Shown here: piece by piece, positions 1 to 64,000 of the stretch
How positions within the stretch are numbered: the first letter of the stretch is position 1
Layout: each line of letters opens with the position of its first letter
Source of the DNA: Cafeteria roenbergensis
Taxonomy: Eukaryota > Sar > Bigyra > Bicosoecida > Cafeteriaceae
Length of the DNA stretch: 64,000 bases
Direction: 5' to 3'
Assembly: GCA_008330645.1 (NCBI GenBank)
Contig: VLTN01000074.1
Coordinates: 1 to 64,000 of the forward strand
The notes under the pieces: generated by a model
Seen by the model: the letters and a program-made list of their open reading frames with translations, nothing else
Databases searched by the model: none
Told to the model about the DNA's origin: nothing
Position numbers and translations under genes: made by a program

Positions 1-2
1 CA

Positions 3-3000
3 CGCAGGCAGCAGGACTCGGACCAGGACGACGATGACTCGGACGGTGACGAGGCTGCCGCGACCAGAGGCCCCAACCGGGGAAATGGTGGGCTGATCGG
101 AGGTGCCGGCGCACGTGAAGATTCACTGCCGGTGGATGGCGGAGCAGCCATGGAGGAGGAGAGCCAGCCACCGGAGACTCAGGACGCGTCGGGTGACGAC
201 GAAGACGGGTCGGGGGAGGATGATGATGTCGTTGGTGGAGACTGTGACGGGGCGTCAATGGATGAAGACGCAGTGAGTGCGGAGGAGAGCGAGGCGTCGG
301 GAGGTGAGGACGCGGCGGATGGGAACACTGGCGAACGGCTGGTGGATGGATGCCAAGCTACTGGGAGCCAGACCAGAGGCTCCATGGACTATGGCACAAC
401 GGACGAGGCCAGCGACGAGGGGTCGGAGGACGACGGCGAGGCGAGTGAGGAGGAGGACTGGCAGATGACGGGCGACAGCGCAGCCAGCCAGGACCAAGTC
501 GAGGAGACAATGGACGACGGAGGATGGAGTCCGAGGAGCGAGACGTCAGAGGATGATGGCGCCTCGGTCGAGGAGGAGGACGGGTCGCTGGCGGGCGACA
601 GCGCAGCCAGGGCGGAGCGAGAGGGGTCGACGGTGGACAATGGTGAATCGGGGGAGGTGGAGGATGACCCGGCGGCGGATGATGAGGAGGCGAGTAGGGA
701 GGAGGACGAGTCGGCGGAGGAGACTGGCGCAACTGGCGGAGCGCTGGGTCCATCGGCTGCAAACGCGGCGGGGACCCCGAGTGTAGGACAGGTTCACAGC
801 ACCATGCCGCAGCTCGAGGTGGAGGTGCCGGCGGCGGCAGGAGTCACAGGGCAGTTGGCCGGAGCGAACCGGACAGCGGAGCCACCGACGGGCGAGGAGG
901 GGGACATGGATGCAAGCCACGGATTGGAGGGGGATGACGCGGAGGACATGACGGGAGCGATGGCGGAAGCAGGAGGCAACGAGACGCCACTCTCTGACGG
1001 AGAGAGGGCGTGTGGGGACGGGCGGTGCAAGCGGTGCTCCACCAGCTCTCCGGACAGCCTCGCCAAGGGAGCCTTTCTGAGACACGGATGTCCCTCCAAG
1101 AAGTGGGTGCAGTGGTACATCAAGGCGCTGCTCCGGCAGTGCACCTTCGGCGAGGCCTTTGCCGCGGACAAACTGCGGCAGCGCAAGGCGGTGAGCGATC
1201 ACGTGCCGGTGGCGCTCGAGCCCACCTTGCAGCATGGCACCATGGCAGCGGCGGCGTCCCTGGCGGGTGCTGGGCGCAGAGGCAACGCGGAGGGCCACCC
1301 GACCGTCGAGCAAGCGGCGGGAATAAGGGTGCAGCTCACCACGGTAGCGGCCCTGAAGGCGTATCTGCGGCGCCAAAACGGCACTTCCGCCAAGGACCTG
1401 GCGAAGAGCATGGCGTCGGCGGGCACCGTCGCGCAGGACTGGGAGACGCTGGAGGCATTGGTGGACCTGCACCCGAGCGAGGAGGAGGTGGTAGACGGCA
1501 CGGTGGAGGGAGAAGCGCCGGACCTCACCGACTCCGAGCTTCGGGAAATGGTGTCGGCAGCGATCCAGTCGATGCCGCACAAGAAGGCCGTGGGCCCGGA
1601 CGGCATGGTCGCGAAGCAGCTGGAGAACATCGCCGAGAAGGACCTGGATGCGCTCGTGTCATTTGTCCGAAGGGCGCTGAGGAACGACCTCTCTGCCGAG
1701 GAGCGCAGGGTCCTCGGGTCGTCAACCCTGATGGCGATCCCCAAGGGCAACGGCAAGATCAGGCCGGTGGCCATGGTCTCGGGCCTGGGCAAGCTGGTGG
1801 GCAAGGTGGTGAACACCATCCTGGGGAAGCACGGACTGCTGGACCAGCTGCGCTTCCAGTTCCTGGGCTGCCGAGACGGGTCGTGCAGGCTGGTCCATGC
1901 TGTCCGCACCGCGTTCGAGGAGGGAGAGATCAGAACGGTGGTGGTAGCGTTGGACATGGCCAACGCCTACAACTCCGTCTCCAGGCGCGCGATGATCGAG
2001 GAGGTGCGGCGGTTGGACGAGAAGCTCGTGCCGGCGGTGCTGGCGCTGTACGGCTCGTCCAGCCCGCTCCTCTTTGCCACGGACGAGGGCGAGGTCTTTG
2101 AGCTGGAGTCCAACAGGGGCGTGCGTCAAGGCGACCCGGCAGCGGGCGCACTGTTTGCGATCGCAGTGCACCCCCTGGTGGACGAGGTGAGGCGCGCCTT
2201 CCCAGATGTGCTCATCTTGCAGATGGCCGACGACACGACGCTCGTGGGCCCGAGGAGGAGCGCCTTCAAGGCAGCCCAGATGCTGGCCGAGCGGCTCAGC
2301 ACGGTGGGGCTGCGGATGAACGCCGACAAGACCCAGGTGCTGTGCAAGCGAGGACAGCTCGAGAGAACCAAAGCCAGAATTCGGCGGGAGATGAAGCGGA
2401 GTAGGGACGATCCAGGGTCCCCACCCTCGGTGCTGGAGGGGTGCCACCTCACCGAACGGAGCGTGGCGGTGCTGCAGTGTCCTGTGGGGGAGGAACTCCC
2501 GCCGGAGGTGGCACTTGAGCACTCGATGAAGCGACTGGAGAAGGAGTTCGGGCCGGCCGCGGAGCGCCTGCTCGCGGGCATCGAGGTCTGCGGGCTCAAG
2601 CGGGCGCACCACCTGCTGCTGTCGGTGGTGGGCCAGAAGTTCAGCTACCTGCACAGAGCAGCGGGTGCGGCGGCGGGCCAGGAGCTGGCGGTGTTCCATG
2701 CGGCGCTGCTGGCCAACCTGTCAGCGGTGGCGCACAAGACGGAGCTGGATGCGATCGGCCACGCGCTCTCGGACGAGATGTGCACGGTGACCGAGGACGG
2801 CTTCCGTGAGGCCATGTCCAAGGCCATCGAGGCGCTTGTTCGGGGGCTGCCGGACGAGCACGCAAGGCGGGAGGCGTGGTGGGCGCTCCTGGGCCGGGAA
2901 GCCGACGGTGTGACTCGGCTCGCATCGGCAGCGTCCAACCCGGCCTTGAAGAAGGGAGGCTACGCTCAGATGAGGCTGGCAAAGATGCTGAGCAAGGGCT

Positions 3001-3518
3001 GCAAAGCCGGGGGCATGGGCCTGCCTGGCGTGGCGCAGTTCCGCTTCGAGGCGACAGCGGGCTTCATCGAGGCCGTTCGGGACATGCGGAAAGGGCGGTT
3101 CGAGATGGCACCACCGCCGGAGGAGGCCCTCGACGGACCCGGCACTGGTGGAGGCGGAGGCGAAGCGGCGTCGGGGAGTGGTGCCGGAGCGGGACCAGCC
3201 AACGCCGGCGAGGCGGAAGCGGAGGATGAGTCGGGTGCGGCGGCTGCTGCAGCGGGCGGCACGCCGTGGGTGGACCACCCGGCGGTCGGAGAGAGCGAGT
3301 CCAAGGAGGACTGCGAGGAGGGGCCGGCGCACGGGCAGCAGCTTGCAGGTACGCTGGACGGCTGGCTCGTCAGCGGTACGGGGGGAGCGGCTGAACCGGG
3401 GGCATCAGCCAACACCGACAAGCGGAGGCCAGACGGTCGGCGGAGGTGCGGCTGCCGCCAGCGCGGCGGGAGCGGCGACCGAGATGACGACGAGCGGCGG
3501 CGGCGCAGCGGCAGCTAG
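3..3518 (+). CDS. LINE reverse transcriptase ORF (5' partial)
   Basis: Reverse transcriptase of a non-LTR retrotransposon, which would copy element RNA at a nicked target. The frame is open from base 3, so the start lies upstream; the first in-frame ATG is at 150. The N-terminal third is Asp/Glu-rich and low complexity. A Cys/His cluster (CGDGRCKRC then HGC) lies near 1012-1090. The RT core follows: KAVGPDG near 1586, a catalytic block VALDMANAYNS near 1945, GVRQGDP near 2118, and the active-site box QMADD near 2220. Most LINEs have YADD there, so Met replaces Tyr. Downstream, GGMGLPGVAQFRFEA near 3012 matches the GGLGL block that follows RT in many algal and plant LINEs. The end (3400-3518) is probably out of frame: the neighbouring +1 frame there continues as sensible sequence into the REL domain, suggesting one broken polyprotein. 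Likely a decayed copy. Confidence 0.85.
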   Translation, partial: RRQQDSDQDDDDSDGDEAAATRGPNRGNGGLIGGAGAREDSLPVDGGAAMEEESQPPETQDASGDDEDGSGEDDDVVGGDCDGASMDEDAVSAEESEASGGEDAADGNTGERLVDGCQATGSQTRGSMDYGTTDEASDEGSEDDGEASEEEDWQMTGDSAASQDQVEETMDDGGWSPRSETSEDDGASVEEEDGSLAGDSAARAEREGSTVDNGESGEVEDDPAADDEEASREEDESAEETGATGGALGPSAANAAGTPSVGQVHSTMPQLEVEVPAAAGVTGQLAGANRTAEPPTGEEGDMDASHGLEGDDAEDMTGAMAEAGGNETPLSDGERACGDGRCKRCSTSSPDSLAKGAFLRHGCPSKKWVQWYIKALLRQCTFGEAFAADKLRQRKAVSDHVPVALEPTLQHGTMAAAASLAGAGRRGNAEGHPTVEQAAGIRVQLTTVAALKAYLRRQNGTSAKDLAKSMASAGTVAQDWETLEALVDLHPSEEEVVDGTVEGEAPDLTDSELREMVSAAIQSMPHKKAVGPDGMVAKQLENIAEKDLDALVSFVRRALRNDLSAEERRVLGSSTLMAIPKGNGKIRPVAMVSGLGKLVGKVVNTILGKHGLLDQLRFQFLGCRDGSCRLVHAVRTAFEEGEIRTVVVALDMANAYNSVSRRAMIEEVRRLDEKLVPAVLALYGSSSPLLFATDEGEVFELESNRGVRQGDPAAGALFAIAVHPLVDEVRRAFPDVLILQMADDTTLVGPRRSAFKAAQMLAERLSTVGLRMNADKTQVLCKRGQLERTKARIRREMKRSRDDPGSPPSVLEGCHLTERSVAVLQCPVGEELPPEVALEHSMKRLEKEFGPAAERLLAGIEVCGLKRAHHLLLSVVGQKFSYLHRAAGAAAGQELAVFHAALLANLSAVAHKTELDAIGHALSDEMCTVTEDGFREAMSKAIEALVRGLPDEHARREAWWALLGREADGVTRLASAASNPALKKGGYAQMRLAKMLSKGCKAGGMGLPGVAQFRFEATAGFIEAVRDMRKGRFEMAPPPEEALDGPGTGGGGGEAASGSGAGAGPANAGEAEAEDESGAAAAAAGGTPWVDHPAVGESESKEDCEEGPAHGQQLAGTLDGWLVSGTGGAAEPGASANTDKRRPDGRRRCGCRQRGGSGDRDDDERRRRSGS

Positions 3519-5267
3519 TGCGGCTGGCGCTCCAACCGGCCAAGAGACATCTGATGCCGCACAGCCGAGAGCGGATGCGGCACAGGTCTACTCGGTCAGG
3601 CGAACGCCGGCGATCGGGTTGGCCAGGGACGGACCCGACGCGGACGCGGACGGCAACGACCCCAACTGGAAGGGCATCTCGCTCAAGAAACTCGTGAGGA
3701 GCTCGCTGAAGCGCTCAGACCGCAGCGATGCGACCAAGGAGGTGGGCGACATCCTGCTGCGATGCGAGGAGGTCGCCAAGGGAGCCTACCGGGACTACGA
3801 GCGGGACAGCAAGGAGTACAAGGACGCCTGCACCGAGGCACGGTACTTCAGGCCGGACAAGGACTGCGTCGTGGGCAAGGAGGCCGACCTTCATGACGCC
3901 AGGGTGAAGAAGCGCTACCAGCTGGCGCACGTGTGGAGGTCGGACATCGCGGGGGCTGTCGAGGGCCTGGAAGAGCTGCGCGCCGAGATCGAGGAGCTGG
4001 CGCTGGAGGCGATGATGGAGCTCAGATCTGACGACGAGTCGTCGGATGACATGGAGGCAACTGCAAACCTGGTGGAGGAGTTCATCAGGGCATGCAAGGG
4101 AGCCCGCTGCCTGGCCGCAGCGACAGGGTTCGAGGGCTTCTTGCCCGACACCCTGGGTAAGCTGCCGGGCGAGCTGAAGGCCAAGCTCCGCAAGTGCCTG
4201 TACGGCGACGGGGTGACAGCGCGGGCGAACGAGCAGACCGAGGCGCCCTGGCAGCGCAAGATGGTGCTGCACCACGATGACATGCTGCGCATCAAGCACG
4301 AGTGCGCCTTCCTGCGCCGGCTGGCCAAGGCGCGCAGGGCCTGCACAGCACGCTGCAGGGCCGAGGCGCTGGCCAAGGGCACGACGGAGAAGCGTGTCGC
4401 CAACATCGACGACCCGGCCATGTTCCGCGTCATGAGCGACCTGGTCGCGTTCCGGGAGGCATGCGTGCCGGGAACACACTACTGGCTCCGCAACACGATG
4501 ATGGGACCCCGCGGGCTCACGGACGAGGAGTTTGCGGTGGTGGAACGCTACCGCATCGGAGCCTCCGAGGCCGACCACGTGGTGCCGGACGGCGTGTCGA
4601 TCAACTGCGCGTGCATGCAGCGAGACACCACCGCGAGAGGCACCGTCCACATCGGCGGGGTCTCCGGCGTGGCACACCACCTGGCGCGTTGCCGCTGCGG
4701 CAAGGGCTCCACCATCCGGGCGCACAACGACGTCCGCGACGTCCTGCACGCGGCGGTGCGCTCGGCGGGGCTGCAGTCGGTGGTGGAGCCCTCCAGCTGG
4801 CAGGACGGTCAGGCGCGCTTCGGGTCCCAGCCGGGTCCAGCGAGGCCGCGCGCAAGCGACCGGACCTGCGGGTGCACGTCGACTTCGAGACCACCCGTCT
4901 CGTCGACGTGCAGATCACCTCGGCGGTGAGCAAGTCCTACGTGACGCAGGGCCTGCAGAACATGGACGCCTTTCTCGAGCGCCGTGAGAATGACAAGATG
5001 AGGGAGTACAAGAAGAGCTCAGCTACAAAGGACAACATGAGCTCCATTGTGCCCTTCGTCATCACGACCACGGGACGCATGGGACCGGCGGCCTTCGCCT
5101 TCCTCAAGAAGGTGGCGGACACGGCCTTCGGCGACCGGCCGAGGGAGCGTGCGCGCTGGGCCTTCCGCTGGCTGTCGAGGCTGAACGAGGTCATCGCCAA
5201 GGGACTGGCGACCCAGCTGATCGGGCAGACGCAGTACCTGCGACAGCAGGTGGAGCGTTTGCGGTGA
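3400..5267 (+). pseudogene. REL endonuclease domain of the LINE, copy 1 (frameshifted)
   Basis: This is the C-terminal restriction-like endonuclease part of the same LINE, in the +1 frame relative to the RT ORF. The first stretch is Ala/Gly-rich, then helical charged sequence, then a zinc-knuckle and nuclease region: CAC near 4609, HH and CRC near 4675-4700, IRAHNDV near 4717, and a PD...DV nuclease core (KRPDLRVH then LVDVQIT). Near 4828-4838 this copy reads one G fewer than copies 2 and 3, which throws the frame so that it stops at 4929. The original frame resumes and ends at 5267. The Cys-His knuckle followed by RHN-like and PD-D motifs is typical of REL LINEs of the R2/NeSL/CRE type; the clade is not resolved. 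At least one clear 1-nt lesion makes this copy inactive as it stands. Confidence 0.75.
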
Positions 5268-5448
5268 GCAGGGGCGGCTGAGTGGCGACTCGAGGCAGTG
5301 TGATGGCAGGGATCTGGGCTTGGGACTTGGGATTGTGGGTTTGGCGCGGTTTGTGACTCATTGGTGATGGAGTTGCTGGATTGGTGATTGGTGAGTCTGT
5401 GAATCGAGTGTGTGGTATGGTTACGCGAGTTTTCGACCCCCCCCAACG

Positions 5449-6762
5449 ATGTTCACGGGCCTGGAAGAGCTGCGCGCCGAGATCGAGGAGCTGGCGCTGG
5501 AGGCGATGATGGAGCTCGGATCTGACGACGAGTCGTCGGATGACATGGAGGCAACTGCAAACCTGGTGGAGGAGTTCATCAGGGCCTGCAAGGGAGCCCG
5601 CTGCCTGGCCGCAGCGACAGGGTTCGAGGGCTTCTTGCCCGACACCCTGGGTAAGCTGCCGGGCGAGCTGAAGGCCAAGCTCCGCAAGTGCCTGTACGGC
5701 GACGGGGTGACGGCGCGGGCGAACGAGCAGACCGAGGCGCCCTGGCAGCGCAAGATGGTGCTGCACCACGACGACATGCTGCGCATCAAGCACGAGTGTG
5801 TCTTCCTGCGCCGTCTGGCCAAGGCGCGCAGGGCCTGCACAGCACGCTGCAGGGCCGAGGCGCTGGCCAAGGGCACGCCGGAGAAGCGTGTCGCCAACAT
5901 CGACGACCCGGCCATGCTGCGCGTCATGAGCGACCTGGTCGCGTTCCGAGAGGCGTGCGTGCCGGGAACGCACTACTGGCTCCGCAACACGATGATGGGA
6001 CCCCGCGGGCTCACAGACGAGGAGTTCGCGGTGGTCACCCGCTACCGCATCGGAGCCTCCGAGGCCGACCACGTGGTGCCGGACGGCGTGTCGATCAACT
6101 GCGCGTGCGTGCAGCGGGACACCACCGCGAGAGGCACCGTCCACATCGGCGGGGTCTCGGGCGTGGCACATCACCTGGCGCGCTGCCGCTGCGGCAAGGG
6201 CTCCACCATCCGGGCGCACAACGACGTCCGCGACGTCCTGCACGCGGCGGTGCGCTCGGCGGGACTACAGTCGGTGGTGGAGCCCTCCAGCTGGCAGGAC
6301 GGGCAGACGCGCTTCGGGTCCCAGCCGGGGTCCAGCGAGGCCGCGCGCAAGCGACCGGACCTGCGGGTGCACGTCGACTTCGAGACCACCTGTCTCGTCG
6401 ACGTGCAGATCACCTCGGCGGTGAGCAAGTCCTACGTGACGCAGGGCCTGCAGAACATGGACGCCTTTCTCGAGCGCCGTGAGAATGACAAGATGAGGGA
6501 GTACAAGAAGAGCTCAGCTACAAAGGACAACTTGAGCTCCATTGTGCCCTTCGTCATCACGACCACGGGACGCATGGGACCGGCGGCCTTCGCCTTCCTC
6601 AAGAAGGTGGCGGACACGGCCTTCGGTGACCGGCCGAGGGAGCGTGCGCGCTGGGCCTTCCGCTGGCTGTCGAGGCTGAACGAGGTCATCGCCAAGGGAC
6701 TGGCGACCCAGCTGATCGGGCAGACGCAGTACCTGCGACAGCAGGTGGAGCGTATGCGGTGA
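5449..6762 (+). CDS. REL endonuclease domain, copy 2 (5'-truncated element, intact frame)
   Basis: Second copy of the REL region, head to tail behind copy 1. It lacks all RT sequence and begins at the GLEELRAEIEELALEAMM segment. The only in-frame ATG upstream of the homology is inside the junction word (aacgATGttca), so the insertion junction supplies a start codon and gives a 437-codon frame. The zinc-knuckle (CAC ... HH ... CRC), RAHNDV, KRPDL and LVDVQIT motifs are all intact, and the G missing from copy 1 is present. The ORF ends QQVERMR-stop at 6762. It is very close to copy 3 and slightly more distant from copy 1. Whether it is expressed is unknown. It could act in trans as an endonuclease or simply be a recent dead-on-arrival insertion. 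Confidence 0.7.
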   Translation: MFTGLEELRAEIEELALEAMMELGSDDESSDDMEATANLVEEFIRACKGARCLAAATGFEGFLPDTLGKLPGELKAKLRKCLYGDGVTARANEQTEAPWQRKMVLHHDDMLRIKHECVFLRRLAKARRACTARCRAEALAKGTPEKRVANIDDPAMLRVMSDLVAFREACVPGTHYWLRNTMMGPRGLTDEEFAVVTRYRIGASEADHVVPDGVSINCACVQRDTTARGTVHIGGVSGVAHHLARCRCGKGSTIRAHNDVRDVLHAAVRSAGLQSVVEPSSWQDGQTRFGSQPGSSEAARKRPDLRVHVDFETTCLVDVQITSAVSKSYVTQGLQNMDAFLERRENDKMREYKKSSATKDNLSSIVPFVITTTGRMGPAAFAFLKKVADTAFGDRPRERARWAFRWLSRLNEVIAKGLATQLIGQTQYLRQQVERMR

Positions 6763-6951
6763 GCAGGGGCGGCTGAGTGGCGACTCGAGGCAGTGTGATG
6801 GCAGGGATCTGGGACTTGAGACTTGGGATTGTGGGTTTGGCGCGGTTTGTGATTCATCGGTGATGGAGTTGCTGGATTGGTGATTGGTGAGTCTGTGAAT
6901 CGAGTGTGTGGCATGGTTACGCGAGTTTTCGACCCCCCCCAACGATGTTCA
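5456..6951 (+). mobile_element. REL-type LINE, copy 2 (5'-truncated)
   Basis: Begins directly after the junction word of copy 1 and ends with the same tail: C8 at 6933-6940, then AACGATGTTCA at 6941-6951. It contains only the REL region and 3' tail. Confidence 0.75.
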
Positions 6952-8473
6952 GTCAACCTAACCTATATTTCGCGGTGTTGTCGAGGGCCTGGAAGAGCTG
7001 CGCGCCGAGATCGAGGAGCTGGCGCTGGAGGCGATGATGGAGCTGACGACGAGTTCTCGGTTGACATGGAGGCAACTGCAAACCTGGTGGAGGAGTTCAT
7101 CAGGGCCTGCAAGGGAGCCCGCTGCCTGGCCGCAGCGACAGGGTTCGAGGGCTTCTTGCCCGACACCCTGGGTAAGCTGCCGGGCGAGCTGAAGGCCAAG
7201 CTCCGCAAGTGCCTGTACGGCGACGGGGTGACGGCGCGGGCGAACGAGCAGACCGAGGCGCCCTGGCAGCGCAAGTTGATGCTGCACCACGACGACATGC
7301 TGCGCATCAAGCACGAGTGTGTCTTCCTGCGCCGTCTGGCCAAGGCGCGCAGGGCCTGCACAGCACGCTGCAGGGCCGAGGCGCTGGCCAAGGGCACGCC
7401 GGAGAAGCGTGTCGCCAACATCGACGACCCGGCCATGCTGCGCGTCATGAGCGACCTGGTCGCGTTCCGAGAGGCGTGCGTGCCGGGAACGCACTACTGG
7501 CTCCGCAACACGATGATGGGGCCCCGCGGGCTCACAGACGAGGAGTTCGCGGTGGTCACCCGCTACCGCATCGGAGCCTCCGAGGCCGACCACGTGGTGC
7601 CGGACGGCGTGTCGATCAACTGCGCGTGCGTGCAGGGGGACACCACGGCGAGAGGCACCGTCCACATCGGCGGGGTCTCGGGCGTGGCACATCACCTGGC
7701 GCGCTGCCGCTGCGGCAAGGGCTCCACCATCCGGGCGCACAACGACGTCCGCGACGTCCTGCACGCGGCGGTGCGCTCGGCGGGACTACAGTCGGTGGTG
7801 GAGCCCTCCAGCTGGCAGGACGGGCAGACGCGCTTCGGGTCCCAGCCGGGGTCCAGCGAGGCCGCGCGCAAGCGACCGGACCTGCGGGTGCACGTCGACT
7901 TCGAGACCACCTGTCTCGTCGACGTGCAGATCACCTCGGCGGTGAGCAAGTCCTACGTGACGCAGGGCCTGCAGAACATGGACGCCTTTCTCGAGCGCCG
8001 TGAGAATGACAAGATGAGGGAGTACAAGAAGAGCTCAGCTACAAAGGACAACTTGAGCTCCATTGTGCCCTTCGTCATCACGACCACGGGACGCATGGGA
8101 CCGGCGGCCTTCGCCTTCCTCAAGAAGGTGGCGGACACGGCCTTCGGTGACCGGCCGAGGGAACGTGCGCGCTGGGCCTTCCGCTGGCTGTCGAGGCTGA
8201 ACGAGGTCATCGCCAAGGGACTGGCGACCCAGCTGATCGGGCAGACGCAGTACCTGCGGCAGCAGGTGGAGCGTATGCGGTGAGCAGGGGCGGCTGATTG
8301 GCGACTCGAGGCAGTGTGATGGCAGGGATCTGGGATTTGAGACTTGGGATTGTGGGTTTGGCGCGGTTTGTGATTCATCGGTGATGGAGTTGCTGGATTG
8401 GTGATTGGTGAGTCTGTGAATCGAGTGTGTGGCATGGTTTTGCGAGCTTTTGACCCCCCCCAACGATGTTCAC
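6952..8473 (+). mobile_element. REL-type LINE, copy 3 (5'-truncated)
   Basis: Follows copy 2 after a short AT-richer filler at about 6952-6980. It ends in C9 (8454-8462) and AACGATGTTCA (8463-8473). It contains the REL region and 3' tail only. Confidence 0.75.
7066..8283 (+). CDS. REL endonuclease domain, copy 3 (5'-truncated)
   Basis: Third head-to-tail copy of the REL region. Homology resumes at about 6974 after a 20-odd-base filler that follows the junction word. The start region has a net 7-base deletion relative to copy 2 (around 7043-7060), which puts the first part out of frame. The REL frame is open from MEATANLV at 7066 to the stop at 8283. The zinc-knuckle, RAHNDV, KRPDL and LVDVQIT motifs are intact. 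It differs from copy 2 at only scattered bases over more than 1 kb, so it is recent. Its 5' breakpoint is within a few bases of that of copy 2, which is odd if the two were independent random truncations. Confidence 0.65.
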   Translation: MEATANLVEEFIRACKGARCLAAATGFEGFLPDTLGKLPGELKAKLRKCLYGDGVTARANEQTEAPWQRKLMLHHDDMLRIKHECVFLRRLAKARRACTARCRAEALAKGTPEKRVANIDDPAMLRVMSDLVAFREACVPGTHYWLRNTMMGPRGLTDEEFAVVTRYRIGASEADHVVPDGVSINCACVQGDTTARGTVHIGGVSGVAHHLARCRCGKGSTIRAHNDVRDVLHAAVRSAGLQSVVEPSSWQDGQTRFGSQPGSSEAARKRPDLRVHVDFETTCLVDVQITSAVSKSYVTQGLQNMDAFLERRENDKMREYKKSSATKDNLSSIVPFVITTTGRMGPAAFAFLKKVADTAFGDRPRERARWAFRWLSRLNEVIAKGLATQLIGQTQYLRQQVERMR

Positions 8474-9439
8474 ACCGCCGACGACGCGTGGGCCGTCTCT
8501 CCCCTATTGGCCTTATGGTCCGGAGACTCGATCCAAGTCACCCCGGCCTTCCGCGTGTATGCTGACGCCGCGGAGCGGACAGGGCTCACTCTCCCCTTCG
8601 GGAAAACGGCAGCGGCCACAATCTCGACAGCATTCCTGTACGTCGGAGCGGCCCGGCCCCAGCGGTTCGCGACCGCCACCGTGGCTTCCTACTACCACAA
8701 CGTCATCCGCCTGGCCCGCCTCATGTTGATGGAGCCAGACGCGGCGACCTCGCGCCTGGTGGGCTCCCTCGTAACTAAGCGCATCCAGAGGTGGGGACGC
8801 CCCACCATCGACAAAAGAGGCGTGTTCTCCCGGGGAGACGTTGTCCGCGCCATCAGCCTCGCCACCGTGGACCCCGCGGTGGCCGCAGCCACAGCTGCGT
8901 GCTGGGACGCTGTGTCCCGGGCCGGGTCCCTGCTTACCCGCCAGTCCCCGGGCTCTCGCAGCGACCCGACGCCGCGAGCGCAGGCCAGAGTCCTCAAGCG
9001 CAGGCCCTTTCTCGTCGTGGAACTCCAAGTCTTCGAGAAGATGTCCAAGTCGTGGGAGCGCCTCCTCTTCGATACCGACCCCTCTTCCCCACAATACAAT
9101 CCCACAGCCGTGGGAGCCGCAGCCGCCATCGAGAGGCTCATGGCCGAGCGCCGGCCCCCCTCCGAGCCCCTCTGGCGAAAGCGAGACGGCACGCACGTCG
9201 TTCCTTCCGATCTGGTGGCCGCCCTCCAGGCGGCTAACCCTCACCTGCGCATGTGCCGCATTACCCCGCACAGCTTCCGAATCTCGGCTGCTAGCTGGCT
9301 TGTGAACCAAGCCCACGTCAGCCGGGAGCGCGTCGCGGCCCTTGGCCGCTGGCACGGCCCGAAAACTCTTGACACCTACATCCGAGTGAACACCGTCGTC
9401 CCGGAGTTCACCCGACTGGATCGCTCTGCGATGCCCTGA
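8474..9439 (+). CDS. Tyrosine recombinase (5'-truncated, no ATG)
   Basis: A tyrosine recombinase/integrase would cut and rejoin DNA through a Tyr-DNA intermediate. C-terminal catalytic motifs are visible: a candidate first Arg in VSRAGSLL near 8917, the HSFR box near 9268 (HxxR), GRWHG near 9343, and the nucleophile Tyr in TYIRV near 9379. The order and spacing fit DIRS/Crypton-type recombinases better than bacterial XerC. The frame is open leftward into the tail of LINE copy 3 without any ATG near the natural N-terminus; the first in-frame Met is far inside (near 8723). The segment therefore starts abruptly at the LINE junction and lacks its true N-terminus. It is followed at 9808-9956 by the LINE tail, so it looks like a 5'-truncated retro-insertion. 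The catalytic core appears complete. Confidence 0.7.
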   Translation, partial: TADDAWAVSPLLALWSGDSIQVTPAFRVYADAAERTGLTLPFGKTAAATISTAFLYVGAARPQRFATATVASYYHNVIRLARLMLMEPDAATSRLVGSLVTKRIQRWGRPTIDKRGVFSRGDVVRAISLATVDPAVAAATAACWDAVSRAGSLLTRQSPGSRSDPTPRAQARVLKRRPFLVVELQVFEKMSKSWERLLFDTDPSSPQYNPTAVGAAAAIERLMAERRPPSEPLWRKRDGTHVVPSDLVAALQAANPHLRMCRITPHSFRISAASWLVNQAHVSRERVAALGRWHGPKTLDTYIRVNTVVPEFTRLDRSAMP

Positions 9440-9956
9440 TCTATGGAATGGGATGGCTCGGAGGGCGACCCTGGCGGTCCCCGCCGAGCCGAATCTTTAG
9501 CCATTAGGTCAGCATCGGCGATTCTCGCCTCCACTCTGCCAACCAGAAATAAGACAGCATGGAAATGATCGAAATCTAGGGCTGCTGTACAACTTGGTTG
9601 GCATCGAAACGCTACCGCTAAACCTTGCGAGCGCATGTGGCTCTGCTTTCTACGGCAGAGCTGCACCTCGCCGATCGTCAATCGTTTTGCGCCCTCCGAG
9701 AAGCGAGCGCACCCGGTGGTCTAGCCCACGTGGGCTTCCCGGGCGACCCCCCGTACCGTCTCGCGCGCGCGCCCCGTGTGGTGTATGCGTGAACTCGTTT
9801 GACAGCAAGACAGCAGGGACTTGAGACTTGGGATTGCGGGTTTGGCGCGGTTTGTGACTCATCGGTGATGGAGTTGCTGGATTGGTGATTGGTGAGTCTG
9901 TGACTCGAGTGTGTGGTATGGTGACGCGAGTTCTTGACCCCCCCCAACGATGTTCA
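8474..9956 (+). mobile_element. Chimeric insertion: tyrosine recombinase plus LINE 3' tail (copy 4)
   Basis: Bounded on the left by the junction word of copy 3 and on the right by a LINE tail of about 140 bp (from about 9815), C8 (9938-9945) and AACGATGTTCA (9946-9956). Between the recombinase stop (9439) and the tail there are about 370 bases in which I recognise no gene. Confidence 0.6.
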
Positions 9957-10091
9957 TTCAACCCAGGGATTTAGGGCTTTGGACTTGGGATTGCGGGTTT
10001 GGCGCGGTTTGTGATTCATCGGTGATGGAGTTGCTGGATTGGTTCTTGATGAGTCTGTGAATCGAGTGGTGCCCCCCCCCAACGATGATCA
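9957..10091 (+). mobile_element. LINE 3' tail fragment (copy 5)
   Basis: Only the last 120 or so bases of the LINE tail are present, ending in C9 (10072-10080) and AACGATGATCA, one base different from the other four junctions. This last junction overlaps the stop codon of ankyrin gene A on the minus strand. Confidence 0.7.
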
Positions 10092-13000
10092 TCTAGAAGC
10101 ATGGGCGCATGCCCACAGCGTCAAGTGCCGGCGGCGATGCCATCGCTGGAGCCGCTCGGCACTGCGAAGCACTCCGGCGCACGCACCGCTCGCGCAAATG
10201 CCGAGCGCGTCTTGGCCAGCCTGCAGTCGCAAATGCCAATTCGTTGGCCAAAGCAACCGCAATGGAGACGTTGCCTTGGCGAGCAGCATGAACGGCGATC
10301 TCTTTGGGGCCAGGACTCTGGCTGTCAACGTACCAGTCCAACTAAACCATTGCGCACGTCGCCGGCACTCCGGGAACACGGCAAGCTGAAATGCCGCTAC
10401 AACTTCACCATATTCTTGGCCTCAAGGTCGGCGCCCCGGTCCAGCAGCAGCTCCACCGTGTCCTTGTAACCACTTTGTACAGCTCCGTGAAGCGCCGTAG
10501 ACCCATTCTGCGAGGCCGCGGGCCCTCATGTCAACGCGCCTCGTCGCACCATCGCTCCCCTGCTGAAGTCCCTCTCGGCCAGCGCCGTCTTTCACACAGG
10601 CCCACGTCAGCAGCACGACGCCCCGACGCATCACTGCCAGTGTCGTGCCCCTCCACCCGCCCGTGACGCCCGGCGCGGCCCGTTGCGCAGCAAACACACG
10701 GCCGCCGCACTCACGCGGTCCTTGGCCTCAAGGTCGGCGCCCCGGTCCAGCAGCAGCTCCACCGTGTCGTTGTAACCACTTTGTGCAGCCTCGTGAAGCG
10801 CCGTAGACCCGTCCTGCGACGCCGCGGGCCCGCATGTCAGCGCGCCTCGTCGCACCATCGCTCCCCTGCTGAAGTCCCTCTCGGCCAGCGCCGTCTTTCA
10901 CACAGGCCCACGTCAGCGGCACGACGCCCCGACGCATCACCGCCACCACCGTGCCCCTCCACCCGCCCGTGACGCCCGGCGCGGCCCGTTACGCAGCAAA
11001 CACACGGCCGCCGCACTCACGCGGACCTTGGCCTCAAGGTCGGCGCCCCGGTCCAGCAGCAGCTCCACCGTGTCGTTGTAACCACTTTGTGCAGCCTCGT
11101 GAAGCGCCGTAGACCCGTCCTGCGACGCCGCGGGCCCGCATGTCCCCGCACCTCGTCGCACCATCGCTCCCCTGCTGAAGTCCCTCTCGGCCAGCGCCGT
11201 CTTCCACATAGGCTCGCGACAACAGCACGACGCCCCGACGCATCACTGCCAGTGTCGTGCCCCTCCACCCGCCCGTGACGCCCGGCGCGGCCCGTTGCGC
11301 AGCAAACACACGGCCGCCGCACTCACGCGGTCCTTGGCCTCAAGGTCGGCGCCCCGGTCCAGCAGCAGCTCCACCGTGTCGTTGTAACCACTTTGTGCAG
11401 CCTCGTGAAGCGCCGTAGACCCGTCCTGCGACGCCGCGGGCCCGCATGTCCCCGCACCTCGTCGCACCATCGCTCCCCTGCTGAAGTCCCTCTCGGCCAG
11501 CGCCGTCTTCCACATAGGCCCACGTCAGCAGCACGACGCCCCGACGCATCACCGCCAGTGTCGTGCCCCTCCGCCCGCCCGTGACGCCCGGCGCGGCCCG
11601 TCGCACAGCAAACACACGGCCGCCGCACTCACGCGGACCTTGGCCTCAAGATCGGCACCCCAGTCCAGCAGCAGCTCCACCGTGTCCTTGCAACCACATT
11701 GTGCAGCCTCGTGAAGCGCCGTAGACCCGTCCTGCGACGCCGCCGGCCCTCATGTCACCGCACCTCGTCGCACCATCGCTCCCCTGCTGAAGTCCCTCTC
11801 GGCCAGCGCCGTCTTCCACATAGGCTCGCGACGACAGCACGACGCCCCGACGCATCACCGCCAGCGCTGTGCCCCTCCACCCGCCCGTGACGCCCGGCGC
11901 AGCCCGTTGCGCAGCAAACACACGGCCGCCGCACTCACGCTGTCCTTGGCCTCGAGGTCGGCGCCCCGGTCCAGCAGCAGCTCCACCGTGTCCTTGTAAC
12001 CACATTGTGCAGCCCCGTGGAATGCCGTAGACCCGTCCTGCGACGCTGCGGGCCCTCATTTCACCGCGCCTCGTCGCACCATCGCTCCCCTGCTGAAGTC
12101 CCTCTCGGCCAGCGCCGTCTTCCACATAGGCTCGCGACAACAGCACGACGCCCCGACGCATTACCGCCATCGCCGTGCCCCTCCACCCGCCCGTGACGCC
12201 CGGCGCGGCCCGTTGCGCAGCAAACACACGGCCGCCGCACTCACGCGGTCCTTGGCCTCAAGGTTGGCGCCCCGGTCCAGCAGCAGCTCCACCGTGTCCT
12301 TGTGGCCATACCGTGCTGCTGACACAAGCGCCGTCGACCCGTCCTGCGACGCCGCGGGCCCTCATTTCACCGCACCTCGTCGCACCATCGCTCCCCTGCT
12401 GAAGTCCCTCTCGGCCAGCGCCGTCTTCCACATAGGCTCGCGACAACAGCACGACGCCCCGACGCATCACCGCCAGCGCCGTGGCCCTCCACCCGCCCGT
12501 GACGCCCGGCGCGGCCCGTTGCGCAGCAAACACACGGCCGCCGCACTCACGCTGTCCTTGGCCTCAAGGTTGGCGCCCCGGTCCAGCAGCAGCTCCACCG
12601 TGTCGTTGTGGCCACGCCGTGCTGCTGAGACAAGCGCCGTCGACCCACCCTGCGACGTCGCGGGCCCGCATGTCACCGCACCTCGTCGCACCATCGCTCC
12701 CCTGCTCAAGTCCCTCTCGGCCAGCGCCGTCTTTCACACAGGCTCGCGACCGCGGCATAACGCCCCGACGCATCGCCGCCAGCGCCGTGCCTCTCCACCC
12801 GCCCGTGACGCCCGGCGCGGCCCGTTGCGCAGCAAACACACGGCCGCCGCACTCACGCGGACCTTTGCCTCAAGGTCGGCGCCCCGGTCCAGCAGCAGCT
12901 CCACCGTGTGCTTTCGACCACGTTTTGCAGCCCAGTGAAGCGCCGTAGACCCATTCTGCGACGTCGCGGGCCCGCATGTCGCCGCACCTCGTCGCACCAT

Positions 13001-16000
13001 TGCTCCCCTGCTGAAGTCCCTCTCGGCCAGCGCCGTCTTCCACATAGGCCCGCTACGGCGGCACGACGCCCCGACGCATCACCGCCATCGCCGCACACCC
13101 CAACCCGCCCGTGACGCGCGGCGCGGCCCGTCGCGCAGCAACCACACGGCCGCCTCAATCACCTCGTTCTTGGCATTCGGGTCAGCACCGCGGTCAAGTA
13201 GAACCTCCACCGTGTCTCTGTGGCATTCAGATGCAGCTACAACAAGCGCCGTAGACCCATACTGCGACGTCGCGGGCCAGCATGTCACCGCACCTCGTCG
13301 CACCATCGCTCCCCTGCTGACTTCCGCCTCCCCCCGCCAGCTTCACCTCATCAGCCTGACCGCGACAGAAGCACCGCGCGCCGACGCCTCAGCGCCATCG
13401 CCACACCCTCGCCCGCTCGTGACGCCCGGCGCGGCCCGTCGCACAGCAAACACACGGTCGCCTCAATCACCTCGTCCTTGGCCTCAAGGTCGGCACCGCG
13501 GTCCAGCAGCAGCTCCACCGTGTCCTTGTAACCCCTTTCTGCAGCCTCGTGAAGCGCCGTAGACCCATTCTGCGACGTCGCGGGCCCGCATGTCCCCGCA
13601 CCTCGTCGCACCATCGCTCCCCTGCTGAAGTCCCTCTCGGCCAGCGCCGTCTTCCACATAGGCCCGCTACGGCGGCACGACGCCCCGACGCATCACCGCC
13701 ATCGCCGCACACCCCAACCCGCCCGTGACGCGCGGCGCGGCCCGTCGCGCAGCAACCACACGGCCGCCTCAATCACCTCGTTCTTGGCATTCGGGTCAGC
13801 ACCGCGGTCAAGTAGAACCTCCACCGTGTCTCTGTGGCATTCAGATGCAGCTACAACAAGCGCCGTAGACCCATACTGCGACGTCGCGGGCCAGCATGTC
13901 ACCGCACCTCGTCGCACCATCGCTCCCCTGCTGACTTCCGCCTCCCCCCGCCAGCTTCACCTCATCAGCCTGACCGCGACAGAAGCACCGCGCGCCGACG
14001 CCTCAGCGCCATCGCCACACCCTCGCCCGCTCGTGACGCCCGGCGCGGCCCGTCGCACAACAACCACACGGCCGCCTCAATCACCTCGTCCTTGGCCTCA
14101 AGGTCGGCACCGCGGTCCAGCAGCAGCTCCACCGTGTCCTTGTGGCCACGCCGTGCTGCTGAGACAAGCGCCGTAGACCCACCCTGCGACGCCGCGGGCC
14201 CGCATGTCACCGCACCTCGTCGCACCATCGCTCCCCTGCTCAAGTCCCTCTCGGCCAGCGCCGCCTCCCACGCCGGCCCTTGACCGCGGCACGACGCCCC
14301 GACGCACCACCGCCATCGCCGTGCCCCTCCACCCGCCCGTGACGCCCGGCGCGGCCCGTTGCGCAGCAACCACACGGCCGCCGCACTCACGCGGCCGTCG
14401 GCCTGAAGATCGGCGCCCCGGTCCAGCAGCAGCTCCACCGTGTCCTTGTGGCCACGCCGTGCTGCTGAGACAAGCGCCGTAGACCCACCCTGCGACGTCG
14501 CGGGCCCGCATGTCACCGCACTTCGTCGCACCATCGCTCCCCTGCTGAAGTCCCTCTCGGCCAGCGCCGCCTCCCACGCCGGCCCGCAATGGCGGCACGA
14601 CGCCCCGACGCATCACCGCCATCGCCGTGCCCCTCCACCCGCCCGTGGCGCCCGGCGCGGCCCGTTGCGCAGCAAACACACGGCCGCCGCACTCACGCGG
14701 CCGTCGGCCTGAAGATCGGCGCCCCGGTCCAGCAGCAGCTCCACCGTGTCCTTGTGGCCACCTCGTACAGCCCCGTGAAGCGCCGTAGACCCGTCCTGCG
14801 ACGCCGCAAGCCCGCATGTCACCGCACCTCGTCGCACCATCGCTCCCCTGCTGAAGTCCCTCTCGGCCAGCGCCGCCTCCCACGCCGGCCCGTGACCGCG
14901 GCACGACGCCCCGACGCATCACCGCCATCGCCGTGCCCCTCCACCCGCCCGTGACGCCCGGCGCCCCGTTCCGCAGCAACCACACGGCCGCCTCAATCAC
15001 CTCGTCCTTGGCCTCCAGGTCGGCACCGCGGTCCAGCAGCAGCGCCACCGTGTCCTTGTGGCCACGCCGTGCTGCTGACACAAGCGCCGTAGACCCATAC
15101 TGCGACGTCGCGGGCCCGCATGTCACCGCATCTCGTCGCACCATCGCTCCCCTGCTGAAGTCCCTCTCGGCCAGCGCCGTCTTCCACACAGGCTCGCGAC
15201 AACAGCACGACGCCCCGACGCATCACCGCCATCGCCGTGCCCCTCCGCCCGCCCGTGACGCCCGGCGCGGCCCGTTGCGCAGCAAACACACGGCCGCCGC
15301 ACTCACGCGGTCGTCGGGCTCAAGGTCGGCGCCCCGGTCCAGCAGCAGCTCCACCGTGTTGTTGCTGCCACGCCGTGCTGCTGAGACAAGCGCCGTAGAC
15401 CCATACTGCGACGTCGCGGGCCCGCATGTCACCGCACCTCGTCGCACCATCGCTCCCCTGCTGAAGTCCCTCTCGGCCAGCGCCGTCTTTCACACAGGCT
15501 CGCGACAACAGCACGACGCCCCGACGCATTACCGCCAGCGTCGTGCCCCTCCACCCGCCCGTGGCGCACGGCGCGGCCCGTTGCGCAGCAAACACACGGC
15601 CGCCGCACTCACGCGGTCGTCGGCCTCAAGGTCGGCGCCCCGGTCCAGCAGCAGCTCCACCGTGTCGTTGTGGCCACGCCGTGCTGCTGAGACAAGCGCC
15701 GTAGACCCACCCTGCGACGTCGCGGGCCCGCATGTCACCGCACCTCGTCGCACCATCGCTCCCCTGCTCAAGTCCCTCTCGGCCAGCGCCGTCTTTCACA
15801 CAGGCCCACGTCAGCAGCACGACGCCCCGACGCATCACCGCCAGCGTCGTGCCCCTCCACCCGCCCGTGGCGCCCGGCGCGGCCCGTTGCGCAGCAAACA
15901 CACGGCCGCCGCACTCACGCGGTCATTGGCCTCAAGGTCGGCGCCCCGGTCCAGCAGCAGCTCCACCGTGTCGTTGTGGCCACGCCGTGCTGCTGAGACA

Positions 16001-17930
16001 AGCGACGTAGACCCATACTGCGACGTCGCGGGCCCGCATGTCACCGCACCTCGTCGCACCATCGCTCCCCTGATGAAGTCCCTCTCGGCCAGCGCCGTCT
16101 TTCACACAGGCCCGTGACCGCGGCACGTCGCCCTGACGCATCACCGCCAGCGCCGTGCCCCTCCACCCGCCCGCCCGTGACGCCCGGCGCGGCCCGTTGC
16201 GCAGCAAACACACGGCCGCCGCACTCACGCGGTCGTCGGCCTCAAGGTCGGCGCCCCGGTCCAGCAGCAGCTCCACCGTGTCCTTGTGGCCATACCGTGC
16301 TGCTGACACAAGCGCCGTGGACCCATACTGCGACGTTGCGGGCTCTCATGTCAACGCGCCTCGTCGCACCATCGCTCCCCTGCTGAAGTCCCTCTCGGCC
16401 AGCGCCGCCTTCCACACAGGCCCGCAATGGCGGCACGACGCCCCGACGCATCACCGCCAGCGCTGTGCCCCTCCACCCGCCCGTGACGCCCGGCGCGGCC
16501 CGTTGCGCAGCAAACACACGGCCGCCTCAATCACGCGGACCTTGGCCTCAAGGTTGGCGCCCCGGTCCAGCAGCAGCTCCACCGTGTCCTTGTGGCCATA
16601 CCGTGCTGCTGACACAAGCGCCATGGACCCATACTGCGACGTCGCGGGCCCGCATGTCACCGCATCTCGTCGCACCATCGCTCCCCTGCTGAAGTCCCTC
16701 TCGGCCAGCGCCGCCTTCCACGTGGGCCCGCAATGGCGGCACGACGCCCCGACGCATCACCGCCAGCGTCGTGCCCCTCCACCCGCCCGTGGCGCCCGGT
16801 TCGCCCCGTTGAGTAGTAGCCACACGGCCGCCGCACTCACGCGGTCCTTGGCCTCAAGGTCGGCGCCCCGGTCCAGCAGCAGCTCCACCGTGAGCTTTCG
16901 ACCACGTTGTGCAGCCCAGTGAAGCGCCGTAGACCCATACTGCGACGTCGACGGCCCTCATGTCACCGCGCCTCGTCGCACCATCGCTCCCCTGCTGAAG
17001 TCCCTCTCGGCCAGCGCCGCCTCCCACGCCGGCCTGCGACCGCGGCACGACGCCCCGACGCATTACCGCCATCGCCGTGCCCCTCCACCCGCCCGTGACG
17101 CCCGGCGCGGCCCGTTGCGCAGCAAACACACGGCCGCCGCACTCACGCGGTCCTTGGCCTCAAGGTTGGCGCCCCGGTCCAGCAGCAGCTCCACCGTGTC
17201 CTTGTGGCCACCTCGTACAGCCCCGTGAAGCGCCGTAGACCCATTCTGCGACGCCGCGGGCCCGCATGTCACCGCGCCTCGTCGCACCATCGCTCCCCTG
17301 CTGAAGTCCCTCTCGGCCAGCGCCGCCTCCCACGCCGGCCTGCGACCGCGGCACGACGCCCCGACGCATTACCGCCATCGCCGTGCCCCTCCACCCACCC
17401 GTGACGCCCAGCGCGGCCCGTTGCGCAGCAACCACACGGCCGCCGCACTCACGCGGACCTTTGCCTCAAGGTTGGCACCGCGGTCCAGCAGCAGCTCCAC
17501 CGTGTCCTTGTGGCCACGCCGTGCTGCTGAGACAAGCGCCGTAGACCCACCCTGCGAGGTTTCGTGCGTTCAACCACCGCAATCCGCACGTCTTGCGACC
17601 GGCGCTGCCTCAGACTGGCCACCCATCGGCAAGTTTTGCGACCGCTTTGGTCGCCATCGCGGTCGACACCCCCTACGTTGTGCCGCGTAGTCAATGGCGC
17701 AGCAACCCAATTGGTGAAAGATGGACAGTTGACTGGTTGTACCGCGACCCATGCTCCCGGCAGCGAGCGGGGAGCGTGCCTACAGTCTCAGGGCTCACAG
17801 CAGCAGGGTTTCTCCAGCCAACGCGCGCGCCCTCATCGAGGAGCCTACATGCCGCGGCGGTGTCCCCGGCCTTCGCCGCCTCCCAGAGCGCGCTTGCCGC
17901 TGCACTTTCATCCACTGCGGGGGTGGCCAT
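10089..17930 (-). CDS. Ankyrin-repeat protein A, 26 exons, one ankyrin repeat per exon
   Basis: Exon 1 (17799-17930) starts MATPAVDE and encodes a capping repeat (ALWEAAKAGDTAAACRLLDE). There follow 24 exons of exactly 99 bases, the first at 17453-17551 and the last at 10409-10507. The terminal exon (10089-10220) encodes a module containing AERLQRWHRRRHLTLW. All junctions I checked are phase 0, so the spliced protein is about 879 residues with 25 ankyrin repeats. Donors are mostly CGC|GTGAGT or GAG|GTGATT and acceptors GCAG. Each repeat fits xGSTALxxAAxxG..DTVELLLDRGAD. Introns are about 207 bases, nearly identical between units, and each contains an in-frame stop. Ankyrin repeats are protein-binding scaffolds; there is no signal peptide, membrane segment or enzymatic domain, so the partner is unknown. 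The model rests on splice consensus and perfect frame continuity, not transcript data. Confidence 0.8.
10400..17560 (-). repeat. Tandem array of 24 exon+intron units, period about 306 bp
   Basis: The plus-strand word for the DTVELLLD segment (ccagcagcagctccaccgtg) or a close variant recurs every 304-309 bases, from about 10440 to about 17480, giving 24 units. Within it, a segment near 13056-13435 is essentially repeated at offset 614 (13670-14049), a recent two-unit duplication. Intron sequence is as conserved as exon sequence, or more so. Confidence 0.9.
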
Positions 17931-18279
17931 GTTGTCAGATGTGCTGGGTGGCCGGCGAGCGCTGGCCCGGAAGGGCAGAGCGCTGTGAGGCGCGGTTGGG
18001 CATTTTCTGCGACTGGAAGCTCTGCCTCGAAAGCAGCCGACGCGTCGGGCGCGATGCTGCATCCACAGGGCCATTTCTCGCAAAAGGTACTCAGCACCAA
18101 GCACACCCGACCCAAGGGAAACCCTGAGGGGAACAGGGCTCAGAGTCCACCGGGGCGCAGCTTCCGATGGCACATGGTCATCCGGTCGGCCTCAAGCCCG
18201 TCGTTCCGAGTGCCAGCTCTGCCACAGCGAACACTCCCACAGCCCCGCGAGCCACACGCGGGCGACCAGAGGCCATAGC
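17931..18279. other. Intergenic, start side of ankyrin gene A
   Basis: About 350 bases between the start of ankyrin gene A (minus) and the doubtful small ORF (plus). I see no RNA gene or repeat. It presumably holds the ankyrin A promoter, but no motif is recognisable. Confidence 0.4.
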
Positions 18280-18783
18280 ATGGCCACACCGATGCACGGG
18301 AAGCCTGGTGCGATGGCGCTCACAGTCGCGGCGCAGGTTGAGGCGTGGCGGCCAGCTGTAGCAGGGCTGCACCTGTCAGCGAATTCGAGCGGAAGCAGCA
18401 CCACTGTGATCGCCTCGCTTGCTGGAGTCGAGTCCGTCCTGGTGTTCGACATCATCACAGCGGTGGACTTTCCGCTTGTGCGGCTGGCTGGGGACTCGGA
18501 AGCCTCCAAGTCTTTCAACGACGAGGCTGCGGCATTTGCGTATGCACAAGCGCCTCGCACTGTCGCCGAGCTCCTGAGCTTTGCGGAGGCGCGCGTGGCG
18601 GAAATCCTTGGCGCTGAGCGAGCCCGTGAGGCAGGGGGCTCGCTGGCCACGGTGCGGCTCCTGGGTATTGTGGTCCCTGCGCTTTGGCCAAAGCGGCGAG
18701 CGAGGGGCAAGCCGCCTCGCAAGCTCCCCTGCAAGCGCCCGCGCTCGCGGTTGGGCCGCCTCTCTGCAACTGCGGGCCCATGA
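18280..18783 (+). CDS. Hypothetical protein (doubtful)
   Basis: A 167-codon frame starting MATPMHGKPG. The middle part (VESVLVFDIITAVDFPLVRL ... EAAAFAYAQ) reads like real protein, with hydrophobic and charged residues alternating. The end after SLATV is Arg/Lys/Pro-rich and may be intronic: a GTGCGG donor-like site follows SLAT. I recognise no family. The overlapping minus-strand frame is also long, as expected in GC-rich DNA, so this could be chance or an exon of a larger gene. It lies 156 bases upstream of the RBR ligase start and on the same strand. Confidence 0.3.
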   Translation: MATPMHGKPGAMALTVAAQVEAWRPAVAGLHLSANSSGSSTTVIASLAGVESVLVFDIITAVDFPLVRLAGDSEASKSFNDEAAAFAYAQAPRTVAELLSFAEARVAEILGAERAREAGGSLATVRLLGIVVPALWPKRRARGKPPRKLPCKRPRSRLGRLSATAGP

Positions 18784-18939
18784 GCATTCCCACCCGGTGC
18801 AGCTGCGCGTGTCTTGCATGCGCCCCTGCCGCTGCCGTCGCTGGTGCTAGTGCAGCCGAGGTGGGTGCTGCGGCAATGGTTCCGACTGCTGCCGTGGCTG
18901 GTTCCGCCGCCCGCGATTGCCGCCAACGCAGGAAACGGC

Positions 18940-19361
18940 ATGACAGGCGCAAGCTCTTCAGCGTCGGCTGGCGCTGGTCGCAGCGAAGGCGGTGATGCGA
19001 TCACTGGTGCCGCGGCCGCGTCCTCCGCTGCTGCTGCTGAGGCGACGGTGCGGGACGAACCGGCCGGTGAGCTGGACGACGCGGCCACTGCGGCGGACGG
19101 GTCTGACGTGTCGGAGGGCGACGATGACCCGTACGGCGACGGTGCCTCCTCGGACGGCATCAGCGAGGCCGACTCGCTTTACGGCGTGACCCGCGCTGAG
19201 TCGGCCGAGGGCCTGGGCGCATCCAGCAGCGGTATGGAGTCCTTTGCAGAGTCGGCGCGCGCTAGGGCCCTCGACGCGGCCATGCACCCCTGTGTTGCGG
19301 GGGGATCTGCCATGGCGGCTGCCAGCGGGGGCGCTCCCGCTGCGGCTGTCGCGGTGGCAGA

Positions 19362-19421
<60 letters not shown>

Positions 19422-19521
19422 ACGGCCCAAGCCGACGTCGGAGGCGGCATCGTCGGTTCGGGAGGGCTCGTCGGCGGCAGCCGCGGCAGCAGCGGGCAGT
19501 GGCCAGCTCCCTGGCAGCTCT

Positions 19522-19554
<33 letters not shown>

Positions 19555-21945
19555 TCTGCCGGTGACTCCCCCCTGCACCTGCACCGCGGGAGGTTTACCA
19601 CTCGATACAGAGTCCTCTCACAGGACCAGGTGCTCGCAGGCACGGTGCAGCTCTGCCGCGCGCTGGCCGACCGGTTCGAGCTGGCGGAGGGCGACGCGGC
19701 CCTCCTGCTGCGGCACGGCGGGTGGGACCTGGCGGACGTTGAGGCGTCGCTCAGCGACGCGGCGCGGCGGGAGGCGGTGTCCGCTGCCGCCGGCGCGAGG
19801 CTCTTCGCGCCGAAGCGGCCGCCCTTCCCGGCAGAGGATGCTGCGGCAGGCGAGCTGACCTGCGAGATTTGCTACGGGGACATTGAGAGCGAGGACCAGG
19901 CCTTCGCGTTGGACTGCGGTCACTGGTTCTGCAAGGTGTGCTGGGCGGACCACTGCGCCGCCCAGTGCGACTGCGGTGCCGCCGGCCTCGCCGCCACGTG
20001 CCCCGCCGAGGACTGCAGCGTTGCGCTTGGCCCCTCGGTGTTCCTCAGCCTGACCCCGCCCGCAAAGTTCGCGCTGTTCCGCACGCTTTGGCTCAAGAGC
20101 GTTGCAAAGGGCGGCTTTGCAACGACTTGCACGGGCGACAAGTGCGACCTGATGGCGGCATTCCCTGTCAAGGGCGTCCGCAACGTGTTTTGCCAGTGTT
20201 CCGCCTGCTACTGCTTCCGCTGCGGCGAACGCGGTCACGGGCCGTGCGACTGCACGCTGGCCGCCGCCTTCACGGAGAAGGAAAATTGGGTCAAAAACCC
20301 CGACAACGGCCGGCTCGACGAGGCGCTCAAGGGCAAGATCAAGCCTTGGTGAGAGGCGCTCGCATTGGGTGGGGGGGGTGCGTGGGCGGCCGCAGCCTCC
20401 GTGGCGTGGGCGGCCGCAGCCTCCGTGGCGTGGGCGGCCGCAGCCTCCGTGGCGTGGGCGGCCGCCGGACGGGGCGAATCCTGCTTCGGCCTTGGCGACC
20501 CCCAGTCGATAGAGACGCACCAACGCTGCAGCCGCGCGCCCGTATCCTACAGCAGACTGCCCGCCAGCCGGCGCCTTGCGCGCCGCCGCAGAATGCGTTG
20601 CGCGGCGCCGCGCCCCCGTTCTCACCCCAACCCCCCGCCCCGCCCCGCCCGCCCCGCAGCCCCAACTGCAAGATCCCAACGGAGAAGGTCGACGGTTGCC
20701 AGTACATCAAGTGCAGCAACTGCAAGGAGCCGTGGTGCTGGATGTGCGGTGAGCACACCCGCCCCATCCAAGCCCTGCACCTTGCTGCTTCCGCCGGCAT
20801 GCGCGCCTTCGTTGGGCCGCGGCGCGCGTCATCGCCCCCTGCCGCTGCGCCTTCCAGAGCCATTGCCGTGGCCGTTGCCATGGCTGCCGCTGTGGCTGTT
20901 GCCATGGCTGCCGCTGTGGCTGTTGCCATGGCTGCCGCTGTGGCTGTTGCCATGGCTGCCGCTGTGGCTGTTGCCATGGCTGCCGCTTTGGCTGTTGCCA
21001 TGGCTGCCGCTGTGGCTGTTGCCATGGCTGCTGCTGTGGCTATGGCTGCCCCTGCCCCGCCGCTCGCCGCCGCCTCTGCGCCAGCCGCATTCCGCTGGCC
21101 CCGGTACCCGTGCCCGCGCGTCCACTCCCTGCAGGCCAATTCGGATCAACGGTCCACCACGTGTACGACTGCAACGACGCCCCGAGCGAGAAGTGGCTCA
21201 AGTCCGGCGGCGACCAGCTCTTCTCCGACGACGGCCGGTTCGACTGGCACCTCGAGCGGTTCAACAACCACATGGGCTCTCTCACATTTGCAAAGGGCTG
21301 CCGGGCCGAGAGCGAGGCAAAGCGCTCTCACCTCATCGAGGCTGGCTACTCCCCGGGGCAAGCGGAGTTCGTGGTCGAGTCAGCAGACCTGCTTGTCGAG
21401 TGCCGGCACATTTGCGCGTGGACCTATGCGCTAGCGTACTTTGTGCTGGACCCCAGCGCCCAAAAGGTGCTCAAATTCGCGCAGAAGGACCTCGAAACGT
21501 ACACCGAGCAGCTGTCAGCCATGGTCGAGCGGCAGTCTGTGGACAAGATCATTGAGGACCAGGCTGCCATCAGGGCGCACATGACCGCCCTCGCAACCTT
21601 CAAGAGCAACATGGTGAGTTGCCCGATGCCAGCTCCGTGCGTGGTGGCACCGTCAGGTGCCGCCGGTGCTGCTGCCGCCGCCGGTGCTGCTGCTGCCGGT
21701 GCTGCTGCTGCCGCCGGTGTTGCTGCTGCTGCTGCCGAATCCACTGAGCCCGGTTGGCTCCTGCCACCGCCGTCCGCGCTCGCTCGCAGGAGTACTGGAC
21801 GCCTCCTCCCGGGTCCAAGATCGCCACCGCGGAGGAGGTGTTGGAGAAGCTCAAGAAGAGTCAGGCAGAGGTCGAGGCCTCCAAGGGGGCGGCGGCCAAG
21901 CCAACAGGCCGCGCCAAGGCTGCGGCCAAGGGCAAGAAGCGTTGA
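18940..21945 (+). CDS. Ariadne-type RBR E3 ubiquitin ligase
   Basis: Transfers ubiquitin from an E2 to substrate through a RING2 cysteine thioester. Exons by splice sites: 18940-20348, 20660-20748, 21135-21613, 21790-21945; phases 2, 1 and 0 match, giving 710 residues. The first 220 residues are acidic and Ala-rich, with a poly-Ala run from (GCG)n at 19365-19420. A UBA-like segment (LADRFELAEGDAALLLRHGG) precedes RING1 (CEICYGDI ... CGHWFCKVC, from residue 308), then the IBR (CTGDKCDL ... CQCSACYCFRCGERGHGPC). RING2 is split by intron 1 and reads CPNCKIPTEKVDGCQYIKC; the Cys in VDGC (about residue 483) aligns with the catalytic Cys of HHARI. A C-terminal Ariadne-like helical region (YDCNDAPSEKW ...) and a Lys/Ala-rich tail follow. 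The upstream ATG-less extension of the frame is ignored; 18940 is the first plausible ATG. Confidence 0.85.
20380..20470. repeat. 24-bp minisatellite in RBR intron 1
   Basis: About 3.5 copies of a 24-base unit (gtgggcggccgcagcctccg + tggc) inside the intron 20349-20659. Confidence 0.8.
20866..21045. repeat. 24-bp minisatellite in RBR intron 2
   Basis: About seven copies of a 24-base unit (gctgccgctgtggctgttgc + catg) inside the intron 20749-21134. The unit is a multiple of three and open in several frames, giving spurious Ala/Val/Met-rich ORFs. Confidence 0.85.
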
Positions 21946-22590
21946 ACAGGGCACACCTGCTCACACCCCGAGGCAAGAATCGCGTCGCCGGTGCCTGTGT
22001 TGATCTGGCTTGACCGTTCGTGCTGCTTGAAATACGCCCGCGCCAACAACGACAGAGGCCCACAATCAGCCACAGGCAAACTAGCCTGCAGACAATCAAC
22101 CACAGGAAGGAGGGCGGGGGGGCGAGGGGCTGGGCACCACCAGCTCCTCGTCGCGATTCGGCAGCTGACGCCGCCGCGCGCCAACAACAGGTGTCCAGCG
22201 GGACCCCGCCAGTGTGGGCCTAGCTTCGTGTCGTCAGACCCCCCCGGCCTGGCCCGTCGCTGCGCGCAGCAAATTCCGTTTGTCTCGAGTGAACGTATGT
22301 CTCCGGTGCGTCGCGGCTGCCGCAGCCACGGGCGGCCCCTGCAGTTAGCTCGCCCGCTCAGTTGCAAGCCCCAAAGTGCCAAAGCCCAAGCGATTCACCC
22401 AGCCAATATTCAATGCATGCAGCCTTGGGGGGAGGCGTCACGCAAGCCGGCAAGCCAGTCAGCGCGCAGCGCCTCATCACGGCCAGCCAGCACACGCCGG
22501 CGAGCCGGCCCAGTCTGTCACGCCCCAGCGGTGCCTCGCCCGGGGTGGCCTGGTCACCTCTGCCACCATCACGCGCTGGTCTGCCTGCAG
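21946..22590. other. Intergenic between convergent genes
   Basis: About 645 bases between the RBR stop and the CEP95-like stop. Moderately repetitive GC-rich sequence. I recognise no gene, RNA or repeat. Confidence 0.5.
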
Positions 22591-25500
22591 TCAGAAACAT
22601 CCCCTGGACGGCGACCCGCCTCCCCCCATGCGGCCGCCGCTGAACGTGCCGGCTCTGCCGTTCCAGCCAAGCCGCGCAGGAACCGGCACAGGGCCCTCTT
22701 GCAGGGCCCCTGGCGAAACCGCGTCCAACGGCGGGCCCCGCCCTGCCCCATGGCTGGCTGTCACTCGTCGCCGCTGCGCGTAAGCGGCCGCGTCTGCGTC
22801 GTCGTCAGCGCGCCCCGGAATCCACGCATCAGCTCTGCCGGCACCCCGCTCTGCCCCTTCGTCGGGCTCTGCCCCTTCGTTTCCGGCTCTGGCGAAGAGA
22901 CCCCTCCACGCCAGCTCTGCAGCCTCTGCCGCGGTTTCGCCTTCAGCCAGCGCCATTGCCTCGGCGGCGCGCAGCTCTGCCCGCGCTCTGACAATGCGCT
23001 CTCTGGCTGCCACGGCGGCGGCGCGGCGGTCGCCGGCCTCCGCCTGGCGGGCGGCGTCGGCGGCTCTTTGTCTGGCCCTAGCCGCCTGGGCTGCGGTGGC
23101 TAGGCGCGCCGCCGCCGCTTCCTGCGCCAGCGCCTCGGCGGCTGCCTGCTGCCGCTCCGTCTCGAGCGCTTCGCGTCGCTGCTCTGCCGCCAGCCGCCTT
23201 GACAGGCGCGCGATGGCAAGGTCAGCTGACGAGTCCCTGGCAACCTGCCGCGCCAGTCGCCGCCGCATCACACTGTCCATCACGGCACGCGTTCGCGCCA
23301 GCTCCGCTCTCCGGTCACACTCCGCGGCCACGGCGTGACGTTTCGCCGAGGCACGAAGGGCGCGCAGCGAACGACGATGAGACGCCTGGCTGCGACGCGA
23401 AACCGCATCGTGAGCAGCGCGAAGCCTGTCCAGCTCTGCCGACTGGTGGGACATCACTCTTCGAAGCAGAGCCGCAGCTGGTCGCGGCAGAGCCCGCAGA
23501 GGGTCTGACGCGACGTCGCCGCGGGCAGGGAGAGCCGGCGGCGGAACTTTGGGCCGATCCGTTGACACCCTCGAACGCCCACGCTGCAGAGCAGCTCTGC
23601 CGCCGATTCCGGCCCTGGCAGTTGCAGTGACGCGCCGCGGGTCGCTGGCCCCTGTTGCAGTTGCAGTTGCAGTTGCAATTTCACGTCTCTGGCGGTGAGT
23701 GGCGGCGGCGGCAGTGGGCGCAGCTGACTTGGGCCTGACCCGTCCATGACGGCCACCTGACGTCCTGCCGGTGCTTTCGCGTTTCGGCCGAACGCTTCTC
23801 CGACGACTGGCGCCCGTCCTGCCGCGAGGCGCCCCGCCAGCCCGCTTGCCACCCGCAGAGCCAGTAGCTGCAGAGCCAGCACCTGCAGAGCCAGTAGCTG
23901 CAGAGCCAGCACCTGCAGAGCCAGTAGCTGCAGAGCCAGCGGCATCGGGGCGCCTTGCGCTCCGCATACGCCTTGGCCTGGAGCTGGCAGTGGCTGGTCG
24001 GAGCCGCGGACTGCCATCACGGCCCCATCGCGCCCGGGTCAGGTGCGCATCAGCGTCGGCATCCCACTGGCTGCTGCCTGGCGAGCTTCCTTCCGGAGAC
24101 ACATCGCCGTGGGTCGCGCTCTGTCCGGCAGGGCCGCCGACGTCGGCCGACCGAGAGTCCTTCCACTCGCCGTCATGGTCCTCGTCGACGTCCTCAGGCT
24201 CCCGCCTCCACGCCGGCAGAGCGCTGTCATCATCGTGGCGGCCCCACGCGAAACCGCCCTCACCGTCGTCGTCACCGTCGTCGTCACCGTCACTGGCGTT
24301 GCCGTCGTCACCGTCACCGTGGCCGGGCGGCCGTGCGAGCAGTCGCGGCTGCAGCTGAGGGGACCCGTCGTCATCTGGTGATGCGCCGGTCAAGCCAGCA
24401 TCACCGCCGTCGCGATGGGTCGCTGACCACAGGTCAACCCCCTGTGGTGACAGCACCGCCCTTCCAAAAGCGGTTTCTGCAAGGCCTCCACCGGTAGAGC
24501 CACGGCCGCCGCCGCCGCCTTCCTCGTCGTCACCCTCGTCGTCGTCGTACTCAGCGTCGGCGTCGTCGTCGTACTCAGCGTCGAAGCTGCGGTCGAGGGC
24601 GGCCGGGCTGCGAGCGGCACCCTTATCGTCACTGGCGCGACCGCTCCGAGTCTGGCTCTGGCGAGAGCGTGGCAGCCTGCCAGCCCGTCGATCGACCTCA
24701 GGGGAGGCCACTTCGCCCGCGAAACCGCCTGCATCCCCCGGTAGATCTTCCGACGATTCGCCCACCGAGGCAGCCGCATCGCCTGCCGACGCGTCGCCCA
24801 GTGATACACCGGGTCGCCCACTGACCACGTCGCCGTGATCCACGCGGGGCGTCCCGAGGCCGTCACTCGGCAGCGCCGAGCCCCGTCGGCGCCCGACCGC
24901 CGTCAGTGGGCGACCGTCAGCTGACTGGCCGCTGACCGCCTCCCCGGGCCCCGGACTGCTGCGGCGAGACCCCGAAACGGCGGGCGGCATCACAGGCGGG
25001 TCACGGTGACGTCCCGAAGACCTCACGCGCCCATCAGCCTCCAGTCGCTTGCGAGCCGAGCGGCTAGGGCGCTGTCGCCGCGGAACGGGGCTTGGGTTGG
25101 ACGTCGGCGCAGGCCGAGGGGCGAAACCGCGCCTCGAAGCCACGTGGCCGTCGGGGCCATCCTCGTCAAACACACGGGCCGGGCCAAACCCGGCGGTTTC
25201 ATCGGTTTGGCGTTGGTCAGCGCGCGGCGCGGTGTAGCCGTCGCGGTCGCGGTCGCGTCCAGAGCCGTCGGAGTCACCTCCCGATTCCGCGCCATAGTCC
25301 TGCCTCGAATCTGCTCCATAGTCGTGGCCGTAGTCACGACCAGGCTCGCGGCCGTCGTCGAAATCGGCTTCCTCTTCCACGGCAAGCGGGTGCGTTGCGC
25401 GTGCTGCCCGCGGCGCGCCCTCGTAGTCGTACTCCAACTCTGGCTCATATTCGCCGTCGAACTCAGGGTCATATTCCTGGCGCTGGCGGGGCGCGCGGCC

Positions 25501-25923
25501 AGCCGCCTCCTCGGCATCCGCGTCGTCGGCCGCTAGCGCCTCGGCTCTGGCCAGCGTGGCGGCGAAATACACGAGCATGAATTGCAGCGCCGACAGGTCG
25601 CCCGCGGCAATGGCGCGGCCGCTGACGTACCGGGGCAGGTCGTCGCCGCGCCGCCGCAGCGCGTCGACAACCTGCTGCGCGTTGAAGGCAAGGGCCTCGT
25701 CCGAGAGGTCCGCTCGGCGCACGTGGGTCAGGCGCTCGGCGAAGAAGAGCTCGAACAGCGCCACGAACAGAGACGACGCTGACGCGCGCAGCTGCGGCAG
25801 GGACGTGATGGCGTTCTGGTCCGCGCCGATCGCGGCGAGCAGGCTGTTCGCAGTGGCCAGCATCGCCGCATCGGCGGGGGCGTCGGGATGCGGCGCGCGG
25901 CTGGCGGCGCGGGACTGATCCAT
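22591..25923 (-). CDS. CEP95-like centrosomal/basal-body protein
   Basis: A single-exon model of 1110 residues starting MDQSRAASRA at 25923; the frame stays open 127 codons further upstream, but that part looks non-coding. Residues about 20-120 (ANSLLAAIGADQNAITSLPQ ... LFVALFELFFAERL ... FNAQQVVDALRRRGDDL ... DLSALQFMLVYF) match the calponin-homology-like N-terminal domain of CEP95/CCDC45 in pattern and length. The middle 650 residues are acidic and disordered, including runs of Asp and a GSAATGSAGA repeat. The last 250 residues (from MSHQSAELDRL) are Ala/Arg/Glu-rich and strongly coiled coil, as in CEP95. Human CEP95 is about 820 residues, so this one is enlarged mainly by disorder. CEP95 localises to centrosomes and spindle poles; a basal-body role here is inferred. 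It is divergent from the small gene at 26214 across 290 bases. Confidence 0.65.
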   Translation of the reverse strand: MDQSRAASRAPHPDAPADAAMLATANSLLAAIGADQNAITSLPQLRASASSLFVALFELFFAERLTHVRRADLSDEALAFNAQQVVDALRRRGDDLPRYVSGRAIAAGDLSALQFMLVYFAATLARAEALAADDADAEEAAGRAPRQRQEYDPEFDGEYEPELEYDYEGAPRAARATHPLAVEEEADFDDGREPGRDYGHDYGADSRQDYGAESGGDSDGSGRDRDRDGYTAPRADQRQTDETAGFGPARVFDEDGPDGHVASRRGFAPRPAPTSNPSPVPRRQRPSRSARKRLEADGRVRSSGRHRDPPVMPPAVSGSRRSSPGPGEAVSGQSADGRPLTAVGRRRGSALPSDGLGTPRVDHGDVVSGRPGVSLGDASAGDAAASVGESSEDLPGDAGGFAGEVASPEVDRRAGRLPRSRQSQTRSGRASDDKGAARSPAALDRSFDAEYDDDADAEYDDDEGDDEEGGGGGRGSTGGGLAETAFGRAVLSPQGVDLWSATHRDGGDAGLTGASPDDDGSPQLQPRLLARPPGHGDGDDGNASDGDDDGDDDGEGGFAWGRHDDDSALPAWRREPEDVDEDHDGEWKDSRSADVGGPAGQSATHGDVSPEGSSPGSSQWDADADAHLTRARWGRDGSPRLRPATASSRPRRMRSARRPDAAGSAATGSAGAGSAATGSAGAGSAATGSAGGKRAGGAPRGRTGASRRRSVRPKRESTGRTSGGRHGRVRPKSAAPTAAAATHRQRREIATATATATGASDPRRVTATARAGIGGRAALQRGRSRVSTDRPKVPPPALPARGDVASDPLRALPRPAAALLRRVMSHQSAELDRLRAAHDAVSRRSQASHRRSLRALRASAKRHAVAAECDRRAELARTRAVMDSVMRRRLARQVARDSSADLAIARLSRRLAAEQRREALETERQQAAAEALAQEAAAARLATAAQAARARQRAADAARQAEAGDRRAAAVAARERIVRARAELRAAEAMALAEGETAAEAAELAWRGLFARAGNEGAEPDEGAERGAGRADAWIPGRADDDADAAAYAQRRRVTASHGAGRGPPLDAVSPGALQEGPVPVPARLGWNGRAGTFSGGRMGGGGSPSRGCF
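23860..23945. repeat. Short coding minisatellite (GSAATGSAGA)
   Basis: Alternating 15-base units (gcagagccagtagct and gcagagccagcacct types, plus strand) within the CEP95-like gene, encoding Gly-Ser-Ala-Ala-Thr and Gly-Ser-Ala-Gly-Ala on the minus strand. The units contain the GCAGAGCC word discussed in the findings. Confidence 0.8.
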
Positions 25924-26213
25924 TGCAGCAGCGTCGGGCGCGGCTCGACGCCGGGCGCTCGATTGCGGAGGTGCGAAGCGCCCTGAGGGGGGGCGCAGGG
26001 AGGCGATGCAGCGCCGGCGGCGGCACACGAGCTTTGCCTCTTCCTGGGTGCGGCGCAGCAGCCGCGCTGGTCCGGAGCTGGCCTGCCGGTCGCTTGCTGT
26101 GGGTTGCAAACGGGCGACGCGCAGCCGGTGCAGAGCCGCCTGCGAAATTGCGCCAACCGTCCAATTCCTGACCGCGGCTCGGGCAGGGCTCCCGCACGCC
26201 TGCTTTGGGGGCC
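25924..26213. promoter_or_regulatory. Probable bidirectional promoter region
   Basis: 290 bases separate the divergent starts of the CEP95-like gene and the small two-exon gene. No TATA-like element is evident. The role is inferred from position only. Confidence 0.35.
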
Positions 26214-26572
26214 ATGGCCGACGCGAAGCGCGGCGCAAAGGAGCCCATGTCCGAGTTGACGTTTGTCGAGACGTGGCGGCAGCGCATTGACAGCGAGATT
26301 TCATCGCAAGTGCGCTTCGCCAGCGAGTGGGGCTCCCTCGAGTCGGACAGCTCGCGCCTGCCAGAGACGCTTGAGGAGCAGATCGAACAGAAGCGGGCCG
26401 AGATCGCCGCGTGAGCTCTTGCGCGTGCCTTGCCGGGCGCGAGGGGAGGGCGCTCTGTGCCCCGCCCGCTGCCGCGCGCGTTTTGGGTTGCCGGCTCCGC
26501 TTCGCCCGCCGCGCCCAGAGCGGGGCGAGGCAGCCCGGCTGCGCTCGCAGTGGGGCTGGAAAGCGCGCGAGG

Positions 26573-26611
<39 letters not shown>

Positions 26612-27000
26612 GTCTACAGTCCGCGTGGCGGCAGCTGGGCAGTTGCCGCCGGTCGCGATTGTTCGGCCGCCGTCTTGGCCGAGCGCGACGGCACTGCCGC
26701 GTTGCGCGGACTGGCACCGCCCCAAGCTGGCGCAATTTTTTTTTTGCGTGCTGTGATCTTCTCGGCCCCCCTCCCCCGGCCGCCCGGCCGCTCGCCCCCG
26801 CTCGCAGGCTGCGCGCGCGCCTCGGCAGCGACGCTGCTGCGCTGTCGACCACCACGGGCGCGATGCAGCGGCCCGCGGACACCACGCTGGAGAAGCTAAC
26901 GCCCTTCGAAACTGAGCTTGACAAGAAGCTCAAGACGGTGGCAGGCACCCACACCAGGCGCGGCGCCACGAGGGGTGCCAAACCCGCGGCGAAGCGCTGA
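26214..27000 (+). CDS. Small two-exon protein, possibly ciliary
   Basis: Exon 1 is 26214-26410 (donor GTGAGC at 26411, phase 2) and exon 2 is 26808-27000 (acceptor GCTCGCAG). The spliced frame is continuous and encodes about 129 residues. N-terminal sequence includes MSELTFVETWRQRIDSE and ASEWGSLES, then a Glu/Arg/Lys-rich helix across the splice (EEQIEQKRAEIAALRARL), then TTLEKLTPFETELDKKL and a basic tail ending GAKPAAKR. The W..R...E......W..WG-like spacing is faintly reminiscent of small microtubule inner proteins such as C20orf85/CIMIP1, but this is weak and the family is not assigned. The intron contains a CTG run and a T10 run. Divergent pairing with a CEP95-like gene makes a ciliary role reasonable. 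Its last codons seed the downstream minisatellite. Confidence 0.6.
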
Positions 27001-27290
27001 GGCCGCTCAACCCAAGCGCTGAGGCCGCTCAACCCAAGCGCTGAGGCCGCTCAACCCAAGCGCTGAGGCCGCTCAACCCAAGCGCTGAGGCCGCTCAACC
27101 CAAGCGCTGAGGCCGCTCAACCCAAGCGCTGAGGCCGCTCAACCCAAGCGCTGAGGCCGCTCAACCCAAGCGCTGAGGCCGCTCAACCCAAGCGCTGAGG
27201 CCGCTCAACCCAAGCGCCGAGGCCGCTCAACCCAAGCGCTGAGGCCGCTCAACCCAAGCGCTGAGGCCGCTCCACCCAAGCGCCACCCGC
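26990..27290. repeat. 22-bp minisatellite arising from the end of a coding exon
   Basis: About 13 copies of a 22-base unit (ggccgctcaacccaagcgct + ga). The first copy overlaps the last codons and stop (AAGCGCTGA) of the small gene. Since 22 is not a multiple of three, the array is non-coding. Units are nearly identical, so it is recent. Confidence 0.9.
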
Positions 27291-27721
27291 CGCCGCTGTC
27301 AACGCCAACGCCGCCATCGCCGCACCCCCCCCCCCCCCCAAGCACACCACCACCACCACCACCACCACCACGGGCGGTGGCGGCGCCAGCTGTGCCTATA
27401 AGTGACCCGTTCAAACGTCCGAGTGTTCCTATGCGTGAGTCTGCGTGAGATTGATTGTGCCTAAAGCAACCCACCGGATCAGAGATTGAGAACACCACGT
27501 ATCAGAGTCACGGCGGCGCCCGCACCAAGCAGCCTGCTCGCTCACGGCGCGAGCAATCGGGCATGCCGCCCTGCCAAGCCGGCCGAGCAACCAGCCGCCA
27601 CACACACACACGGCAGCGGCAGCGGCAGCGTCGACGCCGCTTGAAGCCTGCGGCTCCCCTTGCCACGCTCGTGATGTCCGCATGACACCCACATGATGTC
27701 CCCATGACACGCTCGTGATGT
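27291..27721. other. Intergenic with C-run and (CCA)n
   Basis: Contains a run of about 16 C near 27325, then (CCA)n near 27345-27370. It also holds short direct repeats of a gacac/gatgt theme near 27670-27725 (CATGACACCCACATGATG, CATGACACGCTCGTGATG). No gene recognised. Confidence 0.5.
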
Positions 27722-28438
27722 TCACATGATCTCCACGTTGTTCTGCAGCGGCGGCAGGCCCTTGCGCTGGCGCTTGCGGTCGCGCTTAGCCTTACGGGCA
27801 GCCTCTGCGGCGCGGTCGGGGGCGGCCTTCTCCTCCTTGGCCTTGATGGTGCTGTACTGCACGGTGATGTATCCGGCGATGGCGACGACGACGGCGCCTG
27901 CAAAGAGCAGGACGATGAGAGCCTCGGTCGAGCCGTCGCGCTGGTTCTGCTGCTGGTTCTGCTGCTGCTGGTTCTGCTGCTGCTGCTGGTTCTGCTGCTG
28001 CTGCTGGGCGCCCTCGCGCTGCATAGCCTGCATCGTGGCGGTGGCCTCGGCGGTGCAGTCGTCGGACATCGGGGTCTTCCCCTGCGTGTTGGCCAGTGTC
28101 CGCAGCTCCTCCTGGCACTGGGGGCTGGACCGGGCGATGAGCGCCTCGAACACGTCGCGGGGCATGCGGCCGCCCTCCTGGGCAGCCTCGGCCTCGGCGG
28201 CAGCGGCGGCCTCGCCGTCGGCTCCCACGTCCATGTCAGCCGCCTCGCCCGCGGCCATCTCGTCCTCCCCAATGTCACCGTCGTGGGCGTCCACAATGTC
28301 GCCCTCATCCCCGTAGTCGGCGCCCTCTTGGGCGACAGCGGACGGAAGCTGCGCGGCCATGGCCACCAGCGCGAACACGCCAAGCACAGCTGCCAGGCGG
28401 GTGCGCCGAGCGCGCACGGTGCGGTCAAGGAGCCCCAT
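27722..28438 (-). CDS. Secreted-pathway type I membrane protein, unknown family
   Basis: A 238-residue single-exon frame. Residues about 15-36 (LAAVLGVFALVAMAAQLPSA) form a signal peptide with a plausible cleavage after AVAQ. The lumenal part is acidic (Asp/Glu/Ala), then has a short region with two Cys (SPQCQEELRTL and MSDDCTAEA) that may be the conserved core. A Gln/Asn-rich run from (CAG/AAC)n follows. One hydrophobic segment (ALIVLLFAGAVVVAIAGYIT, about 172-191) is a membrane helix. The tail of about 40 residues is strongly basic (KAKRDRKRQRKGLPPL). The layout, lumenal acidic domain then single TM then basic tail, suggests an ER or secretory-pathway membrane protein. No function assigned. 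Confidence 0.7.
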   Translation of the reverse strand: MGLLDRTVRARRTRLAAVLGVFALVAMAAQLPSAVAQEGADYGDEGDIVDAHDGDIGEDEMAAGEAADMDVGADGEAAAAAEAEAAQEGGRMPRDVFEALIARSSPQCQEELRTLANTQGKTPMSDDCTAEATATMQAMQREGAQQQQQNQQQQQNQQQQNQQQNQRDGSTEALIVLLFAGAVVVAIAGYITVQYSTIKAKEEKAAPDRAAEAARKAKRDRKRQRKGLPPLQNNVEIM

Positions 28439-29011
28439 TGCGACGACGCCTACGACAAAGACCCGCGCAGGTCAGAGCTTGCAGCGGGATCCGACGGAGC
28501 GGAAACGCGCGGAGTGCGCCAGCGGGGGGGCGCAGCGCGCCTGGAGCCATCGGCGGATCGCGCTGGCAGAGCCGCCACAACGTGGCGAGCAGCCCTGCCA
28601 ACCAGCCGCCCTCCCGGCCGGCTGAGCCGGGCCGGTGGCGGCGGGTTGACGAGGGGCGCAATCGCGAGGCGCTCGTCGCCCTCGGGAGCGGACCTTGCGA
28701 GCGCGAGCGAGCCAGACTCTGCGCGACGGCAAGTGCGGGGGGCTGCCCGATTCGGCGCTCCGCGGCTGCGCCTGCTGGCCACCGCAGGGGTCACAACATA
28801 GCTACCAAGCCAACGTGTGCGGACGCAGCAGGTGATGTGGCGCGTGCGGGCGTGCATGCTGCTGATACGGCCGCGGGGCAGCGCCTCGATAATGTGCATT
28901 CAGCGATTTTGTGTGCAGGTTCCGCAGGTGCAGCGCGACGCGATATGCAAAGCGCCGAACGGCACGGCGCACGCAAGCCTCGGGCGCGCGCAGGGCCGGA
29001 CCGGGTCGCCC
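28439..29011. other. Intergenic, upstream of the membrane protein gene
   Basis: About 570 bases between the U2AF2-like stop and the start of the next minus-strand gene. I recognise no feature. It must hold the promoter of the gene at 28438. Confidence 0.4.
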
Positions 29012-30445
29012 TCAAAGCACGTCATCGAGCTCGATGCCCCCGACGGTCACGGGGCCGGCCATGGCGTCATCGTCATCGTCGTCCGTGGACATTGCAGCAT
29101 CGTCGTCACCGTCGCTCGCGGCACCAGCAGCGCCCCCAGCGCCCGGGCCAGCCGCTGCCGGAGCCGCTGCCGCCGGGGCTGCGGCCGCCGCCGAAGTCGC
29201 CGCTGACGACGACGACGACGACGACGACGATCCAGCCGCCGCCGCTGCAGCCGGCGCCGCTGCCGACTGTGTTCCGCTCCCCCCGCTCGATACGGCTCTG
29301 CCGGGACGTGGAGGCAGAGCCCCTTCGTCATGACTCGATCCGGCGCCCTCACCACTTGCGGTTTCGCCGCCTGCGGTTTCGCCGTCGTCGCCCCGCCTCG
29401 CGGACGCGCCTGCCCCCTCCGCGCCGTCGCCGTAGGCGTAGCCCCATCCCCAGAGGTGTCTTGCGGCGTAGGCTCGCTCCCCGAGGAAGGAGGTGACTAG
29501 GATGCGACCGTTGAACGACCTGCCGGCGATGCCGTCAGCGACCCGCACCGCGGTTTCGGCGGAGTCAAATTCCAGAAACACCCTTCCGGCGCCGGGCACC
29601 TCCGGGTGGGGCCACCGCTGCCTGACGAGGGGCCCGCCCAGCAGGACCCCCACGAGGTCGCTGGGGTGGGCCCCGTCGGGTCCCACCCGGCTCTGCACCG
29701 CCACAATTGCCCCCGCGTCGGCCTCGCGCTGGGCCATGACGCTGAGCAGCGGTTTCGCGTTGACGGCGCGCGCGGCCCCCGGGGGCACCACGGCGGCGCC
29801 GCCGTTGTCCGTTGGGGCCGCGCTGTCCGCCTCCTGGCCCGGCACCCCGGGGGAGGGCGGCGGCGGCACGGGGACCTCCCCGGGGCCCGCGTGCGGGGCG
29901 TGGTGTGACAGCAGCTCCCCGGTGCCGAAACCGCGCGCCCGGACACGGGACTTGGCGTCAGCAATGCGGCGAGCGACGTCTGACCGGGACGGCAGAGCCG
30001 GCGAGGAGTCAGACCCCGCCACCGTTGCGGCGATGGCTTGCTTGCGGAGTCGCTCCATCTCCGCGTCAATCTCCGCCTCGGTCGTGTCGGCCTCGCCGTC
30101 GGCAATCTCCGCCTCCGCATCCAGCAGACGCTCCGCCTCCGCCACAATGGCAGAGCAAATGCGTGAAACCGCAGCAGGGTCAGCTGCCTCGTCGTCGCCC
30201 ATGCAGTTGAGAACGACCAACACCCGAGAGGGCCCCAGCCGCAGCTCGGGGCCCCCCGGGGTCAGACGCGGCACGCCGTGCAGCGACGGCGGCAGACCCG
30301 AGCCGAGCACAGGCGCCTTGGGCAGAGCCACCTCGTAGCCGGTGCCGGCGTGAATGGTCTGCACGGCGGCCGCGGCGGCGTTGGGGGCGTCGCCGCCAGT
30401 GACCCCGATGGCGTTGGGCACACCGCCGTCGTGACCGCCGTCGTG

Positions 30446-30491
<46 letters not shown>

Positions 30492-31009
30492 TGACCAGAG
30501 CCGCTGCCACCGCCGCCACTACCGCCGCCGCCGCCGTTGTGGGCCGGTGTCACCCCCATGGCTTCCTCGTACTCGCGCGGCCGCTGCACCCGCACGGTGC
30601 ACCCGGCGATTATGGTGTTGCTGAGCGACGCCGCGGCGGATGCCGCCGCCGGGGAGGAGAACTCGGCAAAGGCGAAGGCGTTGCTGGGGTTCCGCTGCAC
30701 CGAGAGCACGGGCCCGCCGTGCTCGTCCGGCGCGAAGCCGAGCCGGGCCATTGCCTCGGCAAGGCTCGCCTTGATGGACGACTCGGGGACGCCTGGGAGC
30801 AGGCCGCCCACGAACATGCGGCGCATCACGCGCGGGGCCAGCCCGGGGGTCTCCTGCCCGGTGGGGGCGCTGGGGCCGGCGCCGGGCGTGGCCTTGATTT
30901 TCGCCAGCGCCGCTTGCAGAGCTGCTGCCGCCGCGGCCGGCGAGGGCGCGCCGGCAGGGGTGGCCGACGGCTCAACAGTGCCCCAGCGGCCGCGCTTGCG
31001 GGCAGACAT
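29012..31009 (-). CDS. U2AF large-subunit-like splicing factor lacking RRM2
   Basis: U2AF65 binds the polypyrimidine tract and recruits U2 snRNP. The 665-residue frame starts MSARKRGRWGTVEP; basic residues before a Trp resemble the UHM-ligand motif that binds the small U2AF subunit. RRM1 is clear (RMFVGGLLPGVPESSI ... VLSVQRNPSNAFAFAEFSSP ... VRVQRPREYEEAMG, about 64-150). Instead of RRM2 there is a Gly/His-rich low-complexity linker from (CCG)n. The C-terminal UHM is split: its first half (SRVLVVLNCMGDDEA ... ICSAIVAEAERLL) and second half (AGRVFLEFDSAETAVRVADG ... GRSFNGRILVTSF, with the R-x-F signature) are separated by about 150 residues. An Ala/Ser/Asp-rich tail ends at 29012. It could be the main U2AF2 or a paralogue; the missing RRM2 argues for caution. 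The frame upstream of 31009 is open but Arg/Pro-rich and probably leader. Confidence 0.75.
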
Positions 31010-31639
31010 GCTTGCTGGCGGTGCGCGCGCGGGCAGCGAGTCACCCGGCGTCGGAGGCGGTGGGTGTCGAGGAAAGCGGCGGCTCGCGGGGCTCTCCTCG
31101 AGGCGACCGCGGGCCGCGAGACCACGAGGCGCGTTGACAGACGGGGAGACTGCCGCGCGGCGCTGGCAAACCTCGCTCGCCACGCAGGGTGGGCGGGCTC
31201 GGACGCGCTGTGCTGAGGCGCCACGGGCGCGCGCTGCTGCGGGTGCCGCCGCACGATGCAAGTCCGCCGCCGAGCGACGATCCAGACGCAGGCTCTGCTA
31301 TAGTCGGCCGCAACTAACACAATGGCGCGTTCAGTGTCGGCGCCTTCCCGTGCGCACGTGCGTGGCCGCCGCCTCTGCGCCGCCAAGGCCCGCACGCGCA
31401 CGCGCTCCCAGCTGGCACACGGCCAGCTGCGTGTCCTCGATGATGTCGCGCCGGGCGCGTGGGAGGCTGGTGATCGGCGCGCCGTTCCAAGCTGCTGCGC
31501 GCTCTGGGCCAACTGTTGGATTGTTAGATATTCGAACCGTGTGCCCTCAGCCAGCCCCGCCCTGCACGCAACGCGTCAAAAGCAAGTCACCAGCGCATCG
31601 CTCCTGCCGCCGCCGCCCCCCCCCCTCATACGCACTGCG
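31010..31639. other. Intergenic between two minus-strand genes
   Basis: About 630 bases, including the promoter side of the U2AF2-like gene and a short C-run near 31612. I recognise no gene. Confidence 0.4.
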
Positions 31640-33389
31640 TCAGCCCAGAGGGCACGCCTGCGTTCCCATCCCCTCAAGCGGCAGCACCGAGGCCCACTTG
31701 GCAGTCAGCTGCCGCGCCGCGAGTCTGCCCTCCTCCAGCTCTGCCGCCGACAACGGCGCCGCGCCGCCGGCCCCGGGCCGCCCGTCCGGCTGCTGCGGCC
31801 CGTGGCCGCCACCGCGGCTGTCTGCCCAGGGGTCCAGCGCCGTGGCCATGCCTGTGGCGGGGTGTACGTGGCTTGTCAGGCCGGACGAGGAGCAGGACAG
31901 GCCGACGTCGGCGCCGACGCACCCCGTCCCCCCAAGGCTGGGGTCGAACTGGGCGTGGCTGCCGCGCAGCATGGCCAGCATGTGGCTGCTGGGGACCTGC
32001 ATGTCGTCGGCAGGCAGGTCCCCCCACACCGGCGTGAAACCGCTGCCCCAGTATGCCCCGGCGTGGGGGACCTTCCTGGACGTGGTGACCATGCCCACAG
32101 CGCACCATGCCGGGTCTGACGCGTAGAGCCTGGCCAGCTGCTCGTACAGCGCCGTCTCGAACGAGGGCAGCAGGAACACGTCATCCGAAATGAAGACGAG
32201 GAGGTCGCGGTCGCTGAGGGGCCCGTCGGGGCCCGGGGACCCGTCGCTCTTGCGCCAGCGACCCGCGCGCAAGCACGCGTAAGCCTCTGAAACTGTTGTG
32301 AAGGATCCCTGGTCCGGGTCGATGACGGTCCAGTGGTGGCCTCCCGGCAGCAGCGGCGACGCGAAGGCCGCCGAACGAAACAGGTTCCGATGTGCGCGTG
32401 TGGGGTTGCCGCTGACGCTGAAAAAGTGGATCCTGCCGAACTGGCGGGCGTGGGCCGCGAGCTGGTCGGATTCGCGCTGGGAGCTCGGCCGCGCAGAGGT
32501 GAGCGTGCCGACCCCGGGCAGAGTGGCAGTGACGTTCAGCCCGAAGGGGTGAGTTGCGTCGTCCAGCACCACGGCGTCAGTGCAGGCCTCGCCCGCGCAC
32601 GCGGGCTGCGTTGGCAAGACGGGCCGGCCGACGCGCGCAAGCACCTCGTCCGGGGTCGGAAGCGGCACTGCGACGAGGTCACACTTGCTGCGGGCAACGC
32701 GGTCCTCCACCGCGCGGCGCACGGCGATGAGGGCGTCGATGCGCGCTAGCTCGCCCGTTGCCTCAGAGGGAGGAACGCTGGGCGTGTCGCCCTCCGCCGT
32801 GGCTGCGGGTTCAAACGGCGCTGACAGCGTGAGGGGCGGCGGGCCGGTGAGCGGCGCGCAGCGAGGGGCGGCGAGCCGGTGAGCGGCGCGCAGCGAGGGG
32901 CGGGACGCCGCAGGAGACTGGAAAGAGAAGGACGGCCCAGCGGGCGGCGCGCAGCGGGAAGCGGAATGCCGCCAGGGGTGAGCGGCCAAGAGCGAGCTCG
33001 TGACTGGCGGATATCGGCTTGACTCGTGCTTCCCAAGGCCGCCCCAGGGACCTCAGCGGCTCGGGCGAGGGATGGCGCACGCGGAGAGTGGCGCCAGCGC
33101 GCCCGCGTACAGACTGGCGGCGCCGGGCGCTGCCGACGCTCGGCCAGGCGGGAGGACCCGCGGCGACGCGACGGGAGCGGATGGGGGCCGCGCTTCGACG
33201 GCTCAGCGTGCGCGGCGTCGCGCCGGCGGGTCGATCCCTCCCAAGGGAGGCCACGAGGAGGGACAAGCCGCGCCGCAATGGCTCACGTGCTTCGTACCTG
33301 ACGATGCGGGCAAGTGCTGGGCCGGGCATGCCCGCGAGGCAGCCAGCCAGGGCCGAGAGCGCCAGAACGCGATGAGTCACGCTTCGCAT
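31640..33389 (-). CDS. Secretory-pathway glycosyltransferase-like protein (two exons)
   Basis: Exon 1 (33287-33389) encodes a signal sequence, MRSVTHRVLALSALAGCLAG then PGPALARIVRYEA. The donor CAC|GTGAGC (phase 1) joins the acceptor CTGTCAG at 32821, and exon 2 runs 32820-31640. The splice restores frame and gives about 427 residues. Exon 2 has FGRIHFFSVSGNPTRAHRNL, a Cys pair (CAGEACTDAVVLDD), LSDRDLLVFISDDVFLLPSF (a candidate DxD-like acidic site in a GT-A type fold), then WCAVGMVTTS, YWGSGFTP and GCVGADVGLSC. The acidic strand end followed by a later G.DVG block resembles family-2-type glycosyltransferases, but I cannot name the family. An ER or Golgi lumenal enzyme is inferred. It is divergent from the secreted gene at 33666. 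The intron contains 32-bp tandem repeats (32847-32905). Confidence 0.55.
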
Positions 33390-33665
33390 GGTCGGCCTCG
33401 TTGCCGCCTGCGATGGCAGAGCGGGGACAGGCGCGCACCGGAAGGGGAGGGTGCGGAAGGGGCCGAATGCTTGCGCTGTGCGGACCGCTGGGGTCACACT
33501 GGCGGCCCGCGCGCGGACCGGGCAACCAAGTGTTCATGACATGCTTGCGAGCAGGCATACATTGGCCCTCTGCCGGGCGCTCGAGGCGACCGCGGGACAG
33601 TCGCCGCCCGCCCTGCTCGCCGAAGGACACCTGGCCACGCCCCGCGGCCATTCTTCGTGGCAAGC
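33390..33665. promoter_or_regulatory. Probable bidirectional promoter region
   Basis: 276 bases between the divergent starts of two secretory-pathway genes (glycosyltransferase-like and glycosidase-like). Shared control would suit their likely common pathway. No motif recognised. Confidence 0.35.
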
Positions 33666-35024
33666 ATGTTCGGGACACCGTTCTGCGGGCCGTCGCTCCG
33701 CGGGGCGGCGCTGGCGCTGGTTGCGGCGGCAGTTGCCGTGCAAACGACACTTGCGTTCCTCCCGCCCCAAAACCCCCCGTGGGGCCCGGACTGGTCCCTG
33801 AACGGCAGCACCATCAGCATGGCGGCCAACCGGTCCGGCTGGTTCGACGTGTCCCTCGCGGCGCAGTTTGGCGTGGTGTCGTTTGACTGGTCCAACGCCA
33901 AGGCGCAGTGGGCCAACGCGCACCCGATGGACTGCGAGGAGCGCATGCTGACGCAGGCGCGGCGCACAAAGGCAGCGCACCCCGCGGGCCACGTGTTCAC
34001 GTACGCCAACCTCGTGAAGGCGCTGCCCTGGCTCACCACGGTGCGGCGAAAGCTGCTGGACCCGGCCTGCAGCGGGTTCTTTCTTCGGTTTGCGCCGGGA
34101 GGCGGCTTTCCCAACGGCAGCTACCACGTGCCGCCTTGCACCGCGGGCAAGTGCAGCGCGCTGTACCACGACCAGGAGCAGACCCCAGAACACCCAAAGG
34201 GCGACGGGGACTGCGAGGAGGAGTGCGACTGCGGGCCGGGCCTGCCCTGCGGGGAGTACCTCTGGGACCACCGCAACGGCTCCATGCTCCGCGACTTCCT
34301 GGTGAACGAGTACATCGGCGGGCCCGCGTACCTGGGCAGCCCCGCGATATCCGGTCTGTTCATCGACGACTTCTGGTGCTCGGCGCTCGTAAACGGCTCC
34401 AAGGCTTGCGCAGACCCCGTGCAGGGCCCCAGCGAGATCAACAGGTACAGCCAGCTGGACATGGGGCTGAGTGACGCTGACATCGCCGCGATCACGCAAG
34501 GGTGGCTTGAGACGATGACAGCAGTGCAGGCGCGAGTGCTGGAGCTGGGAGGCTTCACCTGGTCGCTGATGCTCGGACAGAGCAACGCGAACGCCGCCCC
34601 TGTGATGCTCCCGAGCGACCCCAAGGGGTGCGCAGCCATGCTGCAGGGCGCCTGCCAGCCAGGCTCGAGCGAGCAAATCCAGCTTCAATCCGCCCCGCTC
34701 TTGTTCGGGCTCAACGCCTCGCACGGCAACGCGTCCGTCCCGCTGCCGCAGCTCGAGCAAGACGTCGCCGCCTTCCTTTTGCTCCGCGGCCCCAGCGCCT
34801 TCATCGGGTGGGGCCAGCGGGGCCTTACCTGGCCGGTCGGCGTGTCGTGGGCCAACCAGACCAACAAAACCGTGCTTCTGCCGCCCCTGCTGCGGTCCAA
34901 CTTTGGCGCACCACTGTCAAACTGCTCCCAGGTGAAGCCTGGCGTCTTCAGGCGGGCGTACGAGTCGGTTGTGGCCACGCTGGACTGCAATTCCTTCAGC
35001 GCACAACTGACTGGCGCACCCTAG
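33666..35024 (+). CDS. Secreted glycoside-hydrolase-like protein
   Basis: A 452-residue single-exon frame. The first ATG (33666) gives a clean signal peptide (LRGAALALVAAAVAVQTTLA), so this start is preferred to an in-frame GTG 9 bases upstream. The body has several N-glycosylation sequons (NGS, NRS, NAS, NQT, NKT, NCS) and about a dozen Cys, as expected for an extracellular protein. Segments such as FGVVSFDWSNAK, VFTYANLVKALPW, FFLRF, SGLFIDDFWCSALV and GFTWSLMLGQ look like successive beta strands of a TIM barrel. The IDDFW block recalls the acidic residue after a strand in glycosidase-like families (putative GHL families). The enzyme activity is not established. It may act on cell-wall or scale polysaccharides, possibly together with the divergent neighbour. 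Confidence 0.6.
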   Translation: MFGTPFCGPSLRGAALALVAAAVAVQTTLAFLPPQNPPWGPDWSLNGSTISMAANRSGWFDVSLAAQFGVVSFDWSNAKAQWANAHPMDCEERMLTQARRTKAAHPAGHVFTYANLVKALPWLTTVRRKLLDPACSGFFLRFAPGGGFPNGSYHVPPCTAGKCSALYHDQEQTPEHPKGDGDCEEECDCGPGLPCGEYLWDHRNGSMLRDFLVNEYIGGPAYLGSPAISGLFIDDFWCSALVNGSKACADPVQGPSEINRYSQLDMGLSDADIAAITQGWLETMTAVQARVLELGGFTWSLMLGQSNANAAPVMLPSDPKGCAAMLQGACQPGSSEQIQLQSAPLLFGLNASHGNASVPLPQLEQDVAAFLLLRGPSAFIGWGQRGLTWPVGVSWANQTNKTVLLPPLLRSNFGAPLSNCSQVKPGVFRRAYESVVATLDCNSFSAQLTGAP

Positions 35025-36267
35025 GCGGCGCAGCGGCAAAGCTGCGTCCGCAGCGAGCCAGAGGTGCGCGCGTGCCCTTTTTTTCTTCTTCTTCCAGTGG
35101 CTACGTTGTGGGCTGCCTGCGTGTCGCAGCTGCCGCCAACGCGTTGACAAACATTTGCAAAGGCTGAACCTGCCTGCGCCGAATACATCACTCGATCCCT
35201 TTATAAACGCCAGGAGAAGGTGCTCCTCGAATCTCAGCCGAGCGCATTGGAATTCCCCTTTGCTACAGACAATGCCAGCGTGGCGCGAGCAGTTCTTGGT
35301 CAGGTTATTCGGGGTGCTCGGGCATTGGCCAGAATTCCTGGAATCGCGGGGCAGGAAGCGTTCAAGAAATGCCAAGGCCTGCCGCCGCACCGCTCAGGCG
35401 CCCTCGAGCGGCAGTGCGTGATTGCCCCGTCTGCGCGGGCCAGCCAGAGCTGTCAGCGAGGCGCGGAGAGCGTGTGAAGGCCCTTGCACCATCGAGCAGT
35501 AAATCTGGTCGACACCGTATTTGGAGCGTGGCTGGGATTCTGAGTTATTTGATTGCTGAGCATTGCGGCAAGTTTTGTTGTGCGCGGCCGTTTGCCCTGG
35601 CGGCCACTGCCAGCCTCCACGCCGCTGCCGCAGTCCTAGTCCGGGCGCTAGATCAGGAGCAGCAAGGGCACGCGTTGGGCCATGCCGCGGCGGCTCGCGG
35701 GGAGCACGGGCGCGATTGCCAGGGAGCAACATGCCATCGCCCAGTCGACCAGCGATCGCTCGCCTGTCCGGCACAGCTCTGCCGGGCTCGCAACGGTGTC
35801 CCGCCCGCGCGCAGCCGGCACCCGGGGGCGCCACAGCTTGACCCCGCGCCGGTCGCGTGCCCGCGCCGCGTGTGAGCCGGCCTCGGCCCCGCGCCTGCGC
35901 TCGTCGGTCAGCTGATCGCGCCTTTGGCCCCGGCCTTGTGCGCCGCGTCCGGCCGTCAACCGGCCCAGCAGCGGCCGCCGCGCTCCGGCGTCCGCAGACC
36001 AGCCCTCGCCGCACAGGCGCTTGTGCTCCCCGGGGAGGCCGTATCTGTCGTCGGGCGAGCGCACCGGCGGCGCGCTGAAGCCGGTCGGTGCCGGACACGC
36101 AGCAGCGGGCTCAGGCGCTCGCTGCTGCTGACGCCGCCGCGCGCCCGCAGCGTCTGCAGCGGCAGGTACCTCTGCGGGTGCAGCTGCTGCATCGGCTGCC
36201 GCAGTCGCTGCGGCCGGTAGGCTGAGAGCCGCGGGTCGTCGTCGCTGCGCCAGGGAGTGCCGCCGCG
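35025..36267. other. Intergenic, 1.2 kb
   Basis: Lies between a plus-strand stop and the start of the giant EF-hand gene. It is AT-richer than the rest near 35150-35600. Long minus-strand frames here are Arg/Ala/Pro-rich, without domain-like sequence or splice support, and I treat them as shadows. No RNA gene seen. Confidence 0.5.
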
Positions 36268-39200
36268 ATGGCCGCACCGTCCGCGCCCGGCGGCATGGCA
36301 GGCGGGGGGCGAGGAGGGGGCGGCGGGCCGCGAGCGACGGCCAGCGAGGGGCGTCGACCGCCGCGGCTGCCTCCGCTCAAGACCGGCACCGTGCAGCCTG
36401 CGCTGGCGTCGGCGCCTGGGCACTTGCCCACCGACCTTGCGTCGCACATTGCCGCGAACGAAAAGGGCGACTCGAAGCAGGGCCGGATCGAAACCTTCCT
36501 GGCGTCCAAGCAGCCGCACGAGGTGTTTGCGCTGTTTGACGAGGACGGGTCTGGCGCAATCGCGCTCGACGAGTTTGAAGCCGCCCTCAAAATGCTGGGA
36601 GTTTTTGTGCCGGAGGCGGCGGTGCTGAGCCTGTTCCGGCGGCTGGACCTCGACGGCGACGGGTACCTCTCTCAGGACGAGTTCGTGCAAGCGTTCCATA
36701 TGATCGCCGGGGGGGGCGCTGCGGGCGGCGCGGGCCTGGGCGGCTTTAATCCCTCGGGGCTGCTTCACCCCGGGGACGCCTTCGCCATGTTCGACGCAAA
36801 GCGGCGGTGAGTCACGGGCGCGCCATCCGGGCACGCGATAGAGTGCGGCGGCTGCCCTCCGGGCTGCGCGTGTCTGTGCCCGTGTCTGTGTTCCGGGCAC
36901 TGGGGGGGGTGCGTGCGTGGGGGCGAGTGGAGTGGGCTCTGGGGGAGGCGTGCGTGGGGGCGAGGGGAGTGGGCTCTGGGGGGAGGCGTGCGCGGGGCGA
37001 GGGGAGTGGGCTCTGGGGGGAGGCGTGCGTGGGGGCGAGGGGAGTGGGCTCTGGGCGTCGAGGGGAGTGGGGCGAAGAGGCGAGGCGTGGGGGCTGGGGG
37101 TGGTTCCCAGTCTTTCGCTCGTCTCGGAGCCGCCGCTCGTTCCGCATTCGTTGCTTCCGGTTTAACTATGAATCTCGGTAGTTATTCTTCGGACTTCGGA
37201 CTCGTAGTTGAAGATCCTAGTTCAGCACCGTGCCCCCCCCCCTTCAGTTTCGTGTTGCAAACGCGCGCAACCGCCCACCACCCCCCCCACTTCCCACACT
37301 CTCTCAACCTCCCCGCCCGCCACGTGGCACCGTGCCCCCCCCCACGCAGCGGCGCGCTTGACGAGGTTGACCTGGCACTGCTGCTGGAGTACATGGGCGT
37401 CGAGACGGACGACCGCCGGCTGCACCGGCTCTTCCGGTCAGCTGACAAGGACGGGAGCGGGCTGCTGGAGTACGGCGAGTTCAAGGCCGTGTGGTTGCGG
37501 CTCGTAGATGCCAAGGCTGAGCTGCAGGCGAGGGGCATCCGCGCCGGCCGGTGGAGCACGGGGGGTGAGGTGCTGAGGCTGCTGGAGGCCGCCGTGGACA
37601 GGGAGGAGGCGGAACAGCGCGCTGCCGTGGAGGTGGCGCGGCGGGTGCAGCGGCGCAGACAGCGACAGCGGCAGCGCCGCGCCGACGCCGCGGAGTGCAG
37701 AGCCCTCGCGGACGAGGCGCTGGCCGCCGCCCTGGACGCCTGCGGCAGCGTGTTCGTGTTCGGGGGCGGCGCCCGCGGCGAGCTTATGGAGGCCCCCCAG
37801 CCGGTCCCAGGGGGCCCCGGGGGCCTCACCATCATGCGCCTTTGGGCGGAGCGCACGGGCAGAGGCGCCATCGCAAGCAGAGCCAGGGAGGACGAAGTGA
37901 GGTATGGAGCCGTTGACCTGGGCTCTGCCAAGGGCGCCGCCGACGTCGTCGAAGTGAGCAACGGGGAGGCGCTCCGGCAGCGCGCCGACCACCGACCGTG
38001 GGACAAACGGGCGGCAGAGCTGCGACGGGCGCGGCGGCTAGGCGACGACGTCGACGAGCAGATTCGGCGCGAAGACGCCGCCGCGCGGCGGCGTGAGAGA
38101 CGCCTTGCGATTGAGCAGCGCGGACTGAGCGACGCCCCTGGGCAGGGCGCCGGCGGTGACGCTGACGACAGCGACGTGTCGGACGACACTGGCAGCGAAA
38201 CCGCCGCGAAACCGCGCGGGGCGGACGGCGGGTCCGATGGCGGCGGCGGCGGTGCTGACGCTGACGACGGCGGCGCCGCTGACGAGAGCGACGCGAGCTC
38301 TACTGAGGACGAGGACGAGGAGGACCTTCCTGACGCGTCGGCGATGGCTGCCATCGTTCGGGATTACAATACGCCGAGGGAGGGGCTGGGGAACCGGCTG
38401 GCTCTGCTGAAGAAGATGAACGAAGTGAGAGCGAGCTCTGCCGCTGCTGCGGCGGCGGGCGCGGCTCTGCGCGAGCGGCGGGTTCGGGAGGCGCGGTGGC
38501 TGTGGCTTCGGTCGACGTCGCCGTATCTTCGGCAGGAGTCTGCCGCCCTGCGAGGGACGCGCGTCGCTCAGAACACAGCGCACCTGTGGGGCAGACGCGT
38601 GGTGCGAGCGACGGTGAGCGACGCTGTCGCAGCCTGCGCCGACGTCACCGGCGAGCTCTTCGTATGGGGCGGACGCCGCGAAGACGCCGCCACGCGCAGA
38701 GCCGTTGCAGAGGCAAGCAGAGCCACTTCGTCGATGTTGGTCGCGGCGCGGCGCGAGGCGGCGCTGACAGCGTCGGCCGCCGCCGCAGCAAGCGCCGTCG
38801 GCGCAGTGGGCACCACTGCCCCGCGCGCCGTCGCCCAGCGAGGCGGCCGCCCGGTGCGATCACTGGGCGATTACCTCGGCGTCGGGCACGCCGCCGCCGC
38901 CCACCGCCTCGAGCGCGCAAGAGGCTTCTTCACCACGGGGGCGGGCCCCGGGGGCACTGACCGGACGATGACCATCGCAAGGATGGCACAGCGTGAAACC
39001 GCGGCAGAGCCGATGGAAGGATCCGGGAAGCGAGAGGGGGATGGTGGTGCGGTTGCAAGAGCGGGTGATGGGGTGGTGATTGCACATGCCGGGGCGGTTT
39101 CGCCTGGGCGCCAGGCTGCCGGGCGAGAGGCGTGGGGTGCAGAGCCGGCAGAGGCGTTCGGCGGTGCCGGTGGTGGCGGCGGCGGCAGCGGTGGTGGAGG

Positions 39201-42200
39201 CGGCGGCAGCGGCGGCAGCGGTGGTGGTGGCGACTGGCGGCGACGCGAGATATGGGGTCTGACTCCCGGGGGTCTGTCGGCTGCCGGTCGTCCCGCCATC
39301 ACCAACCCATCGGCAGGTGGGGGTGGTCTCCACGAAACCGCGCCAGGCATGCCTGCCCCTCGAAGTCTGGCCATGAGGGCTCTGCCAGCTCTGCCGGACC
39401 TGCCCCGGCTGGAGTGGGGAGAGCCGGTGCTGGCCTCCGGGCCGACTTCGGCGGGCGATGGGATGAAGAGAGTGCTGTTCGACGCTGCGGCGGCGGGGGC
39501 GGAGGACGCGATGTGGCTGCAGCTCGAGGAAGAGGAGGAGGCGGTGGGGGCCCGGGTAGGGGCCCTGGTGGGGGCCCGGGAGGGGGGACCTGTCGGTGAA
39601 ACCGCGCTGACGTCCTACGCAGGCGGTGGAATTGGCGGTGGTGGGCGTGGGGATGCCGTTCCCATCGGGGCCGTGGCGGTTTCGCCTGCGGTTTCGCCGG
39701 GATGGAAGCTGGTGTTGTCGCCGCGAAGTGCAGCTCTGCTCTGCGTGAGCGACGCCGTGGCAACGCAGACGTCAACCGCGGTTTCACGTCGTGCCCGCGT
39801 GGGGCAGAGCGGTCGGTACGACGGCCCCGCCCACGGCGCGGCTGAGACGTCGGCGGCGGCCGCCCGTCGGGAGCAGCTGCTGGCATCGCGAGTGGGCGCG
39901 GTGAAACTTGTGGCCGAGCGACTCGGGGTGTGGCAGGACCCCCCCGGCGGGGCCCCCCGCGTCCGCTGGGCCCGGCGAATCATTATGCCGCGGATCCCTC
40001 TGTCACGGGTCCGGGTCATGCTCCGGTCAAGGGGTCTCTTGCTCGATGACGTCACAGAACGAGCGATCGACCAAGCGGTCCTGGGCCTGGGACCCGTCCC
40101 CGCCACGGGCGGCCCGGCTAAGACCGCGGCCGCCGCTGCCATGGAGGCAGCGGTGGAGGCCGAGGCGCCGGCAAAGCGCTGGGACCTCGTGCAGAGCCTG
40201 GCGCTGGCTCTGCAGGTTGAGAGACGCGCACTGACGCTGGTGAAACCGCGCGGCAAGACCAAGCAGTCAGCTGACGGGAAGTCAGCTGACACTAAATCGG
40301 CCGAAGACCACCCTGAACCGGAAGGATCCGCAGCGGCGGCAGCAGCAACGGCACCAGCACCAGCAGCAGCAGCAGCTTCAACGGCAGCAGCATCGGCACC
40401 AGCAGCACCAGCACCGGCGGCGGCGGCGGCGGCGGCGGGGTCCGCGGGGGCGGTTCCAGCGGCAGCGGCTTCCAAAGCGGTCTCCGTTCCTGTGGCTGGC
40501 CACGTCGGCTCTGCCGAAGGGACTATGACAGTCACTTCCCCATCAGACGACAGTCACCCTCGACGGGGCCGCGTCGCCCCTGCCGCGAAACCGGCGGGGG
40601 AAAGTGCAGCGACCGCTTCGCGCGGAAACGGTCCGTCCGTTTTCGACGAAACCGCTGCGATCGAAGTGGACGCGGCGCTACGAGAGGCCGACGCGGACCC
40701 GGCGGCCCTGCACCGGATAGCTGGGTGGGAGGCTGCCATCTTCGCTCAGGAGGACGAACAACGGGTGGAGATCTATGCGCGCACAAAGACTGACTTCGTC
40801 GGCGACGCCACCGAACGACCCGGCGGCCTGCGTGGGTGGTGGCGGCGGCGGCGGCTGCGGAGCCAGGCGCGACGCGCAGTTGACTCGCTGGTGACCGCCT
40901 GGCGACCGCTCGTGCCTGCCTACCTCGAAGCGGTTTCTGCTGTCCAGCGGGAGCGCGAGCAGCTGGAGGAAGCGGAGGCGGCGGAACGTGAGGCTGCCAT
41001 CGCTGCCGTCAAGGCAGCCACCTCCAAGCGGGAGGCTCTGCTGGTTTCGCCGGAGTGGGTTGAGCTGGCCGGCAGAGCCGTCGTGACGGTGCAGGAGGGG
41101 CAGGACTACGGACAGCGCGGCTCGGGGGAACCTTTGGCCGACGCGAAACCGCGACGCGTGGAGGCTCGCCTTGTGACCGTTGGGCGACGAGACGTCATGA
41201 TGCGACGGCGAAACCGCCAAGCGATGGCGGAGACGCAAGCAGAGCTGGTGAACGCTGTTCTGGCAGAGCAACTTCGCAAGCAGAAGCTTGCGGCCAAACG
41301 AAATGCCGACGGAGGCAGCGACGCCGACGACGACGACGACGACGACGCAAGTGCCGGTGCCGGTGGCGGTGGCGGTGGCGGCGGTGGCGGTGGCGGCGGT
41401 GCCGGCGGCAAGTCCGGGGCGCTGAGTGAAGCCGCCGAATACCGGAAGCGCCTGACTCTGATGGGGGGCGGCGGGTCACTCCCGGCGTCTCTCACCGTGG
41501 CATCCGGCTGGGAGGCCGCTGCCCGCCTTGTGCGGCAGCTTGAAGCCCAGGCTAGGGCCGAGGACGCCGACGTCGCCTCCGACGCCGGGACGGGCGTCGG
41601 AGGGGCGCGAAGTGGCTCTGCCAGGTCGCTGGACCCGTGGGACGATGCGCAGTCAGACTATGATCGAAGTGGCTCTGCCAGGGGTGTTGGCTCTGCCAGG
41701 GACGAGACGTCGCTCGTTGAGCGGTACGAAGAGGCCTTCCGGCCGCCAACGGCTCTGCGCAGCGGTTTCACCACGGTCGAGATTCGCGGTTTCACGCTAT
41801 CGGGCGCTCCGAGGGTGGTTGGCACCAAGGGCGGGGCATTTGCCGCTGCGGCTGGCACGGAACGAAGTGGCTCTGCCGGTGGTGAGGCGTCCTCTGCCGG
41901 TGGCACGACGAGCGAGGGGCCGGTGGCTCTACCGGCGCGCGTGTACGCGGTTTCGTGCGGGCCCGGACACTTCTTGGCGCTAGACGTGTCTCAGGGTCTG
42001 ATGGCTTGGGGCGACGGTGCCCGGGGCCGGACGGGACTGGGCCATCAGGGGCTAGTCACGCGCCCATCACCGGTTCCGGTTGAAGTTGGCAGGCTTGTGG
42101 CTCTGTCCGCGGTTTCGGCGGGCCAGAGTCACTCGATGGTGGTCGAGGCGGGAGGGGGGGCCCTGTGGGCCTGGGGAGAGGCCTCCCACGGGGCGCTCGG

Positions 42201-45200
42201 CCTGGGAGTGTTCCCGCCCACCGGGCTGGTGGGCAGCCGCGGCCCCGGCAGCCGCGACCTGCTCGTCGATGACCACCACTCCCGGACCGTGCAGGGCGCG
42301 GGGGGCTTCCTCCGCGACGCGGACACGGGGGAAATATTGTCCGGCGGAGGGGTCGGAAAGGACGACGATCGACCAGCGGGCGGCAGAGCCACTTCGCAGT
42401 CGGTTGCTGCAGTTGGCTTTGGAAGTTACTCCGACGCCGCTCGTCTGGCCGGAGGCGGCAGAGCCACTTCGCGGCCTGCTCTTCGCCCCGGCGGTTTCAG
42501 GGGCGGCGTCGGCGTCGGCGTCGGCGTCGTCGCGTCCCCGCCGGCGTCGGCGTTGGCGTCGGCGTCGGCATCCCGACGACGCATGGGCCTTCCCGCCGCT
42601 GGGGCCCTGCCAGCGGGCACGCGACACGCCTCGGCGGTTTCGCGTGCGTTGGGCGACGCCAGCGGTGGCTGGCTCTCATCGGGCGGCGGTGGAGGCGCCG
42701 GAAGACGAGCGATCGACCAAGCGGCGTCGCTTGCTCCGCCCGGCTCGCGCGGTGTTGGTCCTGGTCGCTGGACTCCGCACGCGAAACCGCAAAGCGACGT
42801 CGACGGTGTGTTTCTCCTTGACCGACGCAACGCATCAGCTTCCCTAGGTCATGCCAGCGGTTTCGCGGACGACGTCGGCGGGGAGACGATGCCGCCTCCG
42901 TGGTTCACTGGGTCGCGCCTCGCTGACCGGACCTCCCATGCCGGCAGAGCCACTTCGCGCGGGACCGTTATCGCCACGCCACAGCATCGCTCCGGGGCGG
43001 CTCTGCCGGGCAGGCCGCCGGTTTCGCCAATCGTCGCCGGCGCCGAGTCGTACCATCTCGTCACGTCGCTCTCAAGGGGCGACGGCGGTTTGGCGTCACG
43101 GATGGGCTCTGCCACTTCTGGCAGAGCCGGAACCGGCGCTGGGGAACGCCTCGGCCAGTCTGTTCGGTTTGCCAGCGGAACGCTTCCGGGAAGTGGCTCT
43201 GCCGGCAGAGCAGGCTTCGGCGCATTGTCGCTCCGTGGTCGATCGGCGGGTGACCGGGCAGTGATGACTCCGGGATGGCGGGGCCCCAGCGGTTTCGCAC
43301 AGCCGCTGGCAGAGCTGTACCAGTCCGACGACGACGAGTATGGTTTCGTCGGTGACCGGCGATGGGACGCTGACGTCGGACGCAGCGGTTTCGCGGGCGG
43401 CCGCGCTGGCCCTGCCGGCGCTGGTGCTGGTGCCGGTGCCGGTGCCGGTGCCGGTGCCGGTGCCGGTGCCGGTGCCGGTGGCGCTGGTGCTGGTGCCGGT
43501 GGTGGAGGCGGCTATGGCGTATCCGCTGAGGAGGCGGCGGAGGCGGAGGCGGACTTTCAATCCGCCGTGGCGGTGACCCCAGCCGATATGACGCGGCTCC
43601 TGGAACCCGGACCACGCGGCAGAGCCGAGGGTGGAAGGATCGCAAGGGCACTTCGTGGTGTGTTCGTGGTCAGACCCACGCGCGTGCCGCTTCCGCCGGG
43701 AGTGAAGGTCCGGGCGGTTTCGTGCGGAGCGATGCACTCCGCACTGGCAGACACTGCCGGCCGCCTCTGGGTCTGTGGCGCCGCCGCCGGCGGGCGGCTG
43801 GGTCTCGGAGACAAGGTCACGCCTGAGGTTGTGCCTGACCTAACCCTGGTCACTTCGCTGGCAGAGCTGGGCGTGCGTATCGCCACAGTGAGCTGCGGCG
43901 CGGCCCACACCATTGCCGTGGCAGAGCTCACTGAACTGGCAGAGCTGGGTGGTGGTGAAGTGAGTGCAGCCGATGAAACCGCGGCTCTGCTGGCAGGATC
44001 CGGACTCCACGGCCACGTGAGCGGCGGAGAGGTGTACGTTGCAGGATCTGCCTCCGCGCTCGGAGAATTCGGCGGCGAAACGTTCCGCCGTGTTCCTGGC
44101 CTGCCGCCGGTGCGGAGAGCCGGTGCAGGCTTCAGTCACTCGGCCGTCGTGACGGCGGCGGGCGAGCTTTGGACGTGGGGCACGGACCCCAACGGATGCC
44201 TCGGGCATCCCCTCGCGAAACCGCCAGACGGCGAAACGGCAACTGAAACCACTGACAACGGTTTCGCCAGTGACTCCAGCCATCAGCGGCGGGTCGGCTG
44301 TGGGTCACCGAAGCGGGTGGACGCGCTGTACAACGCACCCGAAAACCTCGCCCTCGACCGGCTCTGCCGGCAGAGCTCCACGTTCAACGAGCGACACGCC
44401 TTCCTAGCCGTGGACGGGGAGGTGCGGGGCGGCGAGGCCGCGTGCTGCACCCACACGCAGCGCGAGGCAGAGCCCTGGTGGGAGGTCGACCTGGGGGAGC
44501 TCTGCGCTGTGGAGGCGGTGGAGGTGTTCGTGCAGCACGCGGGATGGCACAAGACGTCGGCCAACAAGACGTCGGCCAACAAGACGTCGGCGGCCGGCAG
44601 TGCCGCTGCGGCGAGCCGCGCGGGGGGAACCCTAGGCCGAGGTGGATTCGACGACGTCGCTGGCGCCGCTGACGCTGGCGACGACGTCAGCGGCGTCGCT
44701 GGTCGGAGTCAAACCCCGGTGTGGCGGGGGGCAGGGTCCGGCGCCGATCCTTCCGACAGTGCCAGCGACGCAAGGATGACGTCATCGGGGAGGATGCGAC
44801 CCGGATCGCGCATCGGCGGCACCGGCATGCGGGGTCAGACCCCAGCCCTCGACGAGGAGGCGTCGGACAATCTTTCCACCGACGAGGTCAGCCGGCGGTC
44901 AGTGCCACTCTTCGCCATGCTGGCGGCAGAGCCGTTTCCCTCGCGCGTGGGTCCGGGAACGCTCCTCGAGGCGCGAAACCGCTCCGTGGCGTGGCGGCGG
45001 CTGAGCAGCGGACGGCGGGCGCTGGTGTGGTCGCCGCCGCCGCGAACGCTGGCCAGGTACTGCCGCGTGCAGCTTGGTCGTCCGGGGGGCGGGTTTCTGC
45101 ACCTGGCACAGGTAAGGGTGGTTGGGCGTCGGTCAATCCTTCCGCCGAGGATGCCTGTGGTTGACGTCGCCTGTGGGAAGGACTCCACCATCGCCGTCAC

Positions 45201-46215
45201 GGCGTTCAGGAGGGATCCAGCCGCCCTGGAGGAGCTCTACCGGCGAAGTGTGGCGGCGGATCCTGCCAGCGCAGAGGTCCTACAGCTCCTTCCAGGCTAT
45301 GCTCCCGCCCACGCCAAGCTGGGGTCTGACTACCGCGACGCCAAGACACGTCTCCGGGAGGAGTCAGCGCGCCGACCACCCTCCCCCCGAGCCATGCGGC
45401 GCCAACGGACACGTGAGATCGAGCAGCGACAGCGCGAGAGACAGGCGCGCAGAGCCGCAGCCGCGACCGCCGCGGCCGGCGATGCGGCAAAGCTGGCCCG
45501 CGGACGAATGGCCAAGCAGCAGGCACGAAAGCAGGCACGCGACCTGTCTTCAACTGCAACTGCAACTTCAACTTCAACTTCAACCAAAGGAATGGCTGGT
45601 GCTGGTGCCACTGACGACGAAGTGGACGCCACGGTTGCGGCTCTGCCGGACGCCGAGGGCCCGGACCAGTGGCGTCAACAGGCAGTTGCCGCCGCGCGGG
45701 CGTTGCTGGAGGAGGAGGACTGCATGAAACCGCCGGAGGAGAGCAACTGTCCGAACTGCTTCCGGGGCCACCGCTGTGCGAGCTGTCGGTTTCACGCGAA
45801 GTGGGTGGTTCCGTTCGCCAGCAGGCAGTACGGTAGAGCCCTCGCAAACCGGCAGCGGGTCGAGCAGGAGGTGGCGGAGCGGCGGCGCGCGGCGCTTGAG
45901 CGAGCTGCGACCGGGTCAGCTGACGTTGATGTCGTGCTGATGGAGTTGGAGGCGCAACTGAAGGAGGAGGCGGCCCGGGCGCCTGACGGTGGAGGGATTG
46001 GCTCTGCCGCGGAAGCGAAGTCGCGAGTGCCTGCCTACCGGCAGTGGCCGCTGCGCGACGTGATCGAGGCTGTGCTCACGGAGAATCGTTCCGCCGCGGG
46101 GGAGGCCAGCGATGACTCCGACCTGGACGAGGTGCCCCGGCCCATCGCTGTGGACTCCCGCCGAGCCGAGGCGCGAGCGACGCGGGATCTACGCCGGCAG
46201 GCTAAGAAAGGGTGA
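36268..46215 (+). CDS. Giant EF-hand / RCC1-repeat / F5-8C (discoidin-like) protein
   Basis: Two exons, 36268-36806 and 37350-46215 (phase 2, GTGAGT donor, CACGCAG acceptor), encode about 3134 residues. EF-hand loops begin at D91 (DEDGSGAIALDE), D127 (DLDGDGYLSQDE) and D212 (DKDGSGLLEYGE). The third is assembled just after the splice, which supports the intron. A long helical, Ala/Arg/Glu-rich and low-complexity region follows. RCC1-like blades appear near residue 1710 (VSCGPGHFLALD ... LMAWGDG, SAGQSHSMVV ... LWAWGEA) and near 2300-2460 (VSCGAMHSALAD, VSCGAAHTIAV, AGFSHSAVVT ... LWTWGTD). A discoidin/F5-8C-like domain (NLALDRLCRQSSTF ... WWEVDLGELCAVEAVEVF) is split by an insertion and resumes at ARYCRVQLGRPG. 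A Cys cluster (CPNCFRGHRCASC) lies near the C-terminus. Calcium-responsive scaffold or exchange-factor roles are possible; none is shown. Confidence 0.75.
36909..37060. repeat. 38-bp minisatellite in the intron of the giant gene
   Basis: About four copies of a G-rich unit of roughly 38 bases (containing gaggggagtgggctctgggg) inside the intron 36807-37349. The 3' part of the same intron has several C-runs. Confidence 0.8.
43420..43505. repeat. (GCCGGT)n coding hexanucleotide repeat
   Basis: About a dozen tandem GCCGGT/GCTGGT units encode an (Ala-Gly)n run inside the giant protein. Confidence 0.85.
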
Positions 46216-47852
<1,637 letters not shown>

Positions 47853-48954
47853 CTACCACCCTGCCGCCGGCCGCCACACGTCCTCCACAACGCCGCCCTC
47901 CCCGACGACGTGGTGCGTCTGGTGCTGGCACGCGGCCATGCAGCTGTGGTTGGGCACGATTCGCACCACGCCTCCCAGCGGCAGCTCTGTCCACGGCATC
48001 GGCGACCCGTCCAGCGTCCCGACTACGCCGTGCTCCTGCGACAGCCGAAGAACGATGAGCCTTCCGCCGAAACCGCGCAGCTCCCCCCAGTGCTCCACAC
48101 CGCCGCTGTCCTTGTGCAGAGCCGTTCCGCCTGCGTTGACCAGCGCCTCGTTCCGGTCCGGGTAGTGGCTTAGCACAGTTGCCAGCACGTGGCAGGCAGA
48201 GCCGACGCACTCCGTCGACAGCGCCCCGGATGTGGATCCGCTCGCAGGCTCGACAGAGCGCGCCACCGGCTCTGCAGACGTTGACGACGTTGACATTGAC
48301 GACGAGGACGAGGACGAGGTCGATGCGGCGGTCAGCCGCGCAGAGCCCTGCCCCGACCCGGCGGCGGATTGTTTCACCGAGCCAGAGGCCACCTGCTGAC
48401 GGTCCAGCAGCGTGTAGTTGCCGGGGTGGACCTCCGTGGCCCCGGCGTCGGCGAGCGGTTTGAGAGACGCGGGGGCGCACACCGATGGCGTCGACCCCAC
48501 GCTCACGACTGCCACCGGGATTCCGGCCGCACGAACCGCTGTCGCGGCTTTGCCAGCGCGCTGAGCTTCAAGCAGAGCCACTTCAGTTGCTCCGGCTCTG
48601 CCGGACGGGGTGTTGTACGCGTTTCCGCTGTGGGAGTAGAGCCCTGCCAAGGACAACCAAGGGCTGCGTTGGACAGCGCGCGCCAGCGACACCAGCGGGG
48701 AATAATTTTCCCGGGTGACGTCGACGCCCTCCCGGCCGTAGCCACAGTCGATCGCTACGAACACCGAGAGACGACGAAGTGCCTCCCTGGCAGAGCCGTC
48801 GGCAGGACGTCGGCGCTTGGTCGCGGGACCGTCGGCGCCAGCCAGAGGGGCAGCAGTGGCGGCGTCTGCTGCTGCCGCTGCTGCCGCGTGGGCGGCGCCC
48901 ACAGGCGTCTCCGACACAGCCACCGCAGGCGTGGAGAGCGCCGACGTCGACGCC

Positions 48955-48986
<32 letters not shown>

Positions 48987-49919
48987 AGACGACGAGGACG
49001 ACGATTCAGTGGTGATGGGCTGATGACCCGCCAGCGACAGGGCTGTTCCGCCCGAGGGGCGCCCTGTCACCGCGGCCGCTGCTGTTGCCTCCGCGATAGC
49101 TGCAGCCGCCGCGTCGATAGCGGCTGCGACCGCGTCGTCGTCGACGGGCCGGGGGTCCGTGGCAGAGCTGCGCACCGCGGGCAGTTGCCCGGCCGCTGCT
49201 GCCGCTGCCATCGCCCCCTCCAACGCACGCACATGCTCCGCACAGTCCACCATGACGCGAAACCGCGGCACGATTGCGTGGAGCGCTGTGACCCGGGCGA
49301 GCGACGGCGGAGCAATGTTCAGGGGCACAGCCCACGTAATGTCCTTAAAGCCCCGGCCGGCCAGGGCCTCCGCCTCTGCGGCCGTGGAAACCACTACAGC
49401 CGGGGTGCGGGCGCCGGATGCCTCCTCCTCTGCGCTCACGGGCGGAGGAGGATTTGGAGCGGGGGCTGTCGCCGGCGCCGGCGCCGCCGCCAGAGTCGCT
49501 GTCGCCGCAGCCCCCGCAGCCGCACCCGCAGCTGCTTCTGCGCGATGGGACGACCCCCATGCGGATGTGCTGGCCGCTGCGTCGGGGTCGACGGGCCACG
49601 GACCGAGCTGTGTCTGCAAGCGAGCCGCCTCAGCGCACTTGGTCGTCTTAAAGTGGGGCCGCAGAGCGAGGCCGGCGGCGCGGCACTTGGCCGAAATGGC
49701 GCGGCAGTTGGCCTCCAGGACGGGCCGGAGGATGACGAAGGCGGGCGTGGGGTAGATGTCCCTCTCGAGGGCGGCGCTTGGCTGGGACATGGCCAGATCT
49801 AGCGACAGGCCCGACCAGGGGCGGACAGGGGTGCGGAGCGGGGTCGCAGAGCCATGGGCCGCCGAGGCGGGCTCCGGGCGCACGTCGATGCTAGCGGGCC
49901 GCGCTCGCTTCGACGCCAT
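47853..49919 (-). CDS. D-serine dehydratase / D-threonine aldolase-like, fold-type III PLP enzyme
   Basis: Eukaryotic D-serine dehydratases convert D-serine to pyruvate and ammonia using PLP and zinc. The 688-residue model starts MASKRARPAS (49919); the frame is open further upstream but low-complexity. The alanine-racemase-like N-terminal barrel begins DIYPTPAFVILRPVLEANCR. The PLP lysine is in RPHFKTTK (about K91). Barrel strands recur as FKDITWAVPLN, RFRVMVDC, LSVFVAIDCGYGREGVD, LAGLYSHSGNAY and PVAVVSVGSTPSVC. The C-terminal domain has EVHPGNYTLLDRQQ, ATVLSHYPDRNEALVNAGGT and the zinc-ligand block VPNHSCMAACQH, with His and Cys two apart as in chicken DSD. At least three disordered insertions interrupt the barrel, including a long Ser run. 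The usual length is about 370-420. Substrate could be D-serine or a related 3-hydroxy-D-amino acid. Confidence 0.8.
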
Positions 49920-51036
49920 GGCGGGCCGCGCGCGGGCGTGCGCTGCAGGTTCGTTTTCTGGGTTTTCGCGCTGGCCAGCGCGGCAGAGCTCGTGTTCGCG
50001 CGTTCGACCAAGGACAAGACTGGGGCCAAGTTGAAGCGGATGTCCTGTCGTTGTGCTCCGTTTGCCGACCCGACAGTCGTGTCCGCGGGGCCGGCCGCAG
50101 GCAGGTGCACGGGCACGCGACTCTGGAGTGGCCAGTGCTCGGCAACGGCTCGGCCATCCGGGAGAGGGGTCGGCGACGCGCGTGCGCGCCGAGACGGGGG
50201 CGCTGGACCCGGCGCCGCGCGCCCTGGCCGGCTTGGCGAGCAAGCGCGACGCCAGCGCGATGGTCGGGCAGGCGCTGGCGGCAGGCGCGTGGCCGGGCCG
50301 AAAAGCTCGGCCATGAGCGGCAGGCAAGGCCGGCGGCGGGGCTGCGGGGGCGCGGGCGCAATGCAGCAGTTGTGGTCGCTCTCCCGCGAGCTGTGATGGG
50401 TTGTGGATGGCGACCTTTTCGGCGCCGAGGGCAGCGACGCGCCTCTTCAACGAGCGGGCCGTCTGCGCGCTGCTTGCTGCCCCGCGCGGCGAGGCAGTCT
50501 CGGACACGGCCTTCATCCCTTGCCCACCGTCCCGCCTGTCGCGCGCGGTGCCGCTGCGCGCGAGCAGCGCAGCTGGGGGCCCGTGGCGCGAGGGGCTCGG
50601 GCACGTCACGCGACGGCACGACGGAGTCAGAGGGCAAAACAACGCCCTCGGACTCGGATCCACCCGGCACAACGGAGAGTACCGGTCCACACGACGCCTT
50701 GTGCCACTCCGCTCCCAACCACGTGTGCCATTTCCGGCACTGCGCCTGCCCTGGGGCACGTCAGTTTCGGGCGGGTGGCAACCACCACTCTGAAGGCGTC
50801 GCGGAAGTGGCCAGCAATCGACGAATTCGCCTGCGGGTCGATCGCTGACCAAGGGCACTCCTTTTGGCGGCAGGCGGCCCCGACTCTGGCGGCCCCCGCG
50901 CCAGCCAAGCGCCCCTTCCTCGCCCCCCCCGGCACGCCTCTACGGCACCCCCGCGCGCGTCTGCGGCTCGGCTCGCAGCCCCGGTTGAGGCCGGGAGCCC
51001 GACAGCCGCCGCAGGTTCAGACCCCCGTTCACGGCA
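49920..51036. other. Intergenic, 1.1 kb
   Basis: Between the DSD-like start (minus) and the disordered-protein start (plus). It has open frames on both strands. A plus-strand frame at 50407 begins MATFSAPRAATRLFNERAVC and could be a 5' exon of the next gene, but I found no convincing splice to it. It is probably promoter sequence for both divergent genes. Confidence 0.35.
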
Positions 51037-53669
51037 ATGGCAACAGCTTCGCCGGGCCCCGCGCAAGAGTCGCCCGGCCCTGGCCCCCGCTCCGGAGCCT
51101 TCGATGCTCCCCAGGGGGGGTCCCGTCTGGTGAGGGCCATCGCCCGCTGCGGGATCCGGCGCCCGCGCCCGCAGCTGCGGGCGGCACTTTGGTTGCGCCT
51201 GCCAGCCCCGGCGCCCGAGATGCAGATTCGCGCCGCGTCGCACGCCGCAGCCGGCTGCGCCCCGCCCACAGCCGCCCCCTCCGCCGCGCCACGGCGGCTG
51301 CCAGTGCTGGGCTCGTTGTCCCTCTCGGGGCGTGGCCCACGGGGAATAGCCGCGGGCTGCGGGGCCCTGCGCTCGGCGCGGCTGCGCAACCTCGGGTCTC
51401 AGGTCAACCACGCCGGCTGCCAACCGCTCCGCTTGCCGTACCGCGCCCCGCCCCCACCGCAGACGCGCGACGCCCAGGCCCCGCCCCCGGGCCTCTGCGG
51501 CAGGCAACAGCCTGCCGGTAGTGCGCTCGGGTCCGCCGGGCCGGCCGTCCCGCGCGCACGCGCCGTCGCTGCGCCTGGCACTGGAAACCAGTTCGTTCGA
51601 CTCGGCAGCAGTCCGGGCGCGACGCAAAGCAGCCTGTTGGCCATGCTGCGCCACGGCAAGCAATGCCTCTCGGAGCCCCAGGCCCGGCGCATCTTTTCGC
51701 AGGTCCTGGCTCAGGTGGTCCAGGCCATCGCGGACGGCGAGCCCGTGCCCCGCTGCGCGGCGGCCGACGCGTTTCTGGATCTGCGGCCCTCAGACTGGGC
51801 CGCCCGGGCCGCCGCCGCGGACCTCGCAGGGTGCACCTGGCTTGCCGTCGGGCGGCCCCCGTGCCACTCGCGCCGGCCCCGCAAGAGCCATGCGCACGCC
51901 CCGCCGTCCCGGCCCGTCCGCGTTCGGCCCACAACGCTGTCCTTTGCGGGGTGGGCCTGGATCGACGGCGGCGCGGCCCGCCCCTTGCCAGCCGGCGGCG
52001 AGGCTGCAGCCACCATCGCCGGGCCCGGTGTCATGACCTCCCTCCGAGGCCTTCTCTGGGATCTGCTATCCTCTGCTAGCAAGCCCTTGCCCGCCGAGCA
52101 GGCAGGCGGCGTCATCAGCGCGCTGAGCCTTCCGGCGTTTTGTCCGGCTCTGATGCACTCGATTGAGTCCCGCAACAGAGCGGCGCTGAGCGCCCAGGAA
52201 GCCGCGGCGCAAGCCCACGCCGCCCGCGCTGCGGCCGCAGTCCGCGCTCAGCCGGCCTTCCCGACCAGTCCCGCCGCTGCCACGAGGGCCGCACGCGCGC
52301 GGGACGGCCCGCCGGCCGAGCAGGGACCCCTTGAGCGATGCGACCCAGGACAATCGTCTTCCTCTGCTGCAGCGTCCTCTGGCGTTGCCCCGCAGACGCC
52401 GCCCGTGTCAGCCTTTGCGGCGGCCATCAGCGCAACAGAGCACTTTGGCATGTGCCCGCAGCTGGCCGGAGCCGCGTCGCGGCCCGCCCCAGCCGCCGCC
52501 GAGGCTTCCGCTGCTGCGGCTGCAGCCAGCGCAGATCCGACTGGCGCCAATCCCGATTCGTCGTCGGCCCTGGCCCTGCTCGCCGCCATGGCCGGCGCCG
52601 ACGTCGCCGCCACCGACGACCTCACCGAGGGCACAACGCGCACCCCCGACGCTGGCAGCCGCTGCAGCAGCCCGAGAGGGGGCCCCGCCGACGCTGCGGC
52701 CATCGCTGCGGTGTTCTCTCACCCATGGATGGCGCCGGCAGCGCCCTTCCTCGGTTTCGACTCCGCACTGGCCATGGAGAGCGCGGCAAGAGCAGCCATG
52801 GCGGCGGCGCCGCAGCCGGGCCCGGCGGCAACTTCAACAACGACAGCCTCGGCCGCGGCCGCGGCCGCAGCAACGGCCAAGCCTCGCCCCGGCGAAGCCG
52901 CCGCTCGGCCACGCTGGTGCCCCGCCCTCGAGGCGGCGATCCAGGGCGCAACCATGGCGCCGCTGCCGCACCAGCACATTCTTGCAGCTGACCCACGATT
53001 CCAGTGCCCTGTCCCCGCTCAGTTTGCGGCTGCCCCCGCACCCGCCGGAGCCGAAACGCTGGCTTGCACGCGCGCCGCAGCCGCAGCGAAGCGGGCCGTC
53101 AAAGCCGCTGCTCGCGCCGCCCGCAGGGACGTGGCGCGGACTGGGCTGTCCGGCAACGGCTCCCCACGCATGGCGGCTGAGGGGCTCGGCCCCGCAGCCA
53201 GCGCCAACAGCGAGCTCAGTTCTCAGGCCTCCACGGTATGCCGCACCCCCTCCGCCTCCTCCTCCTCCACCGCCACCACCTCCTCGGCCGTGGGGTCCGC
53301 GCCGCCAAGCAGAGCGAGCAGCCCTCGCAGCGACGGCGCAACTGCCGGCGGAGCCATCGACCGCGAGCCGTTCGCGCTCCAACCGCTGGGCCACCAAGAC
53401 GGAACGGGCTCCCAGCCGCCCGGCCGCGCTGGGAAGCGTGCTCGCGAGGCGCCGGCCGGCCCGTCCACTTCCGACGCTGGAAGGCGCGCTGGAAGCGACG
53501 ACGATCTCGGCTACGCCGGCTCCGATAGCGGGTGGCGGCGCCGGCGACCCCGCAGGCAGGCTGCTGAGCAGGCCAAATGGAAGATTAACCTGTCGCTGGC
53601 GCTGCAGCACGGCGGCCTGCTCGGGTGCACGCACCAAGATGACCGCAGCGCCGACGACGACGGCGACAG

Positions 53670-53715
<46 letters not shown>

Positions 53716-55029
53716 AGCCATGCCAGCAGCAGCATCAACGACGACGACGACGAGGACGACGACGAGGAGGAGGAGGAGGAGGAGGAGGAGGAGGCGGAGG
53801 AAGAAGGGGGGGGGTACTGCCAAGGCCCCGGGAGCTACGCTGCCGCTGTGATGGACAGTCTGCGTCGCCGCGACCTCAGCCGGCCTGCTCACGATCACGG
53901 CGTGCAGGCCAGGTCAACGGCGTCCACGGCCGACTGCTTCGCGGCTATGGAGTCAGTCGACACGTCGCCGCTCGCCCCGGCGCGATCGTCCCGCCACGGG
54001 CTCAGCGATTGCGGCAGCGGGGTCCTCACCCCGTGCGTGGACGCTGGCGCCGATTGCCTGGGGCTAACGACGGCCTTTGCTGGTGTTCCTGCGGCGCCCT
54101 CGCGACACCACGGCGGCGGTAACAAGGCGGGGTCTTGGCCGGGGCGAGGGCCGGCTGGGCCGAGACAGGTCTCCGTCTTCGATCAAGGCCGGCGGGGGGG
54201 AGGCCGAGACTGCGGCGACGTCGGTGACGACGTCAGTGACGACGTCAGCGACGACGATGTGACGGAGGAGGACGCGGTGGCAGCGCTTGCCGAGGCGGGC
54301 GAGTTCGCCAGAGCGGTGCTTGCAACGGCAAGAACGCTCCGAGGCGGCGGCAGCAGCAGCACCACCAGCACCATCACCACCACCACCAGCCGCCAGGCTA
54401 CGGAGCGAGAGGTCTGTCGGCCGGCCGCTGGCAGCGCCGGCTGGGGCGTCGGCTCGCTTCAGAGGCGTGCTGGCTTTACGATGGGCCGTGAGGCCGTGGC
54501 TTCGGCGCCGGGTAGGTCTCCGCCGCTGACGCTGCGCGCGATATCGACTGCCGCCGTCGCGCCGGGCATGGATGTCCGCATAGCCCCAAACCTAACCCGA
54601 AGCATGGTCCCGTTGCGCGATCGTGACTGCGGCCGGCATCGCCATCACCAGCAGGCAGTGTCGGACGACGACAGCGACAGCGACAGCGACGACGACGACG
54701 GCTGCGGCGGTGGCGGCGGCGGCTGCGGCGCGGCGGGGCGCTTCAGCGGCGCGGGCGACACGCCCGAATCGCATCTGGGTGAGATGCTGACACGCTCTTC
54801 GCACAGGCAACTGCTGCCGGCTGCATCCGTAGACCGCGCCGCAGCTTTCCCGCCGTGGTTTCGCGAGGCCGCGGCCCGGAGCCGGCTCCAATCGGGAAGC
54901 TCCCAGGGGTCCAGTGCCGGCTTTCTGCTTGCGGTCGACCAAGCAAGTGTCGCCGGCCCTTTCCAGCACCATGATCTCGCGTGGCAGGGCGGGGCGGAAT
55001 CGCCCAACTTCCTGTCTGACGCGCTGTAG
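51037..55029 (+). CDS. Large disordered protein, unknown family
   Basis: A 1330-residue open frame. The first 200 residues are Pro/Arg/Ala-rich and may be non-coding; an alternative start is MLRHGKQCLSEPQARRIF near 51642, where the sequence becomes more protein-like. The rest is Ala/Ser-rich disorder with an acidic block near 53650-53810 (Asp-Gly/Asp-Ser repeats from gacggcgacagc units, then a long Glu run), a DDVSDDVSDDDV block near 54225 and a second SDSDSD run near 54670. Short ordered-looking pieces are GVISALSLPAFCPALMHSIE and TEEDAVAALAEAGEFARAVL. No domain can be named. The acidic, low-complexity character would fit a nuclear or biomineral-associated protein, but that is speculation. 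No intron is required for the frame. Confidence 0.5.
53650..53815. repeat. Acidic coding repeats (Asp-Gly/Asp-Ser then poly-Glu)
   Basis: Tandem GACGGC/GACAGC hexamers followed by GAC and GAG runs inside the large disordered protein. Confidence 0.85.
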
Positions 55030-55932
55030 ACTGGATTCGCGAAGGACGATGAGGAGGAGGAGGAAGAGGACGACGACGACGACGAGGACGATGAGAAGGA
55101 AGAGGAGGGCTAGCCGGCAGGGGGCCGGGGTTGAATGTGGGGGCGATCGCCTGATGCTGGCCTTGCCTGGCCGAGCGATGGCTTCTTGAACCAGGCCGCC
55201 CTGCGCCGGGGCCTCACAAAACACTTTGAATTCGTGTTTCAGTACGCTTGTACTCTGCCATTGGCATTGTGGCTATCGCCGCGCGAAGGCGGATTCAGGA
55301 TGGATCCTGGATCCGAGGGCTTGTGCAGACTGCTGTGACCGCGTTTGCAGCCCGAAAGCCAGAAATAGCTTGAAGCTTGTACTTGTGTGGCATCACCACG
55401 CTGCGAACCGCGAAGGGCGCTCTCACGGACCGGATTCGCACGCGCGCTGGGCACTTGAAATCTTGCCTCAGGCCTCGCAAAGTGGAGCAGGGCGACCCGT
55501 GGCGCACGCGCCGCCGTCGCCAAAAAATGGCTGGGAAGCAAACCGCGAGCGAGATGGACCTGCCGAGACCCGCCTGGCCCGAGAAGGGCCGCAGTGGCCT
55601 CCTGTGCCACGAGCGGCATAACTTCCGAGCAGCTGCGGTCTGAGGCCCGCGCGCACTGCGACACGGACGCTTGTTTTCGAGCGCTGTGCCAAGCCAGACT
55701 CTGTCCTGGCATTTTGCTGCCCCGGAACTCGAGACCGGCCACGCCCCTTGCAGCCCTGTCGCGTCGCCACGGCATGCAGCACGTGCCTGCCCTGCACGCC
55801 TGCTGGAGGGTGGGCCAGTTGTCGGCGCCTCTCGAGCGCAATGGGTCTGCGGGCGGGTGCAGAGCCGCCCCTGCGACCCGCCCGAACGCCTGTCAGCTCC
55901 GCCACAAGGCCCGAGTCAACGCGGCAGCAGTC
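55030..55932. other. Intergenic, 0.9 kb
   Basis: Begins with a GA-rich tract (about 55050-55112: gaggaggagg then gacgacgacg). The rest is ordinary sequence without recognisable genes. It includes the promoter side of ankyrin gene B. Confidence 0.45.
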
Positions 55933-57772
55933 ATGAGTGTCAACGACCTAGGGGAGCTTCTGGTCAAAGCCGCGCATGCCGGTGACCCGTCCAAAGTGGC
56001 AAGGCTGCTGGACGCAGGCGCGCCGGGCAACTGGCAACACCCCAAGGCGAGTCGTTCGGTCGCGCGCCGGGCGAGGAGCTGGCCAACGCTGCGTCCCGTG
56101 CGTTCCCCTCCTGCAAAGCGCTCCGGCAAGCAGCTCACCTCGCGCCGCAGGACGGGCGGACGGCACTGATGGCCGCAGCTGAAGCCGGCAAGGCCAAAGC
56201 GCTGCGCGTGCTCCTCGGAAGCGGCGATTGTGGTGTGAATGCCAAGGATTTGGTGAGACTTGTTGCCGCAAGTGCCACAGCCGCAAGGCAGGGCCGCCCC
56301 GATCTTGCTGTCACGCAGACGGGCCTTCCAGTATTGTCTGGCCGTCCGTGCGGAGGCAAAATGGCCCCGACTGCGCGGCGGGGGAACCGGGAACAGCTGC
56401 AGAGCTGAGCCTCCTCGCGAGCCGTGCGTCACAGAGCAGTTGCCAAGCGCCGTGCACCGCTCCTGCCGACGCAGTATGGTCGAACGGCGCTGATGCTGGC
56501 GGTGAACAACCGCAGCACCGCTGCCATGGGGCTGCTGCTGGATGCCGGCGCGGACCCGGAGGCCGCGGACCGCGTGAGCTGCGCTGCTCTGACGAGCCGG
56601 GTGTCGCAGGCACTCGTTCGCAGCGAGCCGGGCATGCCTTGAGCCCGCTATCGCCCTTTGAGGCCTCAGCTGTGCCGTTCGAGAAGCGAACGCGGAGGGT
56701 GGATGGTTGCCGCGTCTCGTCATGAGCGGCGAGCCAGCCTAGATCGCGCTCCGAAGTCCCTGAGGGCACCGCGCTGCTGCGTGCGCCCGTTGGCACGGCT
56801 CGAGGCGCCGGGAGCTCGAGCAAACCTTGACGCGGAAAAGTCGACTGGATCGCACGCCCTCGCAGCGCGGGGCGACGCCTCTGAGCCTGGCGGCCAACGT
56901 GTGCAAGGTGCCACACATGCGGCTGCTGGTGGCGCGCGGCGCTCAGGTCGACAAGCGCGTCAACGTGAGTCTGTGGCCGTGGCCATGGACCGAGGCGGCC
57001 CCGGCCCGCAGGGCGCGTCTTCGTTTCCGCGCCGAGCTGCAGACACATCGCACCTGGGCGCCCCGCTGCTTCGGATTGCGGCCTCGCAGCAAGGCCGCAC
57101 GGCTCTGATGGTGGCCGCCAACACCGGCAGCGTGGCTGCCACGCAGGCACTCCTGGCGCTTGGCGCCGATGCAGACGCCAAGGATACCGTGCGTTTTAAG
57201 AGTTGCCATTGGCGGCGCGCGGCAGAAGCGCTCGCTGGCGACGCAGGGCGAAGCCTGCCAATGCCCGCGCCAGAGCCGGCGGGCGCTGCGCGTGCGTGCG
57301 GGTCGGGGCGGGCGGGCAATCGGGGTGGCACCGGACCGGGCCGCACGATGGCTCAGTGGAAAGCGCGCCATCGTGCGACCCGCACGGTTTCCAGGCCGGC
57401 GCTCAGGGGTGCGCCCGCCGGCTGCTCAGCGCGCGGGCGCGGTGCAGCCCGCGGCTGAGGTGGAATGGCGCGCGGCTGGCCCAACTCAAGGCCTCACCCG
57501 CTATGGCCGCCCACGGGCTCGAAGACTAGTGTTCTTATTTTTCTTTGCTGTTTTTGCAATGTGCTTGCGTGGTGCTGACGACGCAGGCCGGCTGCGACGC
57601 TCTGAGCATGTGTTTTGTGGACGAATGCGTCGCCTTGCTCAAGGATGCAGAGCGTATCCAGCGCTGGCACCGCCGTCGCCGCCTCGTCGCGTGGAAGGCG
57701 GAGCTCCTCGGCAGCCGCCCGGGCACGCTTGGCCAACCGGAGCTGCCCACAGGTGCGACCGGCGAGCCGTGA
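55933..57772 (+). CDS. Ankyrin-repeat protein B, six exons, one repeat per exon
   Basis: Exons 55933-56046, 56151-56252, 56475-56573, 56866-56964, 57090-57188 and 57587-57772, all phase 0, total 232 residues. Exon 1 begins MSVNDLGELLVKAAHAGD and encodes the N-terminal cap. Exons 2-5 each encode one repeat (DGRTALMAAAEAG, YGRTALMLAVNNR, RGATPLSLAANVC, QGRTALMVAANTG); exon 2 has one extra codon. The last exon encodes AGCDALSMCF followed by DAERIQRWHRRRRLVAW, the same C-terminal module as in ankyrin genes A and C. Intron 1 uses a GC donor (AAG|GCGAGT); the others use GTGAGx or GTGCGT. The introns differ in length (104-398) and are not alike, unlike gene A. The ligand is unknown. Confidence 0.8.
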
Positions 57773-57949
57773 CGCTGAACGCTGCGAGGCGTCGACGGCG
57801 GCTTGCCGAGCCCAGTTTCGCTGGCTGGCCACGGCGCCTGGTGCGCCGCGACCGCTTCCCAACGCCGATGCCTCCCGCTGCAGGCCCGCACCAACCGAAT
57901 CGGTGAGAGCCTCCCCGACGGCAAGAATCCCCCGCCCCCGCCCTCCCCC

Positions 57950-58150
57950 CCCGGCAGCGGCAGCGGCACATGCAGCGCCATAGGCAGCGGCAGTGGCAGC
58001 GGCAGCGGCAGCGGCAGCGGCAGCGGCAGCGACAGCGACAGCGGCAGCGACAGCGACAGCGGCATAGGCAGCGGCAGCGGCAGCGACAGCGACAGCGGCA
58101 GCGACAGCGACAGCGGCATAGGCAGCGGCAGCGACAGCGGCAGCGGCCCG
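57950..58150. repeat. (GGCAGC/GACAGC)n hexamer array
   Basis: About 30 hexamers with a higher-order pattern: a GGCATA hexamer recurs about every 54 bases (near 57979, 58062 and 58116), so larger blocks have also been duplicated. It is outside any gene model. Confidence 0.85.
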
Positions 58151-58229
58151 CAGGCGAAGCCTCTGGGATTACGAGCCATGCCGTGCCGGACTCGCCCGTC
58201 TGGGCCAGAGATGGCTTCAGAGTGATAGC

Positions 58230-58392
58230 GGCGTTGAGCGCGAACGGCCGATAGACTGAGCGCGGGATAGCGAGCGTGTTTGAGCGCGAACGGCCGATAG
58301 ACTGACCACGGGGGTAGCGAGCGTGTTTGTGCGCGAACGGCCGATAGACTGACCACGGGGGTAGCGAGCGTGTTTGAGCGCGAACGGGCGAC
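58230..58392. repeat. 48-bp tandem repeat
   Basis: About 3.3 copies of a 48-base unit containing gcgaacggccgatagactga and gtagcgagcgtgttt. Copies 2 and 3 are nearly identical. Confidence 0.85.
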
Positions 58393-58542
58393 CGTTGGCG
58401 GCTCCGCGCGCCAAAGCAGCCCGAATTCGAGCGCTGAGTGACTCAGCGGACGGCTAGGCACCGCCTGTTGCGGCGGCTGCTGCCGGACCCGCGCACGCCC
58501 TCATCGGGGGCGACAAATGCCACACACACACCGGTCGCGGCT

Positions 58543-61500
58543 TCAAGCCCCTCCCCCCAGGATGAACGCCGATACGGCGTCGTATTCGTACGTTTGCAAG
58601 AGCTCTGCGAGCCGCGGCACGGATGACGTCACGTCCCTGCCAGCGAACCTGTGCCAGTCGAGGAACGCGTCCGTCACGATGCCGAACAGGAGCGCCAGGA
58701 GCCGGGGCCTGCCGCGCACCTCTCGGCGGTAAGTTTCGCCGTTGTCGAGGACGTCGCGCAGCTCTGGAGAGAGGAACGCGAGATCTGTCTCGTTCTGCGT
58801 CGTCTCCTTGACTGCGTCGTACAGCTCCGCACGCCTGGTCAGACCCAGGGCCCTCTCAAGAGGGGCCCTGATCAGCGCGAGGGACCTCTCAAGCGCACGG
58901 GGCCCCGCGTGAAACCGCGTGGAAACCGACGTCCCGAGCCGCGACGCATCCGCAACCACAACTTCCTTCATAATTGCCAGGGTCGACACCGCGTCGCTCT
59001 CAAATACAGCCTCCCCGTCACCGTAAGCGGCGACCAGCACGCCGCCGAGCAACGCCGATCGGAACGCCAGCTCACACCGGCCCGCCGACGTCGCTGCCTG
59101 ACCGGACGGGCCGTCCGCGCTGACCGGCAGAGCCGGCCGGGCAGGGCAGTCCGGCAGAGCCGATACGACCCAGGAGTGGGCCTGGGCAACGGAAAAGTCC
59201 CCGGTGACGACCAGGCGACTCAGCGCCGGCGCCGCCCCCGCAGCCAGGGAATCACGGCTCCCCGCACCAGTTGCAGTCGCAGTTGCAGTTGCAGTTGCAC
59301 CACGCGCGAGCGGCACGCCGTCGTCGTCGAGCTCCACGTCGTCGCCCCCATCGTAGCCGCCCAGACTGCCACGCGGCCCACTTCCAGCGGTTTCGCGCAA
59401 AGGTCCCTTGCCCATCACTCCTCCATCGCGATCGGCATCCGCCCCCTCCGCGTAGGCGGCAGAGCCGCGGCCGTCGACGTCGGCGGACCCGTCGGCGGCC
59501 AGTCCGTCGGCGTCCCCGCCGGCAGAGCCAGCACCGGCTCTCTGCCTGCGGTTTCGGAGCAGAATGGCGCCACTCTTCACAAAAGCCTGCCAGGTGCCCG
59601 CCGCCACTGACTCCGCCTCCGCCCGCCCGCCTGAGAGCCTGGCGTGGTGACTCAACGGACAGAGGGTCACTGACGCGGTCTGCGCTGTCGCACAGGCCGC
59701 CGACGTCGCCGATGACGTCATCGAGGAGGCAGCCGCGGCAGAGCCTGTTCCGAAAGTCTCGTCGGCGCGGGTCAACGTTACGCCGCCGCTGCCGCTGCCG
59801 CTGCCGGGGTCTGACGCCGCGTCAGGCTGCGACACCACAATCAGACGCACATCACCAGCTTGGCCCTCCACACTTCGCAAGTGCAGCTCTACCCGTGACG
59901 AGGGCTCTTGGCACCGGTACGTTGCCAACACGCGCGGAAGCACTTCCGAAGTGGCTCTGCCGGTAGAGCCAGGGAGGGTTGCCGCATAGTCGCAGGGGGT
60001 GACGCTGACGATGGCCGCGCTTGCGTCGGCAGAGCCGCCCCCGATTTGGTCTGCGTTGGATAGGGCGCCTGTTGCGTTGAGGTCGAGCACGTCGATGGCT
60101 ACGTCGGCTTCAAGAATGACCGAATCAATCAGGACGGGTGCTTCGACGGTCAATCGATACGCCGCCGTCTGTGCGTCCAGCGTGAAGGTGGTTGTCACAT
60201 CAAACGCCTTGGCAAGCTGCGCCGCGTGGGCCCCCGCCGCCGCCTCCGCCACGGTGGCCGAGGCGCCTAGCTGGCGCCTGAGAGCGTCGACAGCGCCTCG
60301 GGCCTTGACCGCCGCGTCGCCGCCGGCGAGGCCCCCCTGGGCCCCCGGTCGGGCCCCGGGGCCCAGCCCCAGGTCCCCGATGTCAACGCCGCTCCCGGCC
60401 GCCTCCGAAGTGAGCTCCTCCAGCGCCGCCGACGTCTTCGCCTCGAGCTCTGCCAGCTCTGCCCTGAGCATCGTCACTCGCGCCTCCTTCTGAACCGTGG
60501 CGCGGCTCCGGCCGTACCGGTCGTCAGCGTCTCTCGCCGAAGTGGACTCCGTGGTGAGAGACACCACGCGCCCGCCATACGACTGAAACACCAGCTCGGC
60601 GTGGTCGACGCTCCCGATATTTCCCCCGCCCAAAGATCGGATACTCTCGCCAGCGTTGTGCGCAAACGTCATCACAGGGGCGCTCGAAGTGCCCCCTCCC
60701 GGCTCTGCCGAGAACACCTGCAGAGCTCCGTCGTCACGGCCGATGACGACGTCGGCGACGCCGTCCCCGGTGACGTCCGTCCCAGCGTAGAGAGCGGTTA
60801 CGCCTCCTCCGCGGTGGGGCCCCGCGTTGGCAAGGGCCCATCCCCGTCGCATCACCGTCGAGTCAGCGAGCGCAGATCCGGCAGAGCCGCCGTCGCTCCC
60901 CCACACGAGGTGCTTCCAGCGGGGCGCGGTGACGCTGGTGGCGACGTCTGGTGAGAGCGCCGACCCCGCCGCCAGCAACTCCACGGCGAGGGGGGTGGCG
61001 TGCGTCTCAACGCACGACAGAGCCCCCGTTGGACCGGCAGAGCCGGAAGAATTCGATCCCGCCATGGTGGCGGAGGCGGCCGCCGCGCCCGCCGCGGCCG
61101 CTGCGGATACGGCTGCGGATGTGGGCAGGAGCATCGCTGGCGCCCCGGCCGCGCAGACGCGGAGCGTGCCGTCGGCGCAGGCGAGCACCGCGTCCGTATC
61201 TTCCTTGCGAGTGATGGTCTCAGTGGTTAGGTCGGCGATGGCCTCGGGGCTGACCCAGAACGCGGTTTCGGCGCCGTTGTCGAACACGGTGAATCTGCGG
61301 CCGGTTGTCATCGTGCGGGCGGGATAGGGGGGTTAGGGGGGGGGGGGGGAGGGGGGAAGGGTGCATGGGGGGGGTTAGCAAACCTTGGGGCGAGCGGGGG
61401 CGGTCGGAGGACTGCGCGGGCTGACGACCACGCGCCGCGCGAGTGAGTGCTGGCGGCACCGTGCGGGGTTGGGAAGGCCGACGCCCGAACGGGCAGCGGG

Positions 61501-62380
61501 GCGCAAGCGGTGGCCGGTGTTTTTTTTGCGTCTCACGCTGTGTCTGCGGCCGCCCAGATGACCGTCTCTCCGACCCGCATTGCGCGGATCGGGGCGGTGA
61601 GCGTTGTTTCGAGGGCGAAATACTCAGTGCCCTTTCGGTCGTACGCGGCGATGGTCTGGCCGCGGGACACGAAGAGACGGGTTCGCTTGCCGGGCGCGCC
61701 CCCAGCCTCGACACGGTGCACGGGCGTGGCGGCGCCGGCTGCGTCGGTTGCGCCGCCCGCCACGAAAGCGGTGGTGGGCACGCCCTTGCGAACCTCCACC
61801 ACGGTCACAGCGCCAGTGGAATCGCCCACGGCCAGGCGGTCCTGCGCACGAGACCAACGACGGTTTGGGGGGAGCAGGGGGCGAAGGGGGGGCGGGGCGG
61901 GGCGGTTCAATTTCCGCGGGCGGTCGCAGCACCAGAGTTGGGTTCCAATGCTCGAGTTGCGGCGGCGCCGCCCTCCCCTCCCTGCGAGGTACCCCGCTGT
62001 CCCAGCGCCCGCGCAGGGCCGCCGTCTGCAGCACACCCCGTTTCCGTGCGCCCAAGAAGGCCGAAACAAGTCGGCCGGGCATCGCTGCAGTCGACCATGC
62101 GCCGTTGAGAGGCACCGCAGGCCAACTGCTCCGGCCCGCCCGCGCAGCGCCGCGGCCCGGATCCGTGTCCCCCAGGGCCATATCAGCGGCAACCCTGTGG
62201 CCCGGCTGCTGCGCTGCTCTCAATTGCGCCACCTGTCGCGTCCAGTGCCCCGAGGCAAGCGCGAGCTCGCTTTCGGACGGTGCTCACGCGGCCCTTCTTG
62301 CCCTGCAGGATCGCGAGCGTGTGCCGCTCCGCCGACGGCGTGACCTGCATCAGCTCTTGCTTGCTGAGCATAACGTCCAT
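58543..62380 (-). CDS. BBS7: BBS7, BBSome subunit
   Basis: A BBSome coat subunit that moves membrane proteins through cilia. Exon 1 is 62288-62380 (MDVMLSKQELMQVTP...), exon 2 is 61537-61841 and exon 3 is 58543-61294; phases 0 and 2 match, giving 1049 residues. The N-terminal beta-propeller shows DRLAVGDSTGAV, KGTEYFALETTLT, DAVLACADGTLRV, GDGVADVVIGRDDGALQVF and ELVFQSYGGRVVSLTTE, aligning in order with animal BBS7. A coiled coil (RVTMLRAELAELEAK, about 404) precedes the GAE-like region (LIDSVILEADVAIDVLDL, VLATYRCQ, LRSVEGQ). The platform follows (GDFSVAQAHSWVVSALPDCP, VFESDAVSTLAIMKEV), then the C-terminal helices (FGIVTDAFLDWHRF, VPRLAELLQTYEYDAVSAFI). It is about 330 residues longer than usual because of disordered insertions between conserved blocks. 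With the CEP95-like gene it indicates that the organism makes cilia. Confidence 0.92.
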
Positions 62381-62645
62381 GTTGTCGGCGCCCGCTCTTG
62401 CCTCCGCAGCGGTGGCGGTGCGGCGCTGTAGCTCAGTCCGTCGACGGCTGTGGCAACGCTCTGCAGAGCTGCACCGGCGCCAAGGCCCGGCTCGGGGATG
62501 GCCGGCCAGGAGCGCTTCGCCGAGCGCCCATGCCACCAACCTGGGCCTCCCGCTGCGGGACTTGCAGCGTGCCACCTGATGCTGCTCGCCTTCGAAGTGA
62601 TGTTACACGTACATGTACACAGAGTTTCTAAGCCGTTTTCAACAG
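62381..62645. promoter_or_regulatory. BBS7 upstream region
   Basis: 265 bases between the BBS7 start codon (minus) and the tRNA gene. No X-box-like palindrome that I would trust was identified by eye. Confidence 0.3.
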
Positions 62646-62716
62646 GCGCCTGTAGTGTAGTGGAAACACCCCTCCCTCCTAAGGTGGTAACCCCGGTTCG
62701 AACCCGGGCAGGCGTG
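62646..62716 (+). tRNA. tRNA-Arg (anticodon CCT)
   Basis: Cloverleaf: acceptor GCGCCTG/CAGGCGT with one G-U pair at position 1-72; D stem GTGT/ACAC; anticodon stem CCTCC/GGTGG with one T-T mismatch; loop CTCCTAA giving anticodon CCT for the AGG codon; four-base variable loop; T arm CCCGG TTCGAAC CCGGG; discriminator G. Internal pol III promoter: A box TAGTGTAGTGG and B box GGTTCGAAC. A T7 run begins at 62719, serving as terminator. No intron and no encoded CCA. Confidence 0.92.
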
Positions 62717-62737
62717 CGTTTTTTTGTTTTTGTTTTT
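62717..62737 (+). terminator. Pol III T-run terminator
   Basis: A T7 run followed by further T5 runs directly after the tRNA-Arg. Confidence 0.75.
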
Positions 62738-62946
62738 GTTTGCGAGCACGCATATTGCAGCGCGCCATGCCGGTCAGCTGGCGTGTGCTCGGTCGTTTCG
62801 AACAGCGGCGGGGGAAGCAACAACTCGCTGCAGTTGCATTGGTTGGCAGCTATGGTTGATTGTTTTTCTAGACAATAGCACTCGGTCGTCCCGCAGGTTG
62901 CATATATGGTTTTGCTCAAGGGTGCGGCCAGCGCTCGGCCAGCGGG

Positions 62947-64000
62947 CTACACGTCGAACTCCCAATGTACATGCTGAGACGCTGCAAGCGGGGACGCCCC
63001 GTCGAGCGAGGCGCCTCCATCGTCCTCCCACGCTTCCCGCTGTGGCGCCCACAGCGCCAGCTGGCGGCGCCGGTGCCAGCGCTGCAGGGGCTCGGTGTGG
63101 GCAAGTGCCTCGCGGCAGCGAACACTGGAAGCGCGGTCCCACGCTGACTGGCCTTCCTGCACGCATGGACGAAGCCGGGGGGCGCGCGGGGGGACATGAG
63201 CAGGATGAGGGTGGTGAATCGTGCAGGCACGTCGGCCTCGCTGCTGCCCTCGGGGGGGGGGGGGGGAGAACGGAGCACGCGCAAAGGCCTGCGCCGCGCC
63301 GCCAAACCGAGCCTTCAGCACTTGCTCCGTGGCGGTTTGCATGTGCTTCAGCAGAGGCTGTTCGAGGTGGCCGGGGCATTGGCTCGCTGCAGCGCGGCTC
63401 ACGTCGTCAGTGGCCAGGGCGTCCGCCCCTTGCAGCAGCAGCAGCCGGACAACGGTGGCGCGCCCTTTGAGCGATGCGGCGATGAGAGCAGTCATTCCCG
63501 CCTGCGGGAGCCAGTGCCTCGGGCACAAGGCGCGGTTGAGACCAACAGTTGCAGCGTCGCTGCGCACCTTGGTGCGCATGCTTCCCAATAACGCCGTCGA
63601 TGGGACGCAGCTTTGGGAGATACAAACAGCGGCAGCTGTTCAAAGGAGGATTGCAAAAATGGTTGGATTGAATCGAAACCAACATTTTGACACTTGCCAA
63701 AGTTGAACGCTTTGACACCACCCTGGCGGTGCAAGTGCTGCTACGCGCTGCGCAGCCATGGGGAGTAATGGGATGGCGGAGGGCGCGGTGGCCCAGCGCA
63801 GTTTTGGGCCTTTTCGTGCCGCTGGCTCACCTGGTTGCGCGCCTCCATTGCAGCGCCGTGCTCCAGGAGCGCCCGCACGACCGTCGTGTGTCCTCTCCTT
63901 GCCGCAACAATCAGCGGCGTGGAGTCGTCCTGCGAAGCGCAGCGCTTGCCACACGGTCAGGCGTCCACATCACGTCAGCACGCTCTTTTCCAAATCGCGC
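62947..64000 (-). CDS. Ankyrin-repeat protein C (5' end beyond window)
   Basis: Three exons are visible, all phase 0: 63831-63929 (DDSTPLIVAARRGHTTVVRA ..., 33 codons), 63403-63501 (AGMTALIAASLKGRATVVRL ..., 33 codons) and the terminal exon 62947-63156. Donors are CAG|GTGAGC and GAC|GTGAGC; acceptors end GCAG. The terminal exon encodes EGQSAWDRASSVRCREALAH then EPLQRWHRRRQLALWAPQRE and a 33-residue extension ending HWEFDV. Further ankyrin exons are expected upstream, outside the window. It has the same architecture as genes A and B, with introns of different length and sequence. Partner unknown. Confidence 0.75.

Follow-up and report, generated by a model that had tools for sequence, protein, structure and literature searches.

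Ankyrin exon arrays near the chromosome ends of a marine single-celled predator suggest an evolving set of recognition proteins

Introduction

Among the solenoid repeat proteins of brown algae, the ROCO and NB-ARC-TPR families are candidate immune receptors, reportedly so described by Zambounis in 2012. A later study treats them likewise (Teng 2024, PMC11378527), with one solenoid repeat per exon, a constant intron phase, tandem exon shuffling and diversifying selection in ROCO (LRR-GTPase) and NB-ARC-TPR genes. One repeat per exon and constant phase are also features of the gene described here, its family likewise shows diversifying selection and probably exon shuffling, and brown algae are stramenopiles like Cafeteria. 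The two systems differ in that the algal LRR exons, 72 bp long and in phase 2, are joined to a core GTPase (the TPR exons to an NB-ARC), whereas the Cafeteria exons are 99-bp, phase-0 ankyrin exons in arrays which are subtelomeric, belong to a unicellular bicosoecid and have no signalling domain that we could find.

Comparable arrays occur in Tetrahymena, where the repeat is an LRR on a 90-bp, phase-2 exon and not a phase-0 ankyrin (PMC6564038). Unlike the Cafeteria arrays, they are associated with a LINE-like element, the ciliate germline and thousands of genes, and the words “positive selection” are absent from the main text of that study (PMC6564038). Fungal NLRs whose ANK, TPR or WD repeats are highly conserved resemble the Cafeteria arrays: the repeats are near-identical and evolve in concert, and the ankyrin positions under positive selection lie for the most part on the concave face (Dyrka 2014, PMC4986451). 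Their repeat number is polymorphic, as may also be the case in Cafeteria. There the repeats are C-terminal in NACHT/NB-ARC proteins, in contrast to the intron-separated, ankyrin-only Cafeteria genes, and the main text of the study never uses the word “intron” (PMC4986451). Designed ankyrin (DARPin) libraries share with the arrays a fixed 33-residue scaffold, varied surface positions and N- and C-caps (PMC8683736, PMC8229355).

Brown-algal LRR/TPR receptors, Tetrahymena LRR arrays and fungal NLRs already follow this logic of exchange. A version in a bicosoecid that consists of ankyrin alone and is flanked by retroelements appears to be a new form. Among the literature matches listed, the best 8-20 per search and all from openly accessible papers, none reports ankyrin exon arrays in Cafeteria or 99-bp arrays of this kind.

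Gene structure

The window, meaning the whole 64,000-nucleotide stretch of DNA analysed, carries on its minus strand a complete predicted gene of 26 exons (17930-10089) encoding 879 amino acids, composed of an N-cap, 24 repeat exons and a C-cap. Its limits had been predicted exactly, with the ATG starting at 17930 and the stop codon ending at 10089. Exon 1 (17799..17930) contains the start codon and the N-terminal capping half-repeat MATPAVDESAAASALWEAAKAGDTAAACRLLDEGARVGWRNPAA, and its donor GTGAGC opens intron 1 (17552..17798, 247 bp). The tandem exon and intron modules occupy 10409..17551. The original prediction of 24 one-repeat modules is borne out by 24/24 exons of 99 bp, each preceded by AG, followed by GT, in phase 0 and free of stops, so that exon length and phase are constant at one repeat per exon. 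These exons lie at 17551-17453, 17245-17147, 16939-16841, 16633-16535, 16327-16229 and 16017-15919 (units 1-6); 15711-15613, 15405-15307, 15099-15001, 14795-14697, 14489-14391 and 14183-14085 (units 7-12); 13875-13777, 13569-13471, 13261-13163, 12955-12857, 12649-12551 and 12343-12245 (units 13-18); and 12037-11939, 11731-11633, 11425-11327, 11119-11021, 10813-10715 and 10507-10409 (units 19-24). Internal introns measure 205-211 bp. The last intron (10221..10408, 188 bp, donor GTGAAG, acceptor CTGCAG) leads into the last exon (10089..10220), which encodes the C-terminal cap AGQDALGICASGACAGVLRSAERLQRWHRRRHLTLWACAHASR and the stop.

Independently of this exon model, TRF reports a period of 306 bp between 10415 and 17557, with 23.3 copies and 89% matches. 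A narrower sequence pattern recovers 21 of the 24 repeat exons. Units 13 and 15 encode an identical repeat and flank unit 14, marking a likely recent block duplication (13163..13875), at which two plus-strand frames of equal length are also found (12939-13562 and 13553-14176).

The predicted protein consists of 33-residue repeats fitting the Ank profile: PF00023 matches its first 242 residues in six stretches (E 4.9e-52) and its last 175 in four (E 4.7e-40). The first 209 residues match 5y4d and 7tw3, animal ankyrins, in a sequence search. An ADP-ribosyltransferase match in the C-terminal piece (E 1.2e-05), in which no single stretch passes, was judged an artefact of the repeats. Animal ankyrins such as ANK1 likewise have 24 ankyrin repeats with exon borders related to them, these being old, diverged repeats in fixed number, and are not known to have homogenised introns. 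The protein has no recognised signalling domain; the two pieces scanned, the remainder being repeats by inspection, contain neither the ROC-COR GTPase and LRRs of brown-algal ROCO proteins nor the NACHT or NB-ARC that accompanies the repeats in fungal NLRs, and the complete gene model has no place where one of the latter stands beside the repeats. For NB-ARC, as in brown-algal and plant-type receptors, a six-frame search of the whole genome with PF00931 likewise gave zero matches.

Related arrays and chromosome ends

Units of the same kind were found on 18 further contigs, with exon length fixed and intron length drifting freely. The predicted exon edges in these relatives have an AG acceptor in 239/240 units and a GT donor in 237/240, which excludes a chance origin of the window exons, and both splice sites with no stop are present in 236 of the 240 units scored. 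It is from this conservation that splicing of the window gene is predicted. The 213 introns measured in relatives are 132-226 bp long with lengths modulo 3 of 77/72/64, a spread which shows that the intron does not belong to the coding sequence. The N-cap motif was recovered by pattern in 14 of the 19 stretches examined. By eye, the C-cap AE-x-QRWHRRR was recognised downstream of arrays C155, C55, C43, C8, C4, C10, C129 and C14, and in diverged form on C15. An exact 33-base module pattern had 0 matches in viral_contigs and 0 in genome_contigs, from which records of this genome itself are possibly excluded.

Intronless ankyrin paralogs were considered as the source of the intron and rejected, the 23 window introns having no blastn match to eight such loci. 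These paralogs have a period of 102 bp, three of which make 306; in the absence of such a match this is taken as coincidence. A photosynthetic host was also rejected, PF00504 being without a match.

On contigs of at least 50 kb, 28 of the 34 N-cap matches lie within 20 kb of an end, and 28/28 of those are transcribed outward. The array-bearing ends are occupied by terminal retroelement arrays. In the window such an array extends on the plus strand to the contig end (1..8471, RVT_1 at about 1737-2345) and includes three 3' copies of about 1.5 kb each (3966-5454, 5460-6950 and 6988-8471, plus strand). Adjoining the stop of the window gene, the terminal motif CATCGTTGGGG (gene strand) starts at 10087 and is common to other array-bearing ends. 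The exact telomere patterns TTAGGG x4 and TTTAGGG x3 had 0 matches.

Variable codons and selection

Within the window repeats, residues 2, 3, 9, 17, 18, 21-23, 25 and 26 are invariant. The residues originally listed as variable there agree with our counts: residue 1 is Y8 D7 G5 N4, residue 8 is S, E, G, W or V, residue 11 is R, Q, S, E or K and residue 12 is R, S, Y, G, E or C. In 14 other arrays codons 1, 8, 11, 12, 33 and 3 are the most variable, followed by 15, 32 and 7; of the codons originally listed, 14 and 16 vary little and 31 hardly. The signal outside the window comes from codons 1, 3, 8, 11, 12 and 33. The proposed contact set 1, 11, 12, 31 and 33 exceeds 99.95% of five-codon sets in these arrays, despite codon 31 being invariable there and the variable codons 8 and 3 lying outside the set.

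For the divergence comparisons, contact codons were defined as the seven presumed DARPin contact positions, with DARPin positions 26 and 33 corresponding to codons 24 and 31 of the array repeat. The set is imperfect here, since codons 24 and 31, varied in the laboratory designs, are not variable, while the reverse applies to codon 8, highly variable yet outside the set. Four of the 240 units fail the splice and stop filter, and of the 236 remaining, 198 with an intron of 188-230 bp were used. Arrays C31, C51 and C2 have too few usable units, leaving 16 arrays, or 14 in a stricter set omitting the window array and haplotig C129. Contact divergence was measured at first and second codon positions and compared within arrays.

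Mean divergence over the 16 arrays is 0.157 for introns, 0.166 for fourfold sites, 0.083 for framework codons (codons 7, 8 and 32 omitted along with the contact set) and 0.331 for contact codons. Within arrays, divergence at contact codons is therefore about double that of introns or fourfold sites, and divergence at framework codons about half of it. All non-contact codons together give 0.114, below the intron in 12/14 arrays. In stretches C43, C4 and C136 two neighbouring arrays are mixed, which raises intron and contact values alike. The test set beforehand, that variable codons change faster than introns, came out in favour of the prediction in the window array (contact 0.303, intron 0.105), and contact exceeds intron in 14/14 arrays of the stricter set (Wilcoxon p 6e-5, pairwise comparisons inside an array being non-independent). 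Random seven-codon sets reach the contact value in 0.064% of 200,000 draws. Among the youngest exon pairs, comprising 31 pairs of nearest neighbours that differ at 1-3 sites, with C129 omitted, the ratio of contact pN to all-codon pS is 2.5, and that of framework codons 0.77.

Contact divergence above two neutral references demonstrates, as far as sequence comparison reaches, that change at contact codons has been favoured, and these pairwise comparisons indicate diversifying selection at repeat positions presumed exposed from the DARPin numbering. It could be argued instead that this is an ordinary ankyrin scaffold family under concerted evolution, whose variable codons are unconstrained surface positions drifting neutrally. 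Such positions do vary in ankyrin proteins generally, and the homogenisation of introns and exons within arrays would be expected. Unconstrained codons should nevertheless equal the neutral references, and with contact above intron in 16/16 arrays and above fourfold in 15/16 (the exception being C129), about twofold on average, and the same excess in the youngest exon pairs, neutral drift seems unlikely.

Exchange of units

A phase-0 repeat exon between near-identical introns allows repeats to be gained, lost or replaced without breaking the frame, a property which the arrays display throughout as predicted genes. Since all internal exons are in phase 0 and interchangeable, exon skipping could also yield many isoforms per cell, placing the repertoire at the level of the transcript. 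Arthropod Dscam and the brown-algal ROCO genes are examples of this type. The near-identical splice sites, with any exon subset staying in frame, would permit it, and brown algae reportedly splice such exons alternatively (PMC11378527). Skipping in long arrays may, on the other hand, be noise that the cell clears, and we regard a transcript-level repertoire as rather unlikely.

Compared by intron, 80% of 198 units have their nearest neighbour in their own array (7% expected), and compared by exon 64% do, which points to concerted evolution of the arrays. Of three candidate allele pairs compared, one is allelic: C129 and C10 are 98.5-99.2% identical over about 18 kb including flanks, with different last units and one array 171 bp shorter, a difference to be read with the single-base indels of this pair, likely sequencing errors, and the proneness of tandem arrays to misassembly. 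The pair C55/C88 was rejected because homology is confined to the surroundings of the gene, and C31/C51 because it ends about 5 kb inward of it. Over their last 10 kb C31 and C51 are 96-98% identical, but they have nothing in common in the stretch examined further inward, and exchange between chromosome ends is suggested. The assembly holds no other gene nearly identical to that of the window. Unit number was compared in one haplotype pair of another array, which differs.

The allele pair and the window block duplication support the turnover part of the predicted unequal exchange of modules, but simple exchange alone does not suffice. Among unit pairs with introns less than 1% different, exons are identical in 2/33, so exon replacement or conversion is needed besides. 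Intron and contact distance are positively correlated in 14/16 arrays, and exon and intron are therefore only partly uncoupled. Exon-biased gene conversion or a mutational hotspot, with tracts homogenising introns and not exons, could generate such pairs in the absence of selection, and fourfold divergence is also raised in them (0.075 against 0.005 for introns, 34 pairs). Yet within the same exons it is the contact codons that change and the framework codons that are kept, and fourfold sites have overall diverged as far as introns, making this explanation very unlikely. That the arrays are decaying satellites or pseudogenes resembling exons, as frame-breaking indels in one C10 unit and in C129 and truncation by the retroelement in C31, C51, C68, C79 and C136 might suggest, is most improbable given the 24 intact window exons with both splice sites and framework codons that change more slowly than the neutral references.

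Functional interpretation

At a probability of roughly 0.7, we read the ankyrin-array family of Cafeteria burkhardae as a mostly subtelomeric binder repertoire of exchangeable modules with contact codons under selection. The window array is one member of a large family, each an ankyrin solenoid with an N-cap and a basic C-cap, in which selection holds the scaffold codons and favours change at codons lining the presumed concave binding face. The introns may act as extended regions of homology for unequal crossing-over and conversion, a role to which their homogenisation, the one allele pair and the block duplication point. Most likely the proteins form a germline-evolving binder repertoire for variable partners, perhaps from viruses, prey bacteria or mates. 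Of the modular recognition repertoire originally proposed, selection at variable codons and turnover are thus supported by the sequences, and recognition itself we infer. A more elaborate picture, tentative and unlikely, would have dozens of ankyrin-only end genes in this free-living predator encode DARPin-like cytosolic binders, possibly against giant viruses or prey. Exon exchange would diversify these genes, and splicing might add many isoforms in each cell. The chromosome ends, apparently capped by a retrotransposon that interrupts arrays, would drive the turnover.

In the reading of these arrays as a binder repertoire, ankyrin is added to the repeat types, LRR and TPR, from which protists build receptors on the exon-per-repeat plan. 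This further stramenopile case suggests that introns have been put to use convergently as aids to exchange. Four strains of Cafeteria burkhardae have been sequenced, and the species serves in the laboratory as a host for a giant virus and a virophage (PMC6972860, PMC8547959), which makes array diversity, expression and targets directly testable. In strain E4-10, ankyrin domains are enriched among genes up-regulated in stationary phase (PMC7852580).

Structure of the ankyrin-array gene

The ankyrin array of the window is an intact, modular gene on the minus strand (17930–10089), running from start codon to stop and encoding 879 residues, and these limits are exactly those of the original prediction. 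Exon 1 (132 bp) carries the start codon and a capping half-repeat, and is followed by 24 repeat exons of exactly 99 bp, each encoding one ankyrin repeat in phase 0, and by a last exon of 132 bp which supplies the C-terminal cap and ends with the stop codon. The proposed succession of 24 phase-0, 33-codon exons holds throughout, with AG before and GT after in 24/24 repeat exons and a stop in none, while the internal introns measure 205–211 bp. Pfam scanning of the first 242 and last 175 residues, as two pieces, returned ankyrin families and no credible non-ankyrin domain in either, the stretch between them consisting of repeats by inspection. No near-identical second copy of this gene was found in the assembly.

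The window makes up the first 64 kb of contig C74, which is 155,221 bp long and belongs to a eukaryotic genome of 36,303,456 bp in 167 contigs. A BBS7 gene is present in the window and the light-harvesting family gave no match. For Cafeteria burkhardae, formerly C. roenbergensis, the assembly reported for strain BVI has 170 contigs, 36,327,047 bp, 70.1% GC and a contig N50 of 460,467 bp (Hackl 2020, PMC6972860).

The array family across the genome

Arrays occur on at least 18 other contigs, as found with the intron as query and 40 of 93 candidates scored. Across the 19 stretches scored, an AG acceptor is present in 239/240 units, a GT donor in 237/240 and a stop in 1/240. Exon length was preset to 99 in the unit scan; splice sites are nevertheless almost always in place on either side of the predicted exon, which establishes this length as real. 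The 213 introns measured in these stretches range from 132 to 226 bp, with lengths distributed 77/72/64 modulo 3, and 3 to 32 units were scored per stretch, contig ends cutting some of them. A pattern search places an N-cap start, the first half-repeat exon, in 14/19 stretches, and DNA similarity detects the N-cap region in 37 places, or 38 with one added from the unit scan. The C-cap motif AE-x-QRWHRRR, read by eye, lies 3' of eight other arrays and is diverged in a ninth.

Selection at presumed contact codons

The repeat scaffold is conserved, with surplus change at the codons of the presumed binding face. Contact codons were matched to the variable DARPin positions 2, 3, 5, 13, 14, 26 and 33. 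Divergence was computed pairwise within arrays and averaged across 16 arrays, same-array pairs being non-independent and the stretches from contigs C43, C4 and C136 each mixing neighbouring arrays; the framework set omits the contact codons and codons 7, 8 and 32, and first and second codon positions were scored. Mean divergence is 0.157 for introns and 0.166 for fourfold sites of framework codons, so the two neutral references agree, and at first and second positions it is 0.083 for framework codons and 0.331 for the seven contact codons.

The window array alone gives 0.105 (intron), 0.151 (fourfold), 0.066 (framework) and 0.303 (contact). The contact codons thus outpace the introns in the window, 0.303 vs 0.105, and do so in 14/14 other arrays (Wilcoxon p 6e-5), a set that excludes the window, where the variable sites were first noticed, and C129, a haplotig of contig C10. 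In these 14 arrays only 0.064% of random seven-codon sets equal the contact set, and the other 26 codons average 0.114, below the intron in 12/14. The signal is borne by codons 1, 8, 11, 12, 33 and 3, and is missing from codons 31 (0.10) and 24 (0.06). Codons 1, 11, 12, 31 and 33, originally proposed as the variable ligand contacts, rank in the top 0.05% among all five-codon sets, but codon 31 does not belong with them. For the most recent nearest-neighbour exon pairs, 31 pairs with 1–3 differences, the ratio of contact pN to all-codon pS is 2.5 and that of framework codons 0.77. In C129, contact codons do not exceed fourfold sites.

Unit turnover and exchange

By intron, 80% of 198 units have their nearest neighbour within their own array, and by exon 64% do, against an expected 7%, which argues that arrays evolve in concert. 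Within-array pairs whose introns differ by less than 1% have identical exons in only 2/33 cases, and among 18 exon-identical pairs the introns differ by up to 20%. Intron and contact distances are positively correlated in 14/16 arrays, so that exons and introns are only partially uncoupled, in line with recombination between homologous introns and occasional replacement of exons.

Unit turnover is seen in one allele pair. Of three candidate pairs compared, one is allelic, C129 (22.8 kb) and C10, which are 98.5–99.2% identical over about 18 kb including both array flanks. Their first ten units are alike save for a few single bases, and the units past those differ; C129 has the shorter array, by 171 bp, with 14 units scored in C10 and 11 in C129. 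Three of the single-base differences in the first ten units break the frame and are likely read errors.

The right ends of contigs C31 and C51 (loci L020 and L026) are alike at 96–98% over the last 10 kb, and this likeness is absent from the 1.4–3.5 kb examined further inward. Judged from the sequence, this is an ankyrin array carried along in a recent exchange between chromosome ends.

Probable chromosome-end location and mobile DNA

Most arrays lie near contig ends and point outward. On contigs of at least 50 kb, 28/34 N-cap matches are no more than 20 kb from an end, and 28/28 of these are transcribed endward; the six others lie further inside, 4/6 directed away from the nearer end. Assembly breaks caused by repeats could mimic such a location, and for this reason the sequence distal to the array was inspected. 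It is a reverse transcriptase (RT)-bearing element (RVT_1, E 2.9e-20), forming an array of head-to-tail, 5'-truncated copies at 1–8471 of the window and also at other contig ends of the assembly. Among the matches listed to its 3' part, a sample with 40 of 243 candidates scored, 61/75 are on contigs of at least 50 kb, and 61/61 of these lie no more than 16.8 kb from an end, 5' side outward; the 5' side is cut in 30/75 listed matches and the 3' side in 2/75. For the RT part (40 matches, plus strand tabulated), 16/16 plus-strand matches fall within the first 9 kb of contigs. A pattern search of the genome found no exact runs of TTAGGG x4 or TTTAGGG x3.

With RT-element copies at the ends, their 5' sides outward, and such telomere runs absent, the arrays look truly subtelomeric. 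Telomeric retrotransposons form head-to-tail, 5'-truncated copies with their 3' ends inward, and the RT-bearing element looks like a retrotransposon-based telomere of this kind. The terminal motif of the element lies 3' of 11/19 arrays at varying positions, and in five (C31, C51, C68, C79 and C136) it precedes any C-cap.

A tyrosine-recombinase fragment at 8474–9436 (PF00589, below cut-off) represents an element distinct from the terminal one, with near-identical copies in the interior of C12, C85 and C31 and close to where C7 and C44 start. Ngaro elements are known from C. burkhardae (PMC8547959).

Proposed function and related systems

The array exons would be spliced together, the predicted protein would fold as an ankyrin solenoid, and such solenoids may bind varied partners, with the host perhaps gaining from diversity. 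In strain E4-10, genes up-regulated in stationary phase are reported to show an enrichment of ankyrin (IPR002110), a hint for the domain class only (PMC7852580).

Similar workings are described elsewhere. In brown-algal ROCO genes each LRR is encoded by a 72-bp phase-2 exon, and these genes show diversifying selection, shuffling of exons and alternative splicing (PMC11378527). In Tetrahymena, phase-2 LRR exons of 90 bp form arrays, the youngest being enriched around centromeres and telomeres, next to a LINE-like element (PMC6564038). Fungal NLRs include ankyrin repeats that are polymorphic in number and under positive selection, mainly on the concave face (PMC4986451). Despite this likeness, the Cafeteria arrays belong to none of these systems, because they combine ankyrin repeats and 99-bp phase-0 exons in a gene without a nucleotide-binding domain.

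Other repeats

At loci L004 (C126) and L005 (C162) lie ankyrin genes that lack introns and have a period of 34 residues. Their open frames, 612 and 523 aa long, have near-identical starts and ends and unequal repeat numbers; the two are possibly alleles that differ in repeat number. Several further intronless ankyrin genes form a highly self-similar tandem cluster at 60–70 kb of C28 (L002, L003). In the window, a GCTT run of 761 bp (46294–47054; 190 copies, 98% matches) lies just past a 3134-aa open frame ending at 46215, and a 22-bp unit is repeated 13.3 times at 98% at 26992–27283.
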